64,000 bases of DNA from Oceanimonas doudoroffii (lineage in GTDB: Bacteria > Pseudomonadota > Gammaproteobacteria > Enterobacterales > Aeromonadaceae), in NCBI RefSeq assembly GCF_002242685.1, contig NZ_NBIM01000003.1, positions 62,001 through 126,000 of the forward strand, in the 5' to 3' direction. Position 1 is the stretch's first letter. Every line of letters begins with the position of its first letter. A program made the position numbers and the translations under genes. Under the pieces are notes generated by a model. That model saw only the letters and a program-made list of their open reading frames with translations, was not told the DNA's origin and ran no database searches. Below are positions 1-64,000 of the stretch, piece by piece.

Positions 1-321
1 CGCCAGCGCCTGCGGGACCGCTTTGAAGAAGCCAAAATTGAACTGGACGCCCAGCGGCTGGAGCAGGAAATGGTACTGCTGGCCCAAAAGGTAGACGTGG
101 CCGAAGAACTGGACCGGCTCACCGCTCACATTGCCGAAACCCGCAAGATCCTGAAAAAGGGCGGCCCCTGCGGTCGGCGCCTGGACTTTATGATGCAGGA
201 GTTCAACCGCGAGTCGAACACGCTGGGATCAAAGTCCATCAACGCCGACATCACCGCCAGCGCAGTAGAGCTGAAGGTGCTGATTGAGCAGATGCGCGAG
301 CAGATTCAGAATATTGAGTAA
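1..321 (+). CDS. yicC: YicC family protein, C-terminal part (5' end outside window)
   Basis: The frame is open from base 1 to a TAA at 319-321, giving the last 106 residues of a YicC-family protein. The conserved C-terminal block is visible: a long charged helix (QRLEQEMVLLAQKVDVAEEL), then GRRLDFMMQEFNRESNTLGSK and a final helix ending QIQNIE. E. coli YicC has been reported to act as or with an endoribonuclease; the cell role is otherwise poorly defined. The beginning of the gene lies upstream of the window. A good intrinsic terminator follows within 30 bases, so this is the last gene of its transcript. Confidence 0.93.
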   Translation, partial: RQRLRDRFEEAKIELDAQRLEQEMVLLAQKVDVAEELDRLTAHIAETRKILKKGGPCGRRLDFMMQEFNRESNTLGSKSINADITASAVELKVLIEQMREQIQNIE

Positions 322-346
322 TACGAACCGGCCTCGAATAACTCTC

Positions 347-380
347 AAGCCTCTGTAAACAGGGGCTTTTTTGTTTTTTA
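347..380 (+). terminator. Rho-independent terminator after yicC
   Basis: A 9-bp stem (347-355 with 360-368, one G-T pair, loop TAAA) is followed directly by a T-rich tract. It closes the yicC transcript and lies just before the stop of the convergent tetR gene. Confidence 0.85.
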
Positions 381-381
381 C

Positions 382-987
382 TCAGCCCTTGCTGCCGCTT
401 GGCGCTGGCTTCAGGTTGGCAAACACATCGTCTATCAGCGCCCGTATGAGCTCATCCCCTTCGTTGGCCCTGGCATAGGCGCGCAGCCCCATCAGCTGCA
501 CCTGCAGGTAACACGCCATGCGCTCCGGGCTTTTTGCGGCGTCAACCTCACCTTCTTCCTGGGCCTGTCTCAGCACGCCGGCAAAGGCCGCTTCCACCTC
601 TTTAAGCAACCGTCTGGCCAGTGCCAGCAAATCTGCATGATCCGAGGTCAGTTCGGCGATGGTCTTGACCAGCATACACATGCCGTTGGGCGCCGTTTCT
701 CGACATTCAATCACCACCTCGGTGACAAAGCTTCGTAACCCTTCAAGGGGGGATGAGGCCCTTTCAACACAGGCCGCCAGACGGGAGCGGCTGGACCGGG
801 CGTAATGGGTCAGCGCTTCCTGAAACAGGCCTTCCTTGCTGCCAAAGCTCGCATAAATGCTGCCCGGGCGCATGTCGATGGCCGCCTGGATGGTACGCAT
901 GGAGGTGGCATGAAACCCCCTGGCCCAGAACAGCTCGGTTGCCTGCCGAATGGCCTGCGCACGGTCGTATTTTGCTTGACTTACCAT
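382..987 (-). CDS. TetR/AcrR family transcriptional regulator
   Basis: This 201-residue protein has an N-terminal TetR-type helix-turn-helix at about residues 8-55 (AIRQATELFWARGFHATSM, then GSIYASFGSKEGLFQEAL) and a helical ligand-binding domain. I start it at the ATG at 985-987, which follows a GGGGGAG ribosome site; the frame stays open another 40 codons upstream but those residues do not look TetR-like and overlap the operators. It is divergent from a glutathione S-transferase gene, and four copies of a TGAAC-N4-GTTCA dyad lie between or beside the two starts. The likely role is repression of itself and of the transferase, relieved by an unknown, perhaps electrophilic, ligand. Confidence 0.92.
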   Translation of the reverse strand: MVSQAKYDRAQAIRQATELFWARGFHATSMRTIQAAIDMRPGSIYASFGSKEGLFQEALTHYARSSRSRLAACVERASSPLEGLRSFVTEVVIECRETAPNGMCMLVKTIAELTSDHADLLALARRLLKEVEAAFAGVLRQAQEEGEVDAAKSPERMACYLQVQLMGLRAYARANEGDELIRALIDDVFANLKPAPSGSKG

Positions 988-999
988 GACTCCCCCTTT

Positions 1000-1013
1000 T
1001 GAACACATGTTCA
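1000..1013. promoter_or_regulatory. Operator copy 1, TGAAC-N4-GTTCA, next to the tetR start
   Basis: TGAACACATGTTCA lies within a longer perfect dyad (TTGAACA-CA-TGTTCAA, 999-1014), 13-27 bases upstream of the tetR ATG. It has the same half-sites as the three copies near the glutathione S-transferase promoter, so autoregulation by the TetR protein is likely. Confidence 0.7.
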
Positions 1014-1085
1014 ATGTTATCCCGTTACCACGCCCTAATCCAACCGCCATCACGCAAGTTCGCCCCAACGCTAAAACAAGGCGCC

Positions 1086-1145
1086 TGAACATCCGTTCAG
1101 ATTTCACTTGAACGATTGTTCATATCGCGCTTGAATGAGTGTTCA
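1086..1145. promoter_or_regulatory. Three phased TGAAC-N4-GTTCA operators upstream of the GST gene
   Basis: Three dyads lie at 1086-1099 (TGAACATCCGTTCA), 1109-1122 (TGAACGATTGTTCA) and 1132-1145 (TGAATGAGTGTTCA, one base off). Their centres are exactly 23 bp apart, close to two helical turns, so dimers would line up on about the same face of the DNA. The last copy ends 32 bases before the GST start codon. Confidence 0.75.
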
Positions 1146-1177
1146 AGCAGTCATCCTCCAACCATAAGGACGAAATC

Positions 1178-1876
1178 ATGATCACCTTTTATTTTCATCA
1201 CACTCCCAATCCGATGAAGGTTGCCCTGTTTCTGGAAGAGACCGGCCTACCCTACCAACTGGCTCCGGTAGATACCCTCAAGGGCGAGCAACACACACCC
1301 GCCTACCGCGCCATCAATCCCAACGGCAAGACACCGGCGATCGTGGATGACGGGCAGCGGGTGTTTGATTCCAATGCCATTCTGCTTTATCTGTCGGAAA
1401 AAAGCGGCCAGCTGGGCGCCGCCCCGGCATTGCGGGGGGAGTTACTCTCCTGGCTGATGTTCATCGCCACCGGACTGGGACCCTATTCAGGACAGTCGGT
1501 GCATTTTCGTCACGCCGCCCCGGAAAAACTGCCCTATGCCATTAATCGTTACCTGCGCGAGGCACAGCGCCACTACGAAGTGCTGAATACTCACCTGGAA
1601 GGGCGCGACTACATAGTGGGTGACGACTTCACCATCGCCGACATCGCCGCCTGGGGCTGGATCGACAAGGCCAGTGTGGTATTGGGTGAAGATGGCCTGG
1701 CTCCCTACACCAATCTGCAACGCTGGTTCAGCGCCATCGATGCCCGCCCGGCGGTGGCCAGGGCTCGTCAGCTGGCCAAACAGGCCAACTTCAAGACCGA
1801 GTTGGACGAGACCGCCCGCCGAGCCCTGTATCCACAGAATTACGCGCAGGCCGAACACGAGCAACAAGCGAAGTGA
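1178..1876 (+). CDS. Glutathione S-transferase family protein (YfcG/YghU-like)
   Basis: This 232-residue protein has a thioredoxin-like N-terminal domain (residues about 1-80, with NPNGKTPAIVDDG and the glutathione-binding FDSNAILLYLSE block) followed by an all-helical C-terminal domain containing YIVGDDFTIADIAAWGW. That order and the sequence resemble the nu-class YfcG/YghU disulfide-bond reductases. Glutathione conjugation or reduction of disulfides or peroxides in the cytoplasm is the expected activity; the substrate is unknown. The start at 1178 follows AAGGA and leaves all operators upstream; a start at 1139 would place the operator inside the gene. It is divergent from, and probably repressed by, the neighbouring TetR protein. 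Confidence 0.9.
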   Translation: MITFYFHHTPNPMKVALFLEETGLPYQLAPVDTLKGEQHTPAYRAINPNGKTPAIVDDGQRVFDSNAILLYLSEKSGQLGAAPALRGELLSWLMFIATGLGPYSGQSVHFRHAAPEKLPYAINRYLREAQRHYEVLNTHLEGRDYIVGDDFTIADIAAWGWIDKASVVLGEDGLAPYTNLQRWFSAIDARPAVARARQLAKQANFKTELDETARRALYPQNYAQAEHEQQAK

Positions 1877-1915
1877 CGAACGAACGGTAACCCCTTTCGA
1901 TCAATGAATCTGGTC

Positions 1916-1942
1916 GTGAGCCGACATTGGAGGTCGGCTCAC
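1916..1942. terminator. Perfect 10-bp hairpin after the GST gene
   Basis: GTGAGCCGAC (1916-1925) pairs perfectly with GTCGGCTCAC (1933-1942) around a 7-base loop. There is no T tract, so it may be a factor-dependent terminator or an mRNA-stabilising hairpin between the GST and glycosyltransferase genes. Confidence 0.5.
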
Positions 1943-2002
1943 GATTCAGGCATGCTAAAATGACCGGATTGTTTACGCCACTAACAATCACATGAGGTTT
2001 CC

Positions 2003-2791
2003 GTGAAGGCGCATATAGTCCTTGCCAACCGGTTGATCAGGCTTGTCGCCAACCTTACCAAGGTGCTGAGCTATGGTTTTCACTACGTTTTTCCCAACAA
2101 GCGCTTTACCCTGCCGGCGCGTTCCGCGCCATTGATAAAGGGGCCAGGCAGGCCCATTCCGCGCATCATCTGGCAGACCAATTACACCGACAAGGCCACC
2201 CTGCCGGTATACCTGAACTACCTGTTTAACCGCATCATGTCACCCACCTTTGAGTATCGCTTCATGATCACCGAAGCCCGGGCCGAGTTTATTCAGGCCC
2301 ACTACTCGCCGGAGATTTTTGCGGCCTATTCTCGGCTGCAGATCGGCGCCGCCCAGGCGGACTTCTGGCGATTGCTGGTGTTGCACAAATACGGTGGCGT
2401 TTACCTGGATATCGACGCCCACGCGGTGTGGCCGCTGGGGTATACCATTCGCTCGCATCACGACGAGCTCTATATCATTCGCAAGAACAACGAGCTGACC
2501 AACTACTTTATCGCCAGCAAGCCCGACAACCCCAACCTGGCGGCCCTGATCGATCGCGTGCTCACCAATATTCGGGAAAACACCATCACTGGCGTATACG
2601 ACATGACCGGGCCAGGGGTATTCAACCAGGTGCTGGACTACCGGCAAGTGCCCACCACCTGGTATCGCCACACCTGCAGCCAGGGCAGCTTTACCAACGA
2701 GTACTTTCAGTACATCGACAAGCCCCAGGGGAAGTGGACCAAGGAACAGCACAAGGTTGACGTGGTACGCCGGGACACACCCGATGGCTGA
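2003..2791 (+). CDS. GT32-type glycosyltransferase (Gly_transf_sug, DXD motif)
   Basis: This 262-residue protein has features of the family 32 sugar transferases: IPRIIWQTNYT near residue 53, QADFWRLLVLHKYGGVYLD, and a DXD metal/nucleotide-sugar site (D136-I-D138) followed by AVWPL. Such enzymes transfer a hexose from a nucleotide sugar, in bacteria usually onto surface polysaccharide or lipopolysaccharide. The N-terminal 30 residues are basic and moderately hydrophobic but show no clear signal peptide. The start is a GTG with GAGG upstream. No other polysaccharide genes are adjacent, so it is an isolated transferase whose acceptor cannot be deduced. Confidence 0.82.
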   Translation: MKAHIVLANRLIRLVANLTKVLSYGFHYVFPNKRFTLPARSAPLIKGPGRPIPRIIWQTNYTDKATLPVYLNYLFNRIMSPTFEYRFMITEARAEFIQAHYSPEIFAAYSRLQIGAAQADFWRLLVLHKYGGVYLDIDAHAVWPLGYTIRSHHDELYIIRKNNELTNYFIASKPDNPNLAALIDRVLTNIRENTITGVYDMTGPGVFNQVLDYRQVPTTWYRHTCSQGSFTNEYFQYIDKPQGKWTKEQHKVDVVRRDTPDG

Positions 2792-2794
2792 AGT

Positions 2795-3100
2795 TCAGCC
2801 CTCGGCCTGCCAGCCAGGCCAGCTCAGCTCCAGCTCCATGGGCGGGGCCGCCGGCGCCTGCCCCACCATTTCCTGATAGGCCGACACCTGCACCAACACG
2901 CAGCGCACCACCATCAGCGATGCCAGCCGCTGCCGAACCTGTTCAATACAGCGAAAGGACAACACTCGCCCCGCGTCACCCAGCGGGTGTCGTTCACCAT
3001 CTATCTCCGCTTCCACCGTGTACAGGCTCATGTCGTGGGAGTGAATAAAAAGGGTATCAACGGGTACCGACTGCCGCAGCAGGGTCTCGACTTGCCACAT
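2795..3100 (-). CDS. Small conserved protein, DUF6482-like
   Basis: The predicted 101-residue soluble protein has a strong AAAGGAG ribosome site before the ATG. The blocks SLYTVEAEIDGERHPL, VLSFRCIEQVRQRL and VLVQVSAYQEMVG match my memory of the DUF6482 family, short proteins of marine and pseudomonad gammaproteobacteria with no known function. It is convergent with the glycosyltransferase (3-base gap) and its promoter must lie in the 3101-3265 stretch. No catalytic motif or membrane segment is visible. Confidence 0.75.
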   Translation of the reverse strand: MWQVETLLRQSVPVDTLFIHSHDMSLYTVEAEIDGERHPLGDAGRVLSFRCIEQVRQRLASLMVVRCVLVQVSAYQEMVGQAPAAPPMELELSWPGWQAEG

Positions 3101-3420
3101 GGTTCCGCTCCTTTATTTCAACTTTTTTAAGGCCGAACATGCAGACCGGTACCGACCAGAAATGCTTGCGTCACCGCACAATCACCAAAAATAACTCGGA
3201 AATTACGAAGTTTCCGGCAGGAAAAAACTGATAGAGCCGAAGCGAGCTGCTGATCATAATGAAATCTGCGTGGAGGGCACTTCCGCAGCAAGCTATAGTT
3301 ACTTTTTGACTGGCCGTCGCATTTGCAACGGCCATTTTTTTATTTCCGGCTTTCTGGTAGGATTGGCCGCCCCTGATCCCGGCTGGCGGCTCGGGACGTA
3401 TCACGAACGGGCAGAACACT
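3101..3420. other. Gene-free stretch between the DUF6482-like gene and gmk
   Basis: No convincing protein gene lies here. It should hold the promoter of the minus-strand small gene at its left end and that of gmk at its right end. In between is a plus-strand intrinsic terminator (3311-3341) with no annotated gene feeding it; see the candidate RNA at 3266-3341. Confidence 0.6.
3266..3341 (+). ncRNA. Candidate small RNA or gmk leader ending in an intrinsic terminator
   Basis: A -10-like CATAAT at 3255-3260 is followed by a potential RNA of about 75 nt. It would fold into a first hairpin (CTGCG-t-GGA, 3266-3274, with TTCCGCAG, 3281-3288), a U-rich linker and a second hairpin (TGGCCGT, 3311-3317, with ACGGCCA, 3328-3334, extended by an inner GC/GC) followed by seven Ts. 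This hairpin-linker-terminator layout is typical of Hfq-bound small RNAs. No convincing -35 is visible. It could instead be an attenuator in the gmk leader. Confidence 0.33.
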
Positions 3421-4050
3421 ATGGCGCACATCGGTACCCTATTCATTATTTCCTCTCCCAGTGGCGCGGGCAAATCCAGCCTGATCCAGGCCCTGCTTGA
3501 CCGCCCCAGCACCGATGGCCGGTTGCAGGTTTCCGTGTCGCATACCACCCGCAGCGCCCGTCCGGGCGAAGAGCACGGCGTGCATTATCACTTCGTCGAC
3601 AAACCCGAGTTCAAGGCCCTGATTAACCGGGGGGCCTTTTACGAATGGGCCGAAGTGTTCGGCAACTATTACGGCACCTCCCGAGAGTGGATTGATCAAC
3701 AGCTGGCCCAGGGGATCGACATTCTGCTCGATATCGACTGGCAGGGTGCCCGCCAGATTCGGGAGCAATCTCCCAGCGCCAAGTCCATCTTTATTCTGCC
3801 GCCCAGCCGGGAAGAGCTGGAACGCCGGCTCAATGCCCGCCAGCAGGACAGCGCCGAAGTCATACAGGGACGCATGGCCAAGGCGGTGTCGGAAATGTCC
3901 CACTACGACGAGTACGATTATCTGCTGGTCAACGACACCTTTGAGCATGCGCTCAACCAGCTCAGCGCCATTATCGAGGCCGAGCGCGCCAATACCGCCA
4001 AACAGGCGGTCCGCTACCAGGACTTGCTTTCCCGGCTACTGGCGGAATAA
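3421..4050 (+). CDS. gmk: Guanylate kinase
   Basis: Converts GMP plus ATP to GDP plus ADP in the cytoplasm, supplying guanine nucleotides for nucleic acid synthesis and for (p)ppGpp. The 209-residue length is normal for the family. The P-loop [11 protein letters not shown] lies at residues 11-21, followed by the GMP-binding blocks [20 protein letters not shown] and [13 protein letters not shown], and [10 protein letters not shown]. It is the first gene of a gmk-rpoZ-spoT block found in many gammaproteobacteria, linking the GMP kinase to ppGpp metabolism. The ATG at 3421 fits the usual family N-terminus. Confidence 0.98.
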
Positions 4051-4099
4051 GCTAATATCCATTAGAATTTTGCACCTTTTTTAGTCATTGGAGTCTGTT

Positions 4100-4375
4100 A
4101 TGGCCCGCGTTACCGTTGAAGATGCCGTAGAACAGGTTGGCAACCGTTTTGATCTGGTGCTGGTTGCAGCCCGCCGCGCCCGCCAGCTGGCTACCCAGGG
4201 CAAAGATGCCCTGGTAGAAGAAGAGAACGACAAGCCCACCGTTATCGCCCTGCGCGAAATCGAAGAAGGCCTGGTCAACCATGCCGTAATGGATGCCCAG
4301 GATCGTCAGGAACAGCAGGAGCTGGAAGCCGCCGAACTGGCCGCCGTGGCCGCCATTACCGAAGGTCGCGGCTGA
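4100..4375 (+). CDS. rpoZ: DNA-directed RNA polymerase omega subunit
   Basis: The 91-residue protein begins [20 protein letters not shown] and contains [16 protein letters not shown] and [13 protein letters not shown], the standard RpoZ sequence. Omega helps fold and assemble the beta-prime subunit and forms one of the ppGpp sites of RNA polymerase. The start at 4100 matches the family; an in-frame ATG at 4088 would add four residues not usual for it. It follows gmk by 49 bases and is followed by a terminator-like hairpin before spoT. Confidence 0.98.
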
Positions 4376-4397
4376 TCCTTCTCGGCCCTGGCCGACG

Positions 4398-4426
4398 GGG
4401 CCCGCCTGGCGGGCCCACTGCTTTTT
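4398..4426 (+). terminator. GC-rich terminator-like hairpin between rpoZ and spoT
   Basis: GGGCCCGC (4398-4405) pairs perfectly with GCGGGCCC (4409-4416), and five Ts follow after five bases. It probably lowers read-through from gmk-rpoZ into spoT rather than stopping it, since spoT has only about 40 bases more before its start. Confidence 0.6.
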
Positions 4427-4463
4427 ATCGCGTGTTAACGGCATTCTCTGTCGGGGTATTTCC

Positions 4464-6572
4464 TTGTATCTGTTCGAACCGCTGAAAGAACTCGCTGTCA
4501 CCTATCTGCCCCCGGAGCAGATGGCGCAACTCAAGGCCGCCTACATCGTCGCCCGCGATGCCCATCAGGGGCAAACCCGCTCCAGCGGCGAACCCTACAT
4601 TACCCACCCCGTTGCCGTTGCCCGCATTCTGTGCGAGATGCGCCTGGATCAGGAAACCCTGATGGCGGCGCTGCTGCACGACACCATTGAAGACACCCCG
4701 GTGACCCGGGAGATGCTCGACGAGCAGTTTGGCAGTGCCGTGGCCGAGCTGGTGGAAGGGGTCTCCAAACTCGACAAGCTCAAGTTCCGCAACCGCAAGG
4801 AAGCCCAGACCGAAAACTTCCGCAAGATGGTGCTGGCCATGACCCAGGATATTCGGGTCATTCTGATCAAGCTGGCCGACCGCACCCACAACATGCGCAC
4901 CCTGGGGGCGCTGCGCCCGGACAAGCGCCGGCGCATCGCCCGGGAAACCCTGGAAATCTACGCCCCCATCGCCAATCGCCTGGGCATTCACAGCATCAAG
5001 AACGAGCTGGAAGAGCTGGGATTGGAAGCCCTCTATCCCATGCGTACCCGGGTACTGCGGGAGTCGGTGCGCCGGGCCCGAGGCAATCGCCGCGAGATCA
5101 TCGAGTCGATTCTGGCCGAGATTCAGGGACGACTGGACGACGCCCACATCGAGGCCCAGGTCAAGGGCCGGGAAAAGAACCTGTTCTCCATCTACAACAA
5201 GATGGTGAAAAAAGAGCTGCAGTTCCACGAGGTAATGGACATCTATGCCTTTCGCGTGATCGTGAAGGACATCGACACCTGCTACCGCGTGCTGGGGCAG
5301 ATGCATACCCTGTTCAAGCCCCGCCCGGGCCGGTTCAAGGACTATATCGCCATTCCCAAGACCAACGGCTATCAGTCGCTGCACACCTCCCTGGTGGGCC
5401 CCCACGGGGTGCCGGTGGAGGTGCAGATCCGCACCGAATACATGGATCAGATGGCCGACAAGGGTGTGGCCGCGCACTGGGCCTACAAACAGGACGGCGA
5501 AGCCTCAGGCACCACCGCCCAGGTGCGGGCCCAGCGCTGGATGCAGAGCCTGCTGGAGCTGCAGCAGAGTGCCGGCTCGTCCTTTGAGTTTATCGAAGGG
5601 GTCAAAACCGACCTGTTCCCCGACGAAATCTACGTGTTCACTCCGGAAGGCCGCATACTGGAGCTGCCCACCGGCGCCACCGCCGTCGATTTCGCCTATG
5701 CCGTGCACACCGACATCGGCCACGCCTGCGTCGGCGCCCGGGTGGATCGCCAGCCCTATCCGCTGAGCCAGCCGCTGCACTCGGGCCAGACCGTGGAAAT
5801 CATTACCGCCCCCAGCGCCCGCCCCAACGCCGCCTGGCTCAACTTTGTGGTTACCTCGCGAGCACGCACCAAGATTCGGCAGTTCCTCAAGAACCTGCGC
5901 ACCGAGGAGTCGGTCATGCTGGGCCGGCGCCTGCTCAATCACGCCCTGGGAGCCAAGAACCTGGAAGACATTCCAGTAGAACGGGTCGAACAGGTGCTGA
6001 AAGACACCAAACACGGCTCCATTCATAACCTCCTGGCCGACATTGGCCTGGGCAACGCCATGAGCGTGGTGGTGGCCCGCCGGCTGCTGGACGACACTCC
6101 GAGAGAGCGTCAGAAGACGGTGAAGAAAATGCCCATTCGCGGCGCCGACGACATGTTGCTCAACTTTGCCAACTGCTGCCGGCCCATTCCCGGAGATCCC
6201 ATCGTGGCCCACATCAGCCCGGGCCGGGGCCTGGTGGTACACCTGGAGTCGTGCAAGAACATTCGCGGCTATGGCAAGGAGCCCGACAAGTACCTGGCGG
6301 TACAGTGGGACATGGAGCAGGACTTCGACTACGAATTCAAAACCGAAATCGCCATCGAAATCGTCAACCACCAGGGCGCCCTGGCGGAGCTGGCCAATGT
6401 GATTGCCGCGACCGGTGCCAACATTCACAGCATTGCCACCGAAGAAAAAGACGGCCGGGTGTATGTGGTCGACCTGCTGATCACCACTCGCAGCCGCATT
6501 CACCTGGCCAACATCATGCGCAAGATTCGTGTCACCCCCAATGTGCTCAAGGTGTATCGCCAGCGTAAATGA
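4464..6572 (+). CDS. spoT: Bifunctional (p)ppGpp synthetase/hydrolase SpoT (TTG start)
   Basis: SpoT makes and degrades the alarmone (p)ppGpp during starvation. Reading from the TTG at 4464 gives a protein starting MYLFEPLKELAVTYLPPEQ, collinear with E. coli SpoT and exactly 702 residues long. Domains in order: HD hydrolase (LLHDTIEDT with H72-D73), synthetase (FKDYIAIPKTNGYQSLHTSL), TGS (about 390-450), helical/zinc-finger-like region with NCCRPIPGD, and C-terminal ACT (about 625-702). The intact HD site argues for active hydrolase; the synthetase is weak in relatives. The frame stays open to 4293, but that extension overlaps rpoZ and lacks family similarity. Unlike E. coli, trmH does not follow. 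Confidence 0.97.
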   Translation: MYLFEPLKELAVTYLPPEQMAQLKAAYIVARDAHQGQTRSSGEPYITHPVAVARILCEMRLDQETLMAALLHDTIEDTPVTREMLDEQFGSAVAELVEGVSKLDKLKFRNRKEAQTENFRKMVLAMTQDIRVILIKLADRTHNMRTLGALRPDKRRRIARETLEIYAPIANRLGIHSIKNELEELGLEALYPMRTRVLRESVRRARGNRREIIESILAEIQGRLDDAHIEAQVKGREKNLFSIYNKMVKKELQFHEVMDIYAFRVIVKDIDTCYRVLGQMHTLFKPRPGRFKDYIAIPKTNGYQSLHTSLVGPHGVPVEVQIRTEYMDQMADKGVAAHWAYKQDGEASGTTAQVRAQRWMQSLLELQQSAGSSFEFIEGVKTDLFPDEIYVFTPEGRILELPTGATAVDFAYAVHTDIGHACVGARVDRQPYPLSQPLHSGQTVEIITAPSARPNAAWLNFVVTSRARTKIRQFLKNLRTEESVMLGRRLLNHALGAKNLEDIPVERVEQVLKDTKHGSIHNLLADIGLGNAMSVVVARRLLDDTPRERQKTVKKMPIRGADDMLLNFANCCRPIPGDPIVAHISPGRGLVVHLESCKNIRGYGKEPDKYLAVQWDMEQDFDYEFKTEIAIEIVNHQGALAELANVIAATGANIHSIATEEKDGRVYVVDLLITTRSRIHLANIMRKIRVTPNVLKVYRQRK

Positions 6573-6587
6573 TCTGATGAAGGGTAA

Positions 6588-6630
6588 GGAGTGAGGGGTG
6601 AGGAGAAACGGCCCCCTCACACCTCACTCC
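6588..6630. repeat. Long imperfect hairpin after spoT
   Basis: GGAGTGAGGGGTGAG (6588-6602) pairs with CTCACACCTCACTCC (6616-6630), 14 of 15 positions, around a 13-base loop. There is no T tract. The GTGAGG-type repeats look like a short intergenic repetitive element, perhaps acting as terminator or 3' stabiliser for spoT. Confidence 0.5.
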
Positions 6631-6694
6631 TCACACGAAGTCTTTCACGCTACACTGGGGCTATGCCGTCATTCATAACCGATCGGAGCCCTCC

Positions 6695-7735
6695 ATGCTC
6701 TCCCGCCTGCTGCTGCTGGGGATCTGCCTTGCCATGAACACCGCCATTGCCCAAACGCCGCGCCTGACCACCGAAGCCGAGCTGAGCATGCTGGGTCTGA
6801 GTGGCCTGCAGCAATACTGGCAGACCCACGCCACCGAAGGCCGCTTCACCGGCCATCATGACCTCTCCCTGCCCTGGGCCGCCCTGCGCGATTCGGAACA
6901 CGGCAGCACCCTGGTGCTGATCAACGGCCGCACCGAGTCCTACCTCAAATACCAGGAACTGGCACGGGATCTGTTTGAAAACGGCTATAACGTCTACCTC
7001 TATGATCACCGGGGTCAGGGCCTGGCACCTCGGCTCACCGACGATCCACTGATGGGTCATGTGGCCGACTTTGACGATTATGTGCAGGATCTGGAGCTGT
7101 TCATGCGGCAGGTGGTGTTGCCCGCGGGCCCACAGCCGGTGTATCTGCTGGCCCACTCCATGGGGGGTACCATAGCGGCGCTGTGGCTGAGCAAAACCAG
7201 TGTGCAGGTGCAGGCGGCGGCGCTGTCTTCTCCCATGATGGGCATTTATCTCGGTCCCCTGCCCCGCTGGCTGGCCGACGGCTTGGTCTCGGTGCTGGGT
7301 ACCGGCTGCCGCTGGCTCGGCCGCGATGTCTGCTATGCCCCCGGTCAGGGTGGCTATGAGGAAACGCCCTTTGCCGACAATGAGCTTACCCACAGCGAAG
7401 TACGCTACCAACTGTTTCGCGAGCTGTACCGGGACCGCCCTGAGCTGCAACTGGGCGGGGTCAGTCTGCAATGGCTGGAGGAGAGCCTGGCCGCCGGTGA
7501 CCGCACCATCGCCCGCGCCCGCCAGATAACCACCCCGCTGCTGGTGCTGCAATCCAGCCAAGACGTGGTGGTGAGCAACGAGGCCCAGGACGCCTTTTGC
7601 CAAGCCCTGCGCCACTGTGACGGCGGTGGTCCCAAACGCATCAAGGGTGCCGCCCACGAGCTCTTTCTTGAGCAGGACAAATACCGCAACCGCGCACTAA
7701 AGGCGGTGCTGGCTTTTTTTGAACAACACCCCTGA
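6695..7735 (+). CDS. pldB: Lysophospholipase L2-like alpha/beta hydrolase
   Basis: This 346-residue alpha/beta hydrolase has the nucleophile elbow LLAHSMGG (Ser155), an early YLYDHRGQG block, a late acid region LQSSQDVVVSNEAQ and the catalytic His in KGAAHELFLE. PldB family members release fatty acids from lysophospholipids. The N-terminus (MLSRLLLLGICLAMNTAIAQ) looks like a cleavable signal peptide, so this version is probably periplasmic. It is followed after 17 bases by yigL, the same pair as in E. coli, which supports the assignment. Acyl-chain substrate is not provable from sequence. Confidence 0.85.
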   Translation: MLSRLLLLGICLAMNTAIAQTPRLTTEAELSMLGLSGLQQYWQTHATEGRFTGHHDLSLPWAALRDSEHGSTLVLINGRTESYLKYQELARDLFENGYNVYLYDHRGQGLAPRLTDDPLMGHVADFDDYVQDLELFMRQVVLPAGPQPVYLLAHSMGGTIAALWLSKTSVQVQAAALSSPMMGIYLGPLPRWLADGLVSVLGTGCRWLGRDVCYAPGQGGYEETPFADNELTHSEVRYQLFRELYRDRPELQLGGVSLQWLEESLAAGDRTIARARQITTPLLVLQSSQDVVVSNEAQDAFCQALRHCDGGGPKRIKGAAHELFLEQDKYRNRALKAVLAFFEQHP

Positions 7736-7752
7736 ACCACGGAAAACCAGCC

Positions 7753-8547
7753 ATGTATGACGTGATCGTCTCCGATTTGGACGGCACCTTGCTCAACAGC
7801 CAGCACCGCATTTCCGACTACACTCGCGAGGTGCTGCACGAACTGACCCGTCGGGGCGTGGAGTTTATTGTGGCCACCGGCCGCCATCATGTGGACGTGC
7901 GCGCCATTCGCGATCAACTGGGGCTGAACGTGAGCCTGATCACCAGCAATGGTGCCCGCATTCACGACGCCCAGGACCGGCTGCTTCACAGCCGTGCCAT
8001 TCCGCCGCACATGGTCGAGGATCTGTTGTTTCGCTTTCGCCTGCCGGGGGTGCACCTCAACCTGTATCAGGGCGATCACTGGCTGGTGGAAGAGCCCCTG
8101 CCCGCCCTGCTCGACTTCTGCCCCGACAGCCCCTTTCGCTATCGTGTGACCGACCTCGGGCAACTGTCCATTGAGGGCGTGGACAAGGTGTTTTACGCCG
8201 GCAGCCACGACCAGCTGATCGAGGTGGAAGACATGCTGCTGGCTCACTTCGGCGACAAACTCAATATCACCTTTTCATTGCCCATCTGCCTGGAAGTCAT
8301 GCATGGCGCGGTCAACAAGGGATCGGCCATGGCGTCACTGGCCGAACGAAGCAAGACGCCGATGGAGCGGGTGATCGCCTTTGGCGATGGTATGAACGAC
8401 TATGAAATGCTGCGCCGGGCCGGCACCGGCGTGGTGATGGCCAACGCCCACACTCGGTTGCAGGATGCCCTGCCTCACCATGCTCGCACCCACAGCGCCG
8501 ACGAAGACGGCGTGGCCCGCTACCTGGCCCGGGTGTTTGAGCTGTAG
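7753..8547 (+). CDS. yigL: Cof-type HAD phosphatase, YigL-like
   Basis: The 264-residue protein is a HAD superfamily phosphatase of the Cof type: nucleophile motif VSDLDGTLLNS (residues 6-16), motif II VATGRH, Lys near NKGSAM, and motif IV FGDGMNDYEML. YigL in E. coli dephosphorylates pyridoxal phosphate and sugar phosphates. Its position directly after pldB reproduces the E. coli order, and the 17-base gap implies co-transcription. The substrate in this organism is not shown by the sequence. Confidence 0.9.
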   Translation: MYDVIVSDLDGTLLNSQHRISDYTREVLHELTRRGVEFIVATGRHHVDVRAIRDQLGLNVSLITSNGARIHDAQDRLLHSRAIPPHMVEDLLFRFRLPGVHLNLYQGDHWLVEEPLPALLDFCPDSPFRYRVTDLGQLSIEGVDKVFYAGSHDQLIEVEDMLLAHFGDKLNITFSLPICLEVMHGAVNKGSAMASLAERSKTPMERVIAFGDGMNDYEMLRRAGTGVVMANAHTRLQDALPHHARTHSADEDGVARYLARVFEL

Positions 8548-8602
8548 TCCGATTAACTCGCCGGCTGGGAAGCCATGCAAGGATGCAGCAGCAGGGTTAC
8601 CT

Positions 8603-8686
8603 GTAGGTTGCGAATTAGCGTAGCGAATTCCAACACACAGCCAGCTGCGGAATGTTGTGAATTCGCATCGCTCATCGCCAACCTAC
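8603..8686. repeat. Dispersed intergenic dyad repeat, copy A
   Basis: An 84-base element is bounded by GTAGGTTG and CAACCTAC. It contains the internal block GAATTAGCgtaGCGAATTCCAAC and, near its other end, ATTCGCatCGCTCAT. The same order of blocks recurs at 50164-50245. Repeats with GTAGGTTGG and GCGAA..TTC blocks are common non-coding elements in bacterial genomes; it is not coding here. Confidence 0.7.
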
Positions 8687-8702
8687 GTCACTGCTGCCGG
8701 GC

Positions 8703-9155
8703 TCACACCCCCGTCATGCCCAGAATGGCCTGCCGCTCGGCATCGGTAACCGGCATCACCGACAGCCGGTTGCCCTTTTTCACCAGCGGCATGTTGGCCA
8801 GGGCCGGATTGGCCTTGAGCGCGGCCAGGGGCAGCAACGGCAGCCTGCGCTCAAAGGTGAGTTCCACCGCATACCAGCGCGGCTTTGCCGGGTCGGACTT
8901 GGGATCGAAATAGGGGCTGTCCGGGTCAAAGGCAAAGGGGTCGGGAACGCCGGCGCGCACCACCCGCGCCAGCCCGGCGATACCGACCCGGCTGCAGCTG
9001 GAATGATAGATAAACACCTCGTCCTCTTCCTTGACCTCATCCCGCAGGAAATTACGCGCCTGATAGTTGCGAACCCCTTCCCACAGGGTGTTGGCGCGGG
9101 CCAGATCGTCGATGGAAAAGGTATCGGGTTCGGTTTTGAACAGCCAGCAGGCCAT
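8703..9155 (-). CDS. EVE domain-containing protein
   Basis: This 150-residue protein begins MACWLFKTEPDTFSIDDL and contains WEGVRNYQARNFLRDEVKEEDEVFIYHSSC, the signature of the EVE (PUA-like) domain. EVE domains bind modified bases in nucleic acids; the single-domain bacterial proteins have no settled role but are widespread. It is transcribed alone on the minus strand, divergent from the lipoprotein-anmK-murQ group. The full domain is present with no fusion partner. Confidence 0.93.
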   Translation of the reverse strand: MACWLFKTEPDTFSIDDLARANTLWEGVRNYQARNFLRDEVKEEDEVFIYHSSCSRVGIAGLARVVRAGVPDPFAFDPDSPYFDPKSDPAKPRWYAVELTFERRLPLLPLAALKANPALANMPLVKKGNRLSVMPVTDAERQAILGMTGV

Positions 9156-9256
9156 GATGCTTCCTCATCTTTTGTTGCGCCGCCCGCTGGCGGCCGGGAT
9201 TGCCCTGTGGCAACCTTGAATGGTCGCCATACTGACCCTACCCGGAGAAATTCGCA

Positions 9257-9445
9257 ATGCGTAACCCCCTGTGGCTACTTCCCGTTCTGCTGTTGGCTGG
9301 CTGCGGCGGCACACCGCCACCGCCGGCGGCGCCAGAACCCGAGCCCGAAGTACAGGCCGAGCCGGAACCCGCGCCCCAGCCCTATGAAAACGGTGTTATC
9401 AGCGTACCGATAAGTCCGCTGCAGGAGCTGCCGCCGGAATGGTAA
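9257..9445 (+). CDS. Small proline/glutamate-rich lipoprotein
   Basis: This 62-residue protein has a lipoprotein signal ending in the lipobox LLAGC, with the acylated Cys at position 16. The mature part is a low-complexity Pro/Glu/Ala stretch (PPPPAAPEPEPEVQAEPEP) and a short C-terminal tail. It should be anchored to the inner or outer membrane facing the periplasm. Its stop codon overlaps the anmK start region (TAATG), so it is probably translated in one operon with the anhydro-MurNAc recycling genes. The function is unknown; the short Pro-rich tether resembles other small envelope lipoproteins. Confidence 0.85.
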   Translation: MRNPLWLLPVLLLAGCGGTPPPPAAPEPEPEVQAEPEPAPQPYENGVISVPISPLQELPPEW

Positions 9446-10536
9446 TGGAGCATTATATCGGCATCATGTCCGGCACCAGCCTGGACGGCATCGACGCCGT
9501 TCTGGTGGCCACCGACGGTCGCCGCATTGAACTCAAAGGCGCCGTCAGCGCACCCATTGATGCGTTGCTGCGGGAGCGGCTGCTGGCGCTGGCGGTTGGC
9601 GGTACCGTGACCGCCCGGGAGTGGGGCGAGCTCGACGTGGCCCTGGGCCAGGCCTATGCCGAGGTGACGCTGCAACTGCTGGCCGACACCGGCCTGCGGG
9701 CCGCCGAGGTAAGCGCCATTGGCTGCCACGGCCAGACGGTGTGGCACCAGCCCGACGCCGAGCTGCCGTTTTCACTGCAACTGGGGGACGGCAACCGCAT
9801 CGCCGGCCTGACCGGCATCACCACGATCACCGATTTTCGCCGCAAGGACATGGCCCTGGGCGGCCAGGGTGCGCCCCTGGTGCCCGCCTTTCATCAGCGG
9901 GTGCTGGGCCATGCCGAGCGGCTGCGCATCGTGGTCAATATCGGCGGCATCGCCAATATCAGCGTGCTGGCCCCGGGCCGGCCGGTGCAGGGCTACGACG
10001 TGGGCCCGGGCAACATGCTGATGGATGCCTGGTGCCGGCGCCATACCGGCGCTCCTTATGACAAGAATGCGGCCCTGGCCCGCCAGGGTATGGTGCTGCC
10101 GGCACTGCTGGCGCGCCTGATGGCCGAACCCTGGCTGGCGCTGCCGCCACCCAAGAGCACCGGCCGGGAGCTGTTTAACGACGCCTGGCTCGATGCACGG
10201 CTTGATGGCGACGAAGCCGTGGCCGATGTACAGGCGACGCTAACCGAGTTTACCGCCGCCGCCATTGCGCAGCAGGTGCGCCACTTTTCCGACGGCGAGC
10301 TGCTGGTGTGTGGTGGTGGCGGCCATAACCCGCTACTGATGGAACGGCTGGCCGCGCTGCTGCCCGGCTGGCGGGTCGCCACCACAACAATAGCCGGGGT
10401 CGACATGGACGCCATGGAGGCCATGGCCTTTGCCTGGCTTGCGCACCAGACCCTGCACCGGCTGCCCGGCAACCTGCCTGAGGCCACCGGCGCAAGCCGC
10501 CCGGCGGTGCTGGGCGCCCTTCATTTTCCCGACTGA
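9445..10536 (+). CDS. anmK: Anhydro-N-acetylmuramic acid kinase
   Basis: AnmK phosphorylates 1,6-anhydro-MurNAc, released during peptidoglycan turnover, to MurNAc-6-phosphate using ATP. The N-terminus reads [20 protein letters not shown], the family's ATP-binding signature, followed by [40 protein letters not shown] and NIGGIANIS. About 363 residues is the normal length. Either ATG at 9439 or 9445 could be used; 9445 overlaps the lipoprotein stop and gives the usual N-terminus. murQ follows 10 bases later and encodes the next enzyme of the same pathway. Confidence 0.96.
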
Positions 10537-10546
10537 CGAGACATTC

Positions 10547-11458
10547 ATGAACAACCCGCTGATCCAGGATCTGGCACGGCTGGCCTCGGAAGGCCGCAAC
10601 CCGGATACCCTCAACATAGACACCCTGAGCGCACTGGACATCGTTACGCTTATCAACCGGCAGGACAAGGGCGTGCCCGAGGCGGTAGCCAGGGTGCTGC
10701 CCGCCATTGCCGCCGCCGTGGACATGATAGAAACCGCCCTGCGCGCGGGGGGCCGGCTGATCTATACCGGTGCCGGCACCAGCGGCCGGCTGGGGGTGCT
10801 GGATGCATCGGAATGCCCGCCCACCTTCAGCGTGCCCCACGGCCTGGTGCTGGGGCTGATCGCCGGGGGTGAAGCAGCCATGTTCCGGGCGCAGGAAGGC
10901 GCGGAAGACAACGAGCGGCAGGGCGAGCAGGATCTGCGCGATATTCAACTCACCGACAAGGATGTGGTGGTGGGTATTGCCGCCTCCGGCCGCACCCCTT
11001 ATGTCATTGGCGGTCTGCGCTACGCCCGCCGCCTGGGGGCCGGCACCGCGGCGCTGGCCTGCAATGCCGGCTCTGCCATCGGCCGGGAGGCGGCCATTGC
11101 CATCGAGCCCGAGGTAGGCCCCGAGGTGATCACCGGCTCTACCCGGCTCAAGGCCGGCACCGCCCAGAAGCTAGTGCTCAATATGCTCAGCACCGCCGCC
11201 ATGATTCGCCTGGGCAAGGTATATCAGAACCTAATGGTGGATTTGCACGCCAGCAATCAAAAGCTGGAAGCGCGTGCCATTCGCATTGTGATGCAAGCCA
11301 CCGGCGAGAATGAAAACACCGCCGCCGAGGCCCTGGCGGCGGCAGATAATGAAGTGAAACTGGCGATCCTGATGCTGCTGACCGGTCTGGGCAAGACCGA
11401 AGCCAAGGAGCGGCTGACCCGAGGCCAGGGTGTGCTGCGCCGGGCCCTGGCGGACTAA
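10547..11458 (+). CDS. murQ: N-acetylmuramic acid 6-phosphate etherase
   Basis: MurQ cleaves the lactyl ether of MurNAc-6-phosphate to give GlcNAc-6-phosphate and D-lactate, the step after AnmK in cell-wall recycling. The 303-residue protein has the SIS sugar-phosphate fold with [21 protein letters not shown] (catalytic Glu in ASEC) and [15 protein letters not shown]. The start at 10547 ([14 protein letters not shown]) matches the family; the frame is open upstream within anmK but that part is a shadow. The lipoprotein, anmK and murQ are tightly spaced and likely one transcript. Confidence 0.97.
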
Positions 11459-11467
11459 CGACGCGAC

Positions 11468-11794
11468 TCAGCGCTCGTCCTGCTCGTCTTCCCGGGCCAG
11501 GCGGGCGCGCAGTTTTTCTTCCCGCTTGCGGTACCAGTGGGCCTTGAACGCCGTCCACCAGTCGGCCGACAGCTCACCGCCATAGGCCTCGAGCAGGGCG
11601 ATGACCCTGTCCAGGGTAAGCACGGCGGCATCGTAGTCAATGTCCAGCCAGTGCTTGCGCACCACCACCTTGGCTACCCCCGGCTCGGCATCGAACACTT
11701 CCGCCAGCTTTTCAATCTGCAGCTGGTTCATGTGATCCAGCCGAAGATGACGCCGCACCAGGGTTCTGTCATCGACTTTTGAATCTGCGGTCAT
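11468..11794 (-). CDS. Conserved hypothetical protein with a possible HMA-like fold
   Basis: This predicted 108-residue soluble protein ends 9 bases from murQ on the opposite strand. The central part (IEKLAEVFDAEPGVAKVVVRKHWLDIDYDAAVLTLDRVIALLEAYGGEL) has the helix-strand-strand-helix pattern of heavy-metal-associated ferredoxin-like domains, but the metal-binding CxxC is absent. Similar proteins are sometimes labelled cation transporters, which I consider unsupported here. The C-terminal third is strongly charged (KREEKLRARLAREDEQDER). It has no membrane segment. The function is unknown. Confidence 0.7.
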   Translation of the reverse strand: MTADSKVDDRTLVRRHLRLDHMNQLQIEKLAEVFDAEPGVAKVVVRKHWLDIDYDAAVLTLDRVIALLEAYGGELSADWWTAFKAHWYRKREEKLRARLAREDEQDER

Positions 11795-11936
11795 GAAGCG
11801 GCTCCTTTTGCCCGAAAAAGTAGGTCAGTCCGAGTTAAGAGCAAAGCGGGCCCAAAGGCAAGCCGCCCGGTTGCAAAGCGGGCCCGGCTGTTTCACCATA
11901 TCGTGGAAACCGTTTTCAAATTCCCAAGAGGCAAGC

Positions 11937-12815
11937 ATGGATACTACCGTCACCCTCAAGGCCACCGCCGGCCTGCCCGCCGTTACCCTGCCAACCATCG
12001 GTCAGGGCACCTGGTATATGGGCGAAGGACTCAATCCCCGCCAGGCGGAGGTAAAAGCCCTGCAACAGGGACTGGATTTGGGACTCACACTAATCGACAC
12101 CGCCGAAATGTACGGTGACGGTGGTGCCGAAGAAGTCGTGGGAGAAGCGCTGAAGGGCCGCCGCGACCAGGCCTTTCTGGTATCCAAGGTGTATCCCTGG
12201 AATGCCGGTCGCCGCAGCGCCATTGCCGCCTGCGAGGCCAGCCTTCGGCGCCTGGGCACCGATCACCTCGACCTTTACCTGTTGCACTGGCCCGGCAGCA
12301 TTCCGCTGGAAGAAACCCTGGAAGCCTTTGAAAGGCTGCAGGCCGACGGCAAGATCAAGCGTTTTGGCGTGTCCAACTGCGATCTGGGCGAAATGCAGGA
12401 GCTGGCGTATACCGACGGCGGTGATCAATGCACGGTCAACCAGGTGCTCTACCACCTGGGCTCCCGGGGCATTGAGCATTCCCTGCTGCCCTGGCAGCGG
12501 GAGCGAGGCCTGCCCACCATGGCCTACTGCCCCCTGGCTCAGGGCGGCCGGCTGCGGCGGGAGCTGTTCGGCCACCCCGAGCTGCGTGCCATTGCCGCGG
12601 ATCTGAACGTCACCGTGGCTCAGTTGCTGTTGGCCTGGGCTACTCGCCCGGTGAACGGAAAGCGCGATGTCATTGCCATCCCCAAGGCGGTGCAGCCCGA
12701 GCATGTGCGGCAAAACGCCGAGGCCCTCACGCTTGATCTCGGTGACGACGTGCTGGCCCGCCTCGATGCCGCCTTTCCGGCCCCTCAGCGCAAGACTCCA
12801 CTGGATATCGTCTGA
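11937..12815 (+). CDS. Aldo/keto reductase
   Basis: The 292-residue protein is a single-domain NADPH-dependent aldo/keto reductase. The catalytic tetrad is visible: Asp and Tyr in LIDTAEMYGDG, Lys in LVSKVYPW and His in LYLLHWPG; the cofactor region includes IPKAVQPEHVRQNAEAL. Such enzymes reduce aldehydes and ketones in the cytoplasm, often in detoxification; the substrate is not deducible. I start it at 11937 after an AGAGG site, because the upstream in-frame extension to 11793 overlaps the divergent gene's start and is not family-like. A clear terminator follows. Confidence 0.93.
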   Translation: MDTTVTLKATAGLPAVTLPTIGQGTWYMGEGLNPRQAEVKALQQGLDLGLTLIDTAEMYGDGGAEEVVGEALKGRRDQAFLVSKVYPWNAGRRSAIAACEASLRRLGTDHLDLYLLHWPGSIPLEETLEAFERLQADGKIKRFGVSNCDLGEMQELAYTDGGDQCTVNQVLYHLGSRGIEHSLLPWQRERGLPTMAYCPLAQGGRLRRELFGHPELRAIAADLNVTVAQLLLAWATRPVNGKRDVIAIPKAVQPEHVRQNAEALTLDLGDDVLARLDAAFPAPQRKTPLDIV

Positions 12816-12822
12816 TTTACCT

Positions 12823-12851
12823 CGCCCCGGCCAGCACCGGGGCGTTTTTTT
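12823..12851 (+). terminator. Rho-independent terminator after the aldo/keto reductase
   Basis: CGCCCCGG (12823-12830) pairs perfectly with CCGGGGCG (12837-12844), and seven Ts follow. It isolates the reductase from the stand-alone trpB. Confidence 0.92.
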
Positions 12852-12943
12852 CATGTCTTCTCACCAACTTGTGGCTAATGGCTTCCCCTCTTAACCGCTG
12901 TTATGCTGCCTTTCTTTTCCCCTTGACCGCATAAGGAAGCAGT

Positions 12944-14143
12944 GTGGACTACCAGCAAAACATGCCCGACGCCGAGGGCTATTTCGGCGACTTTGGCGGC
13001 TCCGAAATTCCGCCCGCACTCAAGCAGGCCATGGACGACATCACGCGGGCCTATCAGGAAATTTGCCAGCGCGAGGACTTTCGGCAGGAGCTGCAGCGGC
13101 TGCTGACCCATTTCGTGGGCCGACCCAGCCCGGTATATCACTGTGAACGCCTGAGCCAGCAACTGGGCGGCGCGCAAATCTACCTGAAACGGGAAGACCT
13201 CAACCATACCGGCGCCCACAAGATCAATCACTGCCTGGGCGAGGCCCTGCTGGCCCGCTTTATGGGCAAGAAGAAGGTGATCGCCGAAACCGGCGCCGGC
13301 CAGCACGGTGTGGCCCTGGCCACCGCCTGCGCCCTGGTGGGCATTCCCTGTGAAATTCATATGGGGCAGGTCGACATTGAAAAAGAGCATCCCAATGTGA
13401 TGCGCATGAAGATCCTCGGCTGCACCCTGGTACCCGTGACCCGGGGCACCGCTACCCTGAAGGACGCCGTCGACAGCGCCTTTGAGGAATACCTGAAAAA
13501 CCCCACCGACTACATTTACGCCATCGGCTCTGTGGTAGGTCCCCATCCCTTCCCCATGATGGTGCGGGATTTTCAGAAGGTGATCGGCCAGGAAGCCCGG
13601 GAGCAAATGCAGGACATGACCGGCGAACTGCCGGATGTGATCCTGGCCTGTGTGGGCGGCGGCTCCAATGCCATGGGACTGTTTGACGCCTTTCTTAACG
13701 ACGAGTCGGTACGCATCATGGGGGTGGAGCCCGGCGGCAAGGGGCTCGATACCCCGGATCACGCCGCCACCATGACCCTGGGCACGCCCGGCGTCATTCA
13801 CGGCTTTCGCTGCCATGTACTGCAGGACGCCAGCGGCGAGCCGCTGCCGGTGCACTCCATCGCTTCGGGCCTGGATTACCCTGGGGTGGGTCCCCAGCAC
13901 AGCTACCTGAAGGAAATGGGCCGGGTGGAATACACCAGCATCACCGATCAGGAATGCCTGGACGCCTTTATGACCCTGTCCCGCACCGAGGGCATTATTC
14001 CGGCACTGGAAAGCGCCCACGCCGTGGCCCAGGCCATCAAGCTGGCACCCACGCTCAGCCAGGACAAGGTCATTCTGGTCAACCTGAGCGGCCGGGGCGA
14101 CAAGGATCTGGACTTCGTCTGCCGCAAGCTGGGACTGAATTAA
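12944..14143 (+). CDS. trpB: Tryptophan synthase beta chain, stand-alone copy
   Basis: TrpB condenses indole with L-serine to make tryptophan using pyridoxal phosphate (PLP). The 399-residue sequence has the PLP lysine in [11 protein letters not shown], the catalytic Glu region [11 protein letters not shown], the phosphate cup GGGSNA, and GVEPGG..GLDTPDH. No trpA or other trp gene is adjacent, and a strong terminator precedes it. The residues after the PLP lysine (INHCLGE) and the [10 protein letters not shown] segment differ from canonical trp-operon TrpB (for example HKTNQVLGQ in Salmonella), suggesting a second paralogue that acts without an alpha subunit. The start is a GTG with AAGGA 8 bases upstream. 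Confidence 0.9.
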
Positions 14144-14188
14144 GCCTGCCGGGCCGGTCGGTCCACCCTTCGCTGGCCTGGCCCGTGT

Positions 14189-15490
14189 TCACCCCGGCCA
14201 ACGCGTGTGCAAATCGTCGATAACATAGGGATGCACATGGCATGGGGGACCACCGGCCAGGTGGGGGTGCCCGGCGGCGAGATCATCATGGCAGTGATAG
14301 AGTCCGCCGGCATCCACCGCCGGCCACAGGCGAGCGGCCGCCAATACCGCCGCCAGGGCAATCGCGGCCAGCAATACCAGGGTGGGCAAAAGCCCCAGCG
14401 CACTGCCCAGCCAGCCGGCCAAGGGGTAGGCCAGCAGCCAGCAGGCATGCGACAGGGAAAACTGGGCGGCAAACACCGCCGGCCTGTCTTCGGCGTGGGC
14501 CGAACGCGCCAGCAACCGTCCCGACGGGGTCTGCACCAGGGCATAACCGATACCCAGCAGCCACCACGGTAACAGCAGCCACATCAGACTTTGCATACCG
14601 GTGGCCGCCAACAGCCCCGCCACCAGACACAGTCCACCAGACAGCATCAGGGTCCGTTCCTGCCATCGTTTCAGCAACAACGGCAATGCCAGCGCCGCCA
14701 TCATGGAGCCCGCCCCAAAGCAGGCCAGGGCCAGCGCGGTATGCCGCTCCGACAAGCCCAGCCGGGCCTGAACCATCACCACCGTATTCACGATAACCAT
14801 GGCCCCGGCACAGGCTACCGCCAGGTTCAAGGCCAGCAGTCCCCTGAGCCGGGGAGTGGCCAGATACACACGCAGGCCGCGTGTCACTTGCTGGTAAAAG
14901 CTTCCCTGGCCGTTGGCTCGCGGCACCGGCAGTGTGGTCGCCAGCAACAGCAAGGCCGAGGCCACAAAACCGGCCATGGTACCAATAAACAGGCCATGCC
15001 AGCTCATCAGGGACAGCAGCGCCACCGCCAGTGCCGGACTGAGCAGGGTCTCCAGATCATAAGCCAGGCGCGACAGGGACAAGGCCTTGGTGTATTGCTC
15101 CTCATCCTTGAGCACTTCGGGAATGGTGGCCTGATACAGCGGGGTAAAACAGGCCGAGGCCGACTGCAGCAGAAAAACCAGCACATAGACCTGCCATACC
15201 TGGGTGACGAAGGGCAGGCCCAGTGCCGTGGCTGCCCTGAGCAGATCCAGGGTCACCAGCAGGGGGCGGCGGGGCAACCGTGCCGTAATGACGGCAGCGA
15301 CCGGAGAAATCAACACGTAGGCCACCATCTTGATGCCAAAGATGGAGCCCAGCACGGCGCCCGCCTGGTTACCCGCCAGCTCAAATGCCAGCAGGCTCAG
15401 GGCCACGGTGGCCAGCCCGGTGCCCAGCAGGGCAATCACCTGGGCGGTGAACAGTTTTCGGTAGGTTCGGTTGGCCAGTATGCCGAGCAT
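14189..15490 (-). CDS. MFS transporter with His/Cys-rich C-terminal tail
   Basis: This 433-residue protein has about 12 hydrophobic segments and the MFS layout, beginning MLGILANRTYRKLFTAQVIALLGTGLA, the style of the enterobactin/macrolide exporter-like subfamily. After the last membrane segment (ending near residue 395) comes a tail with seven His and two Cys in about 36 residues, arranged as HCH, HPH and CHVH clusters. Nickel/cobalt exporters such as NreB have comparable His-rich tails, so a metal substrate or metal-sensing tail is plausible. It is convergent with trpB and probably monocistronic. The start chosen is the first Met. Confidence 0.85.
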   Translation of the reverse strand: MLGILANRTYRKLFTAQVIALLGTGLATVALSLLAFELAGNQAGAVLGSIFGIKMVAYVLISPVAAVITARLPRRPLLVTLDLLRAATALGLPFVTQVWQVYVLVFLLQSASACFTPLYQATIPEVLKDEEQYTKALSLSRLAYDLETLLSPALAVALLSLMSWHGLFIGTMAGFVASALLLLATTLPVPRANGQGSFYQQVTRGLRVYLATPRLRGLLALNLAVACAGAMVIVNTVVMVQARLGLSERHTALALACFGAGSMMAALALPLLLKRWQERTLMLSGGLCLVAGLLAATGMQSLMWLLLPWWLLGIGYALVQTPSGRLLARSAHAEDRPAVFAAQFSLSHACWLLAYPLAGWLGSALGLLPTLVLLAAIALAAVLAAARLWPAVDAGGLYHCHDDLAAGHPHLAGGPPCHVHPYVIDDLHTRWPG

Positions 15491-15594
15491 GACGCCCTCC
15501 TGCCGTTAAAGGCACTTGCTGGTGGTCCCGTTCACCGCCCGTCATGCCTGCCCGATGCCGGCAGGCATCATGCCCGAATAATGATGGTGACCGC

Positions 15595-16767
15595 TTACAC
15601 CACCTGACCGGCGACCCAACCGGAGCTCCAGGCCCACTGAAAATTGTAGCCTCCCAGCCAGCCGGTCACGTCCATCACCTCGCCAATAAAATAGAGGTGA
15701 GGCACCTTTTTCGCCGCCATGGTCTTGGACGACAACTCGTCGGTGTCGACCCCGCCCAGGGTCACCTCGGCGGTGCGGTAACCCTCGGTGCCGCCCGGCT
15801 GCAGCGGCCAGGCGGCCAGGGTGTGCTCCACCGCCGCCAGCTCTTTGGGAGTGTATTGCTTAAGCGGCTTGCTGTTGAGATCTCCCCGGGTCAGCAGGGC
15901 CTCGATCAGCCGTCTGGGCAGGTGCCGCGCCAGCCAGGTTTTCAGCTCCTGATTCGGGCTCTCTGCCACCGCCCCGGCCAAACTGCCGGCGGGCAGCAGC
16001 TCAAAGCACACCCGCTCACCGGGCTGCCAATAAGAAGAAATTTGCAGCACCGCCGGGCCGGATACGCCCCTGTGGGTAAACAGCAGGTTCTCGGCAAAGC
16101 GAGTGCCGTCTTCACTTTCCACCACCACCGGCAGGCTGACGCCGGACAGGCTTTCCAGGGTCTGTTTGTCTTCCGGTTGCAGGGTAAAGGGCACCAGGCC
16201 GGCCCGAGTGGGCAACACCTTGAGACCAAACTGTTCCGCCAACCGGTACCCCAGGGGCGAGGCGCCTATTTTGGGCATGGACAGGCCGCCGGTGGCCACC
16301 ACCAGCGACTGACAGCTGTACTGTTCGCCGGCAGTAGCCACGCCAAAGCCCTCACCAAGGCGCTCCACATTCAGCACCTCGGACCGCAGCCGTATGGTCA
16401 CGCCGGCAGACTCACACTCCGCCACCAGCAGATCGACGATGTTCTGCGCCGAATCGTCGCAGAACAGTTGTCCCAGGGTCTTTTCGTGGTAAGCAATGCG
16501 ATGCTTGTCGACCAGGGCGATAAAGTCCCACTGGGTGTAGCGGGCCAGGGCCGACTTCACAAAATGCGGGTTGGCGCACAGGTAGGCGCCGGGCTCCACA
16601 TGGTAGTTGGTGAAATTGCAGCGTCCCCCCCCCGACATCAGGATTTTGCGGCCGATGCGCTTGCCGTGATCCAGCACCAGCACGCGGCGCCCTCGCTTGC
16701 CGGCCTCGGCGGCACACATCAGACCGGCGGCGCCGGCACCGATCACTATCACATCCCAGGCCTGCAT
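15595..16767 (-). CDS. HI0933/YhiN-family NAD(P)/FAD-dependent oxidoreductase
   Basis: The 390-residue flavoprotein opens with the FAD dinucleotide-binding motif VIVIGAGAAGLMCAAEAGKRG and continues with GRKILMSGGGRCNFTN, which is diagnostic of the HI0933/YhiN (aminoacetone oxidase-like) family, and ends with VTGWLGGYNFQWAWSSGWVAG. The biological substrate is not established. It is divergent from the methyltransferase gene at 16865, with about 100 bases between start codons for both promoters. Confidence 0.93.
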   Translation of the reverse strand: MQAWDVIVIGAGAAGLMCAAEAGKRGRRVLVLDHGKRIGRKILMSGGGRCNFTNYHVEPGAYLCANPHFVKSALARYTQWDFIALVDKHRIAYHEKTLGQLFCDDSAQNIVDLLVAECESAGVTIRLRSEVLNVERLGEGFGVATAGEQYSCQSLVVATGGLSMPKIGASPLGYRLAEQFGLKVLPTRAGLVPFTLQPEDKQTLESLSGVSLPVVVESEDGTRFAENLLFTHRGVSGPAVLQISSYWQPGERVCFELLPAGSLAGAVAESPNQELKTWLARHLPRRLIEALLTRGDLNSKPLKQYTPKELAAVEHTLAAWPLQPGGTEGYRTAEVTLGGVDTDELSSKTMAAKKVPHLYFIGEVMDVTGWLGGYNFQWAWSSGWVAGQVV

Positions 16768-16864
16768 GGCATTTCCTCGAACAAAGCAAAAAAGAAGGGC
16801 ATTCTACTCGTCGCACCGCCGCCCGGCTATGCCGGCCCCCTTGGCTGTGAGTATAATTGCCACC

Positions 16865-18049
16865 ATGAGCGAACTCGCCGACCAGTTTCATTCCCTGAGC
16901 ACCCTGCTGCAACGCCATCACGGCGACTGGCAGCGGCTGCCCTTTGCCTGCCGCACCCTGCCCTGGCCGGAACTGGCGCCGGTGCTGAGCACGCTGTCGG
17001 AAGACGATCTCGACGCCCTGGAAGCCGAACCGGCCGCGGCTCATGGCCTGCTGGCTCCCTATCGTTCGGAGGTGGCGGCGGTGCACGACTGGCCCATCCC
17101 CACCCTGAAAAGGGCCAGTGATTACGCCACGCCCCGCTGGAGCAGCGGCATTCCCGGCCGAAAATGGGCGCAGATCAGCGACTTTGCCGCCAATATTCAC
17201 GGCCATCACCCCATTCTCGAATGGTGTGCCGGCAAGGGCCACCTGGGCCGGCTGCTGGCCCTACAGCAGCAACAGGCGGTGACCAGCCTGGAGTGGAGCG
17301 CGGATCTGTGCCGACAGGGGAAAGCCCTGGCCGAGCGGTTGCAGATCGAGCATCACTTTTACTGCGCCGACGCCCTGGCTCCCGAGGCCGCCGGGCTGTT
17401 TCGCCGGGAGCAACAGGCGGTGGCACTGCATGCCTGCGGCGAATTGCACCTGCGCTTTCTGCAGCACGGCGTGAGGGCTGGCACGCGGTCACTGACGTTG
17501 TCGCCCTGCTGCTATCACCTGATCACCGGGCAGCACTACCAGCCATTGTCGACGGCGGGCCGTCGGGCCGGGCTGAGCTTAAGCCGCCACGATCTGCGCC
17601 TGCCCCTGCAGCAGCAAGTGACCGGTGGCGAACGGGTTCGTCGGCTGCGCCAGATCGAACTGACCTGGCGACTGGCCTTTGACGAGCTGCAACGGACTCT
17701 CACCGGCAACGATGCCTACCTGCCCCTGCCCACCTTTCCCAAGCAGTTACTGAGTGGTGACTTTGCCGCGTTCGCCCGCTGGGCCTGTGAGCGCAAGGGG
17801 CTGGCCGTGCCCGCACAGATTGACGACGCGCACTGGCTCGCCCTGGCCGACGAGCGCCGCCTGCTGGTCAAGCGCATCGAGCTGGTGCGCCACCTCTACC
17901 GTCATCCGCTGGAGCTGTGGCTGCTGCTGGATCGGGCCCTGTTTCTTGAAGAGCAGGGCTACCGGGTCACCCTGGGCACCTTTACCGACATGGCCAACAC
18001 GCCCCGTCGTTACCTGCTGCAGGCCCACAAACCCACAGCCGCGCCCTGA
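16865..18049 (+). CDS. SAM-dependent methyltransferase (Methyltransf_32-like)
   Basis: This 394-residue protein has a Rossmann methyltransferase core with SAM motif I in ILEWCAGKGHLGRLLA and the acidic motif ECLDLCRQ-like region SLEWSADLC. It continues with VALHACGELHLRFL and the conserved SPCCYHL block typical of the Methyltransf_32 group. Flanking N- and C-terminal regions (about 110 and 150 residues) have no recognised domain. The acceptor is unknown. The ATG at 16865 fits the start of similar proteins (MSELADQFHSL); the longer open frame runs back through the divergent gene. The channel gene follows after 30 bases and may be co-transcribed. Confidence 0.8.
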   Translation: MSELADQFHSLSTLLQRHHGDWQRLPFACRTLPWPELAPVLSTLSEDDLDALEAEPAAAHGLLAPYRSEVAAVHDWPIPTLKRASDYATPRWSSGIPGRKWAQISDFAANIHGHHPILEWCAGKGHLGRLLALQQQQAVTSLEWSADLCRQGKALAERLQIEHHFYCADALAPEAAGLFRREQQAVALHACGELHLRFLQHGVRAGTRSLTLSPCCYHLITGQHYQPLSTAGRRAGLSLSRHDLRLPLQQQVTGGERVRRLRQIELTWRLAFDELQRTLTGNDAYLPLPTFPKQLLSGDFAAFARWACERKGLAVPAQIDDAHWLALADERRLLVKRIELVRHLYRHPLELWLLLDRALFLEEQGYRVTLGTFTDMANTPRRYLLQAHKPTAAP

Positions 18050-18079
18050 AACGAACGTCAACCACGGACAGGAGACTTC

Positions 18080-18856
18080 ATGAAAACACCGGTACGCTTT
18101 GTTCCCCCTACCGCCTTTGAATTGTTGATGATGGTGCTGTCCATCGTGTCACTGGTGGCCGTGGTACTGCACCAGTTCGGCCCTTTTAATGCCAACGAAA
18201 AGGAGCTGCTGCTCTACCTCGACACCGGTATCTGCGTGATCCTGCTCAGCCACTTTTTTTATGGGCTGGCCAGGGCACCCAGCAAGAAACGCTTCCTCAA
18301 GGTGCACTGGATTGACTTTATCGCCTCCATTCCGGCCATTGACGTGTTGCGCTACGGCCGAATTTTTCAGGTGCTGCGGGTGCTGCGCATGCTGCGGGTC
18401 GCCAATCAGGTTATTCGCCACCTGCTGAAACACAGTGGCAGCACCATGATGGCCTCCATGCTGCTGGTGCTGGTGGTGGTGATCAGCGGCAGTGCCATCG
18501 CCATTCTGATGACCGAAGCCGGCCACCCCGACTCCAACATCGAAACCGCCGAAGACGCCATCTGGTGGGCCCTGGTGACCATTTCCACCGTGGGTTATGG
18601 CGATCACTATCCGGTGACCACCGCCGGCCGCATTATCTCCTCGGTGGTCATCTTTGCCGGGGTAACCCTGTTTGCCGGTGTGTCGGGCCTGGTGGCCTCG
18701 GCGGTGCTCAGCCCCAAAACCGAGGAGCAACAGGAGGCGGTGGAAACCGAAGGGCAGGAGCTGAACCAACAGCTGGGCGCCCTGCGCACCGAAATCGCGT
18801 CATTGCGGGAAGAAATACACACCCTCAGGGATGCCATCGGCCAGCGGCGCTCCTGA
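18080..18856 (+). CDS. Voltage-gated-type potassium channel family protein
   Basis: The 258-residue membrane protein has a six-transmembrane channel layout. An S4-like segment with regularly spaced Arg lies at about residues 92-118 (LRYGRIFQVLRVLRMLRVANQ). The pore loop carries the potassium filter TVGYGD (TISTVGYGDHYPVT). The C-terminal 45 residues form a predicted coiled coil (EEQQEAVETEGQELNQQL), a likely tetramerisation segment. There is no RCK/TrkA nucleotide-binding domain. It would conduct K+ across the inner membrane. A GACAGGAGA ribosome site precedes the ATG. Confidence 0.92.
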   Translation: MKTPVRFVPPTAFELLMMVLSIVSLVAVVLHQFGPFNANEKELLLYLDTGICVILLSHFFYGLARAPSKKRFLKVHWIDFIASIPAIDVLRYGRIFQVLRVLRMLRVANQVIRHLLKHSGSTMMASMLLVLVVVISGSAIAILMTEAGHPDSNIETAEDAIWWALVTISTVGYGDHYPVTTAGRIISSVVIFAGVTLFAGVSGLVASAVLSPKTEEQQEAVETEGQELNQQLGALRTEIASLREEIHTLRDAIGQRRS

Positions 18857-18998
18857 ATCCCTCGGCCACGGATATAGACTTTATGGTACTTGTGCCGGGG
18901 CGGCGGTCTGGCCTATGCTGGCGGTGTTGCAAAACTTTCGTGCAGCTCACGGTTTGTTTACTAACGGATTGATAGGGTTGAAAAAAAGGAGATTTGTA

Positions 18999-19439
18999 AT
19001 GACAGAGCCGTATCAGTACAAACACATTTTGGCGGCGGTCGACATGACCGAGAAAAACCGCAAGGTGATCGCCAAGGCGGTAGACAGGGCCCGGGCCAAC
19101 AACGCCAAACTGTCAGTCATTCATGTGGACGTGGATCTCAAGGATCTCTATACCGAGATGATCGACATCGACATCGACAACATTCAGGACCAGGTGGTGG
19201 CCGACGCCAAGCAACGGCTGGAAGACTACCTGGCCGATATTGACTATCCCATCGAGAAAAAACTGGTGATCTGCGGCGATTTGACGCTCAAGGTCAACGA
19301 GGCGGTTGAGCAACATGGCGTCGACCTGCTGATCTGCGGCCATGAGCAAAGCTTCTGGAGCCTGCTTACCTCTTCTGCCCGCCAGCTGATGAATACCGTG
19401 CCCTGCGATCTGCTGGTGGTACCCCTGCCCAAGGGTTGA
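18999..19439 (+). CDS. uspA: Universal stress protein A family
   Basis: The 146-residue single-domain protein (MTEPYQYKHILAAVDMTEKNRK) matches E. coli UspA in length and layout, with LSVIHVDVDLKDLYTEM, the long central helix KQRLEDYLADID and the C-terminal HGVDLLICGHEQSFWSLLTSSARQLMNTVPCDLLVVPL. UspA proteins accumulate on growth arrest and protect against oxidative and other stress. A strong AAAAGGAG site lies just upstream of 18999, while the longer frame to 18831 overlaps the channel gene. A hairpin between it and the convergent lysR gene probably ends both transcripts. Confidence 0.94.
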   Translation: MTEPYQYKHILAAVDMTEKNRKVIAKAVDRARANNAKLSVIHVDVDLKDLYTEMIDIDIDNIQDQVVADAKQRLEDYLADIDYPIEKKLVICGDLTLKVNEAVEQHGVDLLICGHEQSFWSLLTSSARQLMNTVPCDLLVVPLPKG

Positions 19440-19445
19440 TGTTGC

Positions 19446-19470
19446 CGGGTGGCCGGTTACTGGCCACCCG
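19446..19470. terminator. Hairpin between convergent uspA and lysR
   Basis: CGGGTGGCC (19446-19454) pairs perfectly with GGCCACCCG (19462-19470) around GGTTACT. It overlaps the last codons of the lysR-type gene. No T tract is present, but the position between convergent genes suggests a shared terminator. Confidence 0.55.
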
Positions 19471-20365
19471 CGTCCCGCAGCAGTTGCCTGAACCATACCA
19501 GTGCCGGGTCAAATTCGGTCAGCGGATGCTGGGCCAGCACATAGGTGCTGTGCAGCGGTTCGCTCAGGGTATGCGACTGCAACGGATAATGAATACAGAG
19601 GTCACGGCCGATCATTTCCGGCACCACCGCCAGGTAACGGCCGGTGGCCAGCAATCTGGGCAGGGCTTCAAAGCTCGGCACCCAGACGCCAATGTGCCGC
19701 ACCAGCCCCTTTTCACTCAGCCAGCCATCCACCAGGGTCTGATTATGGCCCCAGTTGGAGGTGGACACATGGCTCCACTCCACCAGCTGCGACGGCTCGA
19801 TCACTTCGGGCAGCCGGCTGTCTTTAGCCGACAGGCACACCATGGGGTTGTGAAACCAGGTGTCGGTAAGCAGCCGCTCCGACAAGTGATCGGCCCCTGC
19901 AAAACTCACCACCAGATCCAGCTCGGCCCGGGCCAGGGCATCTTCATAGTCGGAGTTGACCAGCTCACTGACCGCCAACCGACAGCCCGGTGCCCGAGTG
20001 TGCAGCAGCTCAACCAGTTGTGGCACCACGCCGTGTTCGATGGAGGACGGCACCGCCAGCCGAAAGGTACGCTGCGAGCGGGATGGCTCAAACCCCGCCG
20101 ACTGGCGCACACCCTGCTCCAGCAGGGCCAGGGCCTGGCGCACCGGTGTGGCCAGGGCCTGGGCCCGCTGGGTGGGCCGCATTTCCTTGCGGGTCATGAC
20201 AAACAGCGGATCGTCCAGGGTCTGGCGCAACCGCCCCAGCGCATGGCTGACCGTGGACTGGGACAGGTTCAGCCGTTCCGCCGCGCGAGTGACGTTGCGG
20301 CACTGCATCAGCACGTCAAACACCCTGAGCAGATTCAGATCCAGCCGTTGAAACAGATTATCCAT
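19457..20365 (-). CDS. LysR family transcriptional regulator (NodD/PA0133-like group)
   Basis: The 302-residue regulator has the LysR winged helix-turn-helix at residues about 9-66 (LNLLRVFDVLMQCRNVTRAAERL, LSQSTVSHALGRLRQTLDDPLFV) and a periplasmic-binding-protein-like effector domain. The phrasing LDLNLLRVFD..DPLFVRT-like places it with the NodD-type branch. No divergently oriented target is adjacent: the next gene upstream (EamA transporter) is 466 bases away and on the other strand, so that transporter is the most natural candidate target. The effector is unknown. Confidence 0.93.
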   Translation of the reverse strand: MDNLFQRLDLNLLRVFDVLMQCRNVTRAAERLNLSQSTVSHALGRLRQTLDDPLFVMTRKEMRPTQRAQALATPVRQALALLEQGVRQSAGFEPSRSQRTFRLAVPSSIEHGVVPQLVELLHTRAPGCRLAVSELVNSDYEDALARAELDLVVSFAGADHLSERLLTDTWFHNPMVCLSAKDSRLPEVIEPSQLVEWSHVSTSNWGHNQTLVDGWLSEKGLVRHIGVWVPSFEALPRLLATGRYLAVVPEMIGRDLCIHYPLQSHTLSEPLHSTYVLAQHPLTEFDPALVWFRQLLRDAGGQ

Positions 20366-20831
20366 CGATATTCACCATGCACCCATGACCACAATTCATT
20401 TTTAGCATAAGCGATTCAACCATAGAATGCCGGCCATCGAGTTTAACGTCGGCGTGGTGATGAAACGTCTCTGACGGTCCGGTCAAACACGGTTTCGGGC
20501 ATGGTGGCATCATGGGGGGTACTGCCTGTCTCGGGTCGCGCAAGCGGCACGACAAACGAACCGTTGACGATCGGGCAATCCAGTTTGCCACGCTGACAAC
20601 CTTTTCGGGTTTTATTGCATCGACAATATGCCCAACCCGTTCTGCGTGTGGTGTTGAACCACTTTTGTTTGGGGACGTCATTCTCTCCTTTATGACAAAC
20701 CTGCTATTGGTCCCGGGCCGGCGCATTGCGCCGGCTTTTTTTATGGCCGGCTTTTTCCGGCAGCGGCTGGATCGCCCCGTGGGTTTACGCCATTATGGCG
20801 CTCTTTCGCGACCCATGAACATGATTCCACC
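20366..20831. other. 466-base stretch without a supported gene, with terminator-like hairpins
   Basis: It contains the divergent promoter region for the LysR gene and the EamA transporter. On the plus strand are a small hairpin followed by Ts (GTGGT..ACCAC then TTTTGTTT, about 20657-20679) and a strong intrinsic terminator (20717-20742), neither of which belongs to a known gene. A minus-strand frame at 20358-20681 has a good ribosome site but no recognisable sequence and overlaps lysR. An unannotated plus-strand RNA or a decayed gene is possible. Confidence 0.5.
20717..20742 (+). terminator. Orphan rho-independent terminator
   Basis: GCCGGCGC (20717-20724) pairs perfectly with GCGCCGGC (20728-20735) around ATT, followed by seven Ts. 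No plus-strand gene precedes it within 1.2 kb, so the RNA it ends is unknown. Confidence 0.85.
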
Positions 20832-21698
20832 ATGCCTTATCTGGTTTTTGTCACCCTGCTCTGGGCCTTTTCCTTCAGCCTTATCGGCGTTTACCTGGCC
20901 GGTGCCGTCGACAGCTACTTTTCGGTGTTGAGCCGAGTGGCCCTGGCCGCCCTGCTGTTTGCCCCCTTTTTACGCTGGCACCAGCCACCCCGGCTGGCAC
21001 TGGGGCTGATGGCCTGCGGCGCCCTGCAGCTGGGGGTGATGTACCTGTTTTATTATCAGTCGTTCCTGCTGCTGACGGTGCCGGAAGTGCTGATCTTCAC
21101 CGTGCTCACCCCCGTGTATGTCACCCTGATCTACGATCTGCTGCACCGGCGTTTTCGCCCCGGCTACCTGTTTACCGCCGCCCTGGCGGTGTTGGGTGCC
21201 CTGGTGATTCGCTTTGACGGCCTCACCGATGACTACCTGCTTGGCTTTGCGGTGGTGCAGGGCGCCAACCTCTGCTTTGCCCTTGGTCAGGTCGGCTATA
21301 AGGTGCTGCTGGAACGCTACCCCGCCGACGAGCCCCAGCACAAACGCTTTGGCTACTTCTATCTGGGCGCGCTGCTGGTGGTGGTGCCGGCCTGGCTGCT
21401 GCTTGGCGGCGGCCGGTATCCGGCCACCACGCTGCAATGGAGCGTACTGCTGTGGCTGGGGTTGGGAGCGTCCGGGCTGGGCTATTTTCTGTGGAACAAG
21501 GGCGCAACCCGGGTCAACGCCGGCGCCCTGGCGATCATGAACAACGCACTGGTACCCGCCGGCCTGCTGGTCAATTTGCTGATCTGGAACCGGGACGCCG
21601 ATCTGCCCCGGCTGGCGCTGGGCGGCGCCATCATACTGGCCTCATTGTGGCTCAACGAGGGCTGGTTCAGCACCTCAAAAGTCTCACGCAAAGGATAA
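20832..21698 (+). CDS. EamA/DMT superfamily transporter
   Basis: The 288-residue membrane protein has about ten hydrophobic segments in two repeats, the drug/metabolite transporter layout, with LWAFSFSLIGVYLAG at the start and the second repeat ending GALAIMNNALVPAGLLVNLLIW. The group resembles carboxylate/amino-acid/amine exporters. The substrate is unknown. It is transcribed away from the LysR gene, so the two may form a regulator-exporter pair. It has a moderately weak ribosome site (GATTCCACC) before the ATG. Confidence 0.87.
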   Translation: MPYLVFVTLLWAFSFSLIGVYLAGAVDSYFSVLSRVALAALLFAPFLRWHQPPRLALGLMACGALQLGVMYLFYYQSFLLLTVPEVLIFTVLTPVYVTLIYDLLHRRFRPGYLFTAALAVLGALVIRFDGLTDDYLLGFAVVQGANLCFALGQVGYKVLLERYPADEPQHKRFGYFYLGALLVVVPAWLLLGGGRYPATTLQWSVLLWLGLGASGLGYFLWNKGATRVNAGALAIMNNALVPAGLLVNLLIWNRDADLPRLALGGAIILASLWLNEGWFSTSKVSRKG

Positions 21699-21828
21699 TA
21701 ATTCTCTTTTTCAATTGAAACCTTTCCCGCCATTGTTCAATATGGCTCCATTCAGAGCCACCACTGCAAACGGCAGGCCGCCAAAGTGAGTGGATTCGTG
21801 ACTCAATGGATCAGCGGGGAAGGCGAAC

Positions 21829-22947
21829 ATGAACTTCGAGCGAACATCATTACCAACGCAGGCAGCGAGAATGGCAAGCCTGGACCTGGCCCGTGGGCTG
21901 GCGGTGCTTTTTATGATCCTGATTCATGTGCTGGACTTCTACGGTCGGCCCGAGGTAAGAGACACACCGTTGGGCAGGGTCGTCCAGTTTCTCGGCAGCC
22001 CGCCGGCCGCACCCATTTTTGTTTTTATCATGGGTATTTTTATTGTCTGGTCAGGGCGCCAAAGCCTGGCGTCCGGGCTGGCTCGGGCGGCCTGGCTGTT
22101 TGCCCTTGGCTACCTGCTGAACCTGGCGCGGGGCGCGCTTCCCATGTGGCTGTCATTACAAATGGGACTGGTGACCGATGAGCAGCTGGGTGGCTACACG
22201 CCGCTGAGTGAATTACTGATTGTCGATATTCTGCAGTTCGCAGGCCTGGCACTGGCTATTTGTGTGGTACTGAAACATTACCTTGCGGATCCCAGGTGCT
22301 GGATGGCCGCCGGCGTACTGGTCATCTGCGCCTCTCCCGCGCTCTGGGACATTTCCAGCGACTGGCCGGTGCTGAACGAAGGGCTGCAACTACTCTGGGG
22401 AAACAAGGAGCAGGGAGCCATGTTCCCGCTGTTCCCCTGGCTGGCGTTTCCCCTTTTTGGCATGGCATTTGGCCACTGGCTCAGGCAGAGCGATAACCAT
22501 CACCGCTTCTTTCGTCGCACACTGTGGGCCGGCCTGCTGTGTATGGCTGCGGGAACGGCCCTGCTCCTCGTCGACAGGGACCTCCATTACGGCTACTACC
22601 TGAGAAGCGGCCCGGGCGGCATGCTCTGGCTAACCGGCTTTGTAATGGCCTGGCTCTGGCTGTGCCATTGGCTCGCCGAAAAAGTCGGTTCGCGCCCGGG
22701 TCTCGGGCTGCTGCTGTTCTGGAGCAGGAACGTAACATCCATCTATGTACTGCAGTGGCTGGTGATCGGCTGGGGACTCATGCTGGTCGGCTCCCGGCAA
22801 CTCGATTTCACCGATACCCTGGTGGCGATGGTCGTCGTGCTGCTGCTGTCGGATTCGGCAACCCGGGCCTGGCTGAGGCTGCGCAGACGCCCACGCCATG
22901 CTCGGGTTATGAAGCCCGCGGCCGATGCCTCAGCCGAACAAAACTGA
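21829..22947 (+). CDS. DUF1624/heparan-alpha-glucosaminide acetyltransferase-like membrane protein
   Basis: The 372-residue protein has roughly ten transmembrane segments. Its start (RMASLDLARGLAVLFMILIHVLDFYG) carries the LDxxRGLAxxxMxxxH pattern of the DUF1624/YeiB/acyltransferase-3-like membrane families, in which the His acts in transmembrane acetyl or acyl transfer. The C-terminal part ends in a basic cytoplasmic tail (LRLRRRPRHARVMK). The substrate is unknown, and no polysaccharide or lipid pathway is adjacent to suggest one. A GGGGAAGG site precedes the ATG at 21829; the next in-frame Met (residue 15) would also preserve the family motif. Confidence 0.75.
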   Translation: MNFERTSLPTQAARMASLDLARGLAVLFMILIHVLDFYGRPEVRDTPLGRVVQFLGSPPAAPIFVFIMGIFIVWSGRQSLASGLARAAWLFALGYLLNLARGALPMWLSLQMGLVTDEQLGGYTPLSELLIVDILQFAGLALAICVVLKHYLADPRCWMAAGVLVICASPALWDISSDWPVLNEGLQLLWGNKEQGAMFPLFPWLAFPLFGMAFGHWLRQSDNHHRFFRRTLWAGLLCMAAGTALLLVDRDLHYGYYLRSGPGGMLWLTGFVMAWLWLCHWLAEKVGSRPGLGLLLFWSRNVTSIYVLQWLVIGWGLMLVGSRQLDFTDTLVAMVVVLLLSDSATRAWLRLRRRPRHARVMKPAADASAEQN

Positions 22948-23100
22948 CGGCGGGATCATGCCCCGTGCCGGCATCACGATTTGGCGCGGCACGACGGCGC
23001 CGGGTCACAAAATCAACATTTCCCCGGCGCCGGGCCATGGCTTTTGCCCATAGTCTCCATACACTGAAAAACATAATAAAAAACGTGCAAGGAGAGCGAT

Positions 23101-24075
23101 ATGTTCAAGGCCATCTTACTGGAAGAATCCGGCAAGCAGACTCATGCCAGCCTGCAACGCCTCAACGAACAACAGCTGACCACCGGCGATGTCAAGGTGA
23201 AGGTGGACTACTCCACCCTCAACTACAAGGACGCCCTGGCCATTACCGGCAAGGGCAAAATCGTGCGCAGCTGGCCCATGGTGCCCGGCATCGATTTCGC
23301 CGGCACCGTGCTGTCATCGGATCATCCGGACTACCGCATTGGCGACGACGTGCTGCTCACCGGCTGGGGGGTTGGCGAGCAAACCTGGGGCGGCCTGGCG
23401 GAAAAGGCCAGCGTCAAGGGTGACTGGCTGATTCCGCTGCCGGCGGAAATGAGCGCCAAGCGGGCCATGGCCATCGGCACCGCCGGCTTCACCGCCATGC
23501 TGGCGGTAATGGCACTGGAACAGGCCGGCGTAAAGCCGGGCCAGGGACCGGTGCTGGTCACCGGCGCCACCGGTGGCGTGGGCTCCATCGCGGTACGGTT
23601 GCTGGCCAAGGCCGGTTACGAGGTACACGCCTCCACCGGCCGGCCCGAGCACAGCGACTGGCTGAAAAGCCTGGGCGCCCACGAGATCATCGATCGTATC
23701 AAGCTGGATCAGGAGCCGGCGGCACTCGAGTCTCAACACTGGGCCGGCGCCATCGACGCCGTGGGCGGCCGTACCCTGGCCCGCATTCTGAGCCAGACTC
23801 GCATGTACGGTGCCGTGGCTGCCTGCGGCCTGACCGGTGGGGTGGCCCTTCACACCACCGTCATGCCCTTTATTTTGCGTGGGGTGCAGCTGCTCGGCAT
23901 CAATTCGGTGCATATTCCCAAAGAGCGGCGCATTGAGGCCTGGCAACGGCTGCACCAGAGCCTGCCGATGAACTACGAGAATGAGGTCAGGGAGCTGACC
24001 CTGGAGCAGACCATAGAGGCCGCCCACGACATGGTCGCCGGCAAACCGGTGGGCCGAGTGGTGATTCAACCCTGA
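23101..24075 (+). CDS. acuI: Acrylyl-CoA reductase (NADPH)-type medium-chain oxidoreductase, AcuI/YhdH family
   Basis: The 324-residue protein is a zinc-free quinone oxidoreductase-like member of the medium-chain dehydrogenase family. Visible blocks are MFKAILLEESG, VDYSTLNYKDALAITGKGKIVR, PGIDFAGTV and the NADPH site VLVTGATGGVGSIAVRLLAKAGY. Length and sequence match E. coli YhdH. AcuI reduces acrylyl-CoA to propionyl-CoA and protects against acrylate, which marine bacteria meet during dimethylsulfoniopropionate breakdown. No dddD/dmdA genes are nearby, so its use here is inferred. AAGGAGAG directly precedes the ATG; a GC-rich hairpin follows. Confidence 0.9.
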   Translation: MFKAILLEESGKQTHASLQRLNEQQLTTGDVKVKVDYSTLNYKDALAITGKGKIVRSWPMVPGIDFAGTVLSSDHPDYRIGDDVLLTGWGVGEQTWGGLAEKASVKGDWLIPLPAEMSAKRAMAIGTAGFTAMLAVMALEQAGVKPGQGPVLVTGATGGVGSIAVRLLAKAGYEVHASTGRPEHSDWLKSLGAHEIIDRIKLDQEPAALESQHWAGAIDAVGGRTLARILSQTRMYGAVAACGLTGGVALHTTVMPFILRGVQLLGINSVHIPKERRIEAWQRLHQSLPMNYENEVRELTLEQTIEAAHDMVAGKPVGRVVIQP

Positions 24076-24082
24076 CCGGCCA

Positions 24083-24109
24083 TCGCCGGCTCCCCGATGG
24101 CGCCGGCGA
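24083..24109. terminator. Hairpin between convergent acuI and the sigma-54 activator
   Basis: TCGCCGGC (24083-24090) pairs perfectly with GCCGGCGA (24102-24109) in the 55-base gap between two convergent genes. The T content after it is low, so it is a probable but not classic terminator. Confidence 0.55.
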
Positions 24110-24130
24110 AGTCATCTTTATGTTTATCGG

Positions 24131-25546
24131 CTATTCGGCCCCTCGGCTACGAATACGCAAACCGTGCTTGCGCAATTTACGGACCACACTGGGCTGGCTG
24201 ATCCTCAACCGCTCGGCCAGCGCGTAGGTGCTGGGCAACTGCTCACACAATGCGGCCAGAATGCACCGTTCATGGTGTTCCATAGCCTCTTTCAGGCTCT
24301 GGCCCGGCACCAGACACTCGCTTTCCTGATCAGTTGACCGTTCGGGCGACGGCGCATCCGGGCTGATATGGGCCTCGGCCTCATTGGCACCAATCTGATC
24401 ACCACTGGCGGACAGCCAGGACCGCTCCACCCAGTTTTCCAGCTCACGCACGTTGCCGGGCCAGTCACCGCTCATCAGCTTTGGCCAGACACCGGGGTGC
24501 AGCACCTTTCGACTGCCGTAGCGTCGGTTTAGCCGCGCCAGCTGCAGCTCGACCAGGCCCGGAATATCTTCCCGCCGCTCGCGCAGCGGCGGTATGGTCA
24601 CGGGTATCACATTGAGCCGGTAATAAAGATCCAGGCGAAATGAGCCTTCCTCCACCTGTCGGGCCAGGTCCCGGTTGGTGGCCACGACCAGGCGAAAATC
24701 CACCCTCTTGGGACGGGTATCACCCAGGCGGGTGATACTGCCATCCTGAATCACCTTGAGCAGCTTGGTCTGCATGGCCAGGGGCAATTCACCTATTTCA
24801 TCAAGGAACAGGGTGCCTCCCTGGGCCTGTTCCAGAATGCCGGCCTTGCCCTGTCGAGCCGCACCGCTGAAGGCTCCGGGCTGATAACCGAACATTTCCG
24901 ACTCGAACAGCGACTCGGGAATGGCGGCACAGTTGACGTCGATAAAGGGGCCATGGCTGCGCTGACTCCAGCGATGCAACTGGCGGGCAAAGGCGGTCTT
25001 GCCCACTCCGGATTCGCCCAGCATCAGCACGGTGGCATCGGTCGAGGCCACTCGCTTGAGCAACATCACCACTTCCCGCAGCAGGCTGCTGCGGACTTCC
25101 AGCTCATCCAGCTCCAGATCCTCCCCCAGCGAGGGGCCGTTCCCTCTTTTCAGGTGGTCGCTGAAGCGCTGTTGCAGCAGGGCATATTCATCCTGCAGCA
25201 GTTGCAGATCGGTAAGATCCCGGGAGCGGCTGACGATACGGGTCAGCCTGCCGTTCAGAAAAACCGGGTAGGCCTCGGCGATCACTCGGCGCCCGGTCGC
25301 GGTATGTTGCATCATCTGGGCCGGCCGGCCGGTGCGAATCACTTCCAGACTGACCGACGGCGACAAGACGCCTCGTCGTTCCAGCTCCTGTACCGTGCTG
25401 GCGCACAATTCGTCCGGACTCAGGCCATAGACGGCGGCGCTGCCCGGACTGACCTGAAGGATGCGACCGTCCGCATCAACCAGAAACAGGTGATCGTAAG
25501 CGGTGGCGAGAATGGTGTCGATCACCAGGGTGTCTATGTCCGACAT
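24131..25546 (-). CDS. Sigma-54-dependent activator with PAS domain and TyrR-like HTH
   Basis: This 471-residue enhancer-binding protein has an N-terminal PAS sensor (about 1-115, VDADGRILQVSPGSAAVYGL), an AAA+ domain (about 150-390) with Walker A GESGVGKT, the sigma-54 contact loop as GAFSGA, Walker B GGTLFLDEIGE, the R-finger region LYYRLNVIPVTIPPLRER, and a C-terminal HTH (YALAERLRISQPSVVRKLRKHGL) of the TyrR type. It drives RNA polymerase-sigma-54 at -24/-12 promoters. The divergent gbuA operon has such a promoter and three upstream motif copies, so it is the likely target, with a guanidino compound or 2-oxo acid as possible PAS ligand. Confidence 0.93.
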   Translation of the reverse strand: MSDIDTLVIDTILATAYDHLFLVDADGRILQVSPGSAAVYGLSPDELCASTVQELERRGVLSPSVSLEVIRTGRPAQMMQHTATGRRVIAEAYPVFLNGRLTRIVSRSRDLTDLQLLQDEYALLQQRFSDHLKRGNGPSLGEDLELDELEVRSSLLREVVMLLKRVASTDATVLMLGESGVGKTAFARQLHRWSQRSHGPFIDVNCAAIPESLFESEMFGYQPGAFSGAARQGKAGILEQAQGGTLFLDEIGELPLAMQTKLLKVIQDGSITRLGDTRPKRVDFRLVVATNRDLARQVEEGSFRLDLYYRLNVIPVTIPPLRERREDIPGLVELQLARLNRRYGSRKVLHPGVWPKLMSGDWPGNVRELENWVERSWLSASGDQIGANEAEAHISPDAPSPERSTDQESECLVPGQSLKEAMEHHERCILAALCEQLPSTYALAERLRISQPSVVRKLRKHGLRIRSRGAE

Positions 25547-25566
25547 GGCTTTCCTTGCTCAACCAT

Positions 25567-25635
25567 TGATACATAAATGAATCATCAATTCTTTTATGTA
25601 TCACACACGCTTCACGATCGATACATATTTGCATC
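25567..25635. promoter_or_regulatory. Three copies of a GATACATAAATGAATC-type activator site
   Basis: Copies lie at 25568-25583 (plus, GATACATAAATGAATC), 25587-25602 (minus, GATACATAAAAGAATT) and 25620-25635 (plus, GATACATATTTGCATC), matching each other at 13-14 of 16 positions. The first two also form an inverted repeat (TGATACATAAA with TTTATGTATCA). They sit 40-110 bp upstream of the -24/-12 promoter, the usual place for enhancer sites of a sigma-54 activator. Confidence 0.65.
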
Positions 25636-25675
25636 ACAAAAACAAAAAGAGCTTATAAATCATATAAATAAAAAC

Positions 25676-25691
25676 TGGCATAATTACTGCC
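25676..25691 (+). promoter_or_regulatory. Sigma-54 (-24/-12) promoter of the gbuA operon
   Basis: TGGCATAATTACTGCC matches the consensus TGGCAC-N5-TTGCW, with the invariant GG (25677-25678) and GC (25689-25690) exactly 12 bases apart. Transcription would begin near 25701, about 50 bases before gbuA. The sigma-54 activator gene is adjacent and divergent. Confidence 0.8.
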
Positions 25692-25752
25692 TTGTAATGG
25701 CAAGGACCATTATCCCCACCAGCCAGCCTGGTGGGAGCAGCAGGAGATAGCC

Positions 25753-26712
25753 ATGAGCAAGACCCCGTCAACCTTTAACCAGCCCCTGGGTGGCAATGAA
25801 ATGCCCCGTTTTGGCGGCCCCGCCACCATGATGCGCCTGCCCGCCCAGGACTCGGCGGCCGGCCTGGATGCCGCCTTTATCGGCGTGCCCTTTGATATTG
25901 GCACCTCGAACCGCCCGGGGGCCCGGCTGGCGCCCAGACAGATTCGCGACGAGTCACGCATGCTGCGCCCCTATAACATGGCAACCCGCGCCGCTCCCTT
26001 TGACAGCCTGCAAGTGGCGGACATCGGTGATGTGCCGATCAACACCTTCAACCTGCACAAGAGCATGGCCATTATCGAATCCTTCTATGACCAGGTGCTT
26101 GAACAGGGATGCCGGCCGCTGACGCTGGGCGGGGATCACACCATAGCCCTGCCCATTTTGCGGGCCATGCGCAAAAAGCACGGCCCGGTTGGCCTGATCC
26201 ATGTGGATGCCCACGCCGATATCAATGAACACATGTTCGGTGAGGAGATCGCCCACGGCACCCCCTTTCGGCGGGCGGTGGAGGAAGGCCTGCTCGATTG
26301 CAACCGCGTGGTGCAAATTGGCCTGCGGGGAACCGGCTATGCGGCAGATGACTTTGACTGGAGCCGGGAGCAGGGCTTTCGGGTCGTTCCCGCCGAGGAA
26401 TGCTGGAACACCTCCCTGGTGTCACTGATGGAAGAAGTGCGCGCCAAGATTGGCGGCGGGCCCGTTTATATCAGCTTTGATATCGACGGCATCGACCCTG
26501 CCTATGCCCCGGGCACCGGCACGGTGGAAATCGCCGGCCTGACCGTGCCTCAGGCGTTGGAGATCATTCGTGGTGCCTGGGGGCTGGACATCGTCGGCGG
26601 CGATCTGGTGGAGGTGTCTCCTCCCTATGATCCCAGCGGCAATACCGCCCTGCTGGCGGCCAACCTGCTGTATGAAATGCTGTGCGTGTTGCCGGGTGTG
26701 CAACGGCGGTAA
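25753..26712 (+). CDS. gbuA: Guanidinobutyrase (agmatinase/ureohydrolase family)
   Basis: The 319-residue manganese ureohydrolase has the metal-binding blocks GGDHTIALPIL, HVDAHADINEH and SFDIDGIDPAYAPGTGT. The family includes agmatinase, guanidinobutyrase and guanidinopropionase. The operon partners (2-ketoarginine decarboxylase and an aldehyde dehydrogenase) favour guanidinobutyrase, which splits 4-guanidinobutyrate into GABA and urea; Pseudomonas GbuA has the same length. It is first in an operon read from the sigma-54 promoter. Agmatinase cannot be excluded from sequence alone. Confidence 0.87.
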   Translation: MSKTPSTFNQPLGGNEMPRFGGPATMMRLPAQDSAAGLDAAFIGVPFDIGTSNRPGARLAPRQIRDESRMLRPYNMATRAAPFDSLQVADIGDVPINTFNLHKSMAIIESFYDQVLEQGCRPLTLGGDHTIALPILRAMRKKHGPVGLIHVDAHADINEHMFGEEIAHGTPFRRAVEEGLLDCNRVVQIGLRGTGYAADDFDWSREQGFRVVPAEECWNTSLVSLMEEVRAKIGGGPVYISFDIDGIDPAYAPGTGTVEIAGLTVPQALEIIRGAWGLDIVGGDLVEVSPPYDPSGNTALLAANLLYEMLCVLPGVQRR

Positions 26713-26769
26713 ATGAATATTGCCGCCGGCCCGGGCGGCAATCACGAATGAACAAAGGAGTGTTACCCT

Positions 26770-28155
26770 ATGTCTTCTCTGGATACCGCAACCGAGCGCA
26801 CCGCTGCCAAAGGCGATCAATTGAGTCGAGATGGACTACTAAAGTTCCTGCTGCCTTCACTGCTGGGAATGAGCATGTTTCTGGTGCCCATTTACCTGGA
26901 GGACCAGGTCACCATCGGCCTGGGGCTGATGGCCGACTGGCTCAAGGGCCTGGCCGGTGATGCCCTACCGGCCATGGCGGTGACCATACTGTGCCTGTCG
27001 GTGGTGCTGACCACCCTGGTCAAGGTCACCAAACCCGGCTGGGCGCAAAAAGGGGTCTGGCGCGAGATTTTCAACGTGGGCCATGCCTGGTTTGCCATGC
27101 GCGTGCTGGGTGCCCTGTTTGGCCTGATGACCCTGTTCCAGTTCGGCCCGGAATTTATCTGGAACCGCAATACCGGTGGCGTGGTGCTGCTGGATCTGGT
27201 GCCCGTGCTGCTGACCTTTTTCTTCTGTGCCGCCGTGCTGCTGCCCTTTCTGGTGGATTTTGGCCTGATGGAATTTATCGGGGCCCTGGTGAGCAAACCG
27301 TTCCGCTTTATCTTTCGCCTGCCGGGACGCAGCGCCATCGATGCCACCGCCTCCTGGCTGGGGTCGGGCACGGTGGGCGTGCTGATCACGGCACAGCAGT
27401 ATGAACAGGGCTTTTATAACCGGCGGGAAGCGGCGGTGATCGCCACCAACTTCTCGGTGGCCTCCATTGCCTTCAGCCTGCTGATCACCACCTTTGTGGG
27501 GCTGAATCACATGTTTATTCAGTTCTACCTGACGGTAGTGGTCGCCGGGCTGATCGCCGCCATCATAGTGCCCCGCCTGCCGCCCCTTTCCCGCAAACCC
27601 GACACCTATTATGAGCCGGTGGGCTGCCGCATTGCCGAGGCCGCGCCCAGCGACAAGGGTGTGCTGCGCTATAGCCTGGAGCTGGCGGTGGCACGGGCCG
27701 CCCAGGCACCCGGTGCCGGCAAGCTGGCCATGAGTGCCCTGATCAACGTGGTGGATATCTTCCTGGCGCTGCTGCCCCTGGTGGTGGCCATCGGCACCAT
27801 CTCCCTGGTACTGGCCGAATATACCCAGCTGTTCGTCTGGCTGTCCTACCCCATGATCCCCTTGCTTGAGTTGCTGCGCCTGCCCGAGGCCGCCGCCGCC
27901 GCCCCGGCAACCCTGGTCGGTTTTGCCGACATGTTCCTGCCGGCGGTGCTGGCCAAGGGCATTGAAAGCGAACTGACCCGGTTTGTGGTCGCCTGTCTGT
28001 CGCTGACCCAGCTGGTATACATGTCGGAAGTGGGCGCCCTGCTGCTGAAGTCCAGAATACCGCTCAACCTGTGGGAGCTGTTGGTGATTTTCCTGCTGCG
28101 CACCCTGATCACCCTGCCCATCATCGCCCTGATGGCCCATGTCTTTTTCTTTTGA
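26770..28155 (+). CDS. YjiH-family (nucleoside-recognition/Gate domain) membrane transporter
   Basis: The 461-residue protein has about ten membrane segments in the layout of YjiH-type proteins, with FLLPSLLGMSMFLVPIYLEDQVTIGLGLMADWLK at the start, a central Gate-like block DATASWLGSGTVGVLITAQQYEQGFYNRREAAVIATNFS, and a second set of helices at the C-terminus (written here as contiguous motifs in pieces no longer than needed). No YjiH-type transporter has, to my knowledge, a firm substrate. Its place between gbuA and the decarboxylase suggests movement of a guanidino compound, GABA or urea. An AAAGGAG site precedes the ATG. Confidence 0.85.
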   Translation: MSSLDTATERTAAKGDQLSRDGLLKFLLPSLLGMSMFLVPIYLEDQVTIGLGLMADWLKGLAGDALPAMAVTILCLSVVLTTLVKVTKPGWAQKGVWREIFNVGHAWFAMRVLGALFGLMTLFQFGPEFIWNRNTGGVVLLDLVPVLLTFFFCAAVLLPFLVDFGLMEFIGALVSKPFRFIFRLPGRSAIDATASWLGSGTVGVLITAQQYEQGFYNRREAAVIATNFSVASIAFSLLITTFVGLNHMFIQFYLTVVVAGLIAAIIVPRLPPLSRKPDTYYEPVGCRIAEAAPSDKGVLRYSLELAVARAAQAPGAGKLAMSALINVVDIFLALLPLVVAIGTISLVLAEYTQLFVWLSYPMIPLLELLRLPEAAAAAPATLVGFADMFLPAVLAKGIESELTRFVVACLSLTQLVYMSEVGALLLKSRIPLNLWELLVIFLLRTLITLPIIALMAHVFFF

Positions 28156-28166
28156 GGTGACCCCCT

Positions 28167-29801
28167 ATGACCGTAACCAGTACAACGACTGAAACAAGCT
28201 GTGCCGAGCTGCTGGTACGCCTGCTGCGCGATACTTATGGCGTGGATACCCTTTTCGGCATTCCCGGGGTGCATACCATAGAGCTGTATCGTGGCCTTGA
28301 AGGCAGCGGACTGCGCCATGTCACGCCCCGGCACGAGCAGGGGGCGGGATTTATGGCCGATGGCTATGCCCGCAGCACCGGCCAGCCCGGTGTGTGCTTT
28401 ATCATCACCGGCCCGGGCATGACCAACATCGCCACCGCCATGGGTCAGGCCCTGGCCGATTCAATTCCCATGCTGGTGATCTCCAGCGTCAGCCGGCTGG
28501 ACACCCTGGGCATGGGCCAGGGCCGGCTGCACGAGCTGCCGTCCCAGCAACAGCTGATGGCCGGCGTCGCGCGCTTCAGCCACACCCTGCTTGATGCCAG
28601 TACGCTGCCGGAGGTACTGGCCCGGGCCTTTGCCCTGTTTCGGGGGGCCCGCCCCGGACCGGTGCACATCGAAATTCCCATCGATTTGCTGGCCGCCCGA
28701 GTCAAGGTGCCCACCCCCTCGGCGCCCCCGGTCCTGTACCGGCCCGCCCCGGATCCGCAAGGCCTGGCCACGGCGGCAGCCTGGCTGAAAGAAGCCCAAC
28801 GACCGCTGTTGTTGCTGGGTGGCGGCTGCATCGATGCGCCGGAAGCGGCCCGTGAGCTGGTGGAACGACTCGATGCCCCCACCGTAACCACCATTAATGC
28901 CAAGGGCCTGCTGGGCCGGGATCATCCCCTTGATCTCGGTGCCAATGCCGCCTTGCCGGCGGTGCGGGCCCTGGCCCGGGACGCCGATGTGATCCTGGCA
29001 GTGGGCACCGAGCTGGGTGAAACCGACTACGACGTGGTGTTTGATGACGGCTTTCAACTGGACGGAAAACTGATCCGCATCGATATCGATCCCGAGCAAC
29101 TGGTGCGTAACCAGCGCCTGGCCCTGGGGCTGGTGGCCGATGCCGGCCGTAGCCTGGAACTGTTGCTTGAACTGGTTCCCGAGCCCCTGAGCCGAAATGG
29201 TGCCGAACGGACTCAAACTACCCGCCAGGCTCTGGCACTGCCCGAGGATGCCGCCTTTGCTCCCTTCGTGCCCCTGTTCAATACCCTGCGCGAGGCCGTG
29301 CCCGACGCCATCCTGGTGGGGGATTCCACCGCCACCGTTTATGCCGGCAACCACCTGGTCTCCCAACCGGCCACCCGGCGCTTCTTCAATGCCTCAACCG
29401 GCTATGGCACCCTGGGATATGGCCTGCCGGCTGCCCTGGGCGCGGCCCTGGCCAGGCCCGAGCTGCCGGTAGTGGCCCTGGTGGGTGATGGCGGCATCAT
29501 GTTTACCCTGAGCGAGCTGGCCACGGCGGTGGAAGAAAAGCTGCCGGTGGTGATCCTGCTGTGGCACAACCATGGTTATGAAGAAATCCGCCGCTATATG
29601 GACAACCACGGCGTCAGCCGGGTCGGAGTGGACATTCAGCCGCCGGACTTTCAACAGCTGGCGAACGGCTTCGGCTGCCGGGCCTGCCGAGTGACCGACC
29701 CGGCCGAGCTTGCTCAGGCCCTGGCGGACAGGCCCACCGATGGCCCGCAGTTGATCGAAGTGGATGCCGCCGCCTGGCACCGCAACATTATTGCCCGCTG
29801 A
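28167..29801 (+). CDS. aruI: ThDP-dependent 5-guanidino-2-oxopentanoate (2-ketoarginine) decarboxylase
   Basis: This 544-residue enzyme of the acetolactate-synthase-like family has the catalytic Glu in RHEQGAGFMADGYAR, the central domain with a degenerate FAD-type fold, and the thiamine-diphosphate motif starting VALVGDGG and ending near HNHGYEE. AruI decarboxylates 2-ketoarginine to 4-guanidinobutyraldehyde in the arginine transaminase pathway of Pseudomonas. Neighbouring aldehyde dehydrogenase and guanidinobutyrase provide the next two steps. The transaminase AruH is not in the window. It starts 11 bases after the transporter stop, so it is in the same transcript. Confidence 0.88.
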   Translation: MTVTSTTTETSCAELLVRLLRDTYGVDTLFGIPGVHTIELYRGLEGSGLRHVTPRHEQGAGFMADGYARSTGQPGVCFIITGPGMTNIATAMGQALADSIPMLVISSVSRLDTLGMGQGRLHELPSQQQLMAGVARFSHTLLDASTLPEVLARAFALFRGARPGPVHIEIPIDLLAARVKVPTPSAPPVLYRPAPDPQGLATAAAWLKEAQRPLLLLGGGCIDAPEAARELVERLDAPTVTTINAKGLLGRDHPLDLGANAALPAVRALARDADVILAVGTELGETDYDVVFDDGFQLDGKLIRIDIDPEQLVRNQRLALGLVADAGRSLELLLELVPEPLSRNGAERTQTTRQALALPEDAAFAPFVPLFNTLREAVPDAILVGDSTATVYAGNHLVSQPATRRFFNASTGYGTLGYGLPAALGAALARPELPVVALVGDGGIMFTLSELATAVEEKLPVVILLWHNHGYEEIRRYMDNHGVSRVGVDIQPPDFQQLANGFGCRACRVTDPAELAQALADRPTDGPQLIEVDAAAWHRNIIAR

Positions 29802-29828
29802 GCCAGCGGCGCGTTTAAGGAGCCGGTA

Positions 29829-31277
29829 ATGCAACGATTGGTGCAACAGTTTATCGATAATCAGTGGCGACCGAGCCGAGGGGGCCGTTACCTGCCCGTG
29901 GTCAACCCCTGCACGGAAGAGGTGATCGCCGAAGTCACCTGTGGTCATCCGGACGACGTTGATGCGGCAGTGGCGGCAGCCCGCCGCGCCCTGCCCGGCT
30001 GGCAACAGACCACAGGCGCAGAGCGGGCAGTTTATCTGGATGGCATGGCCGAGGGCCTGAGCCGACGGCGTGAAGATCTGGCCAGGCTGTCTGCCGTCAA
30101 CAACGGTAAAATCCTGGCGGAAGCCCAGCTGGATCTGGACGATGCCATTGCCTGTTACCGTTATTATGCGGACCAGGCGCGCGCCCTGGACGAGCGTCAG
30201 GGCCAGCCGGTGTCCCTCGATATGGAAGGGGTGCAGGCGCACAGCTACCTGGATCCGGTGGGCGTGGTGGGGCTGATTACGCCCTGGAACTTTCCGCTGG
30301 TCACCAGTGCCTGGAAGCTGGCACCGGCGTTGGCAGCAGGCTGCACCCTGGTGTTCAAGCCGTCCGAAGTGACCCCGCTGCCCGAGCGGGAACTGGCCGA
30401 CATCGTCCTGGAGGTGGGCCTGCCCGCCGGCGTGTTCAATCTGGTATTTGGCGACGGCGAAGGGGTGGGCTCGTCCATGTCGTCCCACCGGAGCATCGAC
30501 AAGATCTCCTTTACCGGCAGCAACCGGGTGGGAGAGGCCATCATGGCCGCCGCCGCCCCGGGTAGCCGAGGCGTGTCCCTGGAGCTGGGTGGCAAATCGC
30601 CGATACTGGTGCTGGAAGATGCGGATGTGAATGAGGCCGCCGACTATGTCATGGCCGGCATCTACTTCAATGCCGGACAGATCTGCTCGGCCACCTCCCG
30701 GCTACTGGTGCACGAACCCCTCGCCGATGACCTGTATCAAGCATTGGGGCAGCGCATCGACGCCCTGCGCCTGGGCAACCCCCTGGCCGAGGACACCGAC
30801 ATGGGTCCCCTGACCAGTGCCCGCCAGCGCGACACCGTCCTCGGCTATCTAACCCAGGCCGATCAGGAAGGGCTGCAGGCCGTACGGGACGGGCGCCAGC
30901 GGGCCCTGCCGCAGCAGGGTTATTTCCTGGCTCCCAGCCTGTACCGGGACGTTCCCGTCACCAGCCGGCTGTGGCGAGAAGAAATCTTTGGCCCCGTGCT
31001 CTGCGGTCGCAGCTTTGCCACCGAGGAACAGGCCGTCGCCCTGGCAAACGACAGCGAGTTCGGCCTGGCCGCGACCCTGGTCGGCAAGGACGCAGCGCGG
31101 GTCCGGCGGCTCGGCAGGCGACTGCAGGCCGGCACCATCTGGTACAACAGCCCTCAGCTGGTGCTGCCCGAGACCAGTTGGGGCGGCTTTAAACGCAGCG
31201 GTATCGGCCGGGAGCTGGGTCCCTGGGGCCTGAATGCCTACCTTGAGGTCAAGCATCTCATCGGCCCTGCCGCATAG
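29829..31277 (+). CDS. Aldehyde dehydrogenase, probably for 4-guanidinobutyraldehyde
   Basis: The 482-residue NAD(P)-dependent aldehyde dehydrogenase has the NAD-binding GLITPWNFPL, the catalytic Glu in SLELGGKSP, the catalytic Cys in FNAGQICSATSR and the C-terminal WYNSPQLVLPETSWGGFKRSG, closest to betaine-aldehyde/aminoaldehyde dehydrogenases. Last in the gbuA operon, it most likely oxidises 4-guanidinobutyraldehyde from AruI to 4-guanidinobutyrate (the KauB role). It is a different subfamily from the PuuC-like enzyme at 57360-58856. A terminator follows within 60 bases. Confidence 0.88.
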   Translation: MQRLVQQFIDNQWRPSRGGRYLPVVNPCTEEVIAEVTCGHPDDVDAAVAAARRALPGWQQTTGAERAVYLDGMAEGLSRRREDLARLSAVNNGKILAEAQLDLDDAIACYRYYADQARALDERQGQPVSLDMEGVQAHSYLDPVGVVGLITPWNFPLVTSAWKLAPALAAGCTLVFKPSEVTPLPERELADIVLEVGLPAGVFNLVFGDGEGVGSSMSSHRSIDKISFTGSNRVGEAIMAAAAPGSRGVSLELGGKSPILVLEDADVNEAADYVMAGIYFNAGQICSATSRLLVHEPLADDLYQALGQRIDALRLGNPLAEDTDMGPLTSARQRDTVLGYLTQADQEGLQAVRDGRQRALPQQGYFLAPSLYRDVPVTSRLWREEIFGPVLCGRSFATEEQAVALANDSEFGLAATLVGKDAARVRRLGRRLQAGTIWYNSPQLVLPETSWGGFKRSGIGRELGPWGLNAYLEVKHLIGPAA

Positions 31278-31310
31278 GGCCAAGACCATCCAGCGCACTC
31301 ACCACATCAG

Positions 31311-31333
31311 AGAGCCCGCCAGGGCTCTTTTTT
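31311..31333 (+). terminator. Rho-independent terminator of the gbuA operon
   Basis: AGAGCCC (31311-31317) pairs with GGGCTCT (31322-31328) around GCCA and runs into six Ts. It closes the four-gene guanidino operon. Confidence 0.9.
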
Positions 31334-31379
31334 GTAACAGTGAGACGCAAAGGGCAAGGTACCCGACCTCGGCAAAAAG

Positions 31380-31394
31380 TGTTATAAAATAACA
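31380..31394. promoter_or_regulatory. Zur-like operator upstream of the COG0523 GTPase
   Basis: TGTTATAAAATAACA is a dyad with arms TGTTAT/ATAACA and resembles the gammaproteobacterial Zur consensus core GTTATANTATAAC. It lies 25 bases before the start codon of a COG0523 protein, a family often repressed by Zur. Confidence 0.72.
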
Positions 31395-31418
31395 AATGTC
31401 CTTACCTTCCTGCGCCTG

Positions 31419-32417
31419 ATGAACACCGCCATTCCCACTCACCTTGTTATGGGTTTTCTCGGCACCGGCAAAACCACCCTGCTGCGCCACCTGCTGGCCC
31501 ACAAGCCGGAACACGAACGCTGGGCCATTCTGGTCAACGAGTTTGGCGAAGTGGGCATAGACGGCGCGCTGCTGAGTGAGCAGGGCGCCCTGGTCAAGGA
31601 AATTCCCGGTGGTTGCCTGTGCTGTGTGGCCGGGTTGCCGTTTCAGATTGGCCTGAACGCCCTGCTGCACAAGGCCCAACCGGACCGGCTGCTGATTGAG
31701 CCCACCGGCCTGGGTCATCCCAGCCGAGTCATGGACATTCTCACCAATGAGCATTACCGCAACGTGCTCAGCCTGGGCGCCGCCTTTTGCCTGATAGATC
31801 CACGCCAGTGGCAAGATTCCCGATACCGCGAGCACGAAACCTATCGGGATCAGCTGGCCCTGGCCGACGTGGTGGTAGCCAACAAGACCGATATGTGCAG
31901 CGAGGCCGAGCTGAGCCGACTGCGTCACGATATCGCTCAAGGGCCCGAGCCGAAACAGGTCCTGGTGGAAACCGAGCAGGGACGGCTGGATCTCAACTGG
32001 CTGACTCACCCCCACGCCCCCGAGCGCCGTGCCGCCCATCCCCAGGCCCATGCCGGCAAGGCCGAGCGTCCCATGTTGGCGGCCCACGAACCGCCCCTCA
32101 GCCCGGCGCGGCCCTGGCGCCGCTACGGCAATCACGGTGACGATCATTTCTCCGTGGGCTGGCGCTTTCTCGACGAAGTGGTGTTCGATCTCGATGCCCT
32201 GCGTGCCTTCTGCGAGGCGCAAAACCTGGCCCGGCTCAAGGCGGTGGTGCGCACGGCGGACGGCTGGTGGGCCTTCAACCAGACCGACAGACTCAGTGTG
32301 TACCGCCTGGCGCCCCAAAAAGAGAGTCGTATAGAACTCATTGATGCCAGCCCGCTGGCGGCGGCGCCCCTGCATGAACAACTGATGAAAACGGTGATTT
32401 CGCTGCCATCTTCATAA
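31419..32417 (+). CDS. COG0523 (CobW-family) GTPase, likely zinc metallochaperone
   Basis: The 332-residue protein has Walker A GFLGTGKTTLL (residues about 13-23), the metal-binding CxCC motif in GGCLCC (about 66-71), the Walker B-like IEPTGLGHP and the guanine-specificity NKTD, then a C-terminal CobW_C domain. COG0523 proteins are GTPases that deliver zinc or cobalt; those with a Zur box are made under zinc starvation to serve essential zinc enzymes. The operator at 31380 supports that role here. A middle segment with several His may also bind metal. It appears monocistronic. Confidence 0.9.
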   Translation: MNTAIPTHLVMGFLGTGKTTLLRHLLAHKPEHERWAILVNEFGEVGIDGALLSEQGALVKEIPGGCLCCVAGLPFQIGLNALLHKAQPDRLLIEPTGLGHPSRVMDILTNEHYRNVLSLGAAFCLIDPRQWQDSRYREHETYRDQLALADVVVANKTDMCSEAELSRLRHDIAQGPEPKQVLVETEQGRLDLNWLTHPHAPERRAAHPQAHAGKAERPMLAAHEPPLSPARPWRRYGNHGDDHFSVGWRFLDEVVFDLDALRAFCEAQNLARLKAVVRTADGWWAFNQTDRLSVYRLAPQKESRIELIDASPLAAAPLHEQLMKTVISLPSS

Positions 32418-32475
32418 AACTGTCACCGCAGTGTCTTAATCTGCCCACCTTTGAAATTGGCCAGGGTTGGGCTTC

Positions 32476-34395
32476 ATGCGAATATCTCGGTTTTCCTTAT
32501 TGTCATCACTGGGGCTGATGCTGCTGGCGATAGCGCTGGCGTTTGCCTTTCTCGCCGGGGATCGCCAGCTCAGGCAGGGAGAACAGGCCCGGGCCGAGCT
32601 GGAGCAGCTGCGCCGGAATGCCAATATCGAACTCTATCGCACCGTGTTCGCCTACCTTGCCGACGGCGACGCCAGCAAACTGACCCTGGCCGAGCAGCGG
32701 CTGGACGCCATGGCCGGCACCCTGGCCGATGAACCGGGTGGCGAGCCGGCCCTGCAGGCGGTGCAACGCCTGCAGCAACAGCTGCTCCACGATTTTCGCG
32801 AGGCCGGCAAGCTCTCGGGCAACAGCCAGCAGCTGCTGCAACACGCCGAGCAGGAAATGACCGACCAACTGCGCGCCCTGGCCCGCTACGCCGATACCGA
32901 GCACAGCCTGGCGGCCCGTTACCAGGCCCTGGTGGCGGAAATGCTGGCCTCGCTGCCGCGCCTTATCCACCTGCGCAGCGGCTACATGGCCGGCGGGGAC
33001 GACAACCTCAGGCAAAGCCTCGACTTTCAGCTGTCGGAGCTGAACAAGCTCGCCGGCCAACTGCAGGCCCTGCCCCTGCTTGGCATCTATCACACTCCCG
33101 AAGTGGACGAATTCGCCCTGCGCAAACCCAAGCCGGTTGAAGTGGGCGACGCGCCCAGGCGGGAGCTGCAAAGCCTGCTGCGCCGTTATCCCAAGGAGCT
33201 CGACAACACCCAGCAGGGACTGGCGCAACGTGCCCATGCCGTCACCACCCTGAGCGCCAGCCTGGCCGGCATTGAGCAGCAGCTCGACGCCCTGGTGGCG
33301 GCCCGCGAGGCCGAACGCCAACAGGCCTATCATCACTCCACCCTGGTGTTGCTGGCCCTGTGTGCGGCCCTGCTGTTGTTTGCCCTGCTCGGTTACCTGT
33401 TCCAGCGCCGGCTGGTGGTGGGTCGGCTCGATCAGTTGCGCAACGCCTTTCGCCAGCTGCTGCAGGACGGCCAGCTGGCCGCCTTGCCGGTGACCCACCC
33501 CCACAGTGAGCTGGGCCAGATCGCCACCAGTTTCAACGGCCTGCTGGCGCGACTGCAACGTCAGCAGCAGGAGCGGGCCGAGCAATTGCAGCAGGTGTCG
33601 GCGGCACTGGAAGGCATGATTGAGGAAGTGCAGGACATTCAGCAGCACACCCAGAGCAACGACGGCGCCCTGCAGGGCAGCCTGGCCATGGCGGAAGACC
33701 TGAACCGGCTGACCGAGCGAATGCGCCAGGCCAGCGACGACATTGCCCACACCGCCCGTGACAACCTTGAGGCCATGGACGTCAGCCGCAGGCAGGTCGA
33801 GCAGCTGGCCCACAGCGCCGGTGACAGCCGCCAGGCGGCGCTGTCCGGCCGCGAGGCGCTGGCCAGCCTGGGCCGGTCGGTGGACGATGCCGCCGCCATT
33901 ATCGGCGTGATCCGCCAGATTGCCGAACAGACCAACCTGCTGGCCCTCAATGCCGCCATTGAAGCGGCCCGGGCCGGCGAGCACGGTCGGGGCTTTGCGG
34001 TGGTGGCCGACGAGGTGCGCAAGCTGTCGGGCAATACGCAAGGGTCACTGGAAGAAATCGCCAACATCATGGATCGGCTGCGACTGTCAAACGACGAGCT
34101 GGGCGGCATCATGGATCGCATGCTGCAGGCGGCGGAAGATCAGCACAGCCAGGCCCAGACCCTGCTGGAAGTGACCGAGCAGGTCAGCGAAACCTCCCGG
34201 GCCACCACCTCGGTGGCCGAGCAGGGTGCCGGCCACGCCGACAGCCAGGCCGCCGAGCTGGGCCGCTTCATGACACTGATGGACGAACTCAAGACGCGCT
34301 CGGCCCGAGTGTCTGATCGGGCCGGCCAGGTCACCGGCCACATTCGTCACCAGGCCGGCACCATTACTCGCTTGCTGGGACCGGAAGCGGGCTGA
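32476..34395 (+). CDS. Methyl-accepting chemotaxis protein
   Basis: The 639-residue receptor has an N-terminal membrane helix (about 6-28), a long helical periplasmic sensor region, a second membrane helix around 290-312 ([22 protein letters not shown]), a HAMP linker and a cytoplasmic signalling domain with the hairpin tip [20 protein letters not shown] and [16 protein letters not shown]. It signals through CheA/CheW to the flagella. The ligand is unknown; the sensor part is rich in Gln/Leu helices and has no recognised ligand domain. I use the ATG at 32476 rather than a TTG three codons earlier. Confidence 0.93.
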
Positions 34396-35154
34396 TTACA
34401 GCGCCTGCTTCACATAAAGATCAAAGCGGTTGTTTTTGCTGGCGATCTGCGCCGAGGGGGGAGTGTCGTTGAGAAACCCGGCGTAGTCGGGCCGCTTCAC
34501 CACGACCCGGGCCCGGGCCAGCGCCAGTGCCGGGGCCAGCAGGGCATCGGCGTCTTCGTCCGCCCCCACCAGGGAATGAAACACCCGCATCTCCTTTTTC
34601 ACCAGCGCCGCCTTTTTCTTGTGGGGAAACATGGGGTCGAGGTAGACCACGTCCGGCTGCCCGGCGATATCGCCCAGGCTGTGGCCAAAGGGCAACAGCC
34701 GCAGCCGTTCACTCACCCAGGGGCCAATTTCACCATCGGCGGCAGCCCGGCGCAGGCCGTCGGCCAGCAAGGCGTGCACCACAGGGTGGCGTTCGCACAG
34801 GGTCACGGTGCAGCCCAGCGAGGCCAGCACAAAGGCGTCCCGGCCGAGGCCGGCGGTACCGTCCACCACGCTGGGGTTATGGCCGTGCTTGAGCCCCACC
34901 GCCTTGGCGATGGTCTGGCCCCGGCCGCCGCCAAACTTGCGCCGGTGCGCCGCCGCCCCGGCCACAAAGTCAACATACACCGCCCCCAGCCTGGGCTCGT
35001 CCCGCTTGTGCAGCTCCAGCCGGCCCTCGGTGAACACCAGGGCAAAGGGGGCGGGGGCGGTCACGCCGTGCAGGCGATGGCGCAGGCCGTCGGCCTCGGC
35101 GGCCAGGGAGTGGTCCTGCAGCTCAATCTGCAGTGGATACAGTGTGTCCGGCAT
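34396..35154 (-). CDS. rsmJ: 16S rRNA (guanine1516-N2)-methyltransferase
   Basis: RsmJ methylates G1516 of 16S rRNA. The 252-residue protein shows [17 protein letters not shown], the SAM motif [19 protein letters not shown], the catalytic-type motif [21 protein letters not shown] and VVVKRPDYA, all characteristic of RsmJ. It overlaps the 3' end of the GGDEF/EAL gene by about 30 bases on the same strand, indicating translational coupling. In E. coli rsmJ neighbours prlC; here prlC lies just upstream beyond the EAL gene, a similar arrangement with one gene inserted. I start at the Met giving [12 protein letters not shown]; nine extra upstream residues are possible. Confidence 0.95.
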
Positions 35155-37522
35155 AGGACTCCAGAAATACCAGCAGTTCACGAAGGGGCATGGGTTTGGC
35201 GATCAGATAGCCCTGCAGAAAATGGCAGGGCTGAGTCGACAGGTAGGTGGCCTGGGCCGGTGTTTCCATGCCTTCGATCACCACCTTCATGCCAAGGTCG
35301 CCGATAATGCGCAAAATGCCTTCCAGCAGCAAGCCATCTTTTTGATTGCCGGGCAGGTGATCGATAAAGCTTTTGTCGATTTTCACCAGATCGATGGGAA
35401 AGGCACGCAAATAGTTGAGCGCCGAAAAGCCGGTGCCAAAGTCGTCGATGGCAATACGACAGCCGGCCCGCCGCAGGGCCGAGATACGCTCCAGGTGGTG
35501 TTCGTTACCCTGCATAAACAGCGACTCGGTGATTTCGAAAATCAGGTGGCGGGGCGAGAGCTGATGCCGTTCGATGATCGCCAGCCATTCCTCCCCCGCC
35601 AGCCCCAGGCTCTGGAACTCCAGGCTGGAGCGGTTGATGGCCATCTGCAACGGATACCCGGCCTGGTGCAGGCGCCGCAGATCGGTGCAGGCCCGGTTCA
35701 GCACCCAGTCTCCCAGGGCCTGCACCAGGCCGCTTTCCTCGGCCACCGGCACAAACTCCACCGGCGAAATGGCGCCCAGCTCCTCGTGTTGCCAGCGCAC
35801 CAGCGCCTCCAGCTTGGTAACCCGCCCCGACTGGGTGTCCACTATGGGCTGGTAATGCAGCCGCAGGCCGCCCTGGTGAATGGCATCCATCAAATCGTGC
35901 TGCAACCGCATGCGCCGGCTCTGGGCCCGGTTGAGCTGGTCGTCATACAGCGCCAGGGCTTCCTTCTTCTGCTTGGCACCAAACAGCGCCTGTTCGGCGT
36001 GTTGCAACAGGCTTTCGGCGTCTTCCTCCCCTACCCCGGGCCAGAGCGCCCCCCCCAGCGTGGCATCCACATAAAGCTGCTGCTCCGCCAGGGGCAACGG
36101 TCGGGCCAGGGCGCTCAGCAGGTGGCGGCCAAAAATGCGCGCCTGGCGGTGGTGCACTATACCCGGCACCAGCAGGGCGAACTCGTCACTGCCGATACGG
36201 GCCAGAAAGTCGCCGCTGCGCAGCCGACCCCGCAGCCGCGAGGCCACCTCCTGCAACACCTGATCCCCCACCTTGTGGTTCATGGCATTGTTGAACAGGC
36301 GAAAGTTGTTGATGTCGAGGATCAACAACGCAAAGGACTCGCTCAGCCGGCAGTGCCGGGCCAGCCGCTGCTGAAAGCTGGCACGGTTGGCCAGGCCGGT
36401 GAGGCTGTCCTTGACCTCCGGCGGCGCTCCCTGTTCGGTGGCATCGGGCTGGCCCATGTCGCTGAACACCGCCACGTAACGCAGTGCACCGCCGGGGCCG
36501 CGCAACGAGCCGATACGCAACCGCTCCGGATATACCTGACCGCTCTTGCGCCGGTTCCACACCTCACCGCGCCAAAAACCGCGATCGTTCAGGGCCTGGT
36601 TCATGCGCCGGTAGAACTCCCGGCTGTGCAGCCCGGAACGCAGCAACGAGGGGTAGCTGCCCCGCACCTCTTCTTCTCGAAAACCGGTGACCCGCTCAAA
36701 GGCCGGGCTGACATCCAGAATACGGCTGTTGCCGTCGCAGATCATCACCCCCTCGGGCTGCTCCGGGGCGGGAATAAAACGCACGTTCAGCCCTTCACGA
36801 AAGGGCGCCCGCGGGCGCAGGCTGGCCAGCGCCGCCATCAGGCACATCGGCTCACCACGCTGGTTGCGCACCAGGGTCAGCTGCACTTCGCCCAGCAGCA
36901 GGCGACCGTCGGGATGGCGGTAATGCTTCTCCACCACCGCCATGCCCAGGGCCGGCTCGTCGGCCAGCCGCCGATACAGGCGCAGGGTCTCGGGCCAGTC
37001 GCCGCCCAGGCTGAACTCGCGCAGGGAGCGACCCGCCATCTGGCCGTCAAGGCCGGCAATGCGCCGCACCGCCGCATTGCTCCATTCCACCACGCCATCC
37101 AGGGTCAGCCGTACCAGCGGCAACGGCAGCCGTTCAAACAGTGCCAACCGGGAAATCGCCTGCTGGGCCCTGTCGTGATGGGTGAAAACGGTGGCAAAAA
37201 AACCGAGCAAGGCACTGCGCGACAAGCGCACCCGGCGCTGACGCCGAAACAGCAACAAGGCGTGACCCGGGTAAAGATCGGCCAGCGACAACAACTGACC
37301 GGAAGCCATGCCCAGGGCGGCACATTGACGGCGGGTAAGGCGACGTTGGGGGCGAGCATCCAGTCCCGACAGGGGGCTGTCCGGCACCGGCATGCCGGCG
37401 GCCAGCAGCGGCTGCCAGCGAGTGCCCCGGCGCCGGCAGAGCATGGCGCCATCCGCCAGGCGCTGCTCCACCAGCTGACTCAGGCACCAGAGGTTGAACC
37501 AGGATAGAACCCCGTTTTCCAT
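35123..37522 (-). CDS. PAS-GGDEF-EAL protein with damaged GGDEF motif
   Basis: This 799-residue cytoplasmic protein has an N-terminal region of about 125 residues without known domain, two PAS segments (about 125-240 and 250-365), a GGDEF domain and an EAL domain. The GGDEF site reads GSDEF (residues 444-448), losing the second Gly needed for catalysis. The EAL domain keeps EAL (572-574), [33 protein letters not shown] and EGMET, so it is probably a cyclic di-GMP phosphodiesterase whose GGDEF domain is regulatory, perhaps GTP-binding. The ATG at 37522 is preferred to a TTG at 37543. Confidence 0.9.
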
Positions 37523-37635
37523 TAAGCGTGTCTCATTAACCAATACCCGCCCATTGTGCCTGCAACCGGGCCCGGCCTCTACCCTGACTCATGGATCAAA
37601 AAAGGTGGCCTGGGCCACCTTGTTTTGGAGTGGAC

Positions 37636-39678
37636 TCAAGCGGAAATGCCCGAGTGACGCAGCAGGGCGTCGATGTTTGGCTCCCGGCCTCGAAACTGCC
37701 TGAACAGCTCCATCGGCTCTTTTGAGCCCCCCTGTTCCAGAATGGCATGCAGAAAGTCGCGCCCGGTTTTTGCCGAGAACACCCCTTCTTCCTCAAACCG
37801 GGAGAAGGCATCGCTCGACAGCACCTCGGCCCACTTGTAACTGTAGTAGCCCGCCGCATAGCCACCGGCGAAAATATGGGAGAAACCGTGCTGAAAGCGG
37901 TTGAAGGCCGGCGGCGTCAGCACCGCCACCTGGCTGCGCACCTCATCCAGCACCTGCTGTACCCGGCCCGGCTCGGCGCATTTGTCATCCATATGCAGAC
38001 GGAAGTCGAACAGGGCGAACTCCAGCTGGCGCAGCATCATCAGCGCCGAATGGTAGTTGCGCGCCGCCAGCATGCGCTCCAGCAGATCCGCCGGCAGTGG
38101 CTCATGGGTTTCATAATGGCCGGAAATAAACGCCAGCGCCTCGGGCTGCCAGCACCAGTTTTCCAGGAACTGGCTGGGCAACTCCACCGCGTCCCAGGCC
38201 ACGCCATTGATGCCGGCCACCCCGGCCACGTCCACCTTGGTCAGCATATGGTGAATGCCATGGCCAAATTCGTGGAACAGGGTCAGCACCTCGTTGTGGG
38301 TAAAGAGTGCGGGCTTGTCGCCCACCGGGCCGTTGAAGTTGCAGGTGAGGTAGGCCACCGGCTTTTGCAGGCTGCCGTCTTCCCGGTAGCGACGGCCAAT
38401 GCAGTCGTCCATCCAGGCACCGCCACGCTTGTTGGCGCGGGCATAGAGATCCAGGTAAAAGCTGCCGCGCAGCTCGCCGGTTTCATCAAAGATGTCGAAG
38501 AAGCGCACGTCCGGATGCCAGACTTCCACACCGAAACGCTCCACCACCTTGATGCCGAACAGCCGCTTGACGGTCTCGAACAGTCCGTGAATGACCCGGT
38601 TCTCGGGAAAATAGGGCCGCAGCTCCTCGTCGGAGATGGTGTATTTATGCTGCTTGAGTTTTTCGCCGTAGTAGCTCAGATCCCAGGCATTGAGCTCGCT
38701 CACGCCAAACTGCGCCTCGGCGAAGTCCTTGAGCTCGGCCAGCTCGGTCTGTCCCTGTGGGTGGCTGCGGCTGGCCAGTTGCTCGAGAAATTCCAGCACC
38801 TGCTGCTCGCTTTCCGCCATCTTGGTGGCCAGCGACACCTGGGCGTAATTGTCAAAGCCCAGCAGGGTGGCCAGCTCCTGTTTCAGGGCCAGGGTTTCCT
38901 CGATCACTCTGGTGTTATCAAACTCGCCGGCATTGGGACCCTGATCGGAAGCCCGGGTGGTAAAGGCGTAATACATTTCCTCGCGCAGCTCGGCGTCGTC
39001 GGCATACATCATCACCGGTAGGTAGGACGGAATGTCGAGGGTGAACACCCAGCCGTCCAGCTCGCGGGCTTTGGCCTGGGCCTCGGCGGCGGCCAGGGCC
39101 GATTCCGGCAGGCCGGCCAGCCGGGCCTGGTCGGTGATGTGCTTGTGCCAGGCCTGGGTGGCGTCGAGCACCCGGTTGGCAAAGGTGGAAGACAGCTCCG
39201 ACAGCCGCGCCTGAATTTCACCAAAGCGGCGCTTCTGCTCGGTTTCAAGGGCGATGCCCGACAGCCGAAAATCACGCAGGGTGTTGGCCACTTCCTTTTG
39301 CTGGGCCAGGCTCAGCTTCTTGAAACTGTCCCGGTCGGCCAGGCTTTGATAGGCCTCGAACAGTCCCTGATGCTGACCCATCCAGGTGTGGTATTCCGAC
39401 AGCAGCGGCAGGCAGGACTCATAGGCCTGGCGCAGCTCCTCGCTGTTGAGCACGCTGTTGAGATGACTGACCGGCGACCAGATGCGGCTGAGGTGATCGT
39501 TCACTTCTTCCAGCGGCGCCACCAGGTTGTCCCAGGTGAACTGCTCGTGACGGGCCAGCACGGTTTCCACCCGCTTTTTGCAATCCGCAATGGCATGCTC
39601 CACGGCCGGTCTTACGTGCTCCGGCTTGATTTGGCTGAACGGCGGCAGGCCGTCCATGATGAGAAGCGGATTCGTCAT
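37636..39678 (-). CDS. prlC: Oligopeptidase A
   Basis: The 680-residue M3-family zinc metallopeptidase has the same length as E. coli PrlC and the active site LFHEFGHGIHHML, preceded by NGPVGDKPALFTHNEV. It degrades short peptides, including cleaved signal peptides, in the cytoplasm. The start MTNPLLIMDGLPPFSQIKPEHV is typical. It lies upstream of the EAL and rsmJ genes on the minus strand and divergent from gor, with about 215 bases between starts. Confidence 0.97.
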   Translation of the reverse strand: MTNPLLIMDGLPPFSQIKPEHVRPAVEHAIADCKKRVETVLARHEQFTWDNLVAPLEEVNDHLSRIWSPVSHLNSVLNSEELRQAYESCLPLLSEYHTWMGQHQGLFEAYQSLADRDSFKKLSLAQQKEVANTLRDFRLSGIALETEQKRRFGEIQARLSELSSTFANRVLDATQAWHKHITDQARLAGLPESALAAAEAQAKARELDGWVFTLDIPSYLPVMMYADDAELREEMYYAFTTRASDQGPNAGEFDNTRVIEETLALKQELATLLGFDNYAQVSLATKMAESEQQVLEFLEQLASRSHPQGQTELAELKDFAEAQFGVSELNAWDLSYYGEKLKQHKYTISDEELRPYFPENRVIHGLFETVKRLFGIKVVERFGVEVWHPDVRFFDIFDETGELRGSFYLDLYARANKRGGAWMDDCIGRRYREDGSLQKPVAYLTCNFNGPVGDKPALFTHNEVLTLFHEFGHGIHHMLTKVDVAGVAGINGVAWDAVELPSQFLENWCWQPEALAFISGHYETHEPLPADLLERMLAARNYHSALMMLRQLEFALFDFRLHMDDKCAEPGRVQQVLDEVRSQVAVLTPPAFNRFQHGFSHIFAGGYAAGYYSYKWAEVLSSDAFSRFEEEGVFSAKTGRDFLHAILEQGGSKEPMELFRQFRGREPNIDALLRHSGISA

Positions 39679-39894
39679 GGTCCTTTACCTCTTGTTGTTT
39701 GGCCGTCGCGCTGCATTCGGCAGCCGAGGGAATACTCCCTAACATGGTGATAATGGCAAGAATGTTCAAGCCTTTAGTGCCCTCACTCGGCTCACGGCCG
39801 GCGAACTGGCGATTTGTTGAGCACCCCAGCCGGCACGACTTGAGGTACAATCGGCCGACGGCTTTGAATGAACCTTCATCCACGGAGCAAACTT

Positions 39895-41247
39895 ATGGCA
39901 CAGCATTTCGACTATATCGCCATCGGCGGCGGCAGCGGCGGCATCGCCTCCGCCAACCGGGCGGCCATGTACGGAAAGAAAGTGGCCCTGATCGAGGCCA
40001 AAGATCTGGGTGGCACCTGCGTCAACGTGGGCTGTGTGCCCAAGAAGGTAATGTGGCACGGCGCCCAGGTGGCCGAAGCCATCAAGCTTTATGCCGCCGA
40101 CTACGGTTTCGATGTGGAGCTAAAAGGTCATGACTGGAGCACCCTGGTGGAGAGCCGCCAGGCCTACATTGGCCGTATTCACCAGTCTTACGACCGAGTG
40201 CTGGGCAATAACAAGGTCACGGTAATCAAAGGCTTTGCCCGCTTCCAGGACGCGCATACCGTGGAAGTGAATGGAGAACAATATACCGCCGACCATATTC
40301 TGATCGCCACCGGCGGCGAGCCCATTATTCCGAACATTCCCGGCGCCGAGCACGGTATCGACTCCAATGGCTTCTTTGAGCTGACCGCGCAACCGAAGCG
40401 GGTGGCCGTGGTGGGCGCCGGCTACATTGCCGTGGAGCTGGCCGGGGTACTGCATTCACTTGGCAGCGAAACCCACCTGCTGGTGCGCAAGCACGCGCCG
40501 CTGCGCAACTTCGATCCGCTGCTGACCGATACCCTGGTGGAAGTGATGGCCGCCGATGGCCCCACCCTGCACACCCATTCCGTGCCCCAGAGCGTGGAAA
40601 AGCACGCCGACGGCAGCCTGACCCTGACCCTGGAAAACGGCGAATCACTCACCGTGGACTGCCTGATCTGGGCCATCGGCCGCCGCCCGCTGACCGACAA
40701 GCTCAACCTGGACAGCGCCGGTGTCGAGCTGGATGCCAAGGGCCACATCAAGGTCGATGAATATCAGAACACCTCGGCCAAGGGCGTGTATGCCGTGGGC
40801 GACAATATCGGATACGTGGAGCTGACCCCGGTCGCGGTCAAGGCCGGCCGCCAGTTGTCCGAGCGGCTGTTCAACAACAAGCCCGAGGCGAAGATGGACT
40901 ACGATCTGGTGCCCACCGTGGTGTTCAGCCATCCGCCCATCGGCACCATGGGCCTGACCGAGCCGGAAGCCCGCGAGCGCTTCGGCGACGATCAGGTCAA
41001 GGTCTACACCTCTTCCTTTACCGCCATGTACACCGCCGTGACTCAACACCGCCAGCCCTGCAAAATGAAGCTGGTGTGTGCCGGCGACAACGAAAAGGTG
41101 GTGGGTATTCACGGCATCGGCTTTGGCATGGACGAGATCCTGCAAGGCTTTGCGGTGGCGGTGAAGATGGGCGCCACCAAGGCCGACTTCGACGCCTGCG
41201 TGGCCATACACCCCACCGGGGCGGAAGAATTCGTCACAATGAGATAA
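39895..41247 (+). CDS. gor: Glutathione-disulfide reductase
   Basis: The 450-residue flavoenzyme reduces oxidised glutathione with NADPH. It has the FAD motif [18 protein letters not shown], the redox disulfide in [16 protein letters not shown], the NADPH motif [42 protein letters not shown] and the C-terminal [12 protein letters not shown]. Length equals E. coli Gor. GGAG lies upstream of the ATG at 39895; nine codons of in-frame sequence before it are not family-like. A terminator follows within 20 bases. Confidence 0.98.
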
Positions 41248-41265
41248 GCAACTGATATAAATAAC

Positions 41266-41294
41266 AAAAGGCCGGATTAACACTCGGCCTTTTT
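41266..41294 (+). terminator. Rho-independent terminator after gor
   Basis: AAAAGGCCG (41266-41274) pairs perfectly with CGGCCTTTT (41285-41293), and the T run continues. Confidence 0.9.
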
Positions 41295-41373
41295 CGTTTC
41301 TGGCCGCCGTGCGCCTTCCGCTCATGGCCTATACTTCAAACGACGTTCGGTAGCTGTCGAGGAGGACCAAACC

Positions 41374-41829
41374 ATGCCGGCTCAACGATTGCAGCAATAC
41401 CTTGACCAGCAGGAAGTCAAATACCGGGTCATTAGTCACTCGCCGGCGTTTACCGCTCAGGAAGTGGCGGAAACCGCCCATATACCGGGCAGGATGATGG
41501 CCAAGGTCGTGATCATGACGCTGGATGGCCGAATGGCAATGGTGGTGGTGCCCGCCCCCAAGATAATCCATCCCGACAGCCTGGCCCGTTCCCTGTCGGT
41601 GCAGGAAGCAACCTTGCTGCATGAAAACCACTTTCGGGAACAGTTTCCCGACTGTGAAGTGGGTGCCCTGCCTCCCTTCGGTAACCTGTATGACATGCCG
41701 GTGTATCTAGACACCGAGCTCGCCCGGCAGGAAGAGATCGTCTTCAGTGCCGGCAGTTACCGTGAGCTGTTTAGCCTGCCGATGAAAGACTACCTGAGAC
41801 TGGTTCAGCCTCAGGAAATAACCCACTAG
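41374..41829 (+). CDS. YbaK/EbsC-domain aminoacyl-tRNA deacylase-like protein
   Basis: The 151-residue single-domain protein (RLQQYLDQQEVKYRVISHSP, TAQEVAETAHIPGRMMAKVVIM, DCEVGALPPFGNLYDMPVYLD) belongs to the YbaK/ProX trans-editing family. These proteins hydrolyse mischarged tRNAs, for example Ala- or Cys-tRNAPro; the exact substrate cannot be told from sequence. The Lys in the MMAKVV block corresponds to the conserved YbaK lysine. It stands alone between two terminators; TCGAGGAGG precedes the ATG. Confidence 0.9.
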   Translation: MPAQRLQQYLDQQEVKYRVISHSPAFTAQEVAETAHIPGRMMAKVVIMTLDGRMAMVVVPAPKIIHPDSLARSLSVQEATLLHENHFREQFPDCEVGALPPFGNLYDMPVYLDTELARQEEIVFSAGSYRELFSLPMKDYLRLVQPQEITH

Positions 41830-41944
41830 TCGGGGCCAGTAATGCCACTGCCTCTTATTGTCCTGGCCTGAATGACCGGCTGGGCGACCCCGACGGCGGC
41901 CGAGAATGTGCCACCCGGCTGCGGCAACCATACTGCATTGTTCG

Positions 41945-41968
41945 GCCGGGGCCTGCCCCGGCTTTTTT
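41945..41968 (+). terminator. Rho-independent terminator after the YbaK-type gene
   Basis: GCCGGGGC (41945-41952) pairs perfectly with GCCCCGGC (41955-41962) and six Ts follow. It lies 116 bases after the deacylase stop. Confidence 0.88.
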
Positions 41969-42020
41969 ATGCCCGGCCTTAGGCGGCGGTTTATTTCCTG
42001 ACAACAAGTAAATATCATAT

Positions 42021-42035
42021 TGAAACTCATTCTCA
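42021..42035. promoter_or_regulatory. Fur-like box upstream of the two-component system
   Basis: TGAAACTCATTCTCA matches the Fur 7-1-7 core TGATAATCATTATCA at 12 of 15 positions and lies 26 bases before the response regulator start. Iron control fits the TonB receptor and ABC importer downstream. Confidence 0.6.
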
Positions 42036-42061
42036 CCCAATGGATTCAACGAGAACACGTC

Positions 42062-42754
42062 ATGGAACACGCCGCCCGCATTCTTGTGATTGAAGACGAC
42101 CGCGCCCTTAACGATCAACTGGCCGAGCTGTTGCAGGGTCATGGCTATCAGGTCAGCCAGTGTTTTGATGGCGAGCAGGGACTACTGGCCGCCCTGGATC
42201 CGTCCGTTGAGCTGATCCTGCTCGACGTGCTGCTGCCGGTGAGGGACGGGTTTTCCCTGCTCAAGCTGCTGCGCCAGAGCCTGCACACTCCGGTGATCAT
42301 GCTCACCGCCTGCGGCGCGGAAGAAGAACGTATTCAGGGCTTCAGCCAGGGTGCCGACGACTACCTGGCCAAGCCCTTCAGCTTTACCGAACTGGTGCTG
42401 CGCATTGAGGCCCTGCTGCGCCGCGCCCGCGGCCGCATGACTCCTTCGGCCGATCTGACGCAACTGACCCACGACGAGCTGTGGCTGGATCGTCGCCGGC
42501 AGCAGGCCGGATTTCGCCAGGTCTCGCTGGATCTGACTCCCATACAGTTCAAACTGCTCTGGACCCTGGTGCAAAACCGGGGGGAGGTGCTGAGCAAACC
42601 GTTTCTGTATCAGCAGGTGTTGGAGCGGGAATTCAGCCGCTATGACCGCAGCCTGGACATGCACCTGAGTCGAGTACGGCGCAAGCTGGACGAGGCCGGC
42701 ATGGGTGGCGCCTGCCTGCAAACGGTGCACGGCACCGGATATCTGTTTAAATGA
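42062..42754 (+). CDS. OmpR-family response regulator (PfeR-like)
   Basis: This 230-residue regulator has a receiver domain (ILVIEDDRALNDQLAELL, phospho-acceptor Asp in LILLDVLLPVRDG, conserved Lys in DDYLAKPFSF) and an OmpR-type winged helix at about residues 140-228 (SLDLTPIQFKLLWTLVQNRGEVLSK, YDRSLDMHLSRVRRKL). Its stop overlaps the sensor kinase start (ATGA). Together with the TonB receptor just downstream it resembles PfeRS of Pseudomonas aeruginosa, which induces the enterobactin receptor PfeA. I start at 42062; the 14-codon extension runs through the Fur-like box. Confidence 0.9.
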   Translation: MEHAARILVIEDDRALNDQLAELLQGHGYQVSQCFDGEQGLLAALDPSVELILLDVLLPVRDGFSLLKLLRQSLHTPVIMLTACGAEEERIQGFSQGADDYLAKPFSFTELVLRIEALLRRARGRMTPSADLTQLTHDELWLDRRRQQAGFRQVSLDLTPIQFKLLWTLVQNRGEVLSKPFLYQQVLEREFSRYDRSLDMHLSRVRRKLDEAGMGGACLQTVHGTGYLFK

Positions 42755-44100
42755 ACCGCCGGCTATTGTGGAAACTGTGCGCCACCATCGCCGTGGGCAC
42801 GGTGGCGCTGTTCTCGCTGCTCAACTATCTGATGGAACACACCGAGACCAGCATGAGCCACATCGATCGGAAGCACCGCCAGACCTTGCTGGACTACGGC
42901 GCCGAGGCAGAGCGACTGTACAATGCCGGCGACGAAGCGGCCCTGGCGCGCTGGCTGGCGGAACTGCAACGCCGGGAGCAAACCTGGGCGGCGGTGCTCC
43001 ATTCCCACCTGGAGCCGGTAGCCAACAGCGTGATCAACCAGCGCTTTCAGGACGGTTTTCGCCTGGGCCGCAGCGTGGACTGGATGATCCATCTCTACTT
43101 TACCGAAAACCCCATCATGGAAGTCACCTTTGCCAGTGGTCATACCCATTTCCTGATCCAGCTGCCTCAACGCATGCGCCCGGGAGGGTATCAGCCCCAC
43201 ACTCGCGTGCTGCTGCAACTGGCGCTGCCGCTGCTGCTGCTGGTGCTGCTGAGCCTGGTGCTTTATCGCCATCTGATGCAGCCCCTGCGCCAGCTGGAAA
43301 AGGCCACCCGCCGCTTCAGCGAAGGCGAGCACAGGGTGCGAGTGCGGGCTTCGCTGGGCAAACGCAATGACGAGCTGGCGCGGCTGGCCGAGACCTTTGA
43401 TCATATGGCCGCACGTACCGAGGGGCTGATCCAGTCCCAACGCCACCTGATTGCCGATCTGTCCCACGAGTTGCGCACGCCCCTCACCCGCATTGAAATG
43501 GCGGTAGACCGCGCCGAGCAGACCGCCGACGTCACCACGGTGCTGACCCGGATTCGCCGCGACGGCGCCCTGATGCGGCAGTTGGCGGAAGACACCCTGA
43601 CCCTGGCCTGGCTTGAAAACGAGCGACCCAGGCTGAACGGCGACGACTTTGACCTGACCGACCTGCTCGACAGCCTGCTGGACGATGCCCGTTTTGAGTT
43701 TCCACACCATCGCATTCGAGCGAGCCTGCCCGATGACGCTCCCCTGGCCAACAGCAGCCAACGTGCCCTGGGCCAGGCCATTGAAAACGTGCTGCGCAAC
43801 GCCCTTGACCACACCCCGCCGGGTCGCGAGGTGGCCATCACCCTGACCAACCTGGACTCGGGCTATTGCCTGACCATTGACGACCAGGGGCCGGGCGTAC
43901 CTGACGAGCACCTCGATCGTATTTTTCAGCCTTTCTTTCGCCTGGACGCCGCCCGCCGCAGCGAAACCAGCAGCTTTGGCCTGGGGCTGGCGCTGGCCCG
44001 GCGGCAGCTGGAGGCGGCCGGCGGCCGAATCACCGCGAGCAACCGCCTTGAGGGCGGCCTGCGAATGTGCATTCTGCTGCCGCAGCAGGGACCCGAATAA
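42751..44100 (+). CDS. Sensor histidine kinase (PfeS-like)
   Basis: The 449-residue inner-membrane kinase has a first membrane helix at about 5-27, a periplasmic sensor region of roughly 120 residues, a second helix near 153-175 (LLLQLALPLLLLVLLSLVLY), HAMP, the phospho-accepting His in LIADLSHELRTPLTR and an ATPase domain with ENVLRNALDHT, IDDQGPGVP and SFGLGLALARRQLEAAGG. It should phosphorylate the coupled OmpR-type regulator. The adjacent receptor suggests sensing of a siderophore or iron complex in the periplasm. Confidence 0.92.
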   Translation: MNRRLLWKLCATIAVGTVALFSLLNYLMEHTETSMSHIDRKHRQTLLDYGAEAERLYNAGDEAALARWLAELQRREQTWAAVLHSHLEPVANSVINQRFQDGFRLGRSVDWMIHLYFTENPIMEVTFASGHTHFLIQLPQRMRPGGYQPHTRVLLQLALPLLLLVLLSLVLYRHLMQPLRQLEKATRRFSEGEHRVRVRASLGKRNDELARLAETFDHMAARTEGLIQSQRHLIADLSHELRTPLTRIEMAVDRAEQTADVTTVLTRIRRDGALMRQLAEDTLTLAWLENERPRLNGDDFDLTDLLDSLLDDARFEFPHHRIRASLPDDAPLANSSQRALGQAIENVLRNALDHTPPGREVAITLTNLDSGYCLTIDDQGPGVPDEHLDRIFQPFFRLDAARRSETSSFGLGLALARRQLEAAGGRITASNRLEGGLRMCILLPQQGPE

Positions 44101-44186
44101 GGCGACCACCTTCAACAAAATGTAACGGTTGTAAAATCGGTTCACTTTGCCGACTTATCGAACAAGAATACGCCTGCTAGTTTATA

Positions 44187-44201
44187 TGATAATAATTCTT
44201 G
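44187..44201. promoter_or_regulatory. Fur-like box upstream of the TonB receptor
   Basis: TGATAATAATTCTTG matches the Fur core TGATAATCATTATCA at 11 of 15 positions, with a perfect left half. It lies just upstream of the GAGG ribosome site and GTG start of the receptor. Confidence 0.5.
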
Positions 44202-44219
44202 TTTAATGAGGTAGACACA

Positions 44220-46172
44220 GTGCGTAGCAGCCACCCCATACCCGGCCGGCCCAGCCTGCTGGCTCTTGCCATTGCGAGCATTATTTCCGCTCCCCTGGCC
44301 GCTGAAGAAATAACCCAGCTCGACTCCGTGGTCGTAACCGACTCCCGCCTTGATCACAACGTCAGCGTGGTGGAGGCAAAGGAACTGGAGCGTCGTCAGG
44401 CCAATGATCTGGAAGACGTGTTTCGCCAGCAACCCGAGGTGACCGTGGGTGGCTCGGTCGGCTTTGCGCAGAAGCTGTATACCCGTGGCATTGAAGACAC
44501 CAAGCAAAACGTCAGCATCGACGGTGCGGTGCAGGGTGGTCAGGCATTCCACCATAACGGCCGTATCTCCATCGAGCCCGAGCTGCTCAAGCGGGTGGAG
44601 GTGGAAGCCGGTGCCGGCAAGGCCACCTCCGGCGCCGGCGCCCTGGGCGGTGCATTGCGCTTTGAGACCAAGGATCCCATCGATCTGCTGCGCGAGGGTC
44701 AGGACTTTGGTGCCCTGGTCAAGGCCGGCTACTTCAGCAATGGCGACGGCTACAAGACATCCACCACCCTCTATGGCCGAATGACCGATGACTGGAGCGC
44801 CATGGCGTCCTTTATTCACAAGGATCACGACGTTCTGGAGAACGGTAACGGCGACGACATTGCCGGCTCCAATAGCCGTCAGCAGGTGGGCTTTGCCAAG
44901 GTCGTGGGCCACCTCACCGACACCCAGACCCTGCGCCTGAGTTATGAGCGCCGCACCGAGGAGGGCACGCCGGCAATGCGCCCGCAATGGGTTCAGCGCG
45001 CACCCAGAAACGACTTCCGCCCCATGGAACTGGAAAGACAGACCATTACCCTGAACCATGAGTGGAACCCCGCCGATGAACTGGTGGATATTGAAACCAC
45101 CCTTTACCACACCCAGTCCGATCTGAAGGTGGAGGAAGGCACCGGTCACTTCTTCGGGGATACCCAAAGTACCGGCCTGGATCTGCGTAATACCAGCCGC
45201 TTCGCCCGCAACGAGCTGACCTACGGCGTCGACTATCGCCGGGATACGTCCAGTTCCGGCCCTGATGACAACAAAACGGAGAACGAAGATAAAGGCGATG
45301 TGCTGGGCCTCTATGTGCAGGACGAGTTCAAGATTACCAATGCCCTCACCCTGAGCGCCGGCCTGCGCTATGACCGCTATGAAGTCACCGATGATGCCCA
45401 GCAGGAATTCAAGGATGACGGCTTCAGCCCCAACGTGGGCCTGAACTACGAGGTGATTGAGGATCTGGATCTGTTTGCCGGCTATGCCGAGGCATTCCGT
45501 GGCGTGCAGGTGCGAGAGAGCTTTCGGCTGCACCCCAGCTGGGGCGCAGACAACGATCCCAACCTGAAACCGGAGAAGGCCAGCAATACCGAAGTGGGCT
45601 TTGATTACCACCCCGGCCCCTTCTACTTTACCGGCAAGGTATATCGCTCACGTATCAAGGACGTGATCGATGATGTCGCCAAAACCTATACCAACGCAGG
45701 CGTGCTTGAATCCGAAGGCTATTTGCTGAGCGCAGGTACTCAATGGAACAGGCTGCATGCCGGCCTGAGCTTCCATCACAACGACGCCCATCTGGGTGAC
45801 CTTGACCTCAATGGTTATGATCACAATAGCCTGGGCAACTCCATTGGCGATACCTGGGTGGCCAGCCTGGATTACGCCGTTAACGACGCCATCACCATTG
45901 GGTGGAGCGGCCAGTTTGTAGAGGGCCTTGACGATCTGAAAACCAGCGCGGGCAACGTTAGCAAACCCGGCTATGCGGTGCATGACGTCTATGTCGAATG
46001 GCTGCCGCTGGGCCAGGACACCCTGACCCTGAACCTGACCGTGCAGAACCTGTTCGACAAGCAATACCGGGATCACGCCAGTGTGGCTGACTTCACCTCT
46101 TTTGGTTGGATGGTCGTCGGCCCTTATGAGGCCGGACGTGATATTCGCGTCAGTGCCAGCTACAAGTTCTGA
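44220..46172 (+). CDS. TonB-dependent outer-membrane receptor
   Basis: The 650-residue receptor has a signal peptide (RPSLLALAIASIISAPLAAEE), an N-terminal plug (SVVVTDSRLDHNVSVVEAKELERRQ, VTVGGSVGFAQKLYTRGIED) and a beta-barrel ending in a terminal Phe (VSASYKF). It should import an iron-siderophore or similar complex using TonB energy. The start is a GTG at 44220 with GAGG upstream; a TTG at 44199 would overlap the Fur-like box and lacks a signal-peptide-like beginning. A substrate-binding protein, permease and ATPase follow. The ligand is unknown. Confidence 0.92.
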   Translation: MRSSHPIPGRPSLLALAIASIISAPLAAEEITQLDSVVVTDSRLDHNVSVVEAKELERRQANDLEDVFRQQPEVTVGGSVGFAQKLYTRGIEDTKQNVSIDGAVQGGQAFHHNGRISIEPELLKRVEVEAGAGKATSGAGALGGALRFETKDPIDLLREGQDFGALVKAGYFSNGDGYKTSTTLYGRMTDDWSAMASFIHKDHDVLENGNGDDIAGSNSRQQVGFAKVVGHLTDTQTLRLSYERRTEEGTPAMRPQWVQRAPRNDFRPMELERQTITLNHEWNPADELVDIETTLYHTQSDLKVEEGTGHFFGDTQSTGLDLRNTSRFARNELTYGVDYRRDTSSSGPDDNKTENEDKGDVLGLYVQDEFKITNALTLSAGLRYDRYEVTDDAQQEFKDDGFSPNVGLNYEVIEDLDLFAGYAEAFRGVQVRESFRLHPSWGADNDPNLKPEKASNTEVGFDYHPGPFYFTGKVYRSRIKDVIDDVAKTYTNAGVLESEGYLLSAGTQWNRLHAGLSFHHNDAHLGDLDLNGYDHNSLGNSIGDTWVASLDYAVNDAITIGWSGQFVEGLDDLKTSAGNVSKPGYAVHDVYVEWLPLGQDTLTLNLTVQNLFDKQYRDHASVADFTSFGWMVVGPYEAGRDIRVSASYKF

Positions 46173-46179
46173 TGATTCA

Positions 46180-46199
46180 GGGGGCTTCGGCCCCCTTTT
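46180..46199 (+). terminator. Hairpin with short T tract after the TonB receptor
   Basis: GGGGGC (46180-46185) and GCCCCC (46190-46195) enclose a stable TTCG tetraloop and are followed by four Ts. It probably lowers transcription of the ABC genes relative to the receptor, since their ribosome site is only 20 bases further. Confidence 0.75.
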
Positions 46200-46224
46200 G
46201 CGTTTACAAGAACGAGAAAGAGCA

Positions 46225-47367
46225 ATGATTACACTTCTTATTCAAAATAACACTTTCCTGCGCCGCACCGTCGGCGCCTTATTGTTTCTGCTGTTCGCCC
46301 TACCGGCCTCGGCCGAGACCGTGACCGATATGGCCGGGCGCGAGGTCGAGCTACCCGAGCAAGTGACCGGCATCATTTTGGGGGAAGGCCGCTTTCTGCC
46401 GGCCCTGGCCATTCTCGAAGGGCAACGGCTTACCGACAGACTGGCGGGTATCATGCCCGACTTTGAACTGGCGGATCCGGCCGGTTATCGCCAGTATGCC
46501 GAGGCCTTTCCCAAGCTGAAAACCGTGCCCCGCCTTGGGCGCAGTACCGCTGACAGTTTCAGCATTGAACAAGCCCTGGGCCTGGGTGCCAACCTGGCGG
46601 TGTTCGGCATCGAAGGCCACGGCCCTTCTGCCCGAGACGAATCGCTGGTCGGCCGGCTGGAACGGGCCGGTGTGACCGTGTTGTTTATCGACTTTCGCCA
46701 GGATCCCCTGAGCCACACCCTGCAAAGCATGACGCTGCTGGGCCGAGCCCTCGACCGTGACGCCGAAGCCAACGCCTTTATCGACTTTTACCGGCAGGAA
46801 CTGGATCGCGTGCAGGCCGGACTGAACACCCTGAACCCCGAGGATGTGCCCAGCGTATTTCTGCACAGCCGGGTGGGCCTGCAGGACGCCTGCTGCGAAA
46901 CCATGACCAACGGCATGCTGGGCCGCTTTCTGACCCTGCTGAACGCCGACAACATCGCCACCGAGCGGGTGCCCGGAGTATCCGGCATCTACAACCTGGA
47001 ATACCTGCTGCTGGAGCAGCCGGATATCTACATTGCCACCGCCGTGGGATCGACCGATACCCTTGAAAGCCACCCGGGCATTATCGCCCTGGGGGCCGGC
47101 GTGGCGCCGGCGCAGGCCGAGGCCAGCCTGCGCCATGCCCTGAGCCATGCCGGGCTGGCCCAGTTGCAGGCGGTGCAGCAACACCGCGCCTTTGCCATCT
47201 GGCATCACTTTTACAATTCGCCCCTCAATGTGGTGGCGGTGCAGGCCTTTGCCCGCTGGCTTTATCCGGATACCTTTGCCGAGCTGGATCCGCAACACAC
47301 CCTGACCACGTTGTATCAGCGTTTTCAGCCGGTGCCCCTGAACGGCACCTACTGGATCGGAGGCTGA
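46225..47367 (+). CDS. Periplasmic substrate-binding protein of an iron-type ABC importer
   Basis: This 380-residue class III binding protein has a cleavable signal peptide (VGALLFLLFALPASAETVTD) with no lipobox, so it is soluble in the periplasm. The typical opening TVTDMAGREVELPEQVTGIILGEGR and a long central helix between two lobes are present. A DACCETMTNGMLGRF segment is distinctive. It delivers a siderophore-, haem- or metal-type ligand to the FecCD-like permease encoded next. The start at 46225 fits a GAGAAAGAG site; the frame extends upstream within the receptor gene but that is a shadow. Confidence 0.9.
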   Translation: MITLLIQNNTFLRRTVGALLFLLFALPASAETVTDMAGREVELPEQVTGIILGEGRFLPALAILEGQRLTDRLAGIMPDFELADPAGYRQYAEAFPKLKTVPRLGRSTADSFSIEQALGLGANLAVFGIEGHGPSARDESLVGRLERAGVTVLFIDFRQDPLSHTLQSMTLLGRALDRDAEANAFIDFYRQELDRVQAGLNTLNPEDVPSVFLHSRVGLQDACCETMTNGMLGRFLTLLNADNIATERVPGVSGIYNLEYLLLEQPDIYIATAVGSTDTLESHPGIIALGAGVAPAQAEASLRHALSHAGLAQLQAVQQHRAFAIWHHFYNSPLNVVAVQAFARWLYPDTFAELDPQHTLTTLYQRFQPVPLNGTYWIGG

Positions 47368-47368
47368 T

Positions 47369-48445
47369 ATGAACGACACCGTACTGGACGCCGGCAAGGC
47401 AACCGCCGCATCGGGACTGGCCCAGGCCTACCGCCGCTTTATCTGGCGCCGGCTGACCCTGCTGCTGGGGCTGGCCGTGGCACTGGCGATGTCGTTTGTC
47501 TGGGACATCGCCACCGGTCCGGCGCCCCTGGGGCCCATGGCGGTACTGAACGGCCTGCTGCACCCCGACAGCCTGGACGCCGGCACCCGGGTCATTATTC
47601 ACGAGGTGCGCCTGCCCTACGCCCTGATGGCGCTGGTGGTGGGGGCCAGCCTGGGGCTGGCCGGCGCCGAGATGCAGACCGCACTGAACAACCCCCTGGC
47701 CAGCCCTTACACCCTGGGAGTAGGCGCCGCCGCCACCCTGGGTGCCGCCGTGGCCATCGTGTTCAAGCTCAGCCTGCCCGGACTGGGCGCGGCCCTGACC
47801 CTGCCGCTGATGGCCTTTGTGTTTGCCGCCGGCGCCGCCCTGCTGATTTTGCTGCTGTCGCGCCGCTTTGGTGCCGGCGTGCATACCGTGGTGCTGTTTG
47901 GCATTGCGCTGCTGTTTGGCTTTAACGCCCTGGTGGGGCTGCTGCAGTTTGTGGCCGACTTTGATGCCCTGCAGCAAATCGTGTTCTGGACCATGGGCAG
48001 CCTGGCCCGGGCCGAGCTGCAGCAGGTGGCCGTGGTGGCCCTGGTGCTGACCTTTTGCCTGCCGTTTTCCCTGCGTCAGGCCTGGGCCATGACCACGCTG
48101 CGCAGCGGCGAGGAGCAGGCCCGCAGCCTGGGCATTCGCGTGGAGCGGCTGCGGTTGCTGGTGCTGCTGCGGGTCAGCCTGCTCACCGCCACCGCCATGG
48201 CCTTTGTCGGCGAAATCGGCTTTATCGGCCTGGTCGGCCCCCATATCGCCCGCCTGCTGCTGGGAGAAGATCATCGCCTGCTGCTGCCCGGCAGCGCCCT
48301 GGCCGGCGCCCTGCTGCTGTCATTGGCCTCCATTGCCAGCAAGACCCTGGTGCCGGGCATTCTGCTGCCGGTGGGCATGGTGACCGCCCTGGTGGGTATT
48401 CCGTTGTTTATCGCCCTTATCATTGGCCGCGGACGGGAGCAATAA
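47369..48445 (+). CDS. FecCD-type ABC transporter permease
   Basis: The 358-residue integral membrane protein has about ten membrane segments and FecCD/BtuC signatures: VRLPYALMALVVGASLGLAGAEMQ, NNPLASPYTLGVGAAATLGA, GEIGFIGLVGPHIARLLLGEDHR (the ATPase-contact loop) and PVGMVTALVGIPLFIALI near the end. It forms the channel of an iron-complex importer as a homodimer. It starts one base after the binding-protein stop and its own TAA directly abuts the ATPase start, so the three genes form one operon. Confidence 0.94.
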   Translation: MNDTVLDAGKATAASGLAQAYRRFIWRRLTLLLGLAVALAMSFVWDIATGPAPLGPMAVLNGLLHPDSLDAGTRVIIHEVRLPYALMALVVGASLGLAGAEMQTALNNPLASPYTLGVGAAATLGAAVAIVFKLSLPGLGAALTLPLMAFVFAAGAALLILLLSRRFGAGVHTVVLFGIALLFGFNALVGLLQFVADFDALQQIVFWTMGSLARAELQQVAVVALVLTFCLPFSLRQAWAMTTLRSGEEQARSLGIRVERLRLLVLLRVSLLTATAMAFVGEIGFIGLVGPHIARLLLGEDHRLLLPGSALAGALLLSLASIASKTLVPGILLPVGMVTALVGIPLFIALIIGRGREQ

Positions 48446-49240
48446 ATGACACTGCACATTGAGAACCTCAGGGTCGGCTACGCCCGCCGCCCGGTGCTGA
48501 ACGGCCTGAGTCCACGGCCGGTCGCCCCGGGCACCCTGGTGGGGGTGATCGGCCGTAATGGCGCCGGCAAGTCAACCCTGCTGAAGACCATTGCCGGACT
48601 GCTGCCGAGCGATGGCCGAGTGCTGTTCAACGGGGCGCCGCTGGACTTCCGCCGCCGTGCCCGCACGCTGGGCTATCTGCCCCAGAGCCTGCCTCAAGCC
48701 AGCTCGTTGCTCGCCTACGAGACCGTGTTCAGCGCCTGCCGGGCGGTGCACGGTGGTCTGGACAAGGCGCAGCTGGAGCAGAACATGGAGCGAGTATTTG
48801 ACCGGCTGGGGATTCGCGAGCTGGCCCTGCGCCGGCTGGATCAACTCTCCGGCGGCCAGCGCCAGATGATTGGCCTGGCCCAGGTGCTGGTTCGCCAACC
48901 CGAGATGCTGCTGCTGGACGAGCCCACCAGCGCCCTGGATCTGCACTGGCAGCTGAACGTGCTGCAATGCGTGCAGCAGTTCAGCCGCGAGCGGGGCACG
49001 CTGTCGCTGGTGGCCATTCACGACATCAACCTGGCGCTGCGTTTTTGCGACCAGCTCTGGGTACTGGGCGACGGCCGGCTGCTGGCGGAGGGGCCGGCCC
49101 GGGAAGTGCTGACCCCGGCGGTGCTGCGCGCCGCCTACGGCGTGGAAGGCCGAGTGGAAACCTGCTCCCGCGGCCTGCCCATCGTGCTGTGCGACCAGGC
49201 GCTACCTCATTCAACTCATCAAGGAGAACACCATGGCTGA
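48446..49240 (+). CDS. ATPase of an iron-type ABC importer
   Basis: The 264-residue FepC/FecE-like ATPase has Walker A GVIGRNGAGKSTLL, Q-loop LGYLPQSLPQ, signature LSGGQRQMIGLAQ, Walker B MLLLDEPTSALD and the switch His in VAIHDINLALR. It powers uptake through the permease encoded immediately upstream. The following DUF2218 gene overlaps its last 8 bases. Confidence 0.95.
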   Translation: MTLHIENLRVGYARRPVLNGLSPRPVAPGTLVGVIGRNGAGKSTLLKTIAGLLPSDGRVLFNGAPLDFRRRARTLGYLPQSLPQASSLLAYETVFSACRAVHGGLDKAQLEQNMERVFDRLGIRELALRRLDQLSGGQRQMIGLAQVLVRQPEMLLLDEPTSALDLHWQLNVLQCVQQFSRERGTLSLVAIHDINLALRFCDQLWVLGDGRLLAEGPAREVLTPAVLRAAYGVEGRVETCSRGLPIVLCDQALPHSTHQGEHHG

Positions 49241-49511
49241 TTGTTCAGCAGTTATCGACACCCCCAACGGGCTGGGTTACCTCAAGAAACTCTGCATTCA
49301 CTTCGCACAAAAGGTGGAGGCCGAGTGGCAGGGGCAGCAGGGTCATGTGCAGTTTGCCATGGGCCGCTGCGAGCTGAACGCCACCGACACCCAACTGGCG
49401 GTGTGCTGCACGGCGGACAATGAGGCCGATCTGGCAGCCGTGGCCGAGACGGTCAGGTCCCACTTCGATCGTTTTGCGGTGCGGGATGGGCTGACGCTGA
49501 CCTGGCTGTAA
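49233..49511 (+). CDS. DUF2218 family protein
   Basis: The 92-residue soluble protein (VIDTPNGLGYLKKLCIHFAQK, VQFAMGRCELNATDTQLAVCC, RSHFDRFAVRDGLTLTW) is a DUF2218 member. The family is often found next to siderophore or iron-import genes, as here where it overlaps the ATPase stop by 8 bases and has an AAGGAG site. A role in handling imported ligand has been guessed but not shown. Two conserved His/Cys features (LCIHF, GRCEL) could bind metal. Confidence 0.9.
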   Translation: MADCSAVIDTPNGLGYLKKLCIHFAQKVEAEWQGQQGHVQFAMGRCELNATDTQLAVCCTADNEADLAAVAETVRSHFDRFAVRDGLTLTWL

Positions 49512-49517
49512 TCGTCC

Positions 49518-49541
49518 CGGCGGGGCCGCCCGGCCCCGCCG
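49518..49541. terminator. Strong GC-rich hairpin after the iron-uptake operon
   Basis: CGGCGGGGCC (49518-49527) pairs perfectly with GGCCCCGCCG (49532-49541). Only a weak T/A-rich stretch follows, but its position right after the last gene makes it the probable operon end. Confidence 0.65.
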
Positions 49542-49606
49542 TTAAATTGAGCGACCTGCACGATTGGGATACACTGGCGGTTAATCTTTTTCAGGGCCAG
49601 TGTCGC

Positions 49607-50131
49607 ATGTCAAAATCCCAGGACAGTCTTCGCACCATCAAAAAATACCCCAACCGCCGCCTGTACGACAGCCACACCAGCAGTCACGTGACCCTGGCTG
49701 ACATTCGCCGGCTGGTGCAGGAAGAAGAGCCCTTTCAGGTGGTGGACGCCAAAACCGGCGAGGACATTACCCGCAGCATTCTGCTGCAGATCATTCAGGA
49801 AGCGGAAAGCGGTGGCGACCCCATTTTCTCCAGTGACATGCTGAAAAACATCATTCGCTTTTACGGCCCCTTTCAGGGGGTGCTGGGCAGCTATCTGGAT
49901 GAAAGCATTCAGTCGATGATAGAGGTACAGACCCAGGCCGGCATGCAGTCCACCAAGGCATGGACCGATTTCATGCAGGGTCAGGTACCCATGATGCAGG
50001 AAATGATGCGCCAGTATGTGGAACAGTCCCGCCAGCTCTACCTCAACACCCAGAACATGTTTGGCCTGTTCGGTGGCCTCGGTGGCGGCCCGGAGCAAAA
50101 CGACAAGGACAAAAAAGACGGCGAGGAGTAA
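49607..50131 (+). CDS. phaR: Polyhydroxyalkanoate synthesis repressor
   Basis: The 174-residue protein has the PHB accumulation regulatory domains: RTIKKYPNRRLYDSHTSSHVTLADIRRLV (DNA-binding N-terminus) and EDITRSILLQIIQEAESGGDPIFSSDMLKNIIRFYG. PhaR represses phasin and other PHA genes and is titrated away by PHA granules. A phasin gene lies 0.8 kb downstream on the other strand with a TGC-rich inverted repeat upstream. I start at 49607 (MSKSQDSLRTIKKYP), matching the family, rather than 20 codons earlier. Confidence 0.95.
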   Translation: MSKSQDSLRTIKKYPNRRLYDSHTSSHVTLADIRRLVQEEEPFQVVDAKTGEDITRSILLQIIQEAESGGDPIFSSDMLKNIIRFYGPFQGVLGSYLDESIQSMIEVQTQAGMQSTKAWTDFMQGQVPMMQEMMRQYVEQSRQLYLNTQNMFGLFGGLGGGPEQNDKDKKDGEE

Positions 50132-50163
50132 CTCCCCGCCGTCCTGGAAAGCACGCCGATCAG

Positions 50164-50245
50164 GTAGGTTGGAATTAGCCCCGCGAATTCCAACATTCCA
50201 CAGCCGCCTTCGTGTTGCGATTCGCTTCGCTCATCAGCAACCGAC
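50164..50245. repeat. Dispersed intergenic dyad repeat, copy B
   Basis: The element starts GTAGGTTGGAATTAGC, contains GCGAATTCCAACA and, near the end, ATTCGCttCGCTCATC and CAACCGAC. Order and blocks are the same as in the element at 8603-8686, with changes mainly in the centre. It lies between phaR and the convergent slyD-like gene. Confidence 0.7.
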
Positions 50246-50301
50246 AAACTTGCATGGCGTTAGTGGAGCACGGGCGAGCCGCCCGCGCTCCATAAACCAG
50301 C

Positions 50302-50784
50302 TCAGTGCTGATGACCGCCTTCGCCGTGGGCGTGGCCGTGCTCCAGCTCTTCCTCGGTGGCGGCACGTACCGATACCACGTCCAGATCAAAAGTCAGGGT
50401 GCGGCCGGCCAGCAGGTGGTTGAGATCCACGTCGGCCATAAAACGACCCACCTTGACCACCACCACCTGGCGCGGGCCATTCTCGGTATGCACCATGGCC
50501 ACCATGCCCGGCTCCCAGCGCTTGGCACCCTGCAGATGGCGCACGGAAATACGCTGGATCAGGCTTTCGTCCCGCTCACCATAGGCATCGGCCGGCGCCA
50601 GGGTCACGCTGAAGCTGTCGCCTTCGCTCTTGCCGTCCAGCGCCTTTTCCAGCCCTTCCAGCATGTTGTTGTGACCGTGCAGGTAGGCCAGGGGGGCCTT
50701 GCCTTCGTTGGTGTCCATCACCTCGCCCTGCTCGTCTTTCAGGGTGTAGTTGAACTGCACCACGGTATCGTTTGCGATTTGCAT
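50302..50784 (-). CDS. slyD: FKBP-type peptidyl-prolyl isomerase, SlyD-like
   Basis: The 160-residue protein has the SlyD architecture: FKBP part (TVVQFNYTLKDEQGEVMDTNEG, PLAYLHGHNNMLEGLEKAL), the inserted-flap chaperone domain (APADAYGERDESLIQRI ... VKVGRFMADVDLNHLLAGRTLTF) and a short His-rich tail (EHGHAHGEGGHQH). It catalyses prolyl isomerisation and acts as chaperone; in E. coli the metal-binding tail aids nickel delivery to hydrogenase. The tail here is much shorter than the E. coli one, so metal storage may be limited. Confidence 0.92.
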   Translation of the reverse strand: MQIANDTVVQFNYTLKDEQGEVMDTNEGKAPLAYLHGHNNMLEGLEKALDGKSEGDSFSVTLAPADAYGERDESLIQRISVRHLQGAKRWEPGMVAMVHTENGPRQVVVVKVGRFMADVDLNHLLAGRTLTFDLDVVSVRAATEEELEHGHAHGEGGHQH

Positions 50785-50920
50785 TGGTTGTCCTGTTCGT
50801 CGTGTCTAGAAACCCAGTCATCATACCAGATGCGATACGCAGGCTCACAAACACAAAAAGACGGCGGGGTTTCCCCCTGCCGTCCAAGCGAGATAACAGC
50901 TCTGTTTATTGGTATTAGTC

Positions 50921-51562
50921 TCAGTTTGCCTTGGCAGCGGCAGCACGGCTGTTTTTAGCGGTGGAGCCGTTGTTGGCGGCAGCGGCGGTCACGGCGCTGA
51001 TGCCCTTTTCGGTAGCTTCGGCTACCTGACGGGCGGCCTTTTCGGACTGCTCGGCGGCCTGCTTGATCACCTTGTCGGCGATCTCGGCGGCGTCTTTGGC
51101 GGCCTTCTGGGCGCCTTCACGGGCCTCATTGGCCTGGCTCACCGCCTGCTTGATGGCGCTCACGGCAGATTCGGAGCCGGCCGGGGCGTGGGCGGCGAAC
51201 TGCTCAACCCACTCGTCAACCTGCTTGCTGCCGGCGGCCCACTGCTGCTCGCCGTAGTTACCGAGCTGCTGCTGGGCGTCGGCCAGCAGGGAGAAGACTT
51301 CGCGGTTGAAGTCCAGCTGGCGCTCCAGCAGGGCGCTGGGACCGAATACGGTGTGGTTCAGCTCGGCCAGGCTCTTGGCATCGCGCACGGCCAGCAGCTT
51401 GCCGGCGTAGTCGAACTGGGCGGTGCTGAGCTCGGTCAGCGCCTTCAGCTGCAGCTGACCCAGCTTTTCCGCACCGGCCAGCAGGCTGGTACCGAGGCCC
51501 TGGACCAGGGCCAGGTTGTCCTGTTGTGCTTTCTGCAGTTTGGCAATATCAAACCATGACAT
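50921..51562 (-). CDS. Phasin family protein (PHA granule-associated)
   Basis: The 213-residue protein begins MSWFDIAKLQKAQQDNLALVQG and is almost entirely amphipathic helix, with the phasin_2 pattern (LNHTVFGPSALLERQLDFNREV) and an Ala/Lys-rich C-terminal coil (AAKDAAEIADKVIKQAAEQSEKAARQ). Phasins coat PHA granules and control their size. The start at 51562 follows CAGGAGACG; the upstream extension is not family-like. A TGC-rich inverted repeat 100-145 bases upstream is a candidate PhaR site. PHA synthase is not in this window. Confidence 0.9.
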   Translation of the reverse strand: MSWFDIAKLQKAQQDNLALVQGLGTSLLAGAEKLGQLQLKALTELSTAQFDYAGKLLAVRDAKSLAELNHTVFGPSALLERQLDFNREVFSLLADAQQQLGNYGEQQWAAGSKQVDEWVEQFAAHAPAGSESAVSAIKQAVSQANEAREGAQKAAKDAAEIADKVIKQAAEQSEKAARQVAEATEKGISAVTAAAANNGSTAKNSRAAAAKAN

Positions 51563-51658
51563 AGTTGGCGTCTCCTGATGAATGGGTATGGGGCCCGTGG
51601 CCCGGCACGCCAGCAAACCCCTTTACCTCTGAACCGGATTTGGCGCGCAGGATTATTA

Positions 51659-51705
51659 TTGCACCGCACAAAAAACTTTTTCAAGGAATATTTTGTGCGC
51701 CGCAA
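51659..51705. promoter_or_regulatory. TGC-rich inverted repeat upstream of the phasin gene, candidate PhaR operator
   Basis: TTGCACCGCACAAAA (51659-51673) and TTTTGTGCGCCGCAA (51691-51705) are inverted copies matching at 13 of 15 positions; each holds TGC-N3-GCA. They lie 97-143 bases upstream of the phasin start. PhaR of other bacteria binds TGC-rich dyads at phasin promoters, so this is the best candidate in the region. Confidence 0.5.
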
Positions 51706-52103
51706 AAAATTCATATCACCTTCATCATTCCCCTCTTCAAGCCCATGAGTTCTGACCTTGTGACCATTCGGGTCCGCCGACGGCACCTGGTCATTGCGGT
51801 GCAATATGCCGGCCGCTTTGTTTTGATTAAATGAACACAATATCACTACTAGTTTGTACTATACTTGCCACACAGTAAGCCTTGTTAAGCATTTGTAGGT
51901 TTCAAGCGATGCCGGATCGTCTTCCTTATAAAGAAGGAAAGCGATTCCAAAAAAAGAAACAAAAACCGACATGTCGACATCCGCCTCATAAAAATCGATC
52001 TGATACCATTAAAAACAACATCTTGTGATCTTTCCTGACCAATGCATCACGATTACCCCACCAGCCATCATTTCCACATTATAAAAATCATTTCCAAAAC
52101 TTG

Positions 52104-52131
52104 TTGATCGTCACATTTTTTTTCGTATCAT
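52104..52131 (+). promoter_or_regulatory. Probable sigma-70 promoter of the gcl operon
   Basis: TTGATC (-35) is separated by 16 bases from TATCAT (-10, five of six matches). Transcription would start near 52138, leaving a leader of about 113 bases before gcl. The leader contains a small hairpin, GGTGC-CGAGA-GCACC. Confidence 0.5.
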
Positions 52132-52250
52132 CAGAGTATGGGTTGCGTAGATGTTAAGGGTCCTCACCAGGCCGGTCTGCGCACCACTGCATTACTTATG
52201 ACGTACAACAACACGGTGCCGAGAGCACCTCAGATGAATGGATACACATC

Positions 52251-54026
52251 ATGGCTAAAATGAAAGCAATCGAAGCGGCCGCTAAAATCCTGGAGCTGGA
52301 AGGTGTCACCAAAGCCTTTGGCGTTCCCGGCGCCGCCATCAACCCCTTCTACGCCGCGCTCAAGGGTCTCGGCTCCATCAGCCACGTACTGGCCCGCCAC
52401 GTTGAAGGCGCGTCTCACATGGCCGAAGGCTACACCCGTGCCAACCCGGGCAACATTGGTGTGTGTATCGGTACTTCCGGCCCTGCCGGCACCGACATGA
52501 TCACCGGCCTGTATTCCGCTTCCGCCGACTCCATTCCGATTCTGTGCATCACCGGCCAGGCGCCGCGTGCCCGTATGCACAAGGAAGACTTCCAGGCCGT
52601 AGACATCGAGTCCATCGCCAAGCCGGTTGCCAAGTGGGCCACCACCGTACTGGAGCCGGGCCAGGTTCCCGGTGTGTTCCAACAGGCCTTCCACATCATG
52701 CGCTCCGGTCGTCCCGGCCCCGTGCTGATCGACCTGCCGTTCGACGTGCAAATGGCCGAGATCGAGTTCGATCCGGAAGCCTACCAGCCGATGACTCCCT
52801 ACAAGCCGGCCGCGACCCGCATTCAGGTTGAAAAGGCCCTGACCATGCTGAACGCCGCCGACAAGCCGCTGCTGGTTTCCGGTGGTGGTGTTATCAACGC
52901 CGACGCTGCTGCCCTGCTGACCGAGTTCGCCGAAGTGCTGAACGTGCCGGTTATCCCGACCCTGATGGGCTGGGGCACCATTCCCGACGACCACGGCCTG
53001 ATGGCGGGTATGTGCGGTCTGCAGACCTCTCACCGCTACGGTAACGCCAACCTGCTGGCTTCCGACTTCGTACTGGGTGTAGGTAACCGTTGGGCCAACC
53101 GTCACACCGGTTCCGTAGAGGTTTACACCAAGGGTCGTAAGTTCGTTCACGTTGACATCGAACCCACTCAGATCGGTCGTGTATTCGGTCCGGACCTGGG
53201 CATCGTGTCCGACGCCAAAGCCGCTCTGGAACTGTTCGTTGAAGTCGCCAAAGAGTGGAAAGCGGCCGGTAAACTGAAAGACCGTGGCGCCTGGGTTGCC
53301 GAGTGTCAGGAGCGCAAGCGCACCCTGCAGCGCAAGACCCACTTCGACAACACTCCGGTTAAGCCGCAGCGTGTATACGAAGAAATGAACAAGGCCTTCG
53401 GCCGCGACACCACCTACGTGTCCACTATCGGTCTGTCCCAGATCGCTGCCGCCCAGTTCCTGCACGTGTACAAAGAGCGTAACTGGATCAACTGTGGTCA
53501 GGCTGGCCCTCTGGGTTGGACCATTCCGGCCGCCCTGGGCGTATGTGCCGCCGAGCCGGGCCGCAACGTGGTTGCCCTGTCCGGTGACTACGACTTCCAG
53601 TTCATGATCGAGGAGCTGGCCGTAGGTGCCCAGTTCAAACTGCCCTACATTCACGTGCTGGTGAACAACTCCTACCTGGGCCTGATCCGTCAGTCTCAGC
53701 GCGGCTTCGACATGGACTACTGCGTACAGCTGTCCTTTGAAAACATCAACGCGCCGGAGCTGGGCGAGTACGGTGTTGACCACAAGGCCGTGGTTGAAGG
53801 CCTGGGCTGTAAAGCTATCCGCGTATTCAAGCCGGAAGACATTGCTCCCGCCTTTGAAGAAGCCAAGAAGCTGATGGCCGAGCACTCCGTACCGGTAGTG
53901 GTTGAAGTGATTCTGGAGCGCGTCACCAACATCTCCATGGGTGTTGAAATCGACGCCGTCAACGAGTTCGAAGAGCTGGCCGAAAAGGGTGAAGACGCCC
54001 CCACCGCCATCTCTCTGCTGGACTGA
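52251..54026 (+). CDS. gcl: Glyoxylate carboligase
   Basis: Gcl joins two glyoxylate molecules to tartronate semialdehyde and CO2 using thiamine diphosphate. The 591-residue protein is close to E. coli Gcl along its whole length. As in E. coli, Val51 ([10 protein letters not shown]) stands where other family members have the catalytic Glu, a specific mark of this enzyme. Other blocks: [34 protein letters not shown], and the ThDP region [17 protein letters not shown]. It begins the gcl-hyi-glxR-glycerate kinase operon. Its codons (CGT, GGT, GTT preferred) point to high expression. Confidence 0.97.
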
Positions 54027-54037
54027 TTGATGACAGC

Positions 54038-54059
54038 GATGGGGCTCACGGGCCCCATC
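54038..54059. terminator. Hairpin between gcl and hyi
   Basis: GATGGGGC (54038-54045) pairs perfectly with GCCCCATC (54052-54059). With no T tract it more likely protects the gcl 3' end or sets the gcl:hyi ratio than ends transcription. Confidence 0.5.
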
Positions 54060-54094
54060 CTGACTTTGCCCCCAACTGAACAAAGGACATCGCA

Positions 54095-54877
54095 ATGCCG
54101 AAATTAGCTGCCAACCTGTCGATGCTGTTTACCGAAGTCGACTTCCTGGATCGTTTCGACGCCGCCGCCAAGGCCGGCTTCAAGGGTGTTGAATACCTGT
54201 TTCCCTATGATTTCGCCGCCGGCGACATCAAGGCAAGGCTTGAGGCCAACGGCCTGACCCAGGTACTGTTCAACCTGCCCGCCGGTGACTGGAACGGTGG
54301 CGAGCGCGGTATCGCCTGTCACCCGGATCGGGTTGAAGAATTCAAGGCCGGCGTCGACAAGGCCATCGAATACGCCAAGGTACTGGGCAACACCCAGGTG
54401 AACTGTCTGGCCGGTATTCAGCCTGCCGGTGTGGCTTACGAAGAAGCGGAAGCGACCTTCGTGGCCAACCTCAAGTACGCCGCCGACAAACTGAAGGATG
54501 CCGGCATCAAGCTGATCGCCGAGGCCATCAACACCCGCGACATTCCCGGCTTCTTCCTGAACAACACTCAGCAGGCGCTGGATATCATCGAGAAGGTGGG
54601 CTCCGACAATCTGGCCTTCCAGTATGACATCTACCACATGCAGATCATGGAAGGGGACATCATCCCGACCATGGAGAAGAACCTGAGCATTATCAACCAC
54701 ATTCAGCTGGCTGATAACCCGGGTCGTCACGAGCCGGGCACCGGCGAACTGAACTACCACAACATCTTCGCCTTCCTGGACAAGGTGGGCTACGACGGCT
54801 GGATCGGTGCCGAGTACAAGCCGGCCACCACCACCGAAGCCGGCCTGGGCTGGCTCAAGACCCACGGCGTGGTCTGA
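54095..54877 (+). CDS. hyi: Hydroxypyruvate isomerase
   Basis: Hyi interconverts tartronate semialdehyde and hydroxypyruvate. The 260-residue TIM-barrel protein of the xylose-isomerase-like family starts MPKLAANLSMLFTEVDFLDRF and contains GVEYLFPYDF, LIAEAINTRDIPGFFLN (catalytic Glu), YDIYHMQIMEGD and HIQLADNPGRHEPGTGEL, all typical of Hyi. It follows gcl by about 70 bases in the same direction, with an AAAGGACAT site. Confidence 0.96.
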   Translation: MPKLAANLSMLFTEVDFLDRFDAAAKAGFKGVEYLFPYDFAAGDIKARLEANGLTQVLFNLPAGDWNGGERGIACHPDRVEEFKAGVDKAIEYAKVLGNTQVNCLAGIQPAGVAYEEAEATFVANLKYAADKLKDAGIKLIAEAINTRDIPGFFLNNTQQALDIIEKVGSDNLAFQYDIYHMQIMEGDIIPTMEKNLSIINHIQLADNPGRHEPGTGELNYHNIFAFLDKVGYDGWIGAEYKPATTTEAGLGWLKTHGVV

Positions 54878-54946
54878 GGTTTTTCACTCAATTCGGTTTT
54901 CCACGAGGCCGGTACGCCGGCGTCTTCAGACAAAAGGATAACGAAC

Positions 54947-55834
54947 ATGAAAATTGGTTTTATTGGCACCGGTATCATGGGCAAGCCCATGGCTCAGAAC
55001 CTGCAAAAAGCCGGTCACACCCTGTACTTCTCCGAGCACTACAACAAAGCCCCGGAAGAACTGCTGGGTGACAACGGTATCGCCCTGGCCAACCCCAAGG
55101 CCGTGGCCGAAGCCGCCGACGTGATCATCACCATGGTACCCAACACCCCGCAGGTTGAGGCCGTACTGTTCGGTGAAAACGGCGCGGCCCTGGGCCTGTC
55201 TGCCGGCAAGGTAGTGGTGGACATGTCTTCCATCTCTCCCATCGCCACCAAGGAAATCGCCAAGCGTGTTAACGAAACCGGTGCCGACTTCCTGGATGCC
55301 CCGGTCTCCGGCGGTGAAGTAGGCGCCATCAATGCCACCCTGACCATCATGGTAGGCGGTGAACAGGCCGTGTTTGACAAGATCAAGCCGCTGTTCGACA
55401 TCATGGGCAAGAACATCACCCTGGTAGGCGGTAACGGTGACGGCCAGACCACCAAGGTGGCCAACCAGATCATCGTGGCCCTGAACATTGAAGCCGTTGC
55501 CGAAGCCCTGGTGTTTGCCTCCAAGGCAGGCGCCGATCCGGCCAAGGTACGTGAAGCCCTGATGGGTGGCTTCGCCTCTTCCAAGATCCTGGAAGTGCAC
55601 GGTGAGCGCATGGTAAAAGGCACCTTCGATCCGGGCTTCCGTATCGCCCTGCACCAGAAGGATCTGAACCTGGCCCTGAGCGGTGCCCGCGAGCTGGGCG
55701 TTTCCCTGCCCAACACCGCCGGCGCACAGGAGCTGTTCAACACCTGTAACGCCCTGGGCGGTGCCGGCTGGGATCACTCCGGCATGGTCAAGGCGCTGGA
55801 GCACCTGGCCAACCACAACATTCGGGGCGAGTAA
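54947..55834 (+). CDS. glxR: 2-hydroxy-3-oxopropionate (tartronate semialdehyde) reductase
   Basis: This 295-residue beta-hydroxyacid dehydrogenase reduces tartronate semialdehyde to glycerate. It has the nucleotide-binding GFIGTGIMGKPMAQNL, the substrate-binding DAPVSGGEVGAINATLTIMVGG and the catalytic Lys in TTKVANQIIV. Its place after gcl and hyi matches E. coli glxR. Codon choice is as in gcl. A 12-bp perfect hairpin follows, separating it from the glycerate kinase. Confidence 0.95.
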   Translation: MKIGFIGTGIMGKPMAQNLQKAGHTLYFSEHYNKAPEELLGDNGIALANPKAVAEAADVIITMVPNTPQVEAVLFGENGAALGLSAGKVVVDMSSISPIATKEIAKRVNETGADFLDAPVSGGEVGAINATLTIMVGGEQAVFDKIKPLFDIMGKNITLVGGNGDGQTTKVANQIIVALNIEAVAEALVFASKAGADPAKVREALMGGFASSKILEVHGERMVKGTFDPGFRIALHQKDLNLALSGARELGVSLPNTAGAQELFNTCNALGGAGWDHSGMVKALEHLANHNIRGE

Positions 55835-55842
55835 GTCCTGAA

Positions 55843-55878
55843 CCGAACGGCGGCGTTGAGGCTTCAGCCGCCGTTCGG
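55843..55878. terminator. Perfect 12-bp hairpin between glxR and the glycerate kinase
   Basis: CCGAACGGCGGC (55843-55854) pairs perfectly with GCCGCCGTTCGG (55867-55878). No T tract follows. It may partly terminate, making the kinase less expressed than the first three genes, or stabilise their mRNA. Confidence 0.6.
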
Positions 55879-56020
55879 GACACCTCGGGGCGAACGTCGG
55901 TGAAAAGATGACTTTCACTCAGGGGGCTTTGTGTTAGACACTGGTCGCCGGTCGTTCTGCCCCACCCCGTTTTGAATCAACAACAGCACCAAGACAGCCG
56001 TTTTTTCAGGAGTATTTGCA

Positions 56021-57289
56021 ATGGATATCCAACCCAAGGAGTTGTTACAGCAGTTATTCGACAGCGCCGTGGCCGCCGCCCTGCCCAAGGGTAACTTGGC
56101 CGAATACCTGCCCAAGGATACTCGTCAAAAAGCCGTTGTTATCGGTGCCGGCAAGGCCGCCGCCTCCATGGCCGCCGAGCTGGACGCCATCTGGGAAGGG
56201 GAACTGTCCGGCGTGGTGGTCACCCGCTACGACCACGGCGCCCCCTGTGAGCGCATTGAGGTGATTGAAGCCGCCCACCCGGTGCCGGATGATGCCGGTG
56301 AGCGCGTGGGCCGCCGCATTCTCGAGCTGGTGCAAGGCCTGGGTGAAGACGATCTGGTGATCTGCCTGTTGTCCGGCGGTGGTTCTTCCCTCCTGAGCCT
56401 GCCGGCCCCGGGCCTGACCCTGTCCGACAAGCAGGCCATCAACAAGGCCCTGCTCAAGTCCGGCGCCGCCATTGATGAAATGAACTGCGTGCGCAAGCAC
56501 CTGTCCGGCATCAAGGGTGGCCGCCTGGCCGCCGCCGCCTATCCGGCCCGCCTGATTGCCCTGGGTATCTCCGACGTGCCCGGCGACGAAGCCACCGTGA
56601 TCGCGTCCGGTCCGACCGTGGCGGATCCAACCACCTCCGCCCAGGCCCTGGCCATTCTCGACAGCTACGGCATCGAAGTGGGTGCCCACGTGCGTGCCTG
56701 GCTGGAAAGCCCCGAGTCCGAAACCGTCAAGCCCGGTGACGAGCGCCTGAGCAAGGCCGAGTTCCACATGATCGCCACCCCTCAGGATGCCCTGGACGCC
56801 GCCGCCCACCTGGCCCGCTCCAAGGGCCTGGCGCCGCTGGTGCTGGGTGACTGCATTGAGGGTGAGTCCCGGGAAGTGGCCAAGGTACACGCCGCCATCG
56901 CCAAGCAGATCCTCAAGTGCGGCCAGCCCGTACAGGCGCCCTGCGTGATCCTGTCCGGCGGTGAAACCACGGTCACCATCAAGGGCAACGGCCGGGGCGG
57001 CCGCAACAGCGAATTCATGCTCAGCCTGTTCAACGAGCTCAAGGGTCAGGCCGGCGTGTATGCCCTGGCCGCCGACACCGACGGCATTGACGGCGTGGAA
57101 GACAACGCCGGCGCCCTGATCACTCCCGAGCTGTTCGCACGAGCGGAAGCCGCCGGCCTGAAAGCCGAAGACTACCTGGCCAACAACGACAGCTACGGTT
57201 TCTTCTCCCAGCTGGAAGCCCTGGTGGAAACCGGTCCGACCCGCACCAACGTCAATGACTTCCGTGCCATTCTGGTGCTGCCGAAATAA
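56021..57289 (+). CDS. Glycerate 2-kinase (DUF4147/MOFRL type)
   Basis: The 422-residue kinase phosphorylates D-glycerate to 2-phosphoglycerate, feeding lower glycolysis. It has the TtuD/GckA two-part layout: the N-terminal DUF4147 domain (VVIGAGKAAASMAAEL, LSGGGSSLLSLPAPGL, NCVRKHLSGIKGGRLAAAAYP) and a C-terminal MOFRL domain (CVILSGGETTVTIKGNGRGGRNSEF, ALAADTDGIDG). This class differs from the GarK-type kinase that ends the same pathway in E. coli. It is last in the glyoxylate operon and is followed by a bidirectional terminator. TTCAGGAG precedes the ATG. Confidence 0.95.
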   Translation: MDIQPKELLQQLFDSAVAAALPKGNLAEYLPKDTRQKAVVIGAGKAAASMAAELDAIWEGELSGVVVTRYDHGAPCERIEVIEAAHPVPDDAGERVGRRILELVQGLGEDDLVICLLSGGGSSLLSLPAPGLTLSDKQAINKALLKSGAAIDEMNCVRKHLSGIKGGRLAAAAYPARLIALGISDVPGDEATVIASGPTVADPTTSAQALAILDSYGIEVGAHVRAWLESPESETVKPGDERLSKAEFHMIATPQDALDAAAHLARSKGLAPLVLGDCIEGESREVAKVHAAIAKQILKCGQPVQAPCVILSGGETTVTIKGNGRGGRNSEFMLSLFNELKGQAGVYALAADTDGIDGVEDNAGALITPELFARAEAAGLKAEDYLANNDSYGFFSQLEALVETGPTRTNVNDFRAILVLPK

Positions 57290-57307
57290 CCGAAAGCGAC
57301 CGCCATT

Positions 57308-57339
57308 ATAATAAAAGCACCCAAGGGTGCTTTTATTAT
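57308..57339. terminator. Bidirectional terminator between the glycerate kinase and the aldehyde dehydrogenase
   Basis: ATAATAAAAGCACCC (57308-57322) pairs perfectly with GGGTGCTTTTATTAT (57325-57339). The arm ends provide a T run on both strands, so it ends both convergent operons. Confidence 0.93.
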
Positions 57340-57359
57340 GCTCATTGAACTGCCGGTGT

Positions 57360-58856
57360 TTACAGCTTGATCCAGGTAGCCTTCAGCTCGGTGTACTTGT
57401 CAAAGGCGTGCAGGGATTTGTCTCGGCCATTACCCGACTGCTTGAAGCCCCCAAAAGGTGCCGTCATGTCGCCGCCATCGTACTGGTTGATCCAGACGCT
57501 ACCGGCCCGCAAGGCCTTGCCGGCCAGGTGCGCTTTGGACAAGTCCCGGGTCCATACCGCGGCCGCCAGGCCATAAATGGTGTCATTGGCGATGGCAATG
57601 GCGTCCTCAAAACTTTCAAAGGTCATCACCGACAACACAGGGCCAAATATTTCCTCCCGGGCAATACGCATGTCACTGGTGACCTGATCAAACAGGGTGG
57701 GTTCAACAAAGAAACCGCCGCTTTCCTGTCGCACCTGCCGGCCCCCCACCACCAGCCTGGCGCCTTCTTCCTGGGCAGAGCGAATGTAACCCAGCACCGT
57801 CTCGGTTTGTGCCTGATCCACCAGGGCGCCGACCCGGGTTTCCAGTTCCAGAGGATGTCCGGGCTGCCAGTATTCCCGCAGGGCGCTCGCCACTTTCTCA
57901 ACAAACACATCCTTGATGGGGGCCTCCACCAGCAGACGGGAGCCGGCGGTGCAGACTTCTCCCTGGTTGAACGCGATGGCCGCCGCCGCCGAGCGGGCCG
58001 CTTCATCCAGATCCGGCGCATCGGCAAAGACGATGTTCGGGCTCTTGCCTCCCGCCTCCAGCCAGACCCGTTTCATGTTCGACTCGCCCGCATAGATCAT
58101 CAGCTGTTTGGCAATCCGGCTGGAGCCGGTAAAGACCAGGGTATCCACGTCCATATGCAGGGCCAGAGCCTTGCCCACTGTGTGGCCGTAACCGGGCAGC
58201 ACATTCAGCACCCCGGCGGGCAAGCCCGCTTCCAGGGCCAGGGCCGCCAGGCGAATGGCTGTGAGCGGGGATTTTTCCGATGGTTTGAGGATCACCGAGT
58301 TGCCGGTCGCCAGGGCCGGGCCCAGCTTCCAGCAGGCCATCATCATCGGGAAGTTCCAGGGCACAATGGCCGCCACCACGCCCACTGGCTCACGGGTGAC
58401 CAGTCCCAGTTCGTCATGCGCGGTGGCAGCCACTTCATCGTAGATTTTGTCGATAGCCTCGGCAGACCAGCGAATGGCCCGCTCGGTGGCCGGCACATCC
58501 ACCGCAAGGGAATCCCTGATGGGCTTGCCCATATCCAGGGTTTCCAGCAGCGCCAGCTCCTCGGCATGTTCGGCGATCAAATCGGCAAAGCGCAGCATCA
58601 CCGCTTTGCGCCGGGTCGGCGCCAGCCGCGACCATATGCCCGACTCAAAGGTCTGCCGGGCACTGCTGGCTGCCAGCTCGGCATCCTCCTGCTCACAGCT
58701 CGCCACCCGCGCCAGCAAGCGCTGATCGATGGGGCTGATACAGTCAAAGGTCTGACCCTGCAGCGCCTCCCGGTACTCGCCATTGATAAAGCAGCGACCC
58801 TCTATGCATAGCTGCCGGGCTCGTGTTTCCCAATCCGTTATGGTGTTCTGGCTCAT
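57360..58856 (-). CDS. PuuC/KauB-type aldehyde dehydrogenase
   Basis: This 498-residue NAD(P)-dependent aldehyde dehydrogenase has VVAAIVPWNFPMMMACWKLGPAL, the catalytic Glu in LEAGGKSPNIVFADAPDLD, the catalytic Cys in NQGEVCTAGSRL and the C-terminal NQYDGGDMTAPFGGFKQSGNGRDKSLHAFDKYTELK signature (read in parts) of PuuC/KauB enzymes, which oxidise aminoaldehydes from polyamines or guanidinobutyraldehyde. Its start overlaps the stop of the upstream amidotransferase by 4 bases, so the two are translationally coupled. Beside the P450/glutamine-synthetase genes, it likely oxidises an aminoaldehyde or gamma-glutamyl-aminoaldehyde. Confidence 0.9.
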   Translation of the reverse strand: MSQNTITDWETRARQLCIEGRCFINGEYREALQGQTFDCISPIDQRLLARVASCEQEDAELAASSARQTFESGIWSRLAPTRRKAVMLRFADLIAEHAEELALLETLDMGKPIRDSLAVDVPATERAIRWSAEAIDKIYDEVAATAHDELGLVTREPVGVVAAIVPWNFPMMMACWKLGPALATGNSVILKPSEKSPLTAIRLAALALEAGLPAGVLNVLPGYGHTVGKALALHMDVDTLVFTGSSRIAKQLMIYAGESNMKRVWLEAGGKSPNIVFADAPDLDEAARSAAAAIAFNQGEVCTAGSRLLVEAPIKDVFVEKVASALREYWQPGHPLELETRVGALVDQAQTETVLGYIRSAQEEGARLVVGGRQVRQESGGFFVEPTLFDQVTSDMRIAREEIFGPVLSVMTFESFEDAIAIANDTIYGLAAAVWTRDLSKAHLAGKALRAGSVWINQYDGGDMTAPFGGFKQSGNGRDKSLHAFDKYTELKATWIKL

Positions 58857-59611
58857 TTTGCTTCCCTTGTATCTGCCTGTTGCTTCACTGATAGCTGCGC
58901 ATTACCCCGCTCTGTCACGACACAGGGCTCGCCCAGCGAGTGTAAAAAGTCCTGCAGCATCCGTTTTAAATTGGCCCGGTTTTCCGGCTGCCGCAGCTCG
59001 ATTTCCCGGCGCAGTCGTTCGGGCAGATCCCCCACCTCTTGCAGGAAGCTGCGCCCTTCCTCAGTCTGGCGCCAGCTTGCCGTCCAGGTATCGAACATGG
59101 CTGGCGTAATTTCCGGATGGAACTGGACGCCCATGACCCGCTCCTGGCGAAACACCTGCTGGGCCAGCTCGGTACGCCCCAGCAGCGCGGCCGTGGGCGG
59201 CGCCGTGAAGGCATCGAAATGGAAATTTAGCCAAGGCCCCGCATGAACCCAATCATCGGTCGGCGTCTCGATATGGCACCAGCCAATTTCCGGTGTGTGG
59301 TTGCGCGCCACCCCGCCCCCCAGCACCCGGGCCAGCAACTGGCTGCCAAAGCAGATCCCCAGTACGGGGACGCCCCTGTCGATCACCTGCCGCAGCCAGG
59401 TGATTTCTTTTTGCAACCAGGGCAGGCTGTCGTCATAAGCCGCATCAATACTGCCCATCACAAACAGCAGCTCCAGGGTCTCCGGATCCGGCAATGCTCC
59501 CTCGATACAGACCACATCCAGGGTGATGCCCAGCTCCAGCAAGGCGTCCGGCAGGCTGCCGACAAGATCCGTCTTCGCATGAATCAGCGCAACGGCACGG
59601 CGAATAGTCAT
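58853..59611 (-). CDS. Class I glutamine amidotransferase-like hydrolase (copy 1)
   Basis: The 252-residue stand-alone GATase-1 domain has the nucleophile Cys87 in VLGICFGSQLLARVLGG, and the catalytic His-Glu in GVQFHPEITP. It belongs to the GMP-synthase-like branch (PF00117), not the PuuD peptidase-C26 branch, though a similar role, hydrolysing a gamma-glutamyl amide, is plausible beside a PuuC-like dehydrogenase. Aniline-degradation clusters contain such proteins (AtdA2/TdnT) with a glutamine-synthetase homologue. I start at the Met at 59609-59611, 8 bases after AAGGAT. A promoter with a variant of the shared operator lies upstream. Confidence 0.85.
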   Translation of the reverse strand: MTIRRAVALIHAKTDLVGSLPDALLELGITLDVVCIEGALPDPETLELLFVMGSIDAAYDDSLPWLQKEITWLRQVIDRGVPVLGICFGSQLLARVLGGGVARNHTPEIGWCHIETPTDDWVHAGPWLNFHFDAFTAPPTAALLGRTELAQQVFRQERVMGVQFHPEITPAMFDTWTASWRQTEEGRSFLQEVGDLPERLRREIELRQPENRANLKRMLQDFLHSLGEPCVVTERGNAQLSVKQQADTREAK

Positions 59612-59641
59612 GGCAATCATCCTTATCAACCAAAATCATTC

Positions 59642-59655
59642 TAAACCATATCTTA
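59642..59655. promoter_or_regulatory. Variant operator at the amidotransferase/ALDH promoter
   Basis: TAAACCATATCTTA matches the core AAAACCATATTTTA of the two strong sites at 12 of 14 positions. It overlaps the minus-strand -10 (TATGGT). This suggests one regulator for both divergent operons. Confidence 0.5.
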
Positions 59656-59767
59656 AGTCGTCGAGTTTTCCAATCATCCCGATCAATGCACGTCTTTATT
59701 CCGTTATCACCCCGGTAATAAATACCCGGATAAACCACAAAAACGATCGTTATCACTAAAATCGCGC

Positions 59768-59796
59768 TTGAAAAATATAAAACCATATTTTAACTT
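59768..59796 (+). promoter_or_regulatory. P450 operon promoter with embedded operator
   Basis: TTGAAA (-35, 59768-59773) is 17 bases from TAACTT (-10, 59791-59796). The spacer carries TATAAAACCATATTTTA (59776-59792), a TAAAA-CCATA-TTTTA dyad. The block 59768-59792 is identical at 24 of 25 positions to 63676-63700 before the glutamine-synthetase-like gene. Confidence 0.7.
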
Positions 59797-59918
59797 TATT
59801 GTCACTTGGGCCGCGCCATGCACCGCCCTGTCATACCCATGATTTGTGACGATGGGTCACAAACGAACACGGCACGCCTGAACGGAAGATCAAGGCCGCA
59901 TATATACGGAGGTAGTCC

Positions 59919-61139
59919 ATGCTTTCCTGTCCCCAGAGCACCCTCGAGAATATCCCTTACCTGGATGTCGCCGATCCCGCCTTTTCCATGCGCTCGCCCG
60001 AAGTGATCGCGGCCAGGGAAAAAAGCTGGTGCGCCCGCACCCCCTACGGCATTGCCGTGTTGCGCTACGATGAGGTTAACCACCTGCTGCGCGACCAGCG
60101 CCTGCGTCAGGGCAGCTACGCCTGGCCGGCCCACAACAAGGCCACCGGCAGTTTTTCCGACTGGTGGATGCGTATGCTGTTGAGCCGTGAAGGCGCCGAC
60201 CATTCCCGTCTGCGCCGTCTCGCCAATCCGGCGTTTGCGCCCAAGCTGGTTAAAAAACTGACGCCGGTTTTTCAGGAAATCGCCAGCGAGCTGATCGATG
60301 AGTTTATCGAGAATGAGCAGTGCGACTTTGTCAGCCAGTTTGCCGAGCCCTATGCGACCCAGGTGATCTGCACCCTGCTGGGCCTGCCCCGCTCCGAGTG
60401 GAAGGCGCTCGCCACCCTGGCCAGCGACATGGGCCTGGCCCTGGGAGTGACCTTCAAGCAGGATGAAGCCGTGATCAATGCGGCCACCGACAAGCTGTTC
60501 CAGTATGCCGAGCAGGCCGTCGCCAATCTGAAGCAGCAGGGACTGGGCGACGACTTCCTCAGCAACCTGATCCGGGCCAACCAGGAAAATGAAGAAGCCC
60601 TGAGCAATACCGAGCTGTACGACATGATAGTGCTGGCCATTTTCGGCGGCATCGATACCACCCGTAACCAGCTCTCCCTGGCCATGGACCTGTTTATCCA
60701 ACACCCGGAGCAATGGAAATTGCTGGGCAAGCAGCCGGAGCTGGCTCGGGCCGCGGTGGAAGAAGTCATGCGGGTTCGCCCCACCGTCACCTGGGTCACC
60801 CGTGAAGCACTGGAAGACTTCACCTTTCAGGGGCTGGACATCAAAAAAGGCACCACGGTTCATCTGTTCAGCCAGTCGGCCGGCACGGATCCCAGGGCCA
60901 TGTCCAACCCGGAATTCGATATTACCGCCAAGCGGTGCCCGCACTTTGGCTTTGGCGCCGGGGCCCACCACTGTATCGGCCACTTTATTGCCCGCGGTGA
61001 TATGACCGAGGCCCTGGCCCTGCTGGCCCAGCGACTGCACCAGCCCCATTACAACGGGGAGGCGGCCTGGCTGCCCGACAGCGGCAACACAGGCGCCATC
61101 TCCATGCCCATTGCCTTTGCGCCCATGGAGCTCCCATGA
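59919..61139 (+). CDS. Cytochrome P450, flavodoxin-linked type
   Basis: The 406-residue soluble bacterial P450 has the I-helix oxygen-activation motif FGGIDTTRNQ, the K-helix ExxR in EEVMR and the haem loop FGFGAGAHHCIG with the ligand Cys352. P450s insert one oxygen atom from O2, here with electrons supplied by the coupled reductase and flavodoxin encoded next (stop/start overlap ATGA). The substrate is unknown; the surrounding amidotransferase, glutamine-synthetase-like and aminoaldehyde dehydrogenase genes point to an amine or its gamma-glutamyl derivative. GGAGG precedes the ATG. I do not recognise a named CYP family with certainty. Confidence 0.93.
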   Translation: MLSCPQSTLENIPYLDVADPAFSMRSPEVIAAREKSWCARTPYGIAVLRYDEVNHLLRDQRLRQGSYAWPAHNKATGSFSDWWMRMLLSREGADHSRLRRLANPAFAPKLVKKLTPVFQEIASELIDEFIENEQCDFVSQFAEPYATQVICTLLGLPRSEWKALATLASDMGLALGVTFKQDEAVINAATDKLFQYAEQAVANLKQQGLGDDFLSNLIRANQENEEALSNTELYDMIVLAIFGGIDTTRNQLSLAMDLFIQHPEQWKLLGKQPELARAAVEEVMRVRPTVTWVTREALEDFTFQGLDIKKGTTVHLFSQSAGTDPRAMSNPEFDITAKRCPHFGFGAGAHHCIGHFIARGDMTEALALLAQRLHQPHYNGEAAWLPDSGNTGAISMPIAFAPMELP

Positions 61140-62416
61140 AGACGCCGACCATCGCCATTGTAGGCAGCGGTCCGTCCGGCTGCTACCTCGCCCAGGCCCT
61201 GCGCAAGGCGTGGCCGCTGGCGGAGATCACCCTGCTGGACCGCATGCCGGTTCCCTATGGCCTGGTGCGCTACGGAGTGGCGCCCGACCATCCTGGAACC
61301 AAGAACGTCATTCGCCAGTTCGAGCGGCTGTTCGAACGGGACAACATAGGCTTTGCCGGCAATATCGAGATCGGCCGGGATATCTCCCTGGATACCCTGC
61401 GTGACACCTTTGACATAGTGGCGCTGGCCACCGGCCTGCACGGCGATCGCCCGCTGGATATTCCGGGCGCCGAGCAGGCCCGAATTTACGGAGCAGGCCG
61501 CCTGACCCGGCTGCTGAACGATCACCCTGATGAGCAGGATTTCCACCCGCAACTGGGTAAATCCACGGTGATCGTCGGCAATGGCAACGTGGCCATCGAT
61601 GTGCTGCGCCTGCTGGCCAAGTCTGCCGAGGAGTTCGACAATTCGGAAATTACCGACGAGGTGCTGAGCCGCCTGCAGGCTACCCCGCTCAGACAAATAC
61701 ATATCGTCGGCCGCTCACCGGCCCCACAGGCCAAGTTCGATACCGTGATGCTGCGCGAGCTGGCCGGTTTGTGCCGGGTCAGCTACAGGGTTCACGATTT
61801 ACCACCTGCCGATAACGATGACGACAAGGCCGTGGCCGCCAAGCTGGACGCCCTGCGCGACCTGCAGGCCAGGGAGCAGGCCGAGCTCGAGATCCATTTT
61901 CACTTTGGCTGGCAGCCCGAGTCTCTGACCGCCACCGAGGGACAACAGTGTTTCCACTTCACCCGAGCCGGGCGTGAAACGCAGAAACTGGAGCTCACCA
62001 CCGACAGTGTGATCACCGCCATCGGCTTCACCCAGCGACCGGACAGCGCCTTTTGCAAACAGGGCCTGAGCCATGCCGGGGCAGATCCCGAGGCCGGCCA
62101 TCTGGCCCCGGGGCTCTATTGCACCGGCTGGTTCAAGCGGGGCCCCAGGGGCACCATTCCGGAAAACCGGGCCGATGCCAAGACGGTGGCCGGTCTGATA
62201 CTGGCCCAGACCGACCTCATGACCACAGGCAAGCCCGGCTTTGCCGCCATGCCTGAGTCCGTGATAGCCCAGTCTGTTGATTATGCCGGCTGGAAACGCA
62301 TCGACGCGGCGGAAGTGACCACGGCACCCGCCGGAAGAATACGCAAAAAAATTAGGGACACCGCCGAAATGCTGCGGATTGTGAATGATATCCATCAGGG
62401 AGAGCCTCAATCATGA
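61136..62416 (+). CDS. Adrenodoxin/ferredoxin reductase-like flavoprotein (FprA/XplB type)
   Basis: The 426-residue protein has an FAD site TIAIVGSGPSGCYLAQAL, MPVPYGLVRYGVAPDHP, the NADPH motif STVIVGNGNVAIDVLRLL and the late block YCTGWFKRGPRGTIPENRADA, the layout of adrenodoxin reductase-type enzymes such as FprA and XplB. It should pass electrons from NADPH to the flavodoxin encoded next. Both its start and stop overlap neighbours by 4 bases (ATGA), so P450, reductase and flavodoxin are made from one coupled message. Confidence 0.93.
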   Translation: MKTPTIAIVGSGPSGCYLAQALRKAWPLAEITLLDRMPVPYGLVRYGVAPDHPGTKNVIRQFERLFERDNIGFAGNIEIGRDISLDTLRDTFDIVALATGLHGDRPLDIPGAEQARIYGAGRLTRLLNDHPDEQDFHPQLGKSTVIVGNGNVAIDVLRLLAKSAEEFDNSEITDEVLSRLQATPLRQIHIVGRSPAPQAKFDTVMLRELAGLCRVSYRVHDLPPADNDDDKAVAAKLDALRDLQAREQAELEIHFHFGWQPESLTATEGQQCFHFTRAGRETQKLELTTDSVITAIGFTQRPDSAFCKQGLSHAGADPEAGHLAPGLYCTGWFKRGPRGTIPENRADAKTVAGLILAQTDLMTTGKPGFAAMPESVIAQSVDYAGWKRIDAAEVTTAPAGRIRKKIRDTAEMLRIVNDIHQGEPQS

Positions 62417-62853
62417 AAATCATAACCTTGTTTGGTACCGAAACCGGTAATGCGGAGATGGTAGCCGACGATATTGTCGAGGCGCTGTCTTCCGACTTTG
62501 ACGCCAGCGCCCAGGACATGGCCGACTTCGATATCGGCGAGACCCGGGAGGGCGATATCCTGCTGCTGGTCTGTTCGACCTATGGCGACGGCGAGCTGCC
62601 CAACTCCGCACAGCCTCTGTACGAGCAACTGACCAACAACCAGCCGAATCTGAGCCATCTGCGCTTTGCCACCTTTGGCCTGGGTGACAGCTTCTATGCC
62701 ACCTTCAACCAGGGCAGTCAGATCATGGCGGATCAGTTCCTTGCCTTGGGCGCCCGGGAAATGGCCGAGCGGGGCCGGCACGATGCCTCCAGCGGCGAGC
62801 TGCCCGGTGATGTAGCCCTGGCTTGGCTCAAGACGGTGGTCAGCGCCTTTTAA
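62413..62853 (+). CDS. Flavodoxin (MioC-like), electron donor to the P450
   Basis: The 146-residue protein has the FMN phosphate-binding loop LFGTETGNAEMVAD, the second FMN contact region VCSTYGDGELP and the third, FGLGDSFYATFNQGS. It resembles short-chain flavodoxins of the MioC type. Placed between an adrenodoxin-reductase-like gene and a P450 in a coupled operon, it is the likely redox partner of the P450, replacing the usual ferredoxin, as flavodoxins do for XplA and P450cin. Confidence 0.92.
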   Translation: MKIITLFGTETGNAEMVADDIVEALSSDFDASAQDMADFDIGETREGDILLLVCSTYGDGELPNSAQPLYEQLTNNQPNLSHLRFATFGLGDSFYATFNQGSQIMADQFLALGAREMAERGRHDASSGELPGDVALAWLKTVVSAF

Positions 62854-62903
62854 GCGCTGCGCTTTGAGTGACCTTGATGTCAAATGAGTGAACAGGAATG
62901 TCC

Positions 62904-63662
62904 ATGGAAAACATCACTCCCCGCACCCTGCGTTTGTGCGTGATTGAAAATGGCCTGGTACCGGCAGAGCTGCGAAACCGCTTTGCCAGTTATCCGGCCA
63001 TGATTAAACACTGGCTGTCTCCTTCCCTGCCGGAAGCCGTATTCAGCCAGGTGTCCCCGGTGAGTGGAGAGCCTCTGCCGGATCCCGCCACCTTTGACGG
63101 CTACATACTGACCGGCTCCAAACACAGCTGCTATGAGGGCACCCTCTGGATGGAAGACCTGAAACGCTTCCTGCAGCAACTACGCGAGCAGCGCCGCCCG
63201 GTGTTTGGAATCTGCTTTGGTCACCAGATCATGGCGGATGCCTACGGGGGCCGCACCCGCCGGGCCGAGCAGGGATGGGGCGTGGGCGCCCAGCCCTACC
63301 AGTATGCCGACTCGGTACCTGCCGCCGGTGCCGCCTTTGTATTTCACCAAGATCAGGTGGTGGATCTGCCGCCAGGGGCCGAGGTGCTGGGGGGCTCATC
63401 CCACTGCCGTCAAGGTGTGCTGGGCTATCCGTTTCCGGCACTCTCGGTGCAGTATCACCCCGAGTTCCCCCCCAGCTATGTGGAAGCGCTTGCCCGCCGC
63501 TACTCGGGCAATCTGCTACCCCGGAAGGTGGCCGATACCGCCCTGAGCAGCCTGGAGCGAATAGGGGTCGACAACACCCAGATCGCCGCCTGGGTCGCGA
63601 GCTTTTTTCGAGAACACGGGGCGCCTGCCGTGATTGAGTCGCAGCAAGAAAACCGGGCTTAA
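62904..63662 (+). CDS. Class I glutamine amidotransferase-like hydrolase (copy 2)
   Basis: This 252-residue GATase-1 domain has the nucleophile Cys104 in VFGICFGHQIMADAYGG and the His-Glu pair in SVQYHPEFPP. It is clearly diverged from the copy at 58853-59611 although equal in length. It follows the flavodoxin by 50 bases in the same direction and precedes the glutamine-synthetase-like gene. Removal or transfer of a gamma-glutamyl group from an amine intermediate is the role I infer. Two Met codons are possible; 62904 has the better distance from AGGA than 62898. Confidence 0.86.
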   Translation: MENITPRTLRLCVIENGLVPAELRNRFASYPAMIKHWLSPSLPEAVFSQVSPVSGEPLPDPATFDGYILTGSKHSCYEGTLWMEDLKRFLQQLREQRRPVFGICFGHQIMADAYGGRTRRAEQGWGVGAQPYQYADSVPAAGAAFVFHQDQVVDLPPGAEVLGGSSHCRQGVLGYPFPALSVQYHPEFPPSYVEALARRYSGNLLPRKVADTALSSLERIGVDNTQIAAWVASFFREHGAPAVIESQQENRA

Positions 63663-63675
63663 CCTTATTTTTACA

Positions 63676-63704
63676 TTGAAAACTATAAAACCATATTTTA
63701 TATT
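63676..63704 (+). promoter_or_regulatory. Promoter with embedded operator before the glutamine-synthetase-like gene
   Basis: TTGAAA (63676-63681), a 17-base spacer and TATATT (63699-63704, five of six) form a strong sigma-70 promoter. The spacer and -10 hold TATAAAACCATATTTTA (63684-63700), the same 17-mer as before the P450 gene; here the dyad extends to TATAAAA-CCATA-TTTTATA. Confidence 0.75.
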
Positions 63705-63785
63705 TAATTTTATCCTGAAACGGCGACCACCGGATCAGAGACTGCACCCATTGCATAGCGCCACAGCGCGACAAGGAGAGTTAAA

Positions 63786-64000
63786 ATGACCGCATTAGAT
63801 CTGCACAAAGAGCACAACACCTGCTCCGCCCAGGCCCAGGAGCTGGCGGTCCGGGTAAAGGATTCCGGCGTTGAATACCTCTACTATCAGGTAGTAACCC
63901 TGTCGGGCCGGATTATCGCCAAGGTGGTGCCGGCCAAGCACCTGCTGCGCAACCTGGAAAAAGGCATTCAGTTCCACCGCACCGCCATCGTGGATCTGCA
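63786..64000 (+). CDS. Glutamine synthetase-like gamma-glutamyl-amide ligase, N-terminal part (cut by window end)
   Basis: The first 71 residues are present (ending at the window edge), with VEYLYYQVVTLSGRIIAKVVPAKHLLRNL, the beta-Grasp N-terminal domain of type III/PuuA-like glutamine synthetases. Such enzymes often ligate glutamate to amines rather than to ammonia. CAAGGAGAG precedes the ATG. It has its own promoter with the operator shared with the P450 operon. The catalytic domain, and hence the substrate class, lies outside the window. Confidence 0.85.
   Translation, partial: MTALDLHKEHNTCSAQAQELAVRVKDSGVEYLYYQVVTLSGRIIAKVVPAKHLLRNLEKGIQFHRTAIVDL

Follow-up and report, generated by a model that had tools for sequence, protein, structure and literature searches.

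A candidate cyclic-amine breakdown module with shared operators in Oceanimonas doudoroffii

Oceanimonas doudoroffii most likely feeds on small ring-shaped amines by means of a jointly regulated gene set, which begins at position 57360 of the DNA stretch analysed here (64,000 nucleotides in total, called the window below) and continues beyond its end. We give somewhat better than even credence to the view that this is a substrate-induced catabolic module, in which a CYP151-type cytochrome P450 acts first on the cyclic amine and the resulting aminoaldehyde receives a gamma-glutamyl group, is oxidised and then loses the glutamate again. Comparable pathways are known, but the searchable literature yielded no account of this complete and conserved form; no description of the whole eleven-gene module was recognised in the openly licensed PMC literature.

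An earlier note on the window had placed a P450, a flavodoxin, two amidotransferases, a glutamine synthetase homologue and an aldehyde dehydrogenase in one locus, and the open reading frames and domain matches confirm this from the start of the locus onward. The minus strand carries a PuuC-like aldehyde dehydrogenase of 498 amino acids (57360..58856; Pfam Aldedh, PuuC as best NCBIfam model), which is a candidate gamma-glutamyl-aminoaldehyde or aminoaldehyde dehydrogenase, and the class-I glutamine amidotransferase GATase A (58853..59611, or to 59629 from an upstream TTG start; Pfam GATase). The plus strand carries the P450 of 406 amino acids (59919..61139; Pfam p450), an adrenodoxin-reductase-like flavoprotein homologous to XplB (61136..62416), a flavodoxin that scores below the cut-offs of the NCBIfam flavodoxin models and would be the electron carrier to the P450 (62413..62853), a second class-I amidotransferase, GATase B (62898..63662; Pfam GATase, 64 bits), and a putative gamma-glutamyl-amine ligase of the glutamine synthetase fold (63786..64000, on to 65162 in window numbering; Pfam Gln-synt_C). 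Since P450 and reductase, and reductase and flavodoxin, overlap by 4 bases each, these three genes were rightly described as one coupled message. The locus had been taken to end at 64000, but the gene run goes on for about 5.3 kb, to an MFS gene. On the extended contig the ligase is full-length (458 amino acids, contig positions 125786-127162, with the first 215 bases inside the window), and it is accompanied by a leaderless amino-acid-binding protein, a FadR-type GntR regulator with GntR and FCD domains, a Cache sensor, for which a PADLOC search returned no family, and the MFS carrier; the rest of the ligase, a permease and a regulator had been expected there. The eleven genes of the module include no Rieske oxygenase, no N-methylglutamate or one-carbon gene, no FAD oxidase PuuB and no alcohol dehydrogenase, the last being a weak test because such an enzyme may be encoded elsewhere in the genome.

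The catalytic motifs are intact in the P450 (haem loop FGAGAHHCIG, ExxR and I-helix GGIDTT) and in the aldehyde dehydrogenase (LEAGGKS and FNQGEVC). The latter reaches 712 bits against the NCBIfam PuuC cut-off of 850, which counts against the preferred reading, and another PuuC, above the cut-off, is encoded elsewhere in the genome. Both amidotransferases are candidate gamma-glutamyl hydrolases with intact Cys and His-Glu motifs (GICFGSQ and VQFHPE in GATase A, GICFGHQ and VQYHPE in GATase B), and they are distinct proteins, as had been claimed, with 32% identity over 167 residues. The ligase scores 198 bits against the PuuA-type model, below its cut-off of 650, and its closest solved relative is 9qur, named glutamate-methylamine ligase. 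At Asp50 and Glu327, which in role and numbering we take to be the ammonium-site acids of glutamine synthetase, His and Phe are found in 10 of 10 cluster-type enzymes, and Asp and Glu in the GlnA of the same genome. The residue table includes own_L041 without its N-terminal part and omits own_L042, whose stretch was taken from the wrong strand and contained stops. Because both acids are replaced and a true GlnA is encoded elsewhere (692 bits, cut-off 429), the ligase does not look, from its residues, like an ammonia-assimilating glutamine synthetase, which agrees with the role in amine ligation first proposed for it. In the available part of PMC9477822, a glutamine synthetase homologue beside PipA-like P450s is interpreted as serving ammonium assimilation, and the homologue here might likewise fix ammonia freed by the P450 pathway; the lost acids, the separate GlnA and the two hydrolase-type amidotransferases adjoining the ligase make this very improbable.

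The module was first described as standing under one operator, and in fact two exact copies and one degenerate copy are present. Exact matches to TATAAAACCATATTTTA lie at 59776-59792 and 63684-63700, against a mean of 0.00 in 100 shuffles. Copy 1 (CTAAACCATATCTTA, 59641..59655, 3 mismatches) lies before GATase A, and five relatives have a 2-mismatch copy at this position. Copy 2 (TAAAACCATATTTTA, 59778..59792, exact) follows TTGAAA before the P450 unit, and six relatives have an operator with at most one mismatch before the P450. Copy 3 (63686..63700, exact) lies inside a promoter-like site, TTGAAA-17-TATATT, before the ligase, and an inverted repeat has its arms at 63681-63690 and 63696-63705. 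This site scores 10/12, and the region holds three such sites against 2.4 in shuffles, which is no excess. All seven full modules contain the operator with up to 2 mismatches (30 shuffles of each gave a mean of 0.00); at 2 mismatches it was not found in the seven more distant loci scanned, which counts against the preferred reading.

Five pseudomonads and a halomonad also carry the module, together with this operator. In 16 of 22 loci a homologue of the ligase is encoded at a distance of up to 10 kb from the P450, compared with none of five controls with distant P450s, so that the co-occurrence in other genomes on which the earlier proposal depended is found; an FCD homologue lies within 10 kb in 13 of the 22. 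The six loci without a ligase at this distance (two are short contigs, and two have a ligase 18-21 kb away) show that members of this P450 family do not always have the ligase beside them, and they weigh against the preferred reading. GATase A homologues in the six other full modules have 55-65% identity. Five of these modules have a homologue of the aldehyde dehydrogenase (73-77%), while the sixth, that of the halomonad, has an unrelated SSADH-like enzyme (28%), again a point against. In one pseudomonad (G775) the aldehyde dehydrogenase is followed by GabD (957 bits, cut-off 828), GabT (823 bits, cut-off 713) and an omega-aminotransferase, and in G787 and G779 it is followed by an aminotransferase of the same family. 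This continuation of one pseudomonad's module with gabD and gabT makes a GABA-like end product likely. These two genes adjoin only one of the six full modules with a flank on the aldehyde dehydrogenase side (the WN033 contig ends in this gene) and are absent here, which also counts against our reading.

Two neighbouring gene groups were considered as parts of the pathway and rejected. The glyoxylate genes gcl, hyi, glxR and ttuD-like (52251-57289) could have formed a lower morpholine route via glycolate, and were set aside because their homologues do not accompany the P450 elsewhere: none of the 21 other loci has a gcl homologue within 10 kb of it, and the other three are not near it in the loci of two narrower scans (20 and 8 loci). 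The polyamine genes nspC and carboxynorspermidine synthase were ruled out as module members because they appear only at the window's own locus in scans of 20 and 8 loci.

In the pathway that we favour, the substrate would be a small secondary, probably cyclic, amine of the pyrrolidine or piperidine class. Supplied with electrons by the XplB-like reductase and the flavodoxin, the P450 would hydroxylate the carbon adjoining the nitrogen of the free amine, and the carbinolamine would open to an omega-aminoaldehyde. The ligase may then add glutamate to the primary amine and so prevent re-closure to a cyclic imine, after which the PuuC-like dehydrogenase would oxidise the aldehyde. One amidotransferase would take off the glutamate to give GABA or 5-aminovalerate for GabT/GabD, and the other may clear away unwanted gamma-glutamyl amides. 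A FadR-type repressor of the PipR/XplR type would occupy the operators before three transcription units and be released by the amine or an intermediate.

The mycobacterial CYP151 systems PipR/PipA and MorABC resemble the module, as far as the available parts of their accounts go, probably in P450 type (through the pGKT2 link described below), in the FadR-like GntR regulator (PipR; PMC2018728) and in the adjoining glutamine synthetase homologue (PMC9477822, PMC10516948). There, pipA of M. smegmatis is induced on piperidine, and the CYP151-type morpholine oxygenase MorA, with a reductase and a ferredoxin, is reported to oxidise morpholine itself (PMC9477822). Where the module has an XplB-like reductase and a flavodoxin, the morpholine system has a ferredoxin with its reductase; the available portions of the Pip and Mor accounts mention neither the two amidotransferases and the PuuC-like dehydrogenase nor the leaderless binding protein and the set of operators. 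The Ipu pathway for isopropylamine (Pseudomonas sp. KIE171; two plasmid clusters in Arthrobacter aurescens TC1) similarly combines the ligase IpuC, a multicomponent P450, an amidotransferase and dehydrogenases, according to the accessible part of PMC6776027. A ligase of the glutamine synthetase fold, a P450 with its partners and an amidotransferase thus share one cluster in both cases, whereas Ipu has a ferredoxin and ferredoxin reductase, an alcohol dehydrogenase is expected there, and the order of steps here is probably reversed. The earlier note could name no such combination, and the view that none can be named is not supported: the Ipu steps follow the very order then proposed, and CYP151-type P450s with a glutamine synthetase neighbour are in print.

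By that order a primary alkylamine such as isopropylamine would be gamma-glutamylated first, the P450 would hydroxylate the gamma-glutamyl amide, the amidotransferase would release the product and dehydrogenases would finish the route. The TC1 precedent and the methylamine ligase as best solved relative speak for it, but the eleven genes hold no alcohol dehydrogenase, in sequence identity and gene neighbours the P450 sides with the pGKT2 system, whose published relatives have free amines as substrates in the available sources, and the GabD/GabT extension suits a C4/C5 omega-amino acid better than alaninol; we consider it doubtful. Since MorA reportedly oxidises the free amine and no alcohol dehydrogenase is present among the eleven genes, oxidation by the P450 before glutamylation is favoured. 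The earlier note's proposal of one regulated amine-oxidation locus with a gamma-glutamyl-type ligase, P450, PuuC-like dehydrogenase and candidate deglutamylases is supported, and its ligase-first order is doubtful. N-dealkylation of an acyclic secondary or tertiary amine, with the ligase taking the released primary amine, would use the same alpha-hydroxylation and would suit the methylamine ligase match, yet the module has no N-methylglutamate or one-carbon gene and one relative has GabD/GabT neighbours, and we judge it unlikely. Two other known systems share parts of the module. The Puu/Pau putrescine pathway has a ligase, a PuuC-type dehydrogenase, an amidotransferase-fold hydrolase and GabT/GabD (available part of PMC10606097), with the FAD amine oxidase PuuB in place of the P450 and a PuuA far from our ligase. 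Aniline dioxygenase (Atd) clusters have a gamma-glutamylanilide synthase and an amidotransferase-like hydrolase (available part of PMC11335346), with a Rieske dioxygenase in place of the P450.

The module is oddest in its cytosolic, leaderless binding protein and in how its reductase is related to XplB. Membership of a CYP family is assigned above about 40% identity to a family member, and the P450 is 55% identical to a P450, which we take to be the one named Cyp151C, beside xplA/xplB on the RDX plasmid pGKT2 of Gordonia sp. KTR9. The same region holds homologues of the FCD regulator (45%), Cache protein (32%), ligase (57%), reductase (XplB, 44%) and flavodoxin (N-terminal part of XplA, 45%), and this company of the P450, together with the GntR/FCD identity, supports the preferred reading. 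On pGKT2 a ligase without its C-terminus forms a single-frame fusion with XplB, and the flavodoxin of XplA is joined to a different P450; all of these are separate genes here. The reductase and flavodoxin identities could point to a nitramine or other xenobiotic system like XplA/XplB, but the P450 is only 25% identical to XplA, whose P450 is closer to an unfused one of a Klebsiella plasmid (43%), and we find this hardly credible. Seven plasmid P450 loci (H1, H2, H3, H5, H7, H8 and H9) of 870 plasmid records with a P450 match were examined, and H10, of the same identity as H9, was left out.

Phylogenetic trees covered 15 reductases and 14 flavodoxins. Among the latter, that of XplA groups with the ones on the Klebsiella and R. 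oxybenzonivorans plasmids (support 99/98), and its placement with the cluster flavodoxins is rejected (p-AU 0.0017), so that XplA/XplB is not a simple descendant of this cluster as a whole pair. In the best tree XplB stands apart from the Klebsiella and R. oxybenzonivorans reductases, and the test leaves both a grouping with these (p 0.26) and one with the cluster reductases (p 0.23) standing. An origin of XplB in such a cluster is suggested by its neighbours and the fusion, not by the tree. The reductase-flavodoxin pair is not specific to amine clusters, because elsewhere it adjoins ring-hydroxylating oxygenase genes, aldehyde dehydrogenases and other P450s. A fuller account, which we put forward tentatively and think improbable as a whole, would join to the P450-first gamma-glutamyl pathway a binding protein moved from a transporter into the cell to serve metabolism, as carrier or sensor of the gamma-glutamyl intermediate, and an XplB that was taken over from a cluster like this one, became fused to the cluster's truncated ligase and was paired with an XplA stemming from another P450 system.

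If the preferred reading is true, culturable pseudomonads and a halomonad would offer a full gene set, with regulator and operator, for degrading cyclic amines, a class of chemicals in common industrial use; the comparable P450 systems with experimental tests in the available part of PMC9477822 are mycobacterial. It would also explain the glutamine synthetase homologue beside such P450s, read there as nitrogen assimilation, and it offers a testable idea of where part of the explosive-degrading pair XplA/XplB came from, namely the reductase, which lies within a remnant of such a cluster on pGKT2.

The earlier note had placed P450, flavodoxin, amidotransferase (GATase), glutamine-synthetase-like and aldehyde dehydrogenase (ALDH) genes at this locus, and these genes are there. 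In the 3.83 Mb genome, where the window corresponds to positions 62001-126000 of contig C3 (NZ_NBIM01000003.1), a gap of about 307 bases gives rise to two divergent units: GATase A and a PuuC-like ALDH leftward, and the P450, an XplB-like reductase, a flavodoxin and GATase B rightward, the neighbouring frames of the P450, reductase and flavodoxin overlapping by four bases. Among named relatives, the P450 comes closest to the one from Zobellella aerophila (93%). The proposed extension of the contig past 64000 yielded the end of the ligase, a carrier and a regulator. In window numbering, the ligase, a glutamine synthetase (GS) homologue that runs beyond the window and was read from the contig, occupies 63786-65162, and its stop is overlapped by the start of an SBP_bac_3 amino-acid-binding protein (65159-65869). 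The genes past the window end were named from Pfam and NCBIfam; after the binding protein come a regulator of the GntR/FCD type (near 66050-66790), a Cache protein at 67003-67755 and a carrier of the MFS class (68107-69300). At 52251-57289, genes that we take from their translations to be glyoxylate carboligase, hydroxypyruvate isomerase, tartronate semialdehyde reductase and glycerate kinase-like stand in a row, and at 44199-49240 a TonB-receptor-like frame is followed by frames of an iron-siderophore-type ABC transporter (binding protein, permease and ATPase; from translations only).

GlnA proper is found at C3 169432 (692 bits against a cut-off of 429). In an alignment with it, Asp50 and Glu327, which we take to be the ammonium-site positions of GS, are replaced by His and Phe in all ten cluster-type ligases, including those of plasmid pGKT2 of Gordonia sp. 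KTR9, Streptomyces clavuligerus and Nitriliruptor, and Trp is present at both positions in relatives from Ruegeria and Paracoccus. The best solved-structure match of the ligase is 9qur, named glutamate-methylamine ligase, followed by 7cql, named type III glutamate-ammonia ligase. Four relatives (L025, L026, L036 and L038) have a pair of neighbouring GS homologues next to the P450; two of these were examined at the ammonium-site positions, and each has Trp at both.

P450 neighbourhoods were compared across genomes, as had been suggested, using 22 loci with a P450 at least 45% identical to the own one; these were collected by scanning contigs, searching plasmids and sampling genomes, and are neither an exhaustive nor a random set. 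When module parts were scored within 10 kb of the P450 at E 1e-10, the ligase was found in 16 of the 22 loci, and in none of five loci whose P450 is distantly related (25-30%). Of the 22, 13 have the FCD regulator, 11 the binding protein, 10 the Cache protein, and 7 the reductase with a separate flavodoxin; pGKT2 also has reductase and flavodoxin, the latter being fused to XplA. Among the P450 loci without a ligase, two are short contigs and two have a ligase 18-21 kb away. The full set of ten non-transporter parts is present in seven loci (own, Pseudomonas sp. WN033, P. boanensis, three genomes of the P. boanensis genus, and Bisbaumannia pacifica), WN033 being counted although a contig end cuts its ALDH; the ALDH of B. 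pacifica is SSADH-like and unrelated to the own one. The carrier is of MFS type in three of these loci and an amino-acid permease in four. At 1e-60, and counting this genome each time, the own P450 was found in 3 of 398 phylum-sample genomes, 3 of 369 class-sample genomes and 1 of 23 genomes of the genus; in the P. boanensis genus it was found in 4 of 18, P. boanensis among them. The pGKT2 P450 at 1e-80 was found in 2 of 396 genomes from the phylum of a Streptomyces. The P450 is thus rare in the genome samples; it is accessory, not core. On a Streptomyces plasmid (L034:10060-15123), a 45% P450 relative with ferredoxin and reductase lies between ectB/ectA and an ectoine synthase gene.

At up to two mismatches, the predicted operator TAAAACCATATTTTA has two copies in the own locus, two in Bisbaumannia and three in each of WN033, P. 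boanensis and the relatives' genomes G775, G787 and G779, with a mean of 0.00 copies expected from 30 shuffles per locus; at this stringency there are 0 copies in the seven more distant loci scanned, and in another relative, G383, a site with three mismatches precedes the ALDH. Six loci share one layout, with a copy in front of GATase A, another in front of the P450 and a third in front of the ligase, the own-locus copy before GATase A counting only at three mismatches; the Bisbaumannia copies precede the P450 and the MFS gene. Among the matches listed, TTGAAA precedes the P450 and ligase copies in every case. The site before the ligase has a promoter score of 10/12, and since the region has 3 such sites versus 2.4 in shuffles, the promoter scan alone proves nothing. 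Searched genome-wide, a looser pattern matched the two exact sites plus, with two mismatches, a site on a different contig; its reversed control also gave one match, so a further regulon site is not evident from this search. From its constant neighbourhood, we infer that the FCD protein binds the predicted operators.

The strangest part is an amino-acid-binding protein in a catabolic cluster with a predicted cytosolic location. By hydropathy measure only, it has no hydrophobic leader in the ten loci checked, the 11-residue maximum over the N-terminal 40 residues being 1.1 to 1.65. In other full modules it is 71-78% conserved, like the ligase (77-83%) and above the reductase (54-56%), and it retains an Arg and an Asp aligned with positions that presumably bind the amino-acid ligand in solved relatives. 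For the P. boanensis protein, an AlphaFold model reached a mean pLDDT of 78 (four-row alignment; other models 55-68); its best structural matches are ancestral arginine-binding proteins (TM about 0.7), and a dehydratase precursor is also among the matches. As a guess, gamma-glutamyl compounds may be the protein's ligands; an enzyme role is possible instead.

Flanking genes of relatives bear on the product. In the pseudomonad G775, GabD follows the ALDH after 10 bases and GabT comes next, each scoring above its curated cut-off; then comes an omega-aminotransferase, and G787 and G779 also have a member of its family at this place. The gabD/gabT flank was seen in one of the six full modules whose flank could be read. 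In the Nitriliruptor locus (G1017), the P450 is accompanied by ferredoxin partners, and a class-III aminotransferase lies close by; the aminotransferase scores below every cut-off, with GABA transaminase only as third-best model. Elsewhere in the own genome, a gene resembling GABA transaminase scores 568 bits, which is below the cut-off. GabD/GabT and the aminotransferases beside relatives' modules point to GABA or 5-aminovalerate as the probable end product.

The own P450 is 55% identical to that of pGKT2, which is reportedly named Cyp151C. In print, morpholine is oxidised by MorA with its partners and growth on piperidine induces pipA in M. smegmatis (PMC9477822), PipR is FadR-like (PMC2018728), and CYP151 members are listed, without function, two each in gamma- and alphaproteobacteria (PMC7998510, PMC8197338). 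On these grounds the free amine would be the substrate of the P450, as the first step. Once the ring is open, the aminoaldehyde would cyclise to an imine, and the ligase would prevent this closure by glutamylating its amine. Glutamylation likewise blocks closure to a cyclic imine in the Puu pathway. The alternative order is that of the isopropylamine (Ipu) pathway, with the ligase first, which goes via an amino alcohol and requires an alcohol dehydrogenase (PMC6776027). None is found among the eleven genes, which would speak against the Ipu route as an argument, not a proof, since the enzyme could lie elsewhere in the genome.

The cluster also touches on RDX degradation. The pGKT2 row consists of FCD regulator, Cache protein, P450, ligase, XplB and XplA, with ligase and XplB in one frame (L024:13319-15760) and the ligase short by about 70 C-terminal residues. 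On the DN22 plasmid (L047:7388-9894), xplB is preceded by an amino-acid permease 61% identical to that of the P. boanensis cluster and by a dehydrogenase that shares 52% identity with one from the Nitriliruptor locus. From this row, the fusion and the DN22 neighbours, the surroundings of XplB look like remnants of amine clusters. Trees leave XplB unplaced, and the flavodoxin and P450 of XplA are nearer to those of other systems than to this cluster's; a mixed origin of the XplA/XplB pair is possible. On a Klebsiella plasmid (L053:6986-9955), an XplB-like reductase, a flavodoxin and a P450 are encoded by separate genes, and this P450 has 43% identity to the P450 domain of XplA; the set is an unfused relative of XplA/XplB.

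The functional class proposed in the earlier note, gamma-glutamyl/P450 amine oxidation, was right, and its view that the combination has no nameable precedent overstated the novelty, since the Ipu and the mycobacterial Pip/Mor systems are already known. Within searchable openly licensed literature, the complete conserved module and its operator set, the leaderless binding protein, the kinship with XplB and the pointer to a GABA-like product are new.
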